36,153 nucleotides of DNA from Oscillospiraceae bacterium (lineage in GTDB: Bacteria > Bacillota > Clostridia > Oscillospirales > Oscillospiraceae): positions 1 to 36,153 of the forward strand of contig JAFTUO010000071.1 of assembly GCA_017466215.1 (NCBI GenBank). Reading direction: 5' to 3'. Position numbers and translations under genes: made by a program. Numbering within the stretch: position 1 is the first letter of the stretch; every line of letters begins with the position of its first letter. The notes below the pieces were generated by a model that searched no databases, was not told the DNA's origin, and saw only the letters and a list, made by a program, of their open reading frames with translations. Shown here one piece after another: positions 1-36,153 of the stretch.

Positions 1-40
1 ACTTCTTGCCATAAAGATAAACATTAACCATTTTTTCCAT
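1..40 (-). CDS. Start of an unidentified gene, last visible in the Flx-Hdr operon (partial)
   Basis: Only the first 13 codons are in the window, reading MEKMVNVYLYGKK, with an AAGGAG ribosome binding site just upstream. It lies 12 bases after the stop of flxA on the same strand, so it is the next gene of the mdh-fumC-hdr-flx operon. A short beta-strand-like start (VNVYLYGKK) resembles the first strand of a 2Fe-2S ferredoxin-like fold, as in the iron-sulfur subunits of fumarate reductase or similar enzymes. That is a weak inference from very little sequence, and no function can be assigned from what is visible. Confidence 0.6.
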   Translation of the reverse strand, partial: MEKMVNVYLYGKK

Positions 41-52
41 CGTTATTTCTCC

Positions 53-880
53 TTAATACTCGTCGGGCAGCTCATCCATCTGATCCAAACGGAACACAGG
101 GCCGTCCTTGCAGACGTACTTGTCGCCGATGTTGCACCGGCCGCACTTACCCAGGGCGCACTTCATCTTCAGCTCGAAGGTGGTGTATACCTGATTCTTC
201 TGGAAGCCAAGCTCCATCAGGCCAGAGAGCGTGAACTTGATCATAATGGGAGGGCCGCACATCAGAACGGTCTTGGAGGTGTCAAAGTTCAGCTCCTTGA
301 CGTAGTTGGGAACGAAGCCAACGTGGCCGTCCCACTCCGGCTGGGGATTGTCAATGGTCAGATGCACATTGATGCCGTCCTCCTTGCACCACTCGTCGAT
401 GATCTCGGGGAAGTCCACCAGATCGGCCATACTGCGGGAGCCGTAGACAATGTCGATCTTGCCGTAGCGGTCGCGGTAGTGGCGGCAGTAGTTGATGACA
501 GAGTGCAGCGGCGCAAGGCCGATGCCGCCGGCGATGAACAGCAGATCCTTGCCGGCCAGCTCCGTATCCACAGGGAAGCCGTTGCCGTAAGGGCCGCGGA
601 TGGTGATCTGCTGGCCAACTTCCATCTGATGCAGCCAGGTGGTAACGCAGCCGCACTTTTTAATGGAGAAGTCCAGGTAATCTTTTTCCGTGGGGGAGGA
701 GGTGATGGAGAACAGCGCCTCGCCCACACCGGGGATGGACAGCATTGCGCACTGTCCGGGGATATGCTCAAAGGGCTTTGCACCGTCAATACCGGTAACC
801 CGGAAGGTCTTTACATCCGGTGTGTCGGTGCGGATCATAGTCACGACGCCCAGCATAGGAATCAGCGGATCATTTCTCAT
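53..880 (-). CDS. flxA: FAD/NAD-binding oxidoreductase with 2Fe-2S cluster, FlxA-like
   Basis: A 275-residue protein of the ferredoxin-NADP reductase superfamily, close in layout to PyrK, AsrB and FlxA. The N-terminal half is the FAD domain with an FSITSSP motif in place of the usual RxYSxxS. A pyridine nucleotide domain follows with GGIGLAPLHS and CGPPIM. The C-terminus carries CALGKCGRC and a fourth cysteine (C-x4-C-x2-C-x8-C), a PyrK-type 2Fe-2S site. In FlxABCD-HdrABC complexes this subunit is the NADH entry or exit point. The start at 880 was chosen because its ATG overlaps the TGA of flxB as ATGA and has an AAGGAGG site; the reading frame extends 19 codons further upstream, but that part lies inside flxB. 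Translational coupling to flxB is likely. The family call is secure; the NADH partner role is from known Flx complexes. Confidence 0.88.
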   Translation of the reverse strand: MRNDPLIPMLGVVTMIRTDTPDVKTFRVTGIDGAKPFEHIPGQCAMLSIPGVGEALFSITSSPTEKDYLDFSIKKCGCVTTWLHQMEVGQQITIRGPYGNGFPVDTELAGKDLLFIAGGIGLAPLHSVINYCRHYRDRYGKIDIVYGSRSMADLVDFPEIIDEWCKEDGINVHLTIDNPQPEWDGHVGFVPNYVKELNFDTSKTVLMCGPPIMIKFTLSGLMELGFQKNQVYTTFELKMKCALGKCGRCNIGDKYVCKDGPVFRLDQMDELPDEY

Positions 881-1896
881 ACTTTTTCCTCCTTCAGCGC
901 CTTGGCTACCTTGACGATGTTCATATGGATGGGGCACTTTTTCAGGCAGCGGCCACAGCCGACACAGCCGAAAATGCCCTCATTGTTATTGGGGAAGTAC
1001 ACCAGCTTGTGCATAAATCTCTGGCGGAAGCGCTCCTTCTGGGTGGGGCGGTTGGTGCCGTGAGCCATCATGGTAAAGTCGGAGTACATACAGCTGTCCC
1101 AGCAGCGGAAGCGGCGTACCTCGCGGCCATTGTCGAAATCCTGCACATCGTAGCATTGGCAGGTGGGGCACACGAAGGTGCAGGTGCCGCAGCCCAGGCA
1201 GCTTTCGGAAAGCTCGGCCCACTTGGGGCTGTTGAACACATCCAGCAGCTTTTCGTCCTTAAAGGCCGAAAGATCCAGACCGTTCAGGGGCAGCTTGGCA
1301 AGAATCTTGCGGCTTTCTTCCTGCTGCGCAGTAACGGCAGCATCGTCGCAATCCGTCAGATTCAGGCTTTCGGTCAGAGCTTCGCCCTTTTCTGTATTGG
1401 CACGCCAGTACAGATTCTCGCCGTCCATCCAGCAGGTCACATCGCCGGCGGGGTCAGCCGCGTCGATGCCGAAAACGCCGCAGAAGCAGGTTTCCGCCGG
1501 GCGGGAGCAGGCCAGGGTGATCACCACGCCGTTTTCCCGGCGGGTCTGATAGAAGGTGTCCACAGGATCGGAAAGGAACACCCGATCCAGAATGTCGAAG
1601 CTGGCGCAATCGCAGGCGCGCACGCCAAAGACCACGAAGGGCTTCGCCGCATCCCGATTTTCGACAATGTCGATCTTGGTGCCTTCGACCTTGAAATTGA
1701 CCAGGTTTTCGACCTGGGGGAAGAACAGATCCTTGGCGCTGCGGACGGTGTTCAGCTTGTCAGTCAGGGAAATTCCCTCTGCCCAGGGGGTGAACTTGGC
1801 AGCGCCGGCGCCATCGTCGGCAGGGATGTACAACATTTTCTGGGAAGAAATCGCAGAAAACAGTTCATTCAACTGGGAAATTGCAATCTTTTTCAT
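877..1896 (-). CDS. flxB: 4Fe-4S dicluster protein, FlxB-like (AsrA-type)
   Basis: A 339-residue iron-sulfur protein of the anaerobic sulfite reductase A / hydrogenase beta-like group. Two C-terminal 4Fe-4S motifs are visible: CLGCGTCTFVCP (Cys 233, 236, 239, 243) and CVGCGRCLKKCP (Cys 311, 314, 317, 321). Extra cysteines at CPTCQCYD may bind further cofactor. The N-terminal 220 residues, with GVRACDCASFDIL and a LACSRPAETCFCG segment, are typical of this family. It sits between flxC and flxA with a 1-base gap and a 4-base overlap. In Flx-Hdr complexes it should wire FlxA to FlxC and FlxD. An RBS reading GGGAGG precedes the ATG. Assignment as FlxB rests on operon order as well as motifs. Confidence 0.85.
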   Translation of the reverse strand: MKKIAISQLNELFSAISSQKMLYIPADDGAGAAKFTPWAEGISLTDKLNTVRSAKDLFFPQVENLVNFKVEGTKIDIVENRDAAKPFVVFGVRACDCASFDILDRVFLSDPVDTFYQTRRENGVVITLACSRPAETCFCGVFGIDAADPAGDVTCWMDGENLYWRANTEKGEALTESLNLTDCDDAAVTAQQEESRKILAKLPLNGLDLSAFKDEKLLDVFNSPKWAELSESCLGCGTCTFVCPTCQCYDVQDFDNGREVRRFRCWDSCMYSDFTMMAHGTNRPTQKERFRQRFMHKLVYFPNNNEGIFGCVGCGRCLKKCPIHMNIVKVAKALKEEKV

Positions 1897-1897
1897 C

Positions 1898-2857
1898 TTA
1901 TTGCCCTCCCCGTTCGTGTACGATGGACGGCTCGCAGTCGTCCACGGTGAAGTTGGTCAGCGGCGGCTTGGTGTCCATATCCGCGCCGGCCTGATAAGGC
2001 CCGTACAGCTCATTGATGTCCTTGATCATCTTTCTGTTCAGCAGGTGCAGGGGGATATTCTGGGGACATACCCGGCTGCATTCACCGCAGTCGGTGCAGC
2101 GGCCGGTAACGTGGAATGCCCGAATGATGTGGAACATATTTTCCTCGAAGGAATCGGCAGCCGCCTTGTTCCGGACACCGGAGTTCGCGTTGTCGAATAC
2201 GCACTTTTCGCAGCTGCAGGCGGGGCAGACATTGCGGCAGGCGTTGCAGCGAATGCAGCGGGACAGCTCACCGCGCCAAAATTCGAAGCGCTCCTCGGGG
2301 CTCATAGCCTCTAATCTTGCGATCTCGCCGAAGCGGTCATTCTCGGTTTCTTCGCCCTGCTCGCCGATCAGCTCGTCGAAAATGACGATTTTTTTGCTCT
2401 TGCAGGAGGCGCAGCGGTCAGCGATGGCATCGGCCTTCAGAACGGTCTTTTCGCCGTACAGAGTGTCAACGATCAGGTTCTCGCCCTCTTCCTTGACGGA
2501 GAGGACACCGTCGCCCAGCTTGGCGGCATCGCACATACCGTCGCACTGAACGCCCACAACGTAAACGTTGTCACGCCAGATACGATGCTCCTTTAATAGC
2601 TGCTGGAAGGAGTAGCTGTCGCAGGGCTTGATGAATGCTGCGACCTTGCCGCCCTTGCGGCTCTCAGCGATCAGGTATTTGCTCAGGTTTGCGCCGGCAA
2701 ATACATTGAAAACGAAGTCCTTCTCGATCTGCTCCTTGGTGGTGAACACGGCGGGGGTCAGGTCGTAGAAGAATTCGCCGGCCTTCCAGCCCAGGATCCG
2801 GTCAACAGTGCCGTTTTCCAGCAGCTGGGTGGCTTTTTGTTTTAATCTTTCCTGCAT
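1898..2857 (-). CDS. flxC: 4Fe-4S dicluster protein, FlxC-like
   Basis: A 319-residue protein with two ferredoxin motifs in the C-terminal half: CIRCNACRNVCP (Cys 201, 204, 207, 211), immediately followed by more cysteines in ACSCEKC, and CTDCGECSRVCP (Cys 254, 257, 260, 264). The N-terminal part contains KPCDSYSFQQLL and a DRCASCKS segment, as in coenzyme F420 hydrogenase/dehydrogenase beta-related proteins. The start overlaps the 3' end of the MvhD-like gene by 16 bases and has a GGAGG site. The expected role is electron relay between the NADH module (FlxA) and the MvhD-like/HdrA module. The family is well supported, the exact route is inferred. Confidence 0.85.
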   Translation of the reverse strand: MQERLKQKATQLLENGTVDRILGWKAGEFFYDLTPAVFTTKEQIEKDFVFNVFAGANLSKYLIAESRKGGKVAAFIKPCDSYSFQQLLKEHRIWRDNVYVVGVQCDGMCDAAKLGDGVLSVKEEGENLIVDTLYGEKTVLKADAIADRCASCKSKKIVIFDELIGEQGEETENDRFGEIARLEAMSPEERFEFWRGELSRCIRCNACRNVCPACSCEKCVFDNANSGVRNKAAADSFEENMFHIIRAFHVTGRCTDCGECSRVCPQNIPLHLLNRKMIKDINELYGPYQAGADMDTKPPLTNFTVDDCEPSIVHERGGQ

Positions 2858-3282
2858 CTCAGATCCTCCAATCTCCGGTTCGGGCCAAGCTTATGGATCG
2901 TCGCGGAAAAGTCGTTCATAGTGGCGGCAAACTTTGCGCCCTCAGCAGCGGATACCCATTCAACACGGGTGCGCTCCCGCTCGATGCCCAAAAAGTCCAG
3001 CATAGAGAACAGCAGGGTCATACGGCGGCGGGCATAGTAGTTGCCGGTGGTGTAGTGGCAGTCGCCGGGGTGGCAACCGCACAGGATCACGCCGTCAGCG
3101 CCCCGCTGGAATGCACGCAGAACGAACATCGGATTCAGGCGGCAGGAGCAGGGGATGCGGATGATCTTTACATTGGCGGGGTACTGCAGACGGTTGGTAC
3201 CGGAAAGGTCCGCGCCTGCGTAGGAGCACCAGTTGCAGCAGAATGCAACGATGGTGGGCTTGAATTCTTCATTTACCGGCAT
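2842..3282 (-). CDS. flxD: MvhD-type 2Fe-2S protein, FlxD-like
   Basis: A 146-residue member of the MvhD family (methyl-viologen hydrogenase delta, also called hydrogenase iron-sulfur subunit), which docks electron donors to HdrA. Cysteine motifs are CCNWC (15, 16, 19), CSCR (45, 47) and CGCHPGDC (68, 70, 75). Many family members have CSGR at the second position, so Cys 47 is an extra cysteine here. The start at 3282 is chosen because the protein then begins MPVNEEFKPTIVAF, matching family length, and because its ATG overlaps the hdrA stop by 10 bases. An upstream in-frame extension to 3381 lies entirely inside hdrA and is not credible. Together with HdrA this defines the electron-bifurcation junction of the complex. 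Confidence 0.88.
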   Translation of the reverse strand: MPVNEEFKPTIVAFCCNWCSYAGADLSGTNRLQYPANVKIIRIPCSCRLNPMFVLRAFQRGADGVILCGCHPGDCHYTTGNYYARRRMTLLFSMLDFLGIERERTRVEWVSAAEGAKFAATMNDFSATIHKLGPNRRLEDLRCRKD

Positions 3283-5261
3283 ATTGCATCCACCTCCGCC
3301 ATAATTTGCTTGTTGGAGAAGCCCTTCAGGTCCATAGCACCGGAGGGGCAGGCAACGGTACAAGCGCCGCAGCCCTGGCAAACCGCGGGATTGACCTGGG
3401 CCACACGGCGAAGGAGCGTCGTGCGGTTGGGGCCGCGGAATTCCTTGTCAACATAGGTAATTGCGCCGTAGGGGCAGACCTTTTCACAGCTGGAGCAGCC
3501 GTTGCACATCAGCTCATCCGGCTGGGCGGTGCAGGGGTTGCAGACCAGATGATCCTTGTTCAGCAAACCGATGACCTTGGCTGCGGCGGCAGATGCCTGC
3601 GCCACGGTTTCGGGGATGTCCTTGGGGCCCTGGCAGGCGCCGGACAGGAAGATGCCGGCGGTGGGGCTTTCCACGGGACGCAGCTTGGGGTGTGCCTCGG
3701 TGAAGAAGTCGTTGGTGTCCATAGAGGCGGTCAGCATCGTGGCAAGAGGTCTTGCGCTCTTGTCCGGCTCGATGGCAGCAGCCAGGACAACCATATCGGC
3801 GTCGATATGCAGCTGCTGATTGCCGATCAGGTCGGAAGCCTGCACCTTCAGCTTGCCGTTTTCGGGAACGACCTTGCCCACCATACCCTTGACATAGTGG
3901 ACGCCGTATTCTTCCACAGCTCTGCGGTAGAATTCGTCGAAATTCTTACCGGGGGTACGCACATCAATATAGAATACGTACACATCGGTGTCGGGGTACT
4001 TTTCGCGGCACAGCATTGCGTGCTTGGCGGTGTACATACAGCAGATCTTGGAGCAGTAGGGCTTGCCCTTGCTGTCGTCGCAGCGGGAGCCGACGCACTG
4101 CACAAATACGATGGTGTGAGGATGCTGTCCGTCGGAAGGACGCAGCAGCGTACCGCCGGTAGGACCGGCAGCGTTCATCAGACGCTCAAACTCCAGAGAG
4201 GTAACCACGTCGGGGCTCTGGGAGTAAGCAAACTCATCGTACTGGTCCAGCTTGATGGGGTTAAAGCCGGTGGCGACCACGATTGCGCCGTATTCCTGCT
4301 CAATGAAAGCGTCCTTCTGCGTGTAGTCGATAGCGCCGGCGGTACAGACCTTGGAGCAGACGCCGCACTTGCCGGATTTCAGCATCGTGCAGTAGTCAGC
4401 GTCGATGGTAGCTACCTTCGGCACAGCCTGGGCAAAGGGGATGTAAATGGCGCGGCGGTTGTCAAGGCCCAGATTGAAGGCGTTGGGCACTTTCTTCTGG
4501 GGGCACTTTTCGGTGCAAAGACCGCAGCCGGTGCATTTGGTCTCGTCAACATACCGGGCCTTCTTCTTGATGGTGACCTTAAAGTTACCAACGAAGCCCT
4601 TGACGGAGGAAACCTCGGAGTAGGAATAAATGTGGATCTTCTCGTTCTGGGCGGCATCCACCATCTTGGGGGTCAGGATACAAGCCGCACAGTCCAATGT
4701 GGGGAAGGTCTTGTCGATCTGGGTCATCTTGCCGCCGATGGTGGGCTCTTTTTCCACGATGTCCACATCAAAGCCGGCGTCAGCGATGTCCAGCGCCGTC
4801 TGGATGCCGGCGATACCGCCGCCGATGACCAGCGCACGCTTCTTAACGGGGGATGTGCCGGAGGTCAGGGGTGCATTCAGGTGTACCTTGGCGATGGCGG
4901 CGCGGCCCAGGATGACGGCCTTCTCGGTGGCAGTTTCCTTGTCCTTGTGGATCCAGGAGCACTGCTCACGGATATTGGCGATCTCCACCATATAGGGGTT
5001 CAGGCCAGCCTTCTCGCAGGTCTTGCGGAAGGTGTTTTCGTGCATTCTGGGGGAGCAGGAGCAGATCACAACACCGGTAAGATTGTACTTAGCGATGCTT
5101 TCCTGGATCATTTCCTGACCGGCCTGGGAGCACATATACTGATAATTGGTGGAAAAGACCACGCCGGGCTCTTTGGCCAAAACTTCGGCAACCTTTTCCA
5201 CATCTACCGTGGCGGCGATGTTACTGCCGCACCAGCAGACGAATACGCCTACGCGTTGCAT
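3273..5261 (-). CDS. hdrA: Heterodisulfide reductase subunit A-like flavoprotein
   Basis: A 662-residue HdrA, the FAD subunit that performs flavin-based electron bifurcation in Hdr complexes. In order: an N-terminal domain with FVCWCG (Cys 9, 11) and CSCSPRMHE around residue 67; a Rossmann FAD motif GGGIAGIQTALDIA at 147-160; LDCAACILTPKM near 189-200; an inserted ferredoxin domain with Cys 243, 246, 249, 253 and 291, 299, 302, 306; and C-terminal clusters CNGCSSCEKVCP (586-597) and CQGCGACTVACP (628-639). The size is usual for a bacterial HdrA. It lies between hdrC (11-base gap, GAGGTG ribosome binding site) and the MvhD-like gene (10-base overlap). Whether it truly bifurcates cannot be read from the motifs alone, but the subunit set NADH module, MvhD, HdrA, HdrBC is the one known for this. 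Confidence 0.92.
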   Translation of the reverse strand: MQRVGVFVCWCGSNIAATVDVEKVAEVLAKEPGVVFSTNYQYMCSQAGQEMIQESIAKYNLTGVVICSCSPRMHENTFRKTCEKAGLNPYMVEIANIREQCSWIHKDKETATEKAVILGRAAIAKVHLNAPLTSGTSPVKKRALVIGGGIAGIQTALDIADAGFDVDIVEKEPTIGGKMTQIDKTFPTLDCAACILTPKMVDAAQNEKIHIYSYSEVSSVKGFVGNFKVTIKKKARYVDETKCTGCGLCTEKCPQKKVPNAFNLGLDNRRAIYIPFAQAVPKVATIDADYCTMLKSGKCGVCSKVCTAGAIDYTQKDAFIEQEYGAIVVATGFNPIKLDQYDEFAYSQSPDVVTSLEFERLMNAAGPTGGTLLRPSDGQHPHTIVFVQCVGSRCDDSKGKPYCSKICCMYTAKHAMLCREKYPDTDVYVFYIDVRTPGKNFDEFYRRAVEEYGVHYVKGMVGKVVPENGKLKVQASDLIGNQQLHIDADMVVLAAAIEPDKSARPLATMLTASMDTNDFFTEAHPKLRPVESPTAGIFLSGACQGPKDIPETVAQASAAAAKVIGLLNKDHLVCNPCTAQPDELMCNGCSSCEKVCPYGAITYVDKEFRGPNRTTLLRRVAQVNPAVCQGCGACTVACPSGAMDLKGFSNKQIMAEVDAICR

Positions 5262-5272
5262 GATCTTTCACC

Positions 5273-5644
5273 TCACTTTCTGTATTTACGGAAGGCGGCG
5301 GTGATGGCCTGCTGAGGCAGCTCATCATCCAGCAGCGCCGGAATTTCGTCGGGGGTCAGGTGTGCGCCGCCCTGCTGACGGACAACCGCCAGACGGACAG
5401 CCTCGATCACCTTGGCCGGCTCTACATTTCTGGGGCAGCGCTCCACGCAGGCAAAGCAGCTCAGGCAGAAGTCGATACCCTCGGAATTCATCAGCTCGTG
5501 AATGCGGCCGTTTTCCACCATATCTACAAACTGATGGGGGTGAAACTGCATCCTCTCAAAGGCCGGGCAGGAAGCGGTGCATTTGCCGCACTTCATACAC
5601 TTGCGGGGATTGACGCCGGAAATGCGCTTGATAGTGTCGATCAT
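5273..5644 (-). CDS. hdrC: Heterodisulfide reductase subunit C-like ferredoxin
   Basis: A 123-residue two-cluster ferredoxin protein that links HdrA to HdrB. Both 4Fe-4S motifs are complete: CMKCGKCTASCP (Cys 16, 19, 22, 26) and CLSCFACVERCP (Cys 60, 63, 66, 70), followed by the usual helical C-terminus. The start at 5644 gives the protein MIDTIKRISGVNPRKC, has an AAGGAGG site, and overlaps the hdrB stop as ATGA, so translational coupling is likely. A 36-codon upstream extension in the same frame would lie within hdrB and was rejected. The length is shorter than methanogen HdrC, as is usual for bacterial versions. Confidence 0.9.
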   Translation of the reverse strand: MIDTIKRISGVNPRKCMKCGKCTASCPAFERMQFHPHQFVDMVENGRIHELMNSEGIDFCLSCFACVERCPRNVEPAKVIEAVRLAVVRQQGGAHLTPDEIPALLDDELPQQAITAAFRKYRK

Positions 5645-6432
5645 TTTGCTGCCTCCTTTACGCCAAGAGCTTCGGCCAGAAGCTCGGTGAAGTAAGCAAC
5701 GGGAAGACCGTCCGTTGCGTTTTCTTTCAGGTTGTACAGGCACAGCGGGCAAGCGGTGATCAATTCTTCTGCGCCGCAGTTGCGGGCGTTTTCCATAATG
5801 GCATCCACCTGCTTGGTGGCAAAGCCCTTGTCCTTAATGGTGCAGTAGCCGCCGCAGCATTCGTTGCGCCGGGCATAGATCACCGGCTCAGCGCCGATAG
5901 CGCGGATGAAATCCTCCAAAATGGTGGGATTTTCAGGATCGTCAAAGCCCATTTCGCTGGCAGGACGCAGCAGCATACAGCCGTAGTAAGCGCCGATCTT
6001 GCGGCCGGTCAGGGGATTGACCACCTTTTCCTTAAGAACATCGAAGCCAATCTTGTCCCGCAGAACTTCTAAGTAGTGCCGCACATTGGTTTCGCCTGCA
6101 TAGGGGGTCTCCAGCTTTAAGTAACGGGCAACCTTGTCGCGGATGGTTTCGTCGGTGCGCAGGTCATTGTTGACCCGCTTGATCACGTGGTGGCAGGCGG
6201 AGCAAAGGGTTACCAGATCCTGGCCCTTTTCTCCCGCGGCCATCAGCGCGCGGACAGAGGAAAGTCTGGTGGCAATTTCGTCTTTTGCCATGGGGTACAC
6301 AGCGCCGCAGCACTGCCAATCCGGCAGCTCTTCCAGCGTAAAGCCCAGCGCCTCCGCGGAGGCTCTGCCCCAGATATCCAGATCTTTACCTTTTGTTTTC
6401 AGGGTACAACCCGGAAAATAAGAATATGTCAT
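5641..6432 (-). CDS. hdrB: Heterodisulfide reductase subunit B-like (two CCG domains)
   Basis: A 263-residue protein with two CCG domains, the active-site subunit of Hdr complexes that binds non-cubane 4Fe-4S clusters. The first domain has Cys 9, Cys 41-42 (QCCGAV) and CSAC (77, 80). The second has Cys 152, ECCGGYC (192, 193, 197) and CPLC (228, 231). All cluster-binding cysteines expected for an active HdrB appear to be present. In methanogens the substrate is CoM-S-S-CoB; bacteria lack this, and in Desulfovibrio DsrC has been proposed as partner. No DsrC gene is visible here, so the electron acceptor is unknown. The gene follows fumC by 16 bases with a GAGGAA ribosome binding site. Confidence 0.9.
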   Translation of the reverse strand: MTYSYFPGCTLKTKGKDLDIWGRASAEALGFTLEELPDWQCCGAVYPMAKDEIATRLSSVRALMAAGEKGQDLVTLCSACHHVIKRVNNDLRTDETIRDKVARYLKLETPYAGETNVRHYLEVLRDKIGFDVLKEKVVNPLTGRKIGAYYGCMLLRPASEMGFDDPENPTILEDFIRAIGAEPVIYARRNECCGGYCTIKDKGFATKQVDAIMENARNCGAEELITACPLCLYNLKENATDGLPVAYFTELLAEALGVKEAAK

Positions 6433-6448
6433 AGCAATTCCTCTTTTA

Positions 6449-7825
<1,377 letters not shown>

Positions 7826-7838
7826 AGAGAAATCCTCC

Positions 7839-8786
7839 TTAGATTTCGATGGCTGCGATGGTCTCTTTCAGCTTGTCGGCGCTGCGATGCAGCTTTGCCA
7901 GCTCGTCGTCGGTCAGATCGTTCTGGATCTTGCCGCGGATGCCGGTGTCGTCAACAATGCACAGGGTGCTCAGGCACACGTCGTTGATGCCGTACTCGCC
8001 CTTCATCATAGAAGAAACGGTCAGAGCTGTGCCGGAGCCGTTGAAGATGCAGCGAACGATATGGCAGACAGACATAGCAACGGCGTAGTTGGTAACGCCC
8101 TTGGCCTTGATGACCACAGCGCCGCTGGTGCGCACGTGCTCTTCGATGCCCTCATAGTCGCCGTTAAAGGCAATGTGCTGATTCTTGGGGGCGTTCTTCT
8201 TGTAGTTGGCAATGCGGTTGTTGGAAATGGTGGCCAGAGACCAGGGCACGAAGGAGCTGTCGCCGTGCTCACCGTAAACGTGGGCGTGGACATTCTTGGG
8301 GCTGATGTTGAACTGTCTTGCCAGCTCAGCCTGCAGACGGGCGGTATCCAGGATCGTACCGGAGCCGATGATCCGCTTTCTGGGAATGCCGGAGATCTTG
8401 TGGAACACATAGGTCAGCACGTCAACGGGATTGGAAACGATAATATAGATGGCATCGGGAGCGTACTTGACGATGTTGGGCGTAATATCCTTCAGGATAT
8501 TTACGTTGGTCTGTGCCAGCTCCAGACGGGTCTGGCCGGGCTTTCTGGGAAGACCGGAGGTGATAACAACAATATCAGAGCCCTTGGCATCCTCGTAATC
8601 GCCGCCGTAGACATTGGCAGGAGAAGCAAAGCTTAAGCCCTGATAGATGTCCATAGCTTCGCCGAAGGCCTTTTCCTTGTTAATGTCCACCAGAACGATC
8701 TCTGTTGCGACGTTGGTGACTGCCAGGTCGTTGGCGATGGATGCGCCGACACTGCCGGCACCGATGATCGTGATTTTTTTGCCCAT
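7839..8786 (-). CDS. mdh: LDH-like malate dehydrogenase (NAD-dependent)
   Basis: A 315-residue member of the lactate/malate dehydrogenase family. IGAGSVG near the N-terminus is the NAD-binding loop and Asp 34 in VLVD indicates NAD over NADP. Catalytic residues are Asp 147 and Arg 150 (LDTARLQ) and His 174 (GEHGDS); Arg 87 is the second substrate arginine. The substrate-specificity position reads GLPRKPG, with Arg 81 where lactate dehydrogenases have Gln (position 102 in the usual numbering). Arginine there selects dicarboxylates, so malate/oxaloacetate is predicted although homology searches would often say L-lactate dehydrogenase. The adjacent fumarase agrees. Start: ATG 8786 is 10 bases from AAGGAG; an in-frame ATG at 8792 (MIMGKK) is an equally plausible start. 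First gene of the operon. Confidence 0.85.
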
Positions 8787-8878
8787 AATCATTACTCTCC
8801 TTGTAAAAATGTGTGGGTTTGTTACTTCCTTAAGGTCGCCGCAAATTTGCTCGCAGCAACCCATTGTTAACCATCATA

Positions 8879-8907
8879 ATTGTACTCTTTTTTACAGAAA
8901 AAGTCAA
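8879..8907 (-). promoter_or_regulatory. Sigma-A promoter of the mdh-fumC-hdr-flx operon
   Basis: On the minus strand TTGACT (8907-8902) and TACAAT (8884-8879) are separated by exactly 17 bases. This is the only good promoter seen between mdh and the left window edge. The leader to the mdh start is about 85 bases and includes a perfect 10-bp palindrome GCAAATTTGC at 8841-8850, whose role is unknown. Confidence 0.8.
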
Positions 8908-8981
8908 CATACACACCGGGGATAACACCACCCAAAAACAGCGGTAAAAACCGGGAAAATTTGTAAGAAGATACAGACCTA

Positions 8982-9150
8982 TATACCCTCTCCCGGGGAG
9001 AGGGTGTCAGCCGTTAGGCTGACGGGTGTGGAATGGCGTGCAGCTAAATACAACAAAAGACTTAAAATTGTACGCAATTTCAGATTACTGCCCGCATTCC
9101 ACTTCCGGCACGGCTTGCGCCGCGCCACCTTCTCCCCGGGAGAAGGTATA
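8982..9150. repeat. Intergenic hairpin repeat, copy A (CTCCCGGGGAG class)
   Basis: A 169-bp element whose ends are inverted repeats (TATACC...GGTATA). Each arm holds a CTCCCGGGGAG palindrome and, further in, GTGGAATG. Each arm also carries a small extra hairpin: GTCAGCC-GTTA-GGCTGAC at 9006-9023 and GGCACGGC-TTGC-GCCGCGCC at about 9107-9126. Copies B and C in this window share the layout and nearly the same length. No ORF is in it. It lies between the divergent mdh and GH20 promoters. The rest of the 8793-9236 gap holds only those two promoters and the mdh leader. Confidence 0.85.
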
Positions 9151-9170
9151 GATACGAATGCAAATAAACC

Positions 9171-9199
9171 TTGCATTCAAACTCTGCGCAGGCTATAAT
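9171..9199 (+). promoter_or_regulatory. Promoter of the GH20 gene
   Basis: TTGCAT at 9171-9176 and TATAAT at 9194-9199 with a 17-base spacer, 37 bases before the GH20 start codon. The same hexamer pair and spacing recur in front of mtlD. Confidence 0.82.
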
Positions 9200-9236
9200 G
9201 GCTGTATCCAGATGAAAAACGGAGGGAAAATCCAAA

Positions 9237-10859
9237 ATGGAGAAGAAGTTTCGCAAGCTGGGCACGATGCTGGACTGCTCCCGCAATGCCGTGTCCACCG
9301 TTGATGGCGTAAAAAAGTGGATCGACCTGACGGCGGATATGGGCTACAACTGCCTGATGCTGTATACGGAAGATACATATGAAGTGGATGATAACCCCTA
9401 TTTCGGCTATATGCGTGGCCGCTACAGCCAGGAAGAGCTGAAGGAAATGGACGCCTATGCCCTGAGTAAGGGTATGGAGCTGATTCCCTGCATCCAGGTG
9501 CTGGCGCACTTAGGCGCAATTCAGAGATGGCCGGATTACTGGCCCCATTTTGATACCGACGATATCCTGCTCATCGGCGATGAGCGGGTGTACGAGCTGA
9601 TCGAGTCTATGTTCGCTACCGTCGCCAAATGCTTCACCACCAAGACCGTGCACATCGGTATGGACGAAGCCCATATGGTGGGCCGTGGCCGCTATTACGA
9701 TCAGCACGGCCATCAGGACCACTCTCAGGTGATGATCGACCATTTGAATCGTGTTTGCGAAATCGGCAAAAAGTACGGCTTTAATTTCCTGATGTGGTCG
9801 GATATGTTCATCAAGCTGGTAACCGGCGGCGAGTACTACACCGACGCGGAGATCAGTGATGATATCCGCCGCCAGATCCCGGACAATGTCCAGCTGGTGT
9901 ACTGGGACTATTACTCCACCAAGAAAGAGCATTACGACGGCATGCTTCATACCCACCAGAAGATCAAGCCCGGCACCTGGTTTGCCGGCGGCATCTGGAC
10001 CTGGGCCGGCTTCGCGCCCCATAACGGTTATTCGATGAAGGCGGTCAAGGCATCCATCGACAGCTGTGTGGAAAACGGCGTGCAGGACGTGATCTATACC
10101 CTGTGGGGCGATTGGGGCGGCGAATGCTCCAAGTTCTCCCTGCTCCCCGCGGTGTTCTACGCCGCGGAGTATGCCAACGGCAATGAGGACGAGGAATCCA
10201 TTAAGGCAAAATTCGAGGCAAAATTCGGCGTAAAGTGGGATGACTTTATGCTGCTGGATCTGCCCGGCACGCCCAATGGCGCGGCGGATTACATCTGCAA
10301 CGCGGATAAATATTTGCTCTATAACGACTGCCTGCTGGGCATTATGGATAAGCAGGTGTTCGAGGGCGAGGGCAAGCTCTTTGCTAATTGCGCCAAGACG
10401 CTGGACAAGATGGTCGATCATCCTGAATGGGGGTATCTGTTCAAGACGATGCAGGCGCTGTGCCAGGTGCTGGAGCTGAAGGCAGAGCTGTCTGTTCGTA
10501 CCCACAAGATCTACCTCAGCGGCGATAAGGCAGCCCTGCCCGCCCTGATCGAAGACTATGACGAGACAATTAAGCGGGTCAAAAACTATTTGAAGATCTA
10601 CCGCAAGCAGTGGTTTATCGACAATAAGCCCCACGGCTTCGACATCCAGGACATCCGCCTCGGCGGCGTCATCGCCCGCTTAGAAGCTGCCCGGGATCGC
10701 CTGCAGGAGCTTCTTGACGGCGAAATTGACCGCATCGCTGAGCTGGAAGAGGAGCAGCTGGACTTCCTGGGCCGCGAGGGCGCAAAGCGTGAGCCTTCCA
10801 CTTGGTGGGCAATGTGGCACTGGATGACCACGCCTAACCTGATGGCGGCGATGGAGTAA
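9237..10859 (+). CDS. GH20-type beta-N-acetylhexosaminidase, cytoplasmic
   Basis: A 540-residue glycoside hydrolase of the GH20 fold. The catalytic Asp-Glu pair lies in VHIGMDEAH (Asp 143, Glu 144), in the position of the HxGxDE motif of GH20 enzymes. ELIPCIQVLAHL at 81-92 matches the barrel strand before it, and aromatic residues in GGIWTWAGF and YTLWGDWGGE resemble the N-acetyl-binding Trp-rich site. There is no signal peptide, so it should act on imported amino-sugar oligosaccharides or glycosides, like the intracellular GH20 group of streptococci. The C-terminal 190 residues are helical and Glu-rich, of unknown role. A GGAGGG site precedes the ATG. It is followed after two bases by the broken amidohydrolase gene. 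GH20 membership is probable; exact substrate (GlcNAc or GalNAc linkage) cannot be read. Confidence 0.78.
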   Translation: MEKKFRKLGTMLDCSRNAVSTVDGVKKWIDLTADMGYNCLMLYTEDTYEVDDNPYFGYMRGRYSQEELKEMDAYALSKGMELIPCIQVLAHLGAIQRWPDYWPHFDTDDILLIGDERVYELIESMFATVAKCFTTKTVHIGMDEAHMVGRGRYYDQHGHQDHSQVMIDHLNRVCEIGKKYGFNFLMWSDMFIKLVTGGEYYTDAEISDDIRRQIPDNVQLVYWDYYSTKKEHYDGMLHTHQKIKPGTWFAGGIWTWAGFAPHNGYSMKAVKASIDSCVENGVQDVIYTLWGDWGGECSKFSLLPAVFYAAEYANGNEDEESIKAKFEAKFGVKWDDFMLLDLPGTPNGAADYICNADKYLLYNDCLLGIMDKQVFEGEGKLFANCAKTLDKMVDHPEWGYLFKTMQALCQVLELKAELSVRTHKIYLSGDKAALPALIEDYDETIKRVKNYLKIYRKQWFIDNKPHGFDIQDIRLGGVIARLEAARDRLQELLDGEIDRIAELEEEQLDFLGREGAKREPSTWWAMWHWMTTPNLMAAME

Positions 10860-10861
10860 TT

Positions 10862-11639
10862 ATGGTACATTTACCTCAATTTTCTCATATGCCGGTGGAT
10901 ATCCACTGCCATTTTCAATCACGGCAGTGCGCTGGATGTGGCGGATTCGCCCATTAGCCAGAACAGCATTGAATTTCTGCACGATGCCTATGACCGTATG
11001 GGCATCGCCTGGGGCGGCATCAGCACCTATGCATCGGTGTTTCACCCTGATGGCGCAGGCGTGACGGAAAGCAACCGCTGGCTGTATGATTTTGCCGCGC
11101 AGACAGATTGGGTGCGCCAGTGGGTCGTGATCGACCCCCGGGTGGAAGAAAGCTTCCGGCAGGCGGAGCAGATGCTCACGTCACCTAAGACTTTGGGCAT
11201 CAAGATCCATCCTACGTTCCACCAGTACGATCTGGCAGAGTATGGCGACAAAATTTTTGGTTTTGCTAACGAGCATAATGCCGTGGTGCTGATGCACCCG
11301 GTGATGACCCCAGAGGGAATGGAGCAGGCGGCCCATTTTGCGGATAAATATCCCGATATGAAGCTGATTTCGGCCCATCTTTGCTCTGTGGAGCAGGTGG
11401 ATCTTCTGAAAAACCACGAAAACATCTATACCGACACCTCCGGCGGCGCCAGCAACTTGAACAACGTGCTGGAATGCGCTGTGGAGAATGTGGGCTCGGA
11501 GAAGATCCTCTTCGGTACGGACGGTTATTCGGCAGAGTTCCAGTTTGGCCGTGTGGCGCTGTCCCGCCTTGCGCAGGAGGATAAGGAGAACATTTTGTAT
11601 CGAAATGCGATGCGGCTGTTCCTAAAGGCATTTGAATAA
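10862..11639 (+). pseudogene. Amidohydrolase (amidohydrolase_2 family) with a one-base frameshift
   Basis: Reading starts at ATG 10862, two bases after the GH20 stop with a GGAG site, and gives MVHLPQFSHMPVDIHCHF before running into a TAG. The rest of the family sequence continues in the next frame as NHGSALDVADSP and stays open to 11639. The break is at a run of four T (10912-10915); removing one T restores HCHFNHGSA and a single protein of about 258 residues. Visible metal-site elements are the HxH of DIHCHF, IKIHP, ISAHL and the late LFGTDG aspartate, as in metal-dependent TIM-barrel hydrolases. A GTG at 10938 could start a truncated form but would lose the HxH motif. Either a recent mutation or an assembly error in a homopolymer. 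Substrate unknown; the GH20 neighbour hints at sugar or amide catabolism. Confidence 0.8.
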
Positions 11640-11645
11640 ACCGCT

Positions 11646-11679
11646 GCAGGCAGGTGAATTTCACCTGCCTGCGATTTTT
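11646..11679 (+). terminator. Rho-independent terminator after the amidohydrolase
   Basis: A perfect 13-bp inverted repeat, GCAGGCAGGTGAA at 11646-11658 with its complement at 11660-11672, followed by five T at 11675-11679. It separates the GH20 unit from mtlD. Confidence 0.85.
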
Positions 11680-11698
11680 GTCTGTACAAAAATCCCCC

Positions 11699-11727
11699 TT
11701 GCATATTGGCCGCAACTTTCCTATAAT
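11699..11727 (+). promoter_or_regulatory. Promoter of mtlD
   Basis: TTGCAT at 11699-11704 and TATAAT at 11722-11727, 17-base spacer, about 33 bases before the ATG. Confidence 0.82.
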
Positions 11728-11759
11728 AAGGGAAGAATTTACAGAAAGAAGATGTGTTT

Positions 11760-12974
11760 ATGAAAAAAGCAGTTATGTACGGCGGCGGCAATATCGGCCG
11801 CGGCTTCATCGGCGCATTGCTGAGCCAGTCCGGCTATCAGGTTTCCTTCATCGACGTGGCAGAAGCGGTGGTTACCGCCCTGCAGGAGAAGAATACCTAT
11901 CCCGTCCGCTATGTTACCAGTGATGGCCACGAGGACGTGTGGATCGAAAACGTTACCGCCGTCAACGGCAATGACACCGAGGCGGCCTCCGATGCCATCG
12001 CAAATTGCGACATTATGGCCACCGCTGTGGGCGCAAGAATCTTAAAATTCATCGTGCCCAATATCGTTGCCGGCCTGCGCAAGCGCTGGGCAAAGACCGA
12101 CGCACCCCTGAACATCATCATCTGCGAAAACCTGATGGATGCCAACAAGGTGCTGGAGGGTATGCTGAAAGAACAGCTGACCGCCGAAGAATGTGCGCTT
12201 TTCGACAAGACCGTGGGTCTGGTGGAGGCTTCCATCGGCCGTATGGTGCCGGTGCAGACGGAAGCGATGAAGGACGGCGAGCCCCTGCGTGTCTGCGTGG
12301 AGCGCTACGGCTTCCTGCCGGTGGACAAGGCGGCATTTAAGGGCGAAATTCCCGCAATCACCAATATGGTGCCCTGCGAGCCCTTTGATTTTTACATCAA
12401 GCGCAAGCTGTATGTCCATAATATGGGCCACGCCACCTGCGCATATCTTGGCGATTTGCTGGGGCTTGAGTATATTTACCAGGCCATTGCCGTGCCGGAA
12501 ATTCGCATTCTGGTGCACAACGCGATGCTGGAAAGCGCCGCCGCACTTTCCAAGATGTACAATAAGCCCCTGCAGGACCTGCTGGATCATATTACCGATC
12601 TTCTGTACCGCTTTACCAACGCCGCCCTGGGCGACACCTGCCAGCGGGTGGGCGGCGACCCTGCCCGGAAGCTGAGCCCCGAGGACCGGCTCATCGGCGC
12701 ATCCAGAACGGCGATGGAAATGGGCATCACCCCGGCCTATATCTCCATCGGCACAGCCGCCGGCCTGAAGCGGTATATCGCTGAGAACGCTCTGGAGCAG
12801 AATATGGACAGCGCCAAGAAGGTACTGACCCAGGTCTGCGAGCTGGATGTTTCCGGCAAGCTGGCCCAGCGGATTTTGGGCAATTACGCATTGCTTCTGG
12901 AGGGTGCAACGGTGCAGGACCTGCTGAAAACCGCCCAGGAGCAGAAGCACCAGAGCCTGCTGAACGTAATTTAA
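11760..12974 (+). CDS. mtlD: Mannitol-1-phosphate 5-dehydrogenase
   Basis: A 404-residue polyol dehydrogenase that interconverts mannitol 1-phosphate and fructose 6-phosphate with NAD. The N-terminal GGGNIGRGFIG is the MtlD form of the nucleotide-binding motif, and KRKLYVHNMGHATCAYLG around residues 210-230 is the long-chain mannitol dehydrogenase signature with the catalytic Lys, Asn and His. It is about 20 residues longer than the enterobacterial enzyme. ATG 11760 is preferred to GTG 11754 because the protein then begins MKKAVMYGGG; the ribosome binding site is weak (GAAAGAAG). No mannitol PTS gene lies nearby, and it is monocistronic between two terminators, so the sugar source is not shown by context. 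Confidence 0.9.
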   Translation: MKKAVMYGGGNIGRGFIGALLSQSGYQVSFIDVAEAVVTALQEKNTYPVRYVTSDGHEDVWIENVTAVNGNDTEAASDAIANCDIMATAVGARILKFIVPNIVAGLRKRWAKTDAPLNIIICENLMDANKVLEGMLKEQLTAEECALFDKTVGLVEASIGRMVPVQTEAMKDGEPLRVCVERYGFLPVDKAAFKGEIPAITNMVPCEPFDFYIKRKLYVHNMGHATCAYLGDLLGLEYIYQAIAVPEIRILVHNAMLESAAALSKMYNKPLQDLLDHITDLLYRFTNAALGDTCQRVGGDPARKLSPEDRLIGASRTAMEMGITPAYISIGTAAGLKRYIAENALEQNMDSAKKVLTQVCELDVSGKLAQRILGNYALLLEGATVQDLLKTAQEQKHQSLLNVI

Positions 12975-12989
12975 GGGAATACAGATACG

Positions 12990-13020
12990 GCGCGCTGACG
13001 GTGGTCAGCGCGCTGATTTC
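12990..13020 (+). terminator. Terminator after mtlD
   Basis: Stem GCGCGCTGAC at 12990-12999, GGTG loop, and GTCAGCGCGC at 13004-13013, followed by a modest T-rich stretch (TGATTTCTT). Confidence 0.65.
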
Positions 13021-13030
13021 TTGCTCGCAT

Positions 13031-13156
13031 CCTCGGCCCCCTCTTTGAGGGGGCTGTCAGCCGAACAGGCTGACTGGGGGAGTGTCCTATCGTATTTACG
13101 ACACTCCCTCCGTCACGGCGTTCGCCGTGCCACCTCCCCCAAGGGGGGAGGCGAGG
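13031..13156. repeat. Intergenic hairpin repeat, copy D (CCCCCTC class)
   Basis: A 126-bp element with outer arms CCTCGGCCCCCTC and GGGGGGAGGCGAGG, inner arms GGGGGAGTGTC and GACACTCCCTC, and two small hairpins between them: GTCAGCC-GAACA-GGCTGAC at 13056-13074 and CACGGC-GTTC-GCCGTG near 13113-13130. The first inner hairpin has the same stem as in copy A although the outer arms differ. No coding potential. Similar elements are known as frequent intergenic repeats in gut Clostridia. Confidence 0.8.
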
Positions 13157-13196
13157 GTGCGGTGTATCCCGTAGGGGAGATTCACGAATCGCCCGA

Positions 13197-13367
13197 AACC
13201 CCTCTCCCGGGGAGAGGGTGCCCCAGTTCACAAACTGGGGCGGGTGTGGAACGGCGTGCACTTGGATGCGGCATATGCCTTGACTTTGTGCTTGTTTTCA
13301 GATTTCTGCCCGCATTCCACATCCGGCCTCGCTTACGCGAGGCCACCTTCTCCCCGGGAGAAGGGTT
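13197..13367. repeat. Intergenic hairpin repeat, copy B (CTCCCGGGGAG class)
   Basis: A 171-bp element matching copies A and C: ACCCCTCTCCCGGGGAGAGG on the left, TTCTCCCCGGGAGAAGG on the right, with GTGTGGAACGGCGTGCA and CCCGCATTCCACATCCGG further in. Its two inner hairpins are CCCCAGTT-CACA-AACTGGGG at 13221-13240 and GGCCTCGC-TTAC-GCGAGGCC at 13325-13344. These stems differ from those of A and C but remain fully paired. With copy D, the mtlD terminator and the his promoter it fills the 12975-13465 gap. Confidence 0.85.
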
Positions 13368-13407
13368 GGGGATGGCGTAAATTCTTTCAAATTTCTTCCA
13401 AAAGGCC

Positions 13408-13436
13408 TTGACTTTAGCACGCTAAAGTGATAAACT
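13408..13436 (+). promoter_or_regulatory. Promoter of the histidine operon
   Basis: TTGACT at 13408-13413 and TAAACT at 13431-13436, 17-base spacer, 29 bases before the regulator start codon. It is the only clear promoter seen ahead of the ten his-region genes, which overlap or nearly abut. Confidence 0.75.
13412..13427. promoter_or_regulatory. Palindromic operator inside the his promoter
   Basis: CTTTAGC-AC-GCTAAAG is a perfect 7-bp inverted repeat with a 2-base centre that overlaps the end of the -35 box and fills the spacer. A dimeric repressor bound here would block polymerase. The first gene of the operon is a TrpR/YerC-family DNA-binding protein, the obvious candidate to bind it, giving autoregulation and histidine control. 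Binding is inferred from position and symmetry. Confidence 0.75.
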
Positions 13437-13465
13437 GGTGAACAAATACCGAAGGAGGACCTGCT

Positions 13466-13759
13466 ATGACTCTGCGCAGCAAAGCGATGGACACCTTATT
13501 CAAAACCATACTGAATCTTGAGAGCGTAGACGAGTGCTACGCCTATTTTGAAGACCTCTGCACCGTCAAGGAGCTGCAGGATATGGCCCAGCGGCTGGAG
13601 ACGGCGATCTTGCTGTCTGAGGGCGCAAGCTATCAGGAGATCACCCAAAGCTGCAGTATCAGCACCGCCACCATCGGCCGGGTCAGCAAGTGTTTAAATT
13701 ACGGCTCCGGCGGCTACCGCTCCGCCATCAACAAGCTGAAAGAGGGGGATGCGGAATGA
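13466..13759 (+). CDS. TrpR/YerC-family regulator of histidine synthesis
   Basis: A 97-residue protein of the YerC/YecD group of TrpR-like repressors, all helical. The family core is clear: VDECYAYFEDLCTVKELQDM, then QRLETAILLSEGASYQEI and the helix-turn-helix SISTATIGRVSKCL, ending in a GSGGY segment. Comparative genomics has linked such proteins in Gram-positive bacteria to control of his genes, which fits its place as the first gene of this operon behind a palindromic site. A GGAGGA site precedes the ATG, and its TGA overlaps the hisZ start as ATGA. The effector is presumably histidine, as tryptophan is for TrpR; that is inference. Confidence 0.85.
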   Translation: MTLRSKAMDTLFKTILNLESVDECYAYFEDLCTVKELQDMAQRLETAILLSEGASYQEITQSCSISTATIGRVSKCLNYGSGGYRSAINKLKEGDAE

Positions 13760-14817
13760 AAACAATGGACCTGCCCCTGGATGTAACCGAGAGAATCGCA
13801 TTTCGTCTGCGCACCCTTTACCGCAAGTACGGCTACACCCAGTATAAGATGAGCAAATTCGAGGAATATGACCTCTACGCCCGCAATAAAGACTTCCTGC
13901 TGTCGGAAAATGTCATCACCTTCACAGACCTTTCCGGCAAGCTGATGGCCCTGAAGCCCGACGTTACGCTGTCCATCGTCAAGAACAGCCGGGACGACGC
14001 CCAGGGGCTGCAGAAGCTTTACTACCACGAAAATGTGTACCGGGTGTCGAAAAATTCCCAGGGCTTCCGGGAGATCCAGCAGGTTGGCCTGGAAACCTTA
14101 GGAAATATCGACGATTACTGCATTTTGGAGGTGCTGCAGTTGGCGGCGCAGAGCCTTGCGGAAATCTCCGATGACAGCATTCTGGAAATTTCCCACTTAG
14201 GGTTGATGTCTTCGCTGACGCAGGACCTGAGCAGCGATCAGAAAGCGGAAATTTTCCGCTGCGTGGGCAGCAAGAATCTACACGAGCTGGATGCTGTTTG
14301 CAAAGCCGCCGGCGTTCAGGAGGAGACCGCACAGCTGATCAAAGCCCTGGCCTCCATCGGAGGCGCGCCGGAAACGGTGCTGCCCAAGGTAAGAGCGTTA
14401 TTGGGGGACAACAAGCCCCTGCAGCTGCTGGAGCAGGTCAGCGCGATCCTTGGCGACAAGATCCGCATTGACTTCTCCCAGGTGGACGACATCCACTACT
14501 ATAACGGCATCGTGTTCAAGGGCTTCATCCGGGGGGTGCCAAATGCGGTACTGTCCGGCGGTCAGTATGACAAGCTGATGCGCAAGATGAAGCGGGAAAG
14601 CTCCGCCATCGGCTTTGCAGTATATATGGATCTGCTGGAGCGGCTGGAGCAAGAATTGCCGGAATACGATGTGGACACCGTCCTGCTGTATAGTGATGAA
14701 TCTATCGCCGAAGTCAGCGCCGCCGCTAAGGCGCTGATGGACGCCGGCCAAAGTGTTGCGGTGTACCGCCAGATCCCGGAGGGTCTGCGCTACCGCGAAG
14801 CAAAAACAGTGAGGTGA
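13756..14817 (+). CDS. hisZ: ATP phosphoribosyltransferase regulatory subunit HisZ
   Basis: A 353-residue class II aminoacyl-tRNA synthetase-like protein, related to HisRS but acting as the regulatory partner of short-form HisG. Visible HisRS-like elements are RLRTLYRKYGYTQ (motif 1 area), FTDLSGKLMALKPDVT, and YYNGIVFKGFI with SGGQYDKL near the end. It lacks the C-terminal anticodon-binding domain of HisRS. The start at 13756 gives MKTMDLPLDVTER; longer in-frame starts lie inside the regulator gene. The gene overlaps the regulator by 4 bases and is followed 6 bases later by a short-form hisG, which needs HisZ for activity. Confidence 0.92.
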   Translation: MKTMDLPLDVTERIAFRLRTLYRKYGYTQYKMSKFEEYDLYARNKDFLLSENVITFTDLSGKLMALKPDVTLSIVKNSRDDAQGLQKLYYHENVYRVSKNSQGFREIQQVGLETLGNIDDYCILEVLQLAAQSLAEISDDSILEISHLGLMSSLTQDLSSDQKAEIFRCVGSKNLHELDAVCKAAGVQEETAQLIKALASIGGAPETVLPKVRALLGDNKPLQLLEQVSAILGDKIRIDFSQVDDIHYYNGIVFKGFIRGVPNAVLSGGQYDKLMRKMKRESSAIGFAVYMDLLERLEQELPEYDVDTVLLYSDESIAEVSAAAKALMDAGQSVAVYRQIPEGLRYREAKTVR

Positions 14818-14823
14818 AGACCC

Positions 14824-15465
14824 GTGAAACCCATACTGAATGTGGCACTGCCCAAGGGTCGCCTGGGCGAAAAAGTGTATGCAATGATGGAAAAGGCAGG
14901 CTTTTCCTGCCCCGCCATTTATGAAAATAACCGCAAGCTGATCTTCGAAAATCCCGAAAAGGGCGTGCGCTATTTCTGGGTCAAGCCCTCGGACGTTGCC
15001 ATTTACGTGGAGCGGGGCACGGCGGATATCGGCATCGTGGGCAAGGATATTTTGCTGGAATATGCGCCGGATGTGTACGAGCTTCTGGATCTGAACATCG
15101 GCAAATGCCGGATGGCCGTGGCCGCGCCCAAGGGCTTCCGTGACGACCAGCGCCGCACCCTGCGGGTCGCGACAAAATTCAGCAATATCGCCGCCCGGCA
15201 TTACTTAAGCAAGGGCCGGGATATCGACATTATCCACCTCAACGGCTCTATTGAGGTCGCCCCAATTCTGGGCCTGAGCGATGTCATCGTGGACATCGTG
15301 GAGACCGGCACGACATTAAAAGAAAACGATTTGGAAGTGAAGGAGACCATCGTCCCCATCAGCGCCCGGCTCATCGCCAACAAGGCCAGCTACAAGTTCC
15401 AGAGCGACACCATTGACTACGTTACCCAGAGCATTGCATCCCAAGTGGAGGAAACCAATGATTAA
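14824..15465 (+). CDS. hisG: ATP phosphoribosyltransferase catalytic subunit, short form
   Basis: First enzyme of histidine synthesis, joining ATP and PRPP. At 213 residues it is the short form, which lacks the C-terminal regulatory domain and works as a complex with HisZ. ALPKGRLGEK at the N-terminus and VDIVETGTTLKEN (the PRPP-binding loop) are clear. The start codon is GTG at 14824 with GAGGTGAAG upstream. The 3' end overlaps hisD by 8 bases. Confidence 0.95.
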   Translation: MKPILNVALPKGRLGEKVYAMMEKAGFSCPAIYENNRKLIFENPEKGVRYFWVKPSDVAIYVERGTADIGIVGKDILLEYAPDVYELLDLNIGKCRMAVAAPKGFRDDQRRTLRVATKFSNIAARHYLSKGRDIDIIHLNGSIEVAPILGLSDVIVDIVETGTTLKENDLEVKETIVPISARLIANKASYKFQSDTIDYVTQSIASQVEETND

Positions 15466-16732
15466 GATCTTAAAATACGGGCAGGCGGATGATGCCGCTG
15501 TTTTTGCCCAGCCGGAAACGGCTATGAATGTTGAAAATATCGTCGCTGACATCATCTATGATGTGCGCAAGCGGGGCGATGAGGCCCTGTTTGACTACTG
15601 CAAGCGCTTTGACAAGGCAGAGCTGACTTCTCTGACCGTTACCAAGGAAGAAATCGACGCCGCAGTAGCGTCCGTAGAGCCCAAATTCCTGACGATTTTG
15701 GAAAAGGCGGCGGAAAATATCCGCACCTTCCACTCCCAGCAGGTGAGAAAGGGCTTCCAAATCGAAAAAGAGGGCACGATCGTGGGCCAGAAGATCATCC
15801 CCGTGGACCGGGCGGGTCTGTACGTCCCCGGCGGCACGGCGGCATATCCGTCCACCGTGCTGATGGATGCCATCCCTGCCAAGATCGCCGGCGTCCGGGA
15901 AGTGGTGATGGTTACCCCGCCCCGCTCCGACGGCACGGTCAACCCCGTGATTCTGGCGGCGGCCAAGGTGGCTGGCGTGGACCGGATCTTCAAGGTTGGC
16001 GGCGCTCAGGCCATCGCCGCCCTGACCTACGGCACGGAGTCTATTCCTGCTGTGGACAAGATCGTTGGCCCCGGCAACGCCTTTGTTGCAGAGGCCAAGA
16101 AGCAGGTCTTCGGCAAGGTGTCCATTGATATGATCGCCGGTCCAAGTGAGATTATGATCGTCTGCGACGGCAAGACAAATCCCCGCTATGCGGCGGCGGA
16201 CTTGCTTTCTCAGGCCGAGCACGATAAGCTGGCCAGTGCCGTGCTGGTTACCGACTCTGAGGAGCTGGCCTACGCCGTCCAGGCGGAGCTGGAAAAGCAG
16301 ATCCCCCAGCTTCTGCGAAGCGACATCGCCCGGGCATCTATTGACAGGAGTGGTAAGATCATTGTGGTGGAAAATTTGGACACCGCCATTGAGGTGGCCA
16401 ATGCCATCGCGCCGGAGCATTTGGAGCTGTGTGTGGACGAGCCGATGCAGTATTTCGACAAAATCCGCCACGCCGGCTCGGTATTCCTGGGGAGGCATTG
16501 CCCCGAGGCCCTGGGCGACTATTTCGCCGGCCCGAATCACACCCTGCCCACCTCCGGCACAGCGAAATTCTCAAGCCCCTTGTCCGTGGATGACTTCATC
16601 AAGAAGACCCAGTTTATCTACTACACCCGCGATGCCCTGGCAAAGGTCGCGGAGGATGTTGCCTATTTTGCAGAGGCAGAGGGCTTGACAGCCCACGCAA
16701 AAAGTGCGGTGATCCGCATTCAGGAGGCGTAA
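15458..16732 (+). CDS. hisD: Histidinol dehydrogenase
   Basis: A 424-residue zinc enzyme that oxidises L-histidinol to histidine in two NAD-dependent steps, the last part of the pathway. [31 protein letters not shown] and [12 protein letters not shown] are family signatures; LSQAEHD and IAPEHLEL contain the zinc-ligand and catalytic Glu-His residues. The start at 15458 (MIKILKYGQ) has a GTGGAGG site inside hisG and overlaps it by 8 bases; an earlier in-frame ATG at 15413 would extend into hisG. Confidence 0.95.
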
Positions 16733-16734
16733 TT

Positions 16735-17799
16735 ATGAGCCGTTTTTTCAGCAAAAAATATGAAAAGCTTGTCCCCTATGTTCCCGGCGAACAGCCCCAG
16801 GACAGATCTTACATAAAGCTCAATACCAACGAATCGCCTTTCCAGGCTTCGCCCAAAGCCCAGGCGCGCGCGCAGGAGGCTATGGGTCGGCTGCAGCTGT
16901 ATTCTGACCCCTACTGCACCCTGCTGACCAAAAAGGCGGCGGATCTTTACGGCGTTTCTACCGACGAGGTGCTGTTCACCAACGGCTCTGACGAGCTGCT
17001 GAATTTCGTGATTATGGCGTTCTGCGACGGCGATACCCCGGCGGCATTCCCGGACATCACCTACGGCTTCTACACCGTGTTTGCCGATCTGAACGCCGTG
17101 CCCTACCGGCAGATCCCTCTGCAGGCGGACTTTTCCGTCAATGCTGCTGACTATATCGGCTGCAACAAGACCGTGATCATCGCCAACCCCAATGCCCCCA
17201 CCGGCCTGGCGCTGCCCATTTCTGATGTGGAGGCTATTGTCAAGAGTAACCCCAACAATGTGGTGGTCATCGACGAGGCATATGTGGATTTTGGCGGCGA
17301 AACGGCTGTTCCGCTGATCAAAAAATACGACAATCTTCTCATCGTGCAGACCTTCTCCAAGTCCCGGTCAATGGCCGGCGCACGGCTGGGTATGGCCATC
17401 GGCAGCCCCCAGCTCATCGCCGATCTGCGGGCCATCCAGTTCTCCACCAACCCCTTTAATGTCAACGCCATGACCATGGCGGCGGGTCTGGGCGCACTGG
17501 AGGATGAGGCTTATTTTAAGCGCAACTGCGCGAAAATTATCGAAAACCGGGAGTGGACAACGCTCCAGCTTTCCAAGCTGGGCTTTACCACCATCCCCTC
17601 CCAGACCAATTTCATCCTGACGAAAACATCTGCCATCGGCGGCAAGGCGCTGTACCTGGCGCTGAAAAGCAAGGGTATCCTGATCCGTCATTTCGACAAG
17701 CCCCGCCTGCGGGATTACATCCGCGTAACCATCGGTACTGCCGAGGAAATGGGCGCATTTATCGCCGCGGTGCAGCAGATTTTGGAGGAAAATGTATGA
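16735..17799 (+). CDS. hisC: Histidinol-phosphate aminotransferase
   Basis: A 354-residue PLP-dependent fold-type I aminotransferase converting imidazole acetol phosphate to histidinol phosphate with glutamate. LNTNESPF at the N-terminus, ANPNAPTG, VVIDEAYVDFG and the PLP-lysine motif TFSKSRSMAGARLGM are all present, which is the HisC pattern. It lies two bases after hisD and overlaps hisB as ATGA. Confidence 0.95.
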   Translation: MSRFFSKKYEKLVPYVPGEQPQDRSYIKLNTNESPFQASPKAQARAQEAMGRLQLYSDPYCTLLTKKAADLYGVSTDEVLFTNGSDELLNFVIMAFCDGDTPAAFPDITYGFYTVFADLNAVPYRQIPLQADFSVNAADYIGCNKTVIIANPNAPTGLALPISDVEAIVKSNPNNVVVIDEAYVDFGGETAVPLIKKYDNLLIVQTFSKSRSMAGARLGMAIGSPQLIADLRAIQFSTNPFNVNAMTMAAGLGALEDEAYFKRNCAKIIENREWTTLQLSKLGFTTIPSQTNFILTKTSAIGGKALYLALKSKGILIRHFDKPRLRDYIRVTIGTAEEMGAFIAAVQQILEENV

Positions 17800-18383
17800 G
17801 AACGGCGAAAATTGACCGTAAAACCAACGAAACCGACATCAAAATATCTCTGAATTTGGACGGCACGGGTATCGGCAATATCGACACCGGCTGCGGTTTT
17901 CTGGATCATATGCTGACCCTTTTGGCATCCCACGGCCGGTTTGATCTGACCGTCAACGCCAAGGGCGACACTTTTGTTGACGACCACCACACCGTAGAGG
18001 ATGTGGGCATCGCTCTGGGTCAGGCGTTCACCCAGGCTCTGGGGGATAAGAAGGGCATCTGCCGCTACGGAAGCCAGATCCTGCCGATGGATGAGGCGCT
18101 GATCCTCTCCGCAGTGGACCTTTCCGGCAGAAGCTACTTGGGTTATGCCCTGGATATCCCCACAGCAAAGGTAGGCACTTTCGACACCGAGCTGGTGGAG
18201 GAGTTCTTCTTAGGGTTTGTCCGCAATGCGGGTTGCACCCTGCACATCCGCAAGGCCACCGGCAGCAATTCCCACCACATCATCGAGGGCGCATTCAAGT
18301 CCGTGGCCAGAAGCCTGCGGCAGGCCGTCAGCATCGACCCCGCCTGCGCCGGTGAAATTCCGTCTACCAAGGGAGTGCTGTAA
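17796..18383 (+). CDS. hisB: Imidazoleglycerol-phosphate dehydratase
   Basis: A 195-residue monofunctional HisB, without the phosphatase domain fused in enterobacteria. Metal-binding motifs are GCGFLDHMLTLLASHG, DDHHTVEDVGIALGQA and the C-terminal SHHIIEGAFKSVARSL. Because no phosphatase domain is present, histidinol phosphate must be dephosphorylated by another protein. The start at 17796 overlaps the hisC stop; the longer frame from 17553 lies inside hisC and is rejected. Confidence 0.95.
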   Translation: MRTAKIDRKTNETDIKISLNLDGTGIGNIDTGCGFLDHMLTLLASHGRFDLTVNAKGDTFVDDHHTVEDVGIALGQAFTQALGDKKGICRYGSQILPMDEALILSAVDLSGRSYLGYALDIPTAKVGTFDTELVEEFFLGFVRNAGCTLHIRKATGSNSHHIIEGAFKSVARSLRQAVSIDPACAGEIPSTKGVL

Positions 18384-19006
18384 TGATTGCCATCATTGAA
18401 TACGGCGTGGGAAATCTATTTTCCCTGGAAAGCTCTCTGGCAGCCCTGGGCGTGGAGAGTGTGGTTACCGCCGACCCCGCAGTTTTGGAAGCTGCGGATC
18501 AGATCATTCTGCCCGGCGTCGGCGCTTTTGGCGATGCGGCGCAGAAGCTGCGCGATACCGGTCTGGATCAGCACATTATTGCGCAGGCAAAGAAAGGCAA
18601 GCCCCTGCTGGGTATTTGCCTGGGTATGCAGCTGCTGTTTGAAAAGGGCTACGAGTTCGGCACATATGACGGCCTGGGCCTGATCCCCGGCTGCGTGCGG
18701 CCCATCGCAGAGGTGGTCCCTGCCGGCTATAAGGTCCCCCACATCGGCTGGAACGCCCTGCAATTTAAGAGGGAAAACCCGCTGTTTGCTTATATCAAGG
18801 ACGGCGATTTCGCCTATTTTGTCCATTCCTTCTACGCCGCCGACTGCGAAGAATCGGTGATCGCCACCGCAGAATACGGCGCTCCGCTGACCGCCGCCGT
18901 GGCCCGGGGCAACGTCTTCGGCTGCCAGTTCCACCCGGAGATCAGCGGCGAAGTGGGCCTGAAAATTTTGAAAGCGTTCTCCGAAAGGAGGGCATCGCAA
19001 TGCTGA
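18383..19006 (+). CDS. hisH: Imidazole glycerol phosphate synthase, glutaminase subunit
   Basis: A 207-residue class I glutamine amidotransferase that feeds ammonia to HisF. The nucleophile Cys 79 lies in LLGICLGMQLLF, the His-Glu pair in CQFHPEISGEVG, and PHIGWNAL is family-typical. Many HisH proteins read HPEKSG where this has HPEISG; the catalytic residues are intact. The ATG shares one base with the hisB stop and the 3' end overlaps hisA by 7 bases. Confidence 0.95.
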   Translation: MIAIIEYGVGNLFSLESSLAALGVESVVTADPAVLEAADQIILPGVGAFGDAAQKLRDTGLDQHIIAQAKKGKPLLGICLGMQLLFEKGYEFGTYDGLGLIPGCVRPIAEVVPAGYKVPHIGWNALQFKRENPLFAYIKDGDFAYFVHSFYAADCEESVIATAEYGAPLTAAVARGNVFGCQFHPEISGEVGLKILKAFSERRASQC

Positions 19007-19713
19007 TCTATCCTGCCATCGACCTGTTTGAAGGCAAGGCCGTGCGGCTTTTTAAGGGCGACTATGCCCAGATGCAGGTGTACAGCGACGATCCCGTTTC
19101 CGTGGCGAAGGACTTTGCCGCCCAGGGCGCGAAGTGTATTCACCTGGTGGACTTGGAGGGCGCAAAAAGCGGCACGACTCCCAATTTTGGCAAAATCTGC
19201 GCCATCAAAAAAGCCACCGGCCTCTTCTGCGAGATCGGCGGCGGCATCCGGGATATGGCTACAGTTGAAAAGTATCTGAACGCCGGTATCGACCGGGTGA
19301 TCTTAGGCACAGCCGCAGTAACCACGCCGGGTTTCGTGGCGGAAGCCACGAAAAAATACGGCGAAAAAATCGCCGTGGGCATTGACATCCGGGACGGCTT
19401 CGTGGCCATCAAGGGCTGGACGGAGCTTTCCAATGAAAATGCCTTTGACTTCTGCGGGAAGATGTCCGCCCTGGGCGTACAGACGATGATCTGCACTGAC
19501 ATCTCCAAGGACGGCGCGATGCAGGGCGCAAACCACGGCCTGTATCAGGAATTGTCGAAAAAGTGCAAAATGCAGATCATTGCCTCCGGCGGCGTGTCCT
19601 CAATGGAGGATGTGCGGCGCTTGGCGGCGATGGATATCCACGGTGCTATCATCGGCAAGGCCTACTACACCGGCGCAATCTGCCTGAAAGAAGCAATCGA
19701 GGTGGCGCAATGA
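19000..19713 (+). CDS. hisA: Phosphoribosylformimino-AICAR-phosphate isomerase
   Basis: A 237-residue TIM-barrel isomerase acting before HisHF. The duplicated half-barrel phosphate-binding elements are visible: IGGGIRDMATVEKYLNAG with VILGTAAV in the first half, and ASGGVSSMEDV with GAIIGKAYYTG in the second. The catalytic aspartates sit in PAIDLFEGKAVRL and CTDISKDGAMQG. It has an AGGAGG site inside hisH and overlaps hisF as ATGA. Confidence 0.94.
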   Translation: MLIYPAIDLFEGKAVRLFKGDYAQMQVYSDDPVSVAKDFAAQGAKCIHLVDLEGAKSGTTPNFGKICAIKKATGLFCEIGGGIRDMATVEKYLNAGIDRVILGTAAVTTPGFVAEATKKYGEKIAVGIDIRDGFVAIKGWTELSNENAFDFCGKMSALGVQTMICTDISKDGAMQGANHGLYQELSKKCKMQIIASGGVSSMEDVRRLAAMDIHGAIIGKAYYTGAICLKEAIEVAQ

Positions 19714-20468
19714 TTACGAAACGAATTATCCCCTGCCTGGACGTCAAGGACGGCCGGGTGGTCAAGGGCGTGAATTTTGACGGCCTGCAGGATGTGTCCT
19801 CGCCGGTGGAGCTGGCGGATTTTTACTCCCGCAACGGTGCGGATGAGCTGGTGTTTTACGATATCACCGCCTCCTCCGACGGGCGGAAGCTGTTTACCGA
19901 TATTCTGCGGGAGACCGCAAGAAAGGTGTTCATTCCTCTGACCGTGGGCGGCGGCATCAACTCCTTGGAGGATTTTGACCGGGTGCTGAAATGCGGCGCA
20001 GACAAGGTCAGCGTCAATTCCGGCGCCATCGCCAACCCCGATCTGGTAGAGCAGGCCGCCAAGCGCTACGGCAGTCAGTGCGTGGTGCTGTCGGTGGATG
20101 TGAAGCGCGTGGACGGGCAGTTCCGCGTTTTTGCCAAAGGCGGCCGGGTGGATACCGGAATGGAAGCCATCAGCTGGATCAAACGGTGCGCGGATAACGG
20201 CGCAGGCGAGATCGTGGTCAATTCCATCAACACCGACGGCGTGAAGCAGGGCTTCGACCTGCCGATGCTGAAGGCGGTGTGCGATGCGGTCAGCGTGCCG
20301 GTGATCGCCTCCGGCGGCGCAGGCTGTGCCGCGGATTTTGTAACGCTGTTCCAGACCATCCCTGAGATGGATGCCGGCCTTGCCGCCTCTATTTTCCACT
20401 TCGGCCAGGTGCATATCCCGGAGCTGAAAGAAATACTGGCCCAGAAGAATATTCCCGTAAGGAGATAA
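19710..20468 (+). CDS. hisF: Imidazole glycerol phosphate synthase, cyclase subunit
   Basis: A 252-residue TIM barrel that uses ammonia from HisH to make imidazole glycerol phosphate and AICAR. RIIPCLDVKDGRVVKGVNF at the start, TVGGGINSLEDF, INTDGVKQGFDL and ASGGAG are HisF signatures. The start at 19710 overlaps hisA by 4 bases; a longer frame from 19563 lies inside hisA. Confidence 0.95.
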   Translation: MITKRIIPCLDVKDGRVVKGVNFDGLQDVSSPVELADFYSRNGADELVFYDITASSDGRKLFTDILRETARKVFIPLTVGGGINSLEDFDRVLKCGADKVSVNSGAIANPDLVEQAAKRYGSQCVVLSVDVKRVDGQFRVFAKGGRVDTGMEAISWIKRCADNGAGEIVVNSINTDGVKQGFDLPMLKAVCDAVSVPVIASGGAGCAADFVTLFQTIPEMDAGLAASIFHFGQVHIPELKEILAQKNIPVRR

Positions 20469-20471
20469 GCT

Positions 20472-21122
20472 ATGCTGAATATTGATAAGCTTAAATTTGA
20501 CGAAAAGGGTCTGATCCCTGCCATTGTGGTGGATGCCGTTACCAAGCAGGTGCTGACCCTGGCCTATATGAATAAGGAGAGCCTGCAGATCTCTATAGAA
20601 AAGGAGCTGACCTGCTTCTACAGCCGCTCTCGCCAAGAGCTGTGGCTCAAGGGCGAGACCAGCGGCAACTACCAGCATATCGTGTCCATCACCGCTGATT
20701 GCGATGGTGATGCGCTGGTGGTGGTTGTGGAGCCGGAGGGCCCTGCCTGCCATCTGGGTACAACATCCTGCTTCCACAATCCCGTTTTCCAGAGTGAAAA
20801 TCGGAGCGAATTCTCCCTGGAGGGGCTGATGGACCTGATTTTGGGCCGCAAAACCGACAAAAAAGAGGGCTCTTACACCACCTACCTCTTTGAAAAGGGT
20901 CTGGATAAGATCCTGAAGAAGGTGGGCGAGGAGTCCACTGAGGTCATCATCGCCGCCAAAGCCGAGGACACCGCCGAGACGGTGTACGAAATTGCCGACC
21001 TTGCCTACCACGTGATGGTGCTGATGGCCGAGGCGGGCATTTCTCTGGAGCAGATCCATAAGGAGCTGGCCTCCCGCCACGTCATCGACCATAAGGTCAA
21101 GCAGGAAAAAATGACGAAATAA
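20472..21122 (+). CDS. hisIE: Bifunctional phosphoribosyl-AMP cyclohydrolase / phosphoribosyl-ATP pyrophosphatase
   Basis: A 216-residue fusion carrying steps 2 and 3 of the pathway. Residues 1-115 are HisI, with [25 protein letters not shown] and the metal-binding DCDGDALVV and [12 protein letters not shown]. Residues from about 118 are HisE, a MazG-like helical domain with [26 protein letters not shown] and [13 protein letters not shown]. It is the last gene of the operon; a terminator follows within 10 bases. Confidence 0.95.
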
Positions 21123-21129
21123 TGCAAAT

Positions 21130-21162
21130 CGCCGCCTTTGATTCCCAAAGGCGGCGAGTTTT
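21130..21162 (+). terminator. Terminator of the histidine operon
   Basis: Stem CGCCGCCTTTG at 21130-21140, 5-base loop, CAAAGGCGGCG at 21146-21156, then AGTTTTAT. It abuts repeat copy C. Confidence 0.85.
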
Positions 21163-21332
21163 ATACCCTCTCCCGGGGAGAGGGTGCCCAGTGCGCACAC
21201 TGGGCGGGTGTGGAACGGCGCGCACTAAGATACAGTGCAAGACTTTTAATTGTGGTTAGTCTAAGATTTCTGCCCGCATTCCACATCCGGCACGGCGTGA
21301 GCCGTGCCACCTTCTCCCCGGGAGGAGGTGTA
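21162..21332. repeat. Intergenic hairpin repeat, copy C (CTCCCGGGGAG class)
   Basis: A 171-bp element with the same outer arms as A and B (TATACCCTCTCCCGGGGAG, CTTCTCCCCGGGAGGAGG). The inner hairpins are GCCCAGTG-CGCA-CACTGGGC at 21186-21205, identical to the one in copy F, and GGCACGGC-GTGA-GCCGTGCC at 21289-21308. The central about 55 bases vary between copies but keep TCTGCCCGCATTCCAC at the right. No ORF. Confidence 0.85.
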
Positions 21333-21356
21333 GGGGAGGCCTCTGGCCGCCCCTAC
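21330..21356. repeat. GTAGGGG-type hairpin repeat, possible terminator of the phosphatase gene
   Basis: GTAGGGGAGGCC and GGCCGCCCCTAC form a 12-bp stem with one mismatch around a 3-base loop, four bases beyond the 3' end of the minus-strand phosphatase gene. No T run follows on the minus strand, so terminator function is uncertain. Related GTAGGGG/CCCCTAC hairpins recur at 23381-23490. Confidence 0.6.
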
Positions 21357-21360
21357 AAAG

Positions 21361-21792
21361 TTACTCTAATTCCTCCAAAATTCTGGTGCATCCCTCCACA
21401 ATGTCCTCCCAGGTCTGGGAGAAATCGCCGGTGTACCAGGGGTCGGCCACGTCGCGATCGAGAAGCGGCTGACATTTTGCGGCCTTGTCGCCAAACAGGC
21501 GACGCAGATACTGGGCGTTCAGTCGATCCATATAGTAAATTCGGTCAAAATACGCCAGATCCTGCTCTGTGATCTGCCGGGCGGCGCGATTGGGGCAAAG
21601 AATGCCGTGGCGGCTCAGCTCCCGACGGGCAGGGGGATAGATGTTGTTACCGATCTCCTCCCGGCTGGTGGCCACCGAGGCGATCTCAAATCGGTCAGCT
21701 TTCCCCGCCTTCGCCACCAAGTCTTTCATAATAAACTCCGCCATCGGACTGCGACAAATATTCCCGTGGCAGACAAACAGTATCTTTTTCAT
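21361..21792 (-). CDS. Low-molecular-weight protein-tyrosine phosphatase
   Basis: A 143-residue enzyme of the low-molecular-weight PTP family. The CX5R active-site loop VCHGNICRSPMAEF begins at Cys 8 with Arg 14, and the general acid lies in the late DVADPWYTGDF segment. The start at 21792 gives MKKILFVCHGNICRS and has a GAGGAGG site; the reading frame runs 35 codons further upstream without family similarity. It could act on tyrosine-phosphorylated proteins or, like arsenate reductases of this fold, on another oxyanion, but the DP loop and lack of the arsenate-type cysteines favour phosphatase. It stands alone on the minus strand. Confidence 0.9.
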   Translation of the reverse strand: MKKILFVCHGNICRSPMAEFIMKDLVAKAGKADRFEIASVATSREEIGNNIYPPARRELSRHGILCPNRAARQITEQDLAYFDRIYYMDRLNAQYLRRLFGDKAAKCQPLLDRDVADPWYTGDFSQTWEDIVEGCTRILEELE

Positions 21793-21908
21793 TGCTACGA
21801 TCCTCCTCGAAAAACCACGAAAAGCCTTGTATTCCGGGCACTTTCGGGCATTTGCCTTTTTAGACCCTTCGTAGTTTATCATTGCTTTTTGTGGCATATT
21901 TTGGTCTG

Positions 21909-21923
21909 CAAAAGTAGTAAAAT
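21909..21923 (+). repeat. 15-bp direct repeat, left copy
   Basis: CAAAAGTAGTAAAAT occurs here and again at 23259-23273. The two copies flank the AT-rich island with an integrase remnant, as att-site duplications do. An inverted pair TAGTAGGCC / GGCCATACTA lies just inside at about 21935-21958 and may be a recombinase-binding remnant. Attachment-site identity is inferred. Confidence 0.5.
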
Positions 21924-21994
21924 TGGTAGTAAATTAGTAGGCCGTACTACCGGCCATACTACTTATGGCAGACAAACATTATTTTTGGGTGATT

Positions 21995-22108
21995 TTAGGC
22001 TTCCAAAACCCGGGCAAATTCTTCCTTTGCATCGTCGAATTTGACATGGGTGTAGGTGTCCATTGTGACGCTGATGTCGGCGTGTCCCATTATATATTGC
22101 ACTGCCTT
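21995..22108 (-). pseudogene. C-terminal remnant of a tyrosine-type integrase
   Basis: The minus strand from 22108 to the stop at 21995-21997 reads KAVQYIMGH then ADISVTMDTYTHVKFDDA and 10 more residues. This is the classic C-terminal segment of Tn916/phage-type tyrosine recombinases, in which QYIMGH holds the last catalytic His and the Tyr of the VYTHV-type motif is the nucleophile (here DTYTHV). Upstream of 22108 the frame loses similarity and no N-terminal domain or start is found, so only about 37 residues remain. It marks a decayed integrative element. Confidence 0.82.
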
Positions 22109-22165
22109 AGTGGGTCTGCGGCAACACGATTTTAATAGCCATCAAGATGTAAACTTTCCATCTCT

Positions 22166-22831
22166 TCATTTTATGCAGAATTTTGCATAGCCCATATTAC
22201 GAGTATAGTTCTCTTTCAAGTAGGCATCTATTTCAGCGGGATCATCTCTGTCAATCATACGGAGCAAATACACGAGGTCATGGTTTTCTTGCTCAAGCCG
22301 AGTAATCGTTCGTTCTGTATAATCTTGTGTTTCCATATTACATATCCAAGCAAACTCATGTTGGTTCAGAATCTCTCTAACGACTTTTTTTGCATGATTG
22401 TTTTCACCACAGGCTAAATACGGACCGATTTTTAGCGAATCGTTCCACCGGGGCTCAATCTTTGTAATCGCCGTTATAAGTTTCTTTTGATCGTCAATAG
22501 AGTTTAGCCAGTTCATCACTCTGTCGCGCAGCATTGCAATCTGAATATTCCAATCCGGTAAAAAAGTAACCGGCAAACAGTCTTGACGAAAACAATTCAT
22601 AACGGAATATCTTGGTATGCAACCAGGTGACGTAAACCATTGAGGCAATAGATCACCATACATTGAAAACAGTCCTATTTTTAATTCTTCAGCTTGAAAT
22701 CCTCGCTCATACTGGATTTTTATTACCTGCAAAACCCCATCGCCAACAATACGAAAATAGGCTTTTCCTCTTTTTGTGAACCCGGCAGCCAAACAAAGAG
22801 ATTGTAATTCTTTATGGTACAGTTGATTCAT
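22166..22831 (-). CDS. Unidentified 221-residue protein, possibly DUF4304-like
   Basis: I do not recognise this with confidence. It starts MNQLYHKELQSLCLAAGFTK, followed by RGKAYFRIVGDGVLQVIKIQ. The pattern of a helix, then GFxKRGxxYFR, then a strand with VIxIQ resembles DUF4304, a family sometimes found as immunity-like or phage-associated proteins. No signal peptide or membrane segment is seen. The gene is visibly richer in A and T than the neighbouring operons and uses ATA, TTA and AAA codons more, which suggests transfer with the integrase remnant next to it. A GGAGG site lies 5 bases before the ATG, so the gene looks intact. The DUF4304 link is tentative. Confidence 0.65.
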   Translation of the reverse strand: MNQLYHKELQSLCLAAGFTKRGKAYFRIVGDGVLQVIKIQYERGFQAEELKIGLFSMYGDLLPQWFTSPGCIPRYSVMNCFRQDCLPVTFLPDWNIQIAMLRDRVMNWLNSIDDQKKLITAITKIEPRWNDSLKIGPYLACGENNHAKKVVREILNQHEFAWICNMETQDYTERTITRLEQENHDLVYLLRMIDRDDPAEIDAYLKENYTRNMGYAKFCIK

Positions 22832-22862
22832 AAGACCCTCCGATACTCATTTTTATACGTTC

Positions 22863-23061
22863 CTAAGCAGCAATAGACCGAATAAACGCAGGAACAAAAG
22901 GAATTACGCTAGCAGCAGTTCCGCCGCTGCCTGCAAACAAACCAACCATGATTGAAATAATTATACTAATGTGAAAGAAAAAGGTCAATAGCGCGATCTC
23001 CTATATCCGCCTGTTGCTCAATGTCCCTGTCTAGTTCATTTTGTTGAAACATATATCCCAT
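22863..23061 (-). pseudogene. Small membrane protein ORF broken by a frameshift
   Basis: From ATG 23061 the minus strand reads MGYMFQQNELDRDIEQQADI then GDRAIDLF, and stops at 22966-22968. The next frame continues as FHISIIISIMVGLFAGSGG followed by TAASVIPFVPAFIRSIAA and a stop at 22863. Removing one base from the run of five A at 22978-22982 joins the two into about 66 residues with one plausible transmembrane helix. No ribosome binding site is seen for 23061, so this may instead be the tail of a larger lost gene. No family recognised. It would be transcribed just ahead of the 221-residue ORF. Confidence 0.4.
22960..22988 (-). promoter_or_regulatory. Possible promoter of the 221-residue ORF
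   Basis: On the minus strand TTGACC (22988-22983) and TATAAT (22965-22960) are 17 bases apart, 129 bases before the ORF start. It lies inside the broken small ORF, so it could be chance in AT-rich DNA or a real internal promoter. Confidence 0.5.
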
Positions 23062-23180
23062 AAAAGGGGGTCGATAATTTTGATGTCATTGTTGCCACAA
23101 ACCGACTTTAAAGTGTTGTTCACGGAAGGAAAATATTAGTCTGCCAAAAAACACGTTTAGGACGAAATGGCAGACAAATA

Positions 23181-23231
23181 AAAAGCAGTCCCGGAAGAGG
23201 CGGATTTAAGACCTCTAGGGGGACTGCTTTT
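23181..23231. terminator. Bidirectional terminator-like hairpin
   Basis: AAAAGCAGTCCC at 23181-23192 pairs perfectly with GGGACTGCTTTT at 23220-23231 around a 27-base loop with a weaker inner stem (AGAGG/CCTCT). A/T tracts on both sides would serve both strands. No gene abuts it now, so it probably ended a gene of the decayed island. Confidence 0.65.
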
Positions 23232-23258
23232 ATATTGTTAATGTCATATCAAAGCTCT

Positions 23259-23273
23259 CAAAAGTAGTAAAAT
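23259..23273 (+). repeat. 15-bp direct repeat, right copy
   Basis: Second CAAAAGTAGTAAAAT, matching 21909-21923. Together they bound about 1.35 kb of AT-rich DNA with the integrase tail. A further shared 12-mer ATGGCAGACAAA occurs at 21965-21976 and 23167-23178. Confidence 0.5.
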
Positions 23274-23380
23274 ATGTAAAAATCGTGGTTTTACGTGGTT
23301 TTAGGGGGTAAATCGAGGCTAATTAGGATAGTCCCATGGCATACGAATAAGATTTTGTGCATAACATTTCCTCACTTTTC

Positions 23381-23490
23381 GGGACGGGAAGCCCGTCCCC
23401 TACAGTTAGGGATATTTTAGCATATTCTGCGGCGGGAGTAAACCCCCGCACTACAGTCGCCCGCCGAGCCTTCTCGTAGGGGTGGCTTTG
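23381..23490. repeat. Cluster of short GC-rich intergenic repeats
   Basis: GGGACGGG-AAG-CCCGTCCC at 23381-23399 is followed by CCTACAG, a GGCGGGAGTAAACCCCCGC hairpin, CTACAGTCGCCCG and CGTAGGGGTGGC. These look like nested pieces of the GTAGGGG/CCCCTAC intergenic repeat family also seen at 21330-21356. The 22832-23572 gap otherwise holds the broken small ORF, a terminator hairpin and the thioesterase promoter; I see nothing else in it. Confidence 0.55.
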
Positions 23491-23494
23491 CAGC

Positions 23495-23523
23495 TTGATT
23501 TCTCTGCGGCGGTAATATATAAT
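23495..23523 (+). promoter_or_regulatory. Promoter of the thioesterase gene
   Basis: TTGATT at 23495-23500 and TATAAT at 23518-23523, spacer 17. The -10 box covers an in-frame ATG at 23522, which therefore cannot be the translation start. Confidence 0.75.
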
Positions 23524-23572
23524 GAAAACAAGAAATGGAATTTACACCCCCCAAAAGGAAGAAGGCATACAG

Positions 23573-23974
23573 ATGGAAACCAGGAAAACGCTGGAAGAAG
23601 TGAGAAAGCTGTTTGAAGCGGATCGGTTTGCAACGGAAAACGGCGCGGTGATTGAAGAAATCGGCGACCGCAGCGCCACCTGCAGCTTGGTTCTTACGGC
23701 CTCCCACCGCAATGCTATGGGCGCAGTTATGGGCGGCACATACTTTATGCTGGCGGATTTTGCCTTTGCCGTTGCAGCCAACTGGGAGAAGATGGGCTGC
23801 GTATCCCTGCGCTCTGACATTTCGTTCCTGGGTGCGGCCAAGGGTGAAAAGCTGTTCGCAAAGGCGGCTTGCATCAAGGATGGAAAGACCACGGCCTGCT
23901 ATCGGGTGGATGTAACGGATGACCTGGGCAATCTGACAGCCACCGTTACAGTAACGGGATGCCACGTCAGATAG
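23573..23974 (+). CDS. PaaI-type hotdog-fold thioesterase
   Basis: A 133-residue single hotdog domain. SHRNAMGAVMGGTYFMLADF carries the HxNxxGxxHGG-like active-site segment of PaaI thioesterases; the usual histidine of HGG is replaced by methionine (VMGG), which is common in some subgroups. SLRSDISFLGAAKGEKLFAKA is the second family block. The substrate is probably an acyl-CoA, unspecified. The start at 23573 (METRKTLEEV) is chosen because it has an AAGG site and lies downstream of the promoter. Followed by a small membrane protein gene after 42 bases, likely one unit. Confidence 0.8.
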   Translation: METRKTLEEVRKLFEADRFATENGAVIEEIGDRSATCSLVLTASHRNAMGAVMGGTYFMLADFAFAVAANWEKMGCVSLRSDISFLGAAKGEKLFAKAACIKDGKTTACYRVDVTDDLGNLTATVTVTGCHVR

Positions 23975-24016
23975 AGATGGAAGTGAAATTGACATTTATC
24001 AAGGGAGGGCGAATAT

Positions 24017-24217
24017 ATGATATGGAGCGGTATTATTTTTCTGGTTTTAGGAGCAGTGGGAACGTTCTTTCCGGAGCTGCCGTACAGCCTTTTTGAGAGC
24101 TGGAAGCATCAGGATGATTCCGGCGAGCCTTCTGAAATTTATGTATTTCGCCAGCGCGTTGGCGGCATTATTGGGATGCTGGTCGGCGCGGTGTTGATCC
24201 TTGCGGAAATCTTTTGA
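24017..24217 (+). CDS. Small two-helix membrane protein, DUF6199-like
   Basis: A 66-residue protein with an N-terminal helix (WSGIIFLVLGAVGTFF), a middle segment with SLFESWKHQDDSGEPSEIY, and a second helix (GGIIGMLVGAVLILAEIF). The W-K...EPS...Y pattern between two helices is the layout of the DUF6199 family of small Firmicutes membrane proteins. Function unknown. A GGGAGG site precedes the ATG, and a strong hairpin follows the stop. Confidence 0.75.
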   Translation: MIWSGIIFLVLGAVGTFFPELPYSLFESWKHQDDSGEPSEIYVFRQRVGGIIGMLVGAVLILAEIF

Positions 24218-24225
24218 TAATAAAG

Positions 24226-24251
24226 CAGCCGCCGGCAATCGCCGGCGGCTG
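24226..24251. terminator. Terminator between convergent genes
   Basis: Stem CAGCCGCCGGC at 24226-24236, AATC loop, GCCGGCGGCTG at 24241-24251, then TTCATTATT on the plus strand. On the minus strand it is followed by CTTTATTAT, so it can also end the oxidoreductase transcript from the right. Confidence 0.8.
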
Positions 24252-24258
24252 TTCATTA

Positions 24259-25005
24259 TTAACTTCTTGCCAGGCCGTCCACGCTGAGCACCACGCCGGT
24301 GATATAGGACGCCTCGTCAGAGGCCAGGAACACGAAGGCATTGGCAATGTCCTCGGGCTGTCCCAGCCGGCGCAGAGGGATCTGGGCGATCATCGGTTCG
24401 ATGATCGTTTTGGGCACGGCTTTCATCATATCGGTCTCGGTGATGCCCGGCGCCACGGCGTTGACACGGATGCCCTTGGGACCCAGCTCTCTGGCCAGGG
24501 AAAGGGTCAGACCGTTAACGGCAAACTTGGAGGCCGGGTAGGCAAAGCCGCTGGGCTGGCCGTAAATGCTAACCATCGAAGAGGTATTGAGGATGACGCC
24601 CGCGCCCTTTTCCGCCATATATTCCGCGGCGATCCGACTGGCGTTGAACACGCCCTTGACGTTCAGATCCATTACTTTGTCAAAGGTCTCCTCCGTATAA
24701 TTCAGCAGCGGAGTGCGCTCGGAAACGCCGGCGTTGTTCACCAGAATATCCAGGCTGCCGAACTTTGCCACAACCTCGGTAAATGCCGCCTTGACGGAGT
24801 CCAGGCTGGAAAGGTCGGGGCTGATGCCGCCGATCTTGGCGTCCGGGTACTTTTCCTGCAGCTTTTGGACGGCTTTTTCAGCATTTTCCGGGGTGCTGGC
24901 GGTCAGCACGACGGCTGCGCCCTCCTGCAAAAACCGCTCCACGGTGGCAAGACCGATGCCCCGGCTTCCGCCGGTAACGACGGCAACTTTATTTTGTAAA
25001 CGCAT
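24259..25005 (-). CDS. SDR-family oxidoreductase (FabG-like)
   Basis: A 248-residue classical short-chain dehydrogenase/reductase. Cofactor motif TGGSRGIG at 12-19, structural NNAG near 89, catalytic Ser in NTSSM and YPASK near 155, and a C-terminal ITGVVLSVDGL segment are complete. The sequence is close to 3-oxoacyl-ACP reductase FabG, but it stands alone without fatty acid synthesis genes, so another beta-keto or hydroxy substrate is equally possible. TAST after the second strand and the absence of a clear acidic residue do not settle NAD versus NADP. AAGGAGG precedes the ATG. Confidence 0.88.
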   Translation of the reverse strand: MRLQNKVAVVTGGSRGIGLATVERFLQEGAAVVLTASTPENAEKAVQKLQEKYPDAKIGGISPDLSSLDSVKAAFTEVVAKFGSLDILVNNAGVSERTPLLNYTEETFDKVMDLNVKGVFNASRIAAEYMAEKGAGVILNTSSMVSIYGQPSGFAYPASKFAVNGLTLSLARELGPKGIRVNAVAPGITETDMMKAVPKTIIEPMIAQIPLRRLGQPEDIANAFVFLASDEASYITGVVLSVDGLARS

Positions 25006-25105
25006 ATATGTTACCTCCTTTTGTTATGAGTTTACCATACAATGATTTGAAATATACTTCTGTGATAAAGTTACATAAAAGGGGAGCGCTCAACCCTTGT
25101 CTCCC

Positions 25106-25606
25106 TCAGCAAGGGGCGGCATCAGGGAGCATTTCGGCGGCTCTTTTCAGGATCTGCGCGTGGTCAAAGGCAAGTTGTGCGGCGTCGATTTGATCCAGAT
25201 CCAACCAAAAGGCATCCGCGGCATCGTCGCCGGCGTGGACAGCCGGCTTCTGATCCACAACAGCCATAAACGCCGCAGAAACCGTCCAGCCTCGGGGGTC
25301 GCGGCCTGGCGCGCTGAACACATCTACCAATCGCAGAGCAAGTCCGGAAACGCCGGTCTCTTCTTCCAGTTCCCTGGCGGCAGTTTGCTCGATCGGCTCG
25401 TTTTCATTGGCAAAGCCCCCGGGGAAAGCCAGCTTTCCCAGGAACAGATGCCCCTTTCGCCGGATCAGCAGGACCTGCCATTTCTCACACGCCCGGGTGA
25501 AAACCACGATATCGGCCGTCAACGCAGGCTTTGGATAATTTTTGCTGCGGTAGCGGGCAATGGCTTCCGCCTCTGTTAAACCCCGGGCATCGCGCAATTC
25601 TTCCAT
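25106..25606 (-). CDS. NUDIX hydrolase
   Basis: A 166-residue protein with a complete Nudix box, GGFANENEPIEQTAARELEEETG (23 residues, given here by pattern GGFx5Ex7RELxEETG), around residues 63-85. The strand before it, VLLIRRKGHLFLGKLAFPGG, resembles ADP-ribose pyrophosphatase and NrtR-type Nudix domains, and the residues after it carry FSAPGRDPRGW, also seen in ADP-ribose or NAD-related members. There is no C-terminal winged-helix domain, so it is not a full NrtR regulator. Hydrolysis of ADP-ribose or a related nucleoside diphosphate is plausible. GGAGGA site before the ATG; located 59 bases after the alcohol dehydrogenase. Confidence 0.85.
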   Translation of the reverse strand: MEELRDARGLTEAEAIARYRSKNYPKPALTADIVVFTRACEKWQVLLIRRKGHLFLGKLAFPGGFANENEPIEQTAARELEEETGVSGLALRLVDVFSAPGRDPRGWTVSAAFMAVVDQKPAVHAGDDAADAFWLDLDQIDAAQLAFDHAQILKRAAEMLPDAAPC

Positions 25607-25624
25607 TTATCTTCCTCCATTGGA

Positions 25625-25652
25625 ATGAGCCCGGCATTGCTGTCGGGCTCAT
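25625..25652 (-). terminator. Hairpin after the alcohol dehydrogenase
   Basis: ATGAGCCCG at 25625-25633 pairs with CGGGCTCAT at 25644-25652 around a 10-base loop. No T run follows on the minus strand, and the NUDIX ribosome binding site lies just beyond, so it may be an attenuating or mRNA-stabilising hairpin and not a full terminator. Confidence 0.45.
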
Positions 25653-25665
25653 AGTGATCATGCAA

Positions 25666-26883
25666 TTAGAAATCGACTTCCAGATCGTAGTAGCAGCACT
25701 TGAACAGCTTTTCCATCTCTTCCTGGCTGGGCTGACGGGGGTTGGAGCCGGTGCAGGCGTCGCCGATGGCGTTCTTTGCGATCTCAGGCAGGCGCTCCAG
25801 GAAGACTTCCTCGGGAACGAAGCCCTGCTCGCAGGGATAGCTGTCGGCACCGTAGTTCTTGATGCACTGAGGAATGTTCAGATCATCATTCATCTTGCGC
25901 AGGTAGGCGATCAGGTTGGCAACCTTCTCATCGTCGTTTGCGCCGCCCAGCTTCATCTCGTCAGCGATGACGCCATAGCGCTTCTTGGCGGTCTCATCCT
26001 TGGCATTGAAGGCGATAACCTTGGGCAGGTACATAGCATTTGCCGCGCCGTGGATAATGTGTGCGCCGTAATCTTCAAAGATAGCACCGGTCTTGTGGGC
26101 CATAGAGTGAACGATGCCCAGCAGAGCGTTGGAGAAAGCCATACCGGCCATGCACTGTGCGTTGTGCATAGCGGCGCGCTTGTCCATATCGCCGTTGTAG
26201 GAATCGACCAGATCGGACTGGATCATCTTGATGGCATGCAGAGCCAGAGGATCGGTGTAATCGCAGTTGCAGGTGGAAACATAAGCTTCCACAGCGTGGG
26301 TCATAGCGTCCATACCGGTGTGTGCGACCAGCTTCTTGGGCATAGTCTCGGCCAGGTCGGGATCAACAATCGCAATGTCAGGAGTGATCTCAAAGTCAGC
26401 AAGAGGATACTTGATACCTTTTTCGTAGTCGGTGATGACGGAGAAAGCGGTAACCTCAGTAGCAGTACCGGAGGTGGAGGGGATCGCTACAAAGCGAGCC
26501 TTCTGACGCAGAGTGGGGATGCCGAAAACGACGCACATCTGCTCAAAGGTGATCTCAGGATGCTCATACTTGATCCACATTGCCTTAGCGGCGTCGATGG
26601 GAGAGCCGCCGCCCATAGCGACGATCCAGTCGGGCTGGAACTCAGCCATAACTGCAGCACCGTTCATAACGGTGGTAACAGAGGGGTCGGGCTCGATGCC
26701 TTCGATGACCTTAACTTCCATACCGGCTTCCTGCAGATAAGAGATAGCTCTGTCCAGGAAACCAAACTTTCTCATTGCGCTGCCGCCAACACAGACGACG
26801 GCCTTCTTGCCGGTCAGGGTTTTCAGGACTTCCAGAGAGCCCTTGCCGTGATACAGGTCGCGGGGGAGAGTAAATCTTGCCAT
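25666..26883 (-). CDS. Iron-containing alcohol dehydrogenase
   Basis: A 405-residue group III (iron-dependent) alcohol dehydrogenase reducing aldehydes to alcohols with NAD(P)H in fermentation. GGGSPIDAAK at 91-100 binds the cofactor. The metal-binding segments are GMDAMTHAVEAYVS (Asp 192, His 196), GIVHSMAHKTGA (His 259 and 263) and HIIHGAANAMYLP (His 275 or 278). STSGTATEVTAF at 136-147 is family-typical. The pattern is close to the alcohol dehydrogenase domain of AdhE and to ethanol/butanol dehydrogenases; the natural alcohol is not determinable. It has its own promoter and an AGGAGG site. Confidence 0.92.
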   Translation of the reverse strand: MARFTLPRDLYHGKGSLEVLKTLTGKKAVVCVGGSAMRKFGFLDRAISYLQEAGMEVKVIEGIEPDPSVTTVMNGAAVMAEFQPDWIVAMGGGSPIDAAKAMWIKYEHPEITFEQMCVVFGIPTLRQKARFVAIPSTSGTATEVTAFSVITDYEKGIKYPLADFEITPDIAIVDPDLAETMPKKLVAHTGMDAMTHAVEAYVSTCNCDYTDPLALHAIKMIQSDLVDSYNGDMDKRAAMHNAQCMAGMAFSNALLGIVHSMAHKTGAIFEDYGAHIIHGAANAMYLPKVIAFNAKDETAKKRYGVIADEMKLGGANDDEKVANLIAYLRKMNDDLNIPQCIKNYGADSYPCEQGFVPEEVFLERLPEIAKNAIGDACTGSNPRQPSQEEMEKLFKCCYYDLEVDF

Positions 26884-26951
26884 AATAAATTGCCTCCTAT
26901 GTAATAAAATGTAGGCATTGTCCGCAAGGAACGGACATTCTGCTTGCCTTT

Positions 26952-26980
26952 ATTGTAAGCTATTTTGCTTGTTTTTTCAA
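26952..26980 (-). promoter_or_regulatory. Promoter of the iron-containing alcohol dehydrogenase
   Basis: On the minus strand TTGAAA (26980-26975) and TACAAT (26957-26952), spacer 17, about 70 bases before the ATG. Confidence 0.75.
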
Positions 26981-27004
26981 GGAAATTCCTGCTATCAAGA
27001 TGTA

Positions 27005-27041
27005 CAAAAATCAGCCGTCTGCAATGTGCAAACGGCTGATT
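27005..27041 (-). terminator. Terminator of the hydrogenase gene
   Basis: On the minus strand AATCAGCCGT (27041-27032) pairs with ACGGCTGATT (27018-27009), followed by a short T run (27010-27006). Confidence 0.8.
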
Positions 27042-27049
27042 CTTTAGGT

Positions 27050-28453
27050 TTATTTGAGCTTAGATACGGCGGCGGTGATGGAGGTTTGTTCGGCTTCCCG
27101 ACCATACTTGTCCACTTCCAGCTTGTTCTTGTCGCTGTGAGAAAGGCAGCCGGCGCCGTTGGAGCAGCCGCCGATGCAGGCCATTCCCTCAATGAAATTG
27201 CCGTCCAGGATGCCCTTGTTCAGCTTCAGCAGCGCGATCTTGCAGGCCTCGATGCCGTCGCAGACTACCGGCTTTACCTCAAAGTCGATATCCTGCTCCT
27301 TCAGCGCCTGGGCCACCGCGTCGGTCAGACCGCCGGTGCGGGCGAAGATGCGGCCAAAGTAGGATGCGTTATTCAGCGGCGTTTCCTCCATCTGTGAGAT
27401 AAAGAAATCCCGGCTGTCGAACAGCGCCTGCAGCTCCTCAAAGGTCAGCACCGTATCCACATAGGGCTTGACGGAATCCAGCTGCGCCTCTGCCTTTTTG
27501 GCGGTGCAGGGGCCGATGAAGACCACCTTGGCATCGGGGGTCTTTTCCTTGATGTACTTGGCAAGGGCTGCCATCGGGGACAGATTGTGGGAAATATATT
27601 TTTCCAGCTGGGGGAAAGCAGACTTGATATACTGCACAAATGCCGGGCAGCAGGAGCTGGTGAGCATACCCTTTTCCGCAAGCTCTTTTGCCTCGGACAG
27701 CGCCACCATATCCGCGCCCAGAGCAACCTCGATCACGTCGCGGAAGCCCAGCTTTTTCAGACCCGTTACCACCTGCCCCAGCTTGGCATAGCTAAACTGG
27801 CTGGCGATGGAGGGGGCGACGATGGCGTACGCGTTGCCGCCCTTGAGAAGGTTGATGGCATCTAAGATGTAGGACTTGTCGGTGATCGCGCCGAAGGGGC
27901 ATTGGTACACACAAGCGCCGCAGTGGGTGCATTTGCTGTTGTCGATGGTGGCCGCCCGGTCCTCGTTCATAGAGATGGCCTTGACCTTGCAGGCGCTCTG
28001 GCAGGGCCGCTTGCGGCTGACAATGGCGGTGTAGGGGCAGACCTTGATGCACTGGCCACATTCTTTGCACTTACTTTTGTCGATGTGGGCAACGTGGTCG
28101 CTGTCCCAGTAGATCGCGCCGAAGCGGCACACATCCTCGCACCGGTGGGCAAGACAGCCGCGGCATGCGTTGGTAACCTCGTAGCCGCCGACGGGGCATT
28201 CGTCGCAGGCGATCTCGATGACCTCGATGACATTGGGGTTATCCTTGTCGCCACCCATGGCGACCTTGACCCGCTCGCCTAGAATGGCCCGCTCCTTGTA
28301 CACGCAGCAGCGCATAGTGGCTTCTTTGCCGGGGACAAGCTTTTCGGGGATGTCCATAAGATTTTCCAGAAGCTTGTCATCCCACGCAAGGCGCGCCACC
28401 TCCCGCAGAACTTTGTATTTCAGATGTTGAATTTTCGTGTCAAATTTTCTCAT
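27050..28453 (-). CDS. Monomeric [FeFe] hydrogenase, group B-like
   Basis: A 467-residue cytoplasmic hydrogenase that makes or uses H2 with ferredoxin-type electrons. The N-terminal half has many cysteines: CDECPVGGYEVTNACRGC (83-100), then CKECGQCIKVCP (129-140) and CTHCGACVYQCP (175-186) as 4Fe-4S clusters. The H-cluster motifs are TSSCCPAF (L1, 265-272), GPCTAKKAE (L2, 314-322) and EGMACIGGCSNGAGC (L3, 422-436). GPC in L2 and the short form without a NuoG-like N-terminus suggest the group B type. Start at 28453 (MRKFDTKIQ) with AAGGTG upstream; 13 more upstream codons are not family-like. Maturation genes hydEFG are not in the window. Repeat copy E lies 40 bases upstream, and no good promoter was seen between them. 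Confidence 0.9.
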   Translation of the reverse strand: MRKFDTKIQHLKYKVLREVARLAWDDKLLENLMDIPEKLVPGKEATMRCCVYKERAILGERVKVAMGGDKDNPNVIEVIEIACDECPVGGYEVTNACRGCLAHRCEDVCRFGAIYWDSDHVAHIDKSKCKECGQCIKVCPYTAIVSRKRPCQSACKVKAISMNEDRAATIDNSKCTHCGACVYQCPFGAITDKSYILDAINLLKGGNAYAIVAPSIASQFSYAKLGQVVTGLKKLGFRDVIEVALGADMVALSEAKELAEKGMLTSSCCPAFVQYIKSAFPQLEKYISHNLSPMAALAKYIKEKTPDAKVVFIGPCTAKKAEAQLDSVKPYVDTVLTFEELQALFDSRDFFISQMEETPLNNASYFGRIFARTGGLTDAVAQALKEQDIDFEVKPVVCDGIEACKIALLKLNKGILDGNFIEGMACIGGCSNGAGCLSHSDKNKLEVDKYGREAEQTSITAAVSKLK

Positions 28454-28492
28454 AGTATTCACCTTGATGTTGTGGTTGTAGAGGACGGGCAT

Positions 28493-28671
28493 AAGCCTCC
28501 CCTGTGCAAGGGGAGGTGGCTTCGCCGCAGGCGAAGACGGAGGGGCTGTACAATCCCCCTGTCAGAAATCAAAGATTTCTGACAGCCCTGCCGGGCCCGC
28601 GCCCCTTTTGTTCGCTTTGCGGACATTTTCCCCGCTAGCGGGGAAATCTGCCCTTTATACAAGGGGGCCTT
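28493..28671. repeat. Intergenic hairpin repeat, copy E (AAGCCTCCCC class)
   Basis: A 179-bp element between the hydrogenase and the PHP gene. Ends are AAGCCTCCCCT and AGGGGGCCTT. Inner hairpins include CTTCGCC-GCA-GGCGAAG at 28519-28535, GTCAGAAATC-AAA-GATTTCTGAC at 28561-28583 and TTCCCCGCTAGCGGGGAA near 28627-28645. The middle hairpin matches the corresponding one in copy F apart from a few bases. It is longer and more elaborate than D and F. No ORF. Confidence 0.75.
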
Positions 28672-28674
28672 GTG

Positions 28675-29475
28675 CTAGATACCCACCTCGTCAAAGGTTT
28701 TGCCGTTAAACATACAAATGTGGTCAAAGCCTGCCTGCTTCAAAATTTCCACAGACTCGTCGAAGTAGGTGGTCAGATTATCCGCGTGGTGGGAATCGGC
28801 GTTCAGCAGCACCTGACCGCCATTGTCCCGCAGGGTGTCCAGCAGATAGGCGGCAGGGTAGGGCGTGGTGCGCCAGCCCCGGGAAATTGCGCCGGTGTTC
28901 ATCTCCACGTAGGGGCAAGTCTTGATTACCCGCTTCAGCGCCTCCCGGGCGATTTCCTGATAGCGCTTATCCTCCTCGGGGATCAGGCTGAACTTGGTGA
29001 TCAGGTCAAAATGCCCCACGAAAGTGGGCTTCCACTTTTCCACGTGCCGGCAGACCATATCGTAATAGCACTCCGCCATAGCGATCACATCGCCGCCAAA
29101 GGCTTTCTCAATGCAGTCCTTCTGCTGCTGGGGACTGTGGTCGATGGCGTGGCAGAAGCCGTCTTTGATGATGTAGTGGACGGATGCCAGAAAATAGTCG
29201 AAAACGGAAACATCCGTATCAGAATAATAATCCAGCTCCAGACCGGCATAAATGGGCAGCCGGTCAGCATATTTTTCCTTGAGCGCTTTGATCTCCTGCA
29301 GATAGGGGGCGTAGGCCTCCTCTTTCATACAGTAGCTGGTGTCGCAGGCGGTAAAGCTGTGGTCAGAAAAGCCCAGGGAACGCATATTCTTGCGCAGCGC
29401 GGACTGGATGTTTTCCTCCATAGTGGATTTGCCGTCGGAGTATGTAGAATGGTTGTGCAGATTGGAATAACGCAT
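28675..29475 (-). CDS. PHP-domain histidinol-phosphatase
   Basis: A 266-residue PHP-family phosphatase of the HisK/HisJ type. The metal-binding motifs are NLHNHSTYSDG at the N-terminus, SDHSF near 38, GLELDYY near 80, LASVHYI near 96, VGHFDL near 165 and LNADSHH near 230. It can supply the histidinol phosphate dephosphorylation step that the his operon lacks, since HisB here has no phosphatase domain. The start at 29475 has a CGGAGG site and follows its own promoter; a much longer in-frame extension to 30075 runs antisense through another gene and is not real. The his palindrome CTTTAGC-AC-GCTAAAG is absent from its promoter. A generic PHP phosphoesterase is the alternative. Confidence 0.85.
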   Translation of the reverse strand: MRYSNLHNHSTYSDGKSTMEENIQSALRKNMRSLGFSDHSFTACDTSYCMKEEAYAPYLQEIKALKEKYADRLPIYAGLELDYYSDTDVSVFDYFLASVHYIIKDGFCHAIDHSPQQQKDCIEKAFGGDVIAMAECYYDMVCRHVEKWKPTFVGHFDLITKFSLIPEEDKRYQEIAREALKRVIKTCPYVEMNTGAISRGWRTTPYPAAYLLDTLRDNGGQVLLNADSHHADNLTTYFDESVEILKQAGFDHICMFNGKTFDEVGI

Positions 29476-29516
29476 AGGGTCGCCTCCGTTTAGAATTCCT
29501 ACTTTTCTTATTTTAT

Positions 29517-29545
29517 AGTATAGCAAATAATGTGCCGGCGTGCAA
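29517..29545 (-). promoter_or_regulatory. Promoter of the PHP phosphatase gene
   Basis: On the minus strand TTGCAC (29545-29540) and TATACT (29522-29517), spacer 17, 42 bases before the ATG. Confidence 0.72.
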
Positions 29546-29560
29546 CCGGGAAATATGTAG

Positions 29561-29589
29561 TTGCATTTTTTGGTCCTGTATGGTATACT
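29561..29589 (+). promoter_or_regulatory. Promoter of the single-pass membrane protein gene
   Basis: TTGCAT at 29561-29566 and TATACT at 29584-29589, spacer 17. Divergent from the PHP promoter, with the two -35 boxes 15 bases apart. Confidence 0.78.
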
Positions 29590-29641
29590 AGTGTCATTCA
29601 GAGGCGGACGCTTCGAATAATTATTGTGGAGGAAGAGAATT

Positions 29642-30625
29642 ATGGAAAACGAAAACTTGGAGAATGTCTCCGCTCCCGAGACGGAAGAGATCCAGGAAAC
29701 TGTAGAAGCAGCTGTTGAGGTTGCTGAAACTGCTGAGGTTACGGAAGCTGCTCCTGCTGAGAGCAAGAAGAGCATTACCGACATTCTGGCCTGCGTGGCA
29801 GACAAGGGCAAGGAACTGATCGAGAATCCCAAGCCTTTGCTGGATAAGATCAAGGCTGTCCCCAAGAAGATCTGGATCGCAATCGGCGGCGGCGTTGCTG
29901 CGCTGATCGCTATCATCGTCGTAATTTCCCTGCTGAGCAATACATACAAGACCCCCATCAAGGCTGCAGAAAAGGTGCTGAACAGTAAGTCTGTCAACCA
30001 GGTTCTGAACCGTGCGCCTGCCCTGCTCAACGGCTTTGGTGAGGATGAGGCCAAGGTCCTGATCGGCATTGCCAAGAAGACGGACTATTACAAGGACTAC
30101 AGTGAAGACATCGAAGACGGCTTTGAAAGCGTCATCGAGATGCTGGAAGAAAACGTCGGCAAGAACTACAAGATCAGCCTGAAGGTTACCGACAAGGAAA
30201 AGCTGGAAAAGGACGATCTGAAGGCTTTCCGTACACAGCTGCGCTCCATCGGCAAGATGGGCTCTATGCTGGAGGATATGGAGAACGAGGACTATGCCGA
30301 TATGGCCGACGAGCTGGGCATCAGCAAGGCACAGGCCAAGAAGGCGGTCAAGAATATTCTGGCCTTCTGCAAGGACTGCAAGAGCGCCAAGGTCCAGAAG
30401 GGCTATGAGCTGACCATCGAAGTCAAGCTCACCGGCAAGGAGCTGGATGAGCCCATCGAGCAGGAGATCCACTTTGATGTATTCAAGGTCGATGGCAGAT
30501 GGGTACCCGGCGTGTTCACCGCTGCAGACAAGGTTATGGACGGCCTGGGTATGGGCGACCTGATGGGCATTATGGGCAGCCTGGGCGGCGGTATGGATAT
30601 CGGCGACCTGATGGGCGGCTTCTAA
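29642..30625 (+). CDS. Single-pass membrane protein of unknown function
   Basis: A 327-residue protein I do not recognise. Residues 1-40 are rich in Glu, Val and Ala, an acidic disordered tail with no signal peptide. A segment of Lys-rich helix (50-76) leads to one transmembrane helix at about 77-98 (IWIAIGGGVAALIAIIVVIS). The remaining 230 residues, probably outside the cell, are helical and Lys/Glu-rich with a beta part (YELTIEVKLTGKEL, VFKVDGRWVPGVF), reminiscent of DUF4878/NTF2-like stress or lipoprotein domains. The C-terminus repeats GDLMG with GMG and GGG runs. GGAGG precedes the ATG at 29642. It is monocistronic with its own promoter and terminator. Confidence 0.8.
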   Translation: MENENLENVSAPETEEIQETVEAAVEVAETAEVTEAAPAESKKSITDILACVADKGKELIENPKPLLDKIKAVPKKIWIAIGGGVAALIAIIVVISLLSNTYKTPIKAAEKVLNSKSVNQVLNRAPALLNGFGEDEAKVLIGIAKKTDYYKDYSEDIEDGFESVIEMLEENVGKNYKISLKVTDKEKLEKDDLKAFRTQLRSIGKMGSMLEDMENEDYADMADELGISKAQAKKAVKNILAFCKDCKSAKVQKGYELTIEVKLTGKELDEPIEQEIHFDVFKVDGRWVPGVFTAADKVMDGLGMGDLMGIMGSLGGGMDIGDLMGGF

Positions 30626-30637
30626 GAACTGCATAAT

Positions 30638-30667
30638 AAAACAGCACCGAGCAATCGGTGCTGTTTT
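30638..30667 (+). terminator. Terminator of the membrane protein gene
   Basis: AAAACAGCACCGA, GCAA loop, TCGGTGCTGTTTT, ending in six T: a textbook rho-independent terminator. Confidence 0.92.
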
Positions 30668-30686
30668 TTGTTTTTAAAAAGGTGTT

Positions 30687-30811
30687 CCCTTGCCTCTCCC
30701 TTTGGGAGAGGTGCCCAGTGCGCACACTGGGCGGAGAGGGTATTTGTTAAAACCCTCTCAGTCAAAAATCAAAGATTTTTGCCAGCTCTCCCAGAGGGAG
30801 AGCCAAGTGGG
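30687..30811. repeat. Intergenic hairpin repeat, copy F (CTCTCCC class)
   Basis: A 125-bp element between convergent genes. Outer arms CTCTCCC-TTT-GGGAGAG and CTCTCCC-AGA-GGGAGAG, inner arms GGAGAGGGT and ACCCTCTC. The first inner hairpin GCCCAGTG-CGCA-CACTGGGC (30713-30732) is identical to that of copy C; the second, GTCAAAAATC-AAA-GATTTTTGCC (30761-30783), resembles that of copy E. Thus it combines modules of two other repeat classes. Confidence 0.8.
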
Positions 30812-30821
30812 CGTCAAAAAA

Positions 30822-31526
30822 TCATAGCGGGCTTTGCTTGATCTTAGCGTAGCGGCGGGGGAATTGGGGCGGTGTGGGGGCGACCTTGCGCAGGACGATC
30901 ACGCTGTGTGTTGCGCCGTCGATGTCGAAATCCCGGATTTCCTCCAGCTTGAGGCCCAGCTTTTTCACCGCGTTTTTCGCTTCCTCCAGCTCCTGCCGGG
31001 CGGCAGAGCCCTTCAGCGCGATCACCGCGCCGCCGATGCGCACATAGGGCGCGGTCAGCTCCAGCAGGATGTTCAGCCGTGCTACAGCGCGGCTGGTGGC
31101 ATAGTCAAATTTCTCCCGATGCTCCGCAACCGCCTCTTCTGCCCGGGCGGTGATGCATTGGGCCTGAATGCCCAGCTGGGGCAGAATGCTCTCCAGCCAA
31201 TTCATCCGCTTGCCCAGAGAGTCCAGCAGCGTTACCCTGGCATCCTTGCAGGCGATGGCCACCGGCACACCGGGAAATCCGGCGCCGCAGCCCACGTCGA
31301 TGATCTTTTTGCCGGCCAGATCCGCCGCGGTCAGCACCGTCAGGCTGTCCAGCAGGTGCAGCTTGGCCACCGCCGCAGGCTCAGTGATGGCGGTGAGATT
31401 CATCACCGCATTCTGCGCTACAACGGCAGCGCCAAAGGCGCACAGCTTATCCGCAGTTTCCTCCGGCAGCGTCAGCCCCAGCTCGGGCAGGCCTGCCAGC
31501 AGCGTTTGCTTCATAGCGTCCATCAT
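30822..31526 (-). CDS. rsmG: 16S rRNA m7G527 methyltransferase
   Basis: A 234-residue RsmG (GidB), which methylates G527 of 16S rRNA using SAM. The SAM-binding motif IIDVGCGAGFPGVPVAI is at about 74-90, LLDSLGKRMNWLE follows, and DYATSRAVARL and ALKGSAA are conserved catalytic-fold segments. The start at 31526 overlaps the DUF3810 gene's TGA (ATGATGGAC arrangement), so the two are translationally coupled; a second ATG one codon later is equally possible. Outside its usual place near the replication origin, judging by the neighbours. Confidence 0.94.
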   Translation of the reverse strand: MMDAMKQTLLAGLPELGLTLPEETADKLCAFGAAVVAQNAVMNLTAITEPAAVAKLHLLDSLTVLTAADLAGKKIIDVGCGAGFPGVPVAIACKDARVTLLDSLGKRMNWLESILPQLGIQAQCITARAEEAVAEHREKFDYATSRAVARLNILLELTAPYVRIGGAVIALKGSAARQELEEAKNAVKKLGLKLEEIRDFDIDGATHSVIVLRKVAPTPPQFPRRYAKIKQSPL

Positions 31527-32707
31527 TCGCTACCCCCGACGGTGGGGTTGGTGGTCAGATCCACCCAATCCTTGTCCAGCGGATCAAAGGTCTCGTCCTC
31601 TTCCTTGTGGGCGGGCAGGTAGATCTCCTGGATATACCAGCTGACCAGCAGGTCGGACACCTGATCGTAGGACGAAACGCCATCTTCATCGCCGCTGGCC
31701 TTGATATATGCATCGTTGGCATTGGTGGCAAGGTTGGTGGCGGCGTCATTTTTGTTGCGGCTGAAGAAATTGTCGTAATCGGCAAGATCCCGGCGCAGCT
31801 CGGCGGTCATACCGCTGTAAAGGGTCTGAATGGCGGCGTCGGCACTGGTGGTGCCTACGCTGGCCAGAGCGCCGTAGCAGTAGCGCAGGGCCATATAGTA
31901 GCCGGAGTAGCGGAAAATGGGATCGCTGTGGGCATCGGTGGCCAAAAATGCCGCCAGATTGGCGTCCCGCTCCAGGGAGATACACATTCTGTGGGCCATT
32001 TCGTGGCACATCACAAAGGGAATGGTAACCGCAGGGATCTGGGGATTCACGGCGGCCTCGCCGGTCAGCGGCATAGTAACGCCGGTGATGCCCATCGAGG
32101 TGTACATATCCGCCCAGCCCAGCTTCTTTACGGGCAGGGTAGAGCCGGCAAACACGGAGAAATACTCCTCATAGGTCAGGGTCTCAAAACCCTCGCCGGC
32201 CATTTCCGCCATTTCTTCAAAGGTGGGGTAGTCTACAGAGCCGTCGGCGTTTCTGGGTACTTCCTGGGAAAGCTCGTTGGCGATGTCCCGGAAATAGGTG
32301 GTGGCCTCCACCAGCTCGGAAACGTTATAGCCAACGTCGCGAACAGTCAGCCGAATATCGTCAGCCAGAGGGCCGGCATAGTTGTTCAGGCCGTACACGC
32401 CGGTGTGCAGGAAGAACAGTGTTGCTGCACCGGTCAGCATCCAGCCCAGCCACTGGACAAAATTCCAGCGCAGGACGATCATAATTACGATGGATGCCAG
32501 CACAACTGCCGCCAAAATCACCACGAACATCTGCCACAGGCAGAAATCTGCACCGCCGGACCAGCTCGCAAGGGAGGTCTGGATCAGACGGGAGGTATAG
32601 GGGTAGAACATATCAATGAGGACCGTGTGGCTCTTTGCAAAGGCCGTCAGTGCAGCCGTGATGGCGGCAATAATGGCCGCAACGATGTATCCACGCCAAT
32701 ATTTCAA
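31523..32707 (-). CDS. DUF3810 membrane metalloprotease-like protein
   Basis: A 394-residue protein with three predicted transmembrane helices (about 7-24, 58-79, 86-103) and an outside domain with the zinc motif CHEMAHR (HEMAH at 235-239) followed by ERDANLAAFLA, the pattern of DUF3810, an uncharacterised putative metallopeptidase family. The start is a TTG at 32707, the only candidate with a good AAGGAGG site (spacing 7); ATG codons at 32743 and 32767 have none and lie close to the promoter. Substrate unknown. It overlaps rsmG by 4 bases. Confidence 0.85.
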   Translation of the reverse strand: MKYWRGYIVAAIIAAITAALTAFAKSHTVLIDMFYPYTSRLIQTSLASWSGGADFCLWQMFVVILAAVVLASIVIMIVLRWNFVQWLGWMLTGAATLFFLHTGVYGLNNYAGPLADDIRLTVRDVGYNVSELVEATTYFRDIANELSQEVPRNADGSVDYPTFEEMAEMAGEGFETLTYEEYFSVFAGSTLPVKKLGWADMYTSMGITGVTMPLTGEAAVNPQIPAVTIPFVMCHEMAHRMCISLERDANLAAFLATDAHSDPIFRYSGYYMALRYCYGALASVGTTSADAAIQTLYSGMTAELRRDLADYDNFFSRNKNDAATNLATNANDAYIKASGDEDGVSSYDQVSDLLVSWYIQEIYLPAHKEEDETFDPLDKDWVDLTTNPTVGGSE

Positions 32708-32755
32708 AGGAATTCCCTCCTTACTTCGCTTTCTTAAAAGCATATAGCTTGTATT

Positions 32756-32784
32756 AGTATAGCACACTTTTTGCCGCTTGTCTG
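32756..32784 (-). promoter_or_regulatory. Promoter of the DUF3810-rsmG unit
   Basis: On the minus strand CAGACA (32784-32779) and TATACT (32761-32756), spacer 17. The -35 is imperfect (GACA matches), but the -10 placement suits a TTG start at 32707. Confidence 0.6.
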
Positions 32785-32805
32785 CCCCTTTTCTAAAAAT
32801 TTTCT

Positions 32806-32834
32806 TTGCAAGTAGGGGCAGTCTCTGCTAGAAT
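32806..32834 (+). promoter_or_regulatory. Promoter of the DUF89 gene
   Basis: TTGCAA at 32806-32811 and TAGAAT at 32829-32834, spacer 17, 28 bases before the ATG. Confidence 0.72.
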
Positions 32835-32862
32835 AGAGAAAAACGGGAAAGGAACGCTTATA

Positions 32863-33732
32863 ATGAGTATTCCCATGAATGCGCAGTGCTACCTGTGTCA
32901 CTTAAAAAGAAATACGGAAACCGCCCGGGCATTGGCAGGCGATGAAGCAGCGACAGCCTTTGCGAAGGGGCTGATGCAGCTTTACTTGGATGCGCCCGAA
33001 GAAAAGGGCTCGCCCTGGTTCGGTCCGGGAGTTACGGCGCTGCTTGAAAAGCATTGCGGTCTGACGGAGGATTACTTCAAAGAGGAAAAAGAAATGTCCA
33101 ACCGCTTCGTTTTGCAGCGGCTGGAGGATATCCGCAGTCGAATTTTGTCAGCGGAAGATCCTCTTTATGCCGCGCTGCAGATGGCGGTGCTGGGCAATTA
33201 TATCGACTTTTCTGCCTTGAAAGGCGAGGTCAGCTTTGAAAAGCTGGAGCAAATGCTGAAGCAGGCGGAAAGTATAGAATTGGACCGGCAAAATTACGGC
33301 AAGCTCCGCGCCGATCTGGAAAAAGGAAAAAAGCTTCTTTACATCACCGATAATGCCGGCGAAATTGGCTTTGACCGGCTGCTGGCAGAGCAAATCGCCG
33401 CCCAATACCCTGCTCTGCAGATCACCTTCTGCGTCCGCGGCGGCCCGGCTTCTAACGACGCTACCCGGGAGGATGCCGCGGCGGTGGGAATTACGTTTCC
33501 GGTCATCGACAATGACTGCACCGTGGCAGGCACGGAGCTGGAGCTGCTGACGCCGGAAGCAATGCAGATTTTTGAGCAGGCCGACGTGATCCTCTCCAAG
33601 GGCCAGGCCAATGTGGAGACCCTCTACGGCTGCGGCCTTAATATTTACTATCTGTTTCTCATCAAGTGCGTCCGTTTCCAGACGTATTTTGGCAAGGAAA
33701 AGCTGACCCCGATGCTGCTGACAGAGCGATAA
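32863..33732 (+). CDS. DUF89 / ARMT1-like damage-control phosphatase
   Basis: A 289-residue DUF89 protein. The N-terminal CYLCHLKR is the typical CxxC start of the bacterial subgroup, and the conserved metal/active-site segments are LLYITDNAGEIGFDRLLAEQ near 166-185, CVRGGPASNDAT with an Asn-Asp pair, VIDND, and LSKGQANVETL. Family members are metal-dependent phosphatases proposed to hydrolyse damaged sugar phosphates such as fructose 1-phosphate or side products of metabolism. The start at 32863 is downstream of the promoter; longer frames begin inside the -35 box. Monocistronic. Confidence 0.87.
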   Translation: MSIPMNAQCYLCHLKRNTETARALAGDEAATAFAKGLMQLYLDAPEEKGSPWFGPGVTALLEKHCGLTEDYFKEEKEMSNRFVLQRLEDIRSRILSAEDPLYAALQMAVLGNYIDFSALKGEVSFEKLEQMLKQAESIELDRQNYGKLRADLEKGKKLLYITDNAGEIGFDRLLAEQIAAQYPALQITFCVRGGPASNDATREDAAAVGITFPVIDNDCTVAGTELELLTPEAMQIFEQADVILSKGQANVETLYGCGLNIYYLFLIKCVRFQTYFGKEKLTPMLLTER

Positions 33733-33735
33733 CGG

Positions 33736-33764
33736 TTTACATTTTTCCCTATTCGTGATAAAAT
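33736..33764 (+). promoter_or_regulatory. Promoter of alr
   Basis: TTTACA at 33736-33741 and TAAAAT at 33759-33764, spacer 17, 31 bases before the ATG. Confidence 0.72.
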
Positions 33765-33795
33765 AGCAAAAACTGATTTTTCAGGAGTTGATTCG

Positions 33796-34959
33796 ATGGA
33801 ATTCGATCTGACCTGGCTGCAGGTGGATCTGGATGCGCTGGCGGAGAATATGCGGCTTGTCCGCGAAAGAGCCGGCGTCGATGTGCTGGCTGTGGTCAAG
33901 GCCGATGCTTACGGTCTGGGCGCGGTTACCGTGGCCCGGGCACTGGAAGAAAGCTGCGCTTTTCTGGGCACGGCCAATATTTCCGAAGCGCTGGAGCTTC
34001 GCCGCGGCGGCATCCATAAGCCTATTTTGATCCTGGGCCGTGTGCCGGTCTCTGCCTACGCATTTGCGGTGGCGGAGGATATCCGTGTGCCCATTTTTAT
34101 TTATGAGGACGCGGTTGCGCTGTCGGAAGAAGCTGTCCGGCAGGGCAAGACCGCCAGCTTCCACTTCGTGGTGGATACCGGTATGAGCCGCATCGGTTTT
34201 CAGGCGACGGAAGCGTCCGCCGATATGTGCGCCGACATCTGCAAGCTGCCGAATCTTCACGCCGAGGGCCTTTTCAGCCACTATGCCACCGCTGACGGCG
34301 CGGATTTGACCTCTGCGAAGGAGCAGCTGGCGCTGTTTGAGGAATTTACCGAAAAGCTGGGAAACCGGGGCATTCAGATCCCCATCCGGCATCTGAATAA
34401 CTCTGCCGGTATTATCAATTTCCCCGGCGAGCAGGATATGGTCCGCTCCGGCATCGTCCAGTACGGAATGTACCCCAGCGACGAGGTAGATCCCACACTT
34501 TTGCCGGTGAAGCCGGTGATGGAGTGGATCACCAAGGTGGTCTATGTGAAGACGCTTCCTGCCGGCAGGAGAATCAGCTACGGCGGCTGCTACACCACCA
34601 CCCGGGAAACGAAAGTGGCGACGCTCCCCGTTGGCTATGCCGACGGCTATCGCAGAAGTCTGACGGATAAGGGCCACGTGCTGATCCGGGGCAGAAAAGC
34701 TCCCATCATCGGCCGGATCTGTATGGATCAGATGATGGTGGATGTAACGGATATCCCCGATGTGCAGATCGGCGACCACGCGGTGCTGATCGGCCGCAGC
34801 GGCGACGAGCAGATCACGGTTGACTATCTGGCCCAGCTTACGGGCACACTGAATTATGAGATCATCTGCGGCATTTCCCGCCGCACCCCCAGAGTGTACT
34901 TCCGTGGCGGCAAGCCCGTCAGCGAGGTGCATTATCTGCTGGACACCCAAGAAAAATAG
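33796..34959 (+). CDS. alr: Alanine racemase
   Basis: A 387-residue PLP enzyme of the bacterial alanine racemase family, making D-alanine for the cell wall. The PLP-lysine motif AVVKADAYGLG has Lys 35; the opposite catalytic tyrosine lies in RRISYGGCY. HFVVDTGMSRIGF, IGRICMDQMMVDVTD and LPVGYADGYRRSL are family blocks. Length is normal. AGGAG lies upstream. It is followed 10 bases later by a CapA-family gene, likely in the same transcript. A serine racemase of the VanT type is unlikely because there is no membrane domain. Confidence 0.95.
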   Translation: MEFDLTWLQVDLDALAENMRLVRERAGVDVLAVVKADAYGLGAVTVARALEESCAFLGTANISEALELRRGGIHKPILILGRVPVSAYAFAVAEDIRVPIFIYEDAVALSEEAVRQGKTASFHFVVDTGMSRIGFQATEASADMCADICKLPNLHAEGLFSHYATADGADLTSAKEQLALFEEFTEKLGNRGIQIPIRHLNNSAGIINFPGEQDMVRSGIVQYGMYPSDEVDPTLLPVKPVMEWITKVVYVKTLPAGRRISYGGCYTTTRETKVATLPVGYADGYRRSLTDKGHVLIRGRKAPIIGRICMDQMMVDVTDIPDVQIGDHAVLIGRSGDEQITVDYLAQLTGTLNYEIICGISRRTPRVYFRGGKPVSEVHYLLDTQEK

Positions 34960-34969
34960 AGGAACTAAG

Positions 34970-36153
34970 ATGAAAAAGAACAATTCCATTGTGCTGATCG
35001 CGATTCTCGCGGTAACGCTGGTGGTGCTGGTGGTCGTGGCGATCTTCGCCTTTGGCGGCGGCAAGCCCAGCAATACCCCCACCGAGCCTGTTACCCAGCC
35101 AACCACGGAGCCTACCCAGCCACCCACAGAGCCGCCTACTGAGCCGCCCATCACCAAGGTGGCGACGGCCACGGTCTCTTCCGTGGGCGATATGCTGATG
35201 CATATGCCGGTGGTCAACACCGGCTACAACGAGACCACCCGGGAATATGACCTGCGGATGATCTTCGACTATATTTCCGATTACACCACCTCGGCAGATC
35301 TGATGGTGGGCAATCTGGAGACCACCCTGGCGGGTCTGGATAACGGCTATAAATACAGCGGTTATCCCCAGTTCAACTGCCCGGATTCCGTGGTGGATTC
35401 GATGAAGAATGCCGGCTTCGACGTGGTGCTGACCGCCAACAACCACACCTACGACACCCGCAATGTGGGTTTGAAGCGGACGCTGGAGGTCATTCAGGAT
35501 CGGCAGCTGCAGTATCTGGGTACGAAGCTGGACGCGGAAGAAAAGGACTATATCATCGCCGACTGCAACGGCATTCAGATCGGCCTGATGTGCTACACCT
35601 ATGACACCGGCACGGAAGATCCCGAGACCATCGCGCTCAACGGCATCACCCTGACGAAAGAGGATTCCAAGCTGGTCAATTCCTTTGATTACAACGAGCT
35701 GGATATTTTCTATGCCGATGTGGAAGAAAATATGGCGCAAATGGCGGAAGACGGCGCTGAGGCCGTGATGCTCTACATCCATTGGGGTGAGGAGTACCAG
35801 CTGCAGGCCAATTCTTCCCAGAAAGCCATTGCCCAGAAGCTGTGCGATCTGGGCGTGGATGTCATCGTGGGCGGCCATCCCCACGTGGTGCAGCCGGTGG
35901 AGCTGCTGACCAGTACCACCGATGAGGATCAGAAGACGGTTTGCCTGTATTCGATGGGCAACGCCGTGTCCAACCAGCGGTTAGGGAACCTCTCCAGCGT
36001 CAAGACCGCCCATACCGAGGACGGTGCAATGCTGCAGATCACCTTTGCCGAGTATTCTGACGGCACGGTGATCGTGGAGACGGCAGATGTGCTGCCCTTC
36101 TGGGTGTGGATGCACTATGACGAGGACTGGAATAAGCTCTATCAGCTGATGCC
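34970..36153 (+). CDS. CapA-family membrane-anchored protein (3' end outside window)
   Basis: At least 394 residues; the frame is open to the window edge. After KKNN, a hydrophobic helix (about residues 6-28) anchors the protein, followed by a Thr/Pro/Glu-rich linker of TEP and TQP repeats (about 34-60). The metallophosphatase-like CapA domain (PGA_cap) starts near residue 70 with SVGDMLMHMPVV, then MVGNLETTLAGL, FDVVLTANNHTYDTRNVG, YIHWGEEYQL and VIVGGHPHVVQPVELL, which are all CapA family blocks. CapA proteins are implicated in poly-gamma-glutamate synthesis or cell-surface polymers; without capBC neighbours in view the role here is open. RBS AGAGGA. The pairing with alr suggests an envelope role. 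Confidence 0.9.
   Translation, partial: MKKNNSIVLIAILAVTLVVLVVVAIFAFGGGKPSNTPTEPVTQPTTEPTQPPTEPPTEPPITKVATATVSSVGDMLMHMPVVNTGYNETTREYDLRMIFDYISDYTTSADLMVGNLETTLAGLDNGYKYSGYPQFNCPDSVVDSMKNAGFDVVLTANNHTYDTRNVGLKRTLEVIQDRQLQYLGTKLDAEEKDYIIADCNGIQIGLMCYTYDTGTEDPETIALNGITLTKEDSKLVNSFDYNELDIFYADVEENMAQMAEDGAEAVMLYIHWGEEYQLQANSSQKAIAQKLCDLGVDVIVGGHPHVVQPVELLTSTTDEDQKTVCLYSMGNAVSNQRLGNLSSVKTAHTEDGAMLQITFAEYSDGTVIVETADVLPFWVWMHYDEDWNKLYQLM

What the first reader, a model, noticed from the sequence alone, without database searches (positions are those of the whole stretch)
1..8907. Malate dehydrogenase, fumarase and a full Flx-Hdr electron-transfer complex in one operon
The nine complete genes mdh-fumC-hdrB-hdrC-hdrA-flxD-flxC-flxB-flxA and a tenth partial one are tightly spaced (overlaps of 4-16 bases or gaps under 20) behind a single promoter. 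FlxABCD-HdrABC complexes are known as NADH dehydrogenase/heterodisulfide reductase-type systems, thought to bifurcate electrons between ferredoxin and a disulfide partner. Here no DsrC or alcohol dehydrogenase gene accompanies them; instead the two enzymes making fumarate from oxaloacetate do. I infer that the low- or high-potential branch may feed fumarate reduction, directly or through a soluble fumarate reductase encoded beyond the left edge. That would be a soluble, bifurcation-linked C4 pathway in a fermenting anaerobe.
Basis: partly seen in the sequence, partly recalled or inferred. Interest (0 to 1): 0.75.

Follow-up and report, generated by a model that had tools for sequence, protein, structure and literature searches.

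The report
NADH-driven soluble fumarate reductase gene cluster
This gut bacterium carries one gene cluster that appears to turn oxaloacetate into succinate with a soluble, flavin-based electron-splitting enzyme complex; the idea was already published for one heat-loving relative but not proven, and here the cluster turns out to recur in many gut Clostridia.

Summary
In detail: nine genes (mdh-fumC-hdrBCA-flxDCBA) in tight order, a tenth cut by the contig edge. The tenth gene is frdB; frdA follows it in 75 of 75 named loci with room. In the window's own draft genome another contig (C23) repeats the flxA end (93.5% over 447 bases) and continues frdB-frdA-antiporter. FrdA keeps the fumarate-binding residues but lacks the histidine that bonds FAD. 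"mdh" scores as lactate dehydrogenase, yet 59 of 59 copies carry the malate-type arginine. Of 291 genomes of the class, FrdB is in 40, this HdrA in 43, both in 39. Best reading: NADH electrons are split at HdrA, half to ferredoxin, half through HdrC-HdrB-FrdB-FrdA to fumarate; Rnf recovers the ferredoxin energy. Complex formation and bifurcation are inferred. The kind is not new: a "succinate operon" with the same parts was proposed for Pseudoclostridium thermosuccinogenes (PMC7282089). Added here: recurrence in gut Clostridia, mdh in the operon, several gene orders, two fumarase types, and a FrdBA core with exchangeable neighbours.

The parts
1..40 (-). frdB, first 13 codons only (cut by contig edge); fumarate reductase iron-sulfur subunit
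   Evidence: MEKMVNVYLYGKK matches FrdB N-termini of relatives; own full copy on G000:C23:27661-28332
53..880 (-). flxA: FAD/NAD(P)-binding subunit (AsrB/HydG-like), NADH entry (inferred); ORF can also start at 937
   Evidence: PF00175, PF00970, PF10418 over cut-off
877..1896 (-). flxB: iron-sulfur subunit (AsrA/HydB-like)
   Evidence: PF17179 over cut-off; sulfhydrogenase beta models below cut-off
1898..2857 (-). flxC: iron-sulfur subunit
   Evidence: PF13183 over cut-off
2842..3282 (-). flxD: MvhD/FlpD-like subunit, proposed link from Flx to HdrA
   Evidence: PF02662, 184.8 bits
3273..5261 (-). hdrA: FAD protein of the kind that bifurcates in methanogen HdrABC (bifurcation here inferred)
   Evidence: near full-length match to 5odc_A, E 7.3e-207
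5273..5644 (-). hdrC: subunit with two [4Fe-4S] ferredoxin-like motifs
   Evidence: PF13183 over cut-off, TIGR03290 below cut-off; motif in 78 of 78 copies
5641..6432 (-). hdrB: two CCG domains, ligands for two non-cubane [4Fe-4S] clusters; proposed dock for FrdB
   Evidence: PF02754; best NCBIfam model is the SdhE-type subunit of menaquinol:fumarate reductase, 145 bits, below its cut-off of 500; both motifs in 78 of 78 copies
6449..7825 (-). fumC: class II fumarase
   Evidence: TIGR00979 712.4 bits, cut-off 664.75
7839..8786 (-). mdh: LDH-family malate dehydrogenase (Arg at specificity position); ORF opens at 8864
   Evidence: TIGR01771 over cut-off, Arg in 59 of 59 copies, best solved relative 1y6j also Arg there
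8879..8907 (-). sigma-70-like promoter TTGACT-17-TACAAT
   Evidence: best of 5 sites; number not above shuffles

Best explanation
The cluster encodes a cytoplasmic oxaloacetate-to-succinate module. Malate dehydrogenase and fumarase make fumarate. FlxA takes a hydride from NADH; electrons pass FlxB, FlxC and FlxD to the FAD of HdrA. There each pair is split: one electron goes to ferredoxin, the other through HdrC and HdrB to FrdB and FrdA, which reduces fumarate. Net (inferred): 2 NADH + fumarate + oxidised ferredoxin -> 2 NAD+ + succinate + reduced ferredoxin. Rnf then turns the reduced ferredoxin into an ion gradient, or a hydrogenase into H2. Shown: gene content, order, conservation, catalytic residues, co-occurrence. 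Inferred: complex formation, electron path, bifurcation, direction.
For: frdA follows frdB in 75 of 75 and frdB follows flxA in 75 of 75 named loci with room; the own draft has both on C23 after a flxA end. HdrB and FrdA occur in the same 16 of 60 genomes, own included. Of 291 class genomes FrdB is in 40, HdrA in 43, both in 39; 33 of the 39 on one contig within 6 kb. FrdA aligns with E. coli FrdA at His232, Thr244/Glu245, Arg287, His355, Arg390, with Asn in place of His44 (residue numbers and roles recalled); all these motifs in 81 of 87 copies; its model's first Foldseek hit is E. coli FrdA. HdrA is homologous almost end to end with HdrA of the methanogen complex 5odc (that this one bifurcates is recalled). 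The parts stay together in other orders: frdBA-hdrBCA-flxCBA (L159), hdrCBA-flxDCBA-frdBA (L136). A class I fumarase stands in for FumC in 3 of 15 order-level loci. Rnf genes in the own genome.
Against: No biochemistry. FrdBA of the same family also occurs without Flx genes nearby: of 38 distant loci HdrB is near in 19, HdrA in 12, flxA in 1. Rnf does not track the cluster: over cut-off in 53 of 60 genomes, 13 of the 16 carriers and 40 of the 44 others. PEPCK_ATP was found in only 11 of the 16 carriers, so the oxaloacetate source is not settled for all. 3 of 15 order-level loci lack mdh and fumC upstream. The FrdB model was poor (pLDDT 52), so docking to HdrB could not be examined.
Confidence: 0.72

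Rival explanations
1. NADH:fumarate reductase without bifurcation: HdrA only relays electrons, all go to fumarate and no ferredoxin is reduced.
For: NADH to fumarate is strongly downhill by the potentials in PMC5861303 (passages), so bifurcation is not needed for turnover.
Against: The cluster keeps a full HdrA with its ferredoxin-like domains, homologous almost end to end with HdrA of the methanogen complex; a simpler diaphorase would do.
Confidence: 0.15
2. Two separate reactions joined by a small dithiol: HdrB reduces a disulfide and FrdBA works as a thiol:fumarate reductase.
For: Both non-cubane cluster motifs of HdrB are intact in 78 of 78 copies; TfrAB of methanogens works that way (recalled); TfrA is the best NCBIfam model for FrdA, though below cut-off.
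Against: FrdB is a separate protein without a CCG domain of its own; the best model for HdrB is SdhE, a subunit recalled to bind SdhB directly; FrdBA sits with HdrBC and no HdrA or Flx in view in several distant loci such as L124, L132, L133, L138.
Confidence: 0.1
3. FrdA reduces another enoate, or the system runs in reverse to oxidise succinate.
For: FrdA-type flavoproteins have many substrates (recalled); class I fumarase and malic enzyme beside FrdBA in distant loci would suit either direction.
Against: Fumarate-binding residues conserved, malate dehydrogenase and fumarase in the same cluster, FAD-bonding histidine replaced by Asn; loss of that bond is recalled to abolish succinate oxidation.
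Confidence: 0.05

Closest known systems
'Succinate operon' of Pseudoclostridium thermosuccinogenes (PMC7282089; passages seen; its source, a 2019 preprint by Koendjbiharie and van Kranenburg, is not held)
   Same: fumarate hydratase, Flx-Hdr, a two-gene fumarate reductase and a hypothetical protein (potentially a succinate transporter); proposed to couple fumarate to ferredoxin reduction; up about 4-fold under CO2 limitation, though not significant for every subunit; H2 addition stopped succinate, Na2S did the opposite
   Different: mdh is not listed in that operon; transporter type not compared; its proteins were not fetched by name here
FlxABCD-HdrABC of Desulfovibrio vulgaris (Ramos 2015, seen only as a citation)
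   Same: the seven Flx-Hdr subunits
   Different: linked there to ethanol metabolism (its title); here to malate, fumarate and Frd
tfrAB interspersed with flxABCD-hdrABC in reverse TCA clusters of sulfur bacteria (PMC6315080, passages)
   Same: Flx-Hdr beside a fumarate reductase, proposed to shuttle electrons directly to it
   Different: autotrophs; the clusters also hold kor and acl genes; subunit make-up not compared here
Desulfovibrio alaskensis G20 pyruvate fermentation with fumarate reductase, Hdr/flox-1 and Rnf (PMC4215793, passages)
   Same: fumarate reduction, Hdr-Flox and Rnf proposed to work in one metabolism; Hdr/flox-1 and Rnf mattered for fitness in one study and not in the other
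   Different: its fumarate reductase is described as a menaquinol enzyme of the Wolinella type
TfrAB thiol:fumarate reductase and SdhABE-type menaquinol:fumarate reductase (recalled)
   Same: Frd core plus an HdrB-like CCG subunit
   Different: HdrB is fused to FrdB in TfrB; SdhABE takes electrons from quinol

Membership tests
FlxABCD-HdrABC complex | seven subunits HdrA, HdrB, HdrC, FlxA-D encoded together | tested here: met
FlxABCD-HdrABC complex | NADH oxidation coupled to ferredoxin reduction | not testable with these tools
   needs enzyme assay
Flx-Hdr-linked fumarate reductase (P. thermosuccinogenes type) | fumarase + Flx-Hdr + two frd genes in one row | tested here: met
   frdBA after flxA in 75 of 75 named loci with room; fumC before hdrB in 57 of 59; in the own draft the row is split over C66 and C23, so contiguity there is inferred
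Flx-Hdr-linked fumarate reductase (P. thermosuccinogenes type) | transporter-like gene after frdA | tested here: met
   AspT/YidE-type antiporter after frdA on C23; 39 of 61 named loci with room; not compared with the P. thermosuccinogenes gene
Flx-Hdr-linked fumarate reductase (P. thermosuccinogenes type) | sequence relation to the P. thermosuccinogenes proteins themselves | not tested
TfrAB thiol:fumarate reductase | TfrB = FrdB fused to HdrB | tested here: not met
   FrdB 224 aa without CCG domain
TfrAB thiol:fumarate reductase | NCBIfam TfrA cut-off (718 bits) | tested here: not met
   338 and 331 bits in the two copies scanned
membrane quinol:fumarate reductase / succinate dehydrogenase | covalent-FAD histidine | tested here: not met
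   Asn at that position, in 83 of 87 copies by motif, 4 not resolved
membrane quinol:fumarate reductase / succinate dehydrogenase | membrane anchor gene beside frdAB | not tested
   no anchor model was run; none was noticed in the maps
L-aspartate oxidase (NadB) | NCBIfam NadB cut-off (452.75 bits) | tested here: not met
   261 and 253 bits in the two copies scanned
L-lactate dehydrogenase (for the mdh gene) | TIGR01771 cut-off | tested here: met
   338.1 against 303.55
L-lactate dehydrogenase (for the mdh gene) | Gln at specificity position 102 (recalled) | tested here: not met
   Arg in 59 of 59 copies (47 by motif, 12 by eye)
bifurcating HdrA | full-length homology with FAD and ferredoxin-like domains | tested here: met
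   5odc_A aligned over 3-660 of 662

The most novel reading that the evidence does not exclude
FrdBA of this family is a plug-in soluble fumarate reductase core that docks on HdrB(C) and is wired to different donor modules in different lineages. In gut Clostridia it forms one large soluble complex with HdrABC-FlxABCD, supplied by its own malate dehydrogenase (of the lactate dehydrogenase family) and fumarase: a quinone-free fumarate respiration that saves energy through ferredoxin and Rnf.
Probability: 0.5. Interest if true: 0.65.

Novelty: new member of a known kind. Interest (0 to 1): 0.47.

Why it matters
Succinate is a main product of gut fermentation, and fumarate reduction is usually thought to need a membrane and a quinone. 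A soluble, ferredoxin-coupled route would change the ATP yield and H2 balance assigned to many uncultured gut Clostridia. The enzyme type was proposed in 2019-2020; in the listings of ten searches of an open-access library and the passages I opened I saw no assay of it. The clusters listed here give many candidates for that assay.

Tried and rejected
FrdB fold: the prediction was too poor to search (pLDDT 52). Rnf and PEP carboxykinase as correlates of the cluster: Rnf (rnfC over cut-off) in 53 of 60 genomes, PEPCK_ATP in 35 of 60; carriers 13 of 16 and 11 of 16, others 40 of 44 and 24 of 44, so neither tracks it. A simple 'one origin per genus' history is doubtful: on a FrdA tree of 72 rows (38 of the 80 named loci, 20 distant ones, 9 of the window's genus with its own, 5 of the order) the genus needs 5 changes, and two of its copies group with one from another family at SH-aLRT 100. 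The AU test there (p 3e-48) overstates this, because named rows in the other group may belong to the same genus; two sets of identical rows show that some genomes are in both collections. Aspartate oxidase and TfrA labels for FrdA fell to the cut-offs. Passages of PMC10579422, PMC9044749, PMC7382037, PMC8097209 and PMC6776011 showed no further case of this operon.
Full report
What is there. The window is one whole contig (C66) of a fragmented draft genome, 93 contigs, 83% complete. On the minus strand from 8864 down lie mdh, fumC, hdrB, hdrC, hdrA, flxD, flxC, flxB, flxA, each with family matches, spaced by overlaps of 4-16 or gaps of 1-16 bases. A tenth gene starts at 40 and is cut by the contig end.

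What lies to the left. HdrB was found in 16 of 60 genomes of the genus and order, own genome included. Stretches around the other 15 show, after flxA, a 224-residue iron-sulfur protein whose first residues match the cut tenth gene, then a flavoprotein of about 530 residues; two loci are cut by contig ends (L023 within hdrA, L027 within frdA). The first has a 2Fe-2S domain and two 4Fe-4S motifs, the second is FAD_binding_2 with TfrA and SdhA/FrdA as best relatives, below their cut-offs. They are FrdB and FrdA. FrdA was found in the same 16 of 60 genomes. In the own genome FrdA is on C23; the end of C23 matches window 1-447 at 93.5% DNA identity and holds the flxA end, frdB, frdA and an AspT-type antiporter. 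The mismatch suggests that strain variants broke the assembly there; one row in this genome is likely, not shown.

How firm the neighbourhood is. By their titles most are uncultured Clostridia or Oscillospiraceae, many from animal guts, and two are Treponema-like. Counting only loci with room: hdrB-hdrC 61 of 61, hdrC-hdrA 62 of 62, hdrA-flxD 61 of 61, flxD-flxC 69 of 70, flxC-flxB 71 of 71, flxB-flxA 56 of 56, flxA-frdB 75 of 75, frdB-frdA 75 of 75, fumC before hdrB 57 of 59, mdh before fumC 46 of 56, antiporter after frdA 39 of 61. These 80 are close relatives. In the 15 order-level loci mdh is in 12 and fumC in 9; 3 others have a class I fumarase after frdA instead, and L023, L027 and L029 show neither mdh nor fumC upstream although there is room. 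So two unrelated fumarases fill the same place, but the fumarate-forming genes are not universal.

An unselected sample. In 291 genomes drawn evenly from the class, FrdB is in 40, this HdrA (E <= 1e-100) in 43, both in 39. FrdB alone is in one draft (75% complete). HdrA alone is in four: two are longer proteins matched in part, one is in a 62% complete draft, one is a 49% identical full-length copy. In 33 of the 39 both lie on one contig within 6 kb; in 6, the own genome included, they lie on different contigs. Kinship and linkage make a simple p-value meaningless, but in this class this HdrA is nearly confined to genomes with FrdB.

Far relatives. In 398 genomes of the phylum FrdB is in 39. 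I mapped all 38 outside the own genome: frdA beside it in 37 (the other ends at a contig edge), HdrB in 19, HdrC-like in 20, HdrA in 12, flxA in 1, any fumarase in 13, malic enzyme in 13, mdh-like in 1; some stretches are short, so these are lower bounds. FrdBA thus looks like a core with exchangeable neighbours. Flx-Hdr sits with it in at least three orders: hdrBCA-flxDCBA-frdBA here; hdrCBA-flxDCBA-frdBA in L136; frdBA-hdrBCA-flxCBA in L159, a class genome, where flxD was not found. One family has a longer hdrCBA row with further HdrA-like genes (L134, L147, L150-L155). A FrdA tree puts 52 near rows on one side and the 20 distant rows on the other at SH-aLRT 97.

Catalysis. FrdA aligns with E. 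coli FrdA so that His232, Thr244, Glu245, Arg287, His355 and Arg390 are matched and the FAD-bonding His44 is Asn (numbers and roles recalled). The motifs are complete in 81 of 87 copies; in 4 the His44 position was not resolved by the pattern and in 2 the last motif differs. HdrB double CCG motif 78 of 78, HdrC 78 of 78, FrdB cluster motifs 94 of 94. The FrdB count is partly circular: the scan that fetched the 80 loci searched for peptides with the 2Fe-2S cysteines; and it leaves out the own C23 copy, which has Phe for one of them. HdrA matches 5odc_A over 3-660; HdrB matches HdrB of the same kind of complexes. The FrdA model (pLDDT 77, pTM 0.81) has E. coli fumarate reductase as first hit, followed closely by succinate dehydrogenases, with aspartate oxidase lower. 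Its first 80 or so residues, conserved across copies, lie outside the region aligned to the solved proteins.

The mdh gene. It passes the lactate dehydrogenase cut-off and fails those of the malate dehydrogenase models, and its best solved relatives are called lactate dehydrogenase. But all 59 copies have Arg where lactate dehydrogenases have Gln (rule recalled), and the top relative 1y6j has Arg there too. With fumarase beside it, malate dehydrogenase is the better name. A few genomes are counted twice in these tallies, as two sets of identical FrdA rows show.

Mechanism. Using E0' -320 mV for NAD and +33 mV for fumarate (passages of PMC5861303), NADH to fumarate releases about 68 kJ per pair; lifting a second pair to ferredoxin at -420 to -500 mV (recalled) costs about 19 to 35 kJ, so bifurcation is affordable. 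Rnf-type genes lie on C24 of the own genome (rnfC 370.9 bits, cut-off 245.95, with RnfD, RnfG, RnfA/E and ApbE family genes; no RnfB among the nine frames scanned), and a PEP carboxykinase fragment on C77. A [FeFe] hydrogenase gene is in the window itself. None of these shows that bifurcation takes place.

Known or new. PMC7282089 (passages) describes in P. thermosuccinogenes a 'succinate operon' of fumarate hydratase, Flx-Hdr, fumarate reductase and a hypothetical protein that may be a transporter, assumes that fumarate reduction is linked to ferredoxin reduction, and cites a 2019 preprint for it. PMC6315080 (passages) suggests that flx-hdr shuttles electrons directly to tfrAB in sulfur bacteria. 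So the kind is published as a hypothesis. In the listings of ten searches and the passages I opened I saw no assay of it and no report of this cluster in gut Clostridia; subscription papers and preprints were not searched. What this adds is the recurrence, the mdh gene, the fumarase swap, the alternative gene orders and the modular core.

Noticed in passing
L119 (G000:C23:27661-28332): The own genome's FrdB has Phe at a position that is a 2Fe-2S cysteine in all 14 rows of A1 and all 30 rows of A3. It may be an assembly error in a polymorphic spot.
   Followed up: no
window 1-447 against L119 3293-3739: Two contigs of one draft genome overlap by 447 bases at only 93.5% identity: the draft seems to mix strains.
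   Followed up: partly
L120:2768-3780 (C24): The RnfD-family protein is split into two reading frames next to rnfC; frameshift or assembly error.
   Followed up: no
window 27050-28492 (-): [FeFe] hydrogenase with ferredoxin domains, a possible outlet for reduced ferredoxin, 18 kb from the cluster.
   Followed up: no
window 25666-26883 (-): Iron-containing alcohol dehydrogenase; so an ADH gene exists in the window, though not in the cluster.
   Followed up: no
window 13690-21122 (+): Compact histidine biosynthesis row (HisZ-like, HisG, HisD, aminotransferase, HisB, HisH-like, two HisA/HisF-type, HisIE).
   Followed up: partly
window 9237-12974 (+): Divergent neighbours of the cluster: GH20C-type hexosaminidase, then an amidohydrolase and a mannitol dehydrogenase family gene.
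   Followed up: no
L134, L147, L150-L155: FrdBA at the end of a long row with hdrC, hdrB, hdrA and further HdrA-like genes, malic enzyme in several; a different donor arrangement in another family of the phylum.
   Followed up: partly
L137:10214-11516: Two proteins with haem-binding CxxCH motifs (seen by eye, no family search) between class I fumarase and frdBA, suggesting a membrane-linked version.
   Followed up: no
L034 FrdA residues 1-80 and homologs (A4): Conserved N-terminal extension of FrdA outside the region aligned to solved Frd/Sdh/NadB proteins; confident in the model, function unknown.
   Followed up: partly
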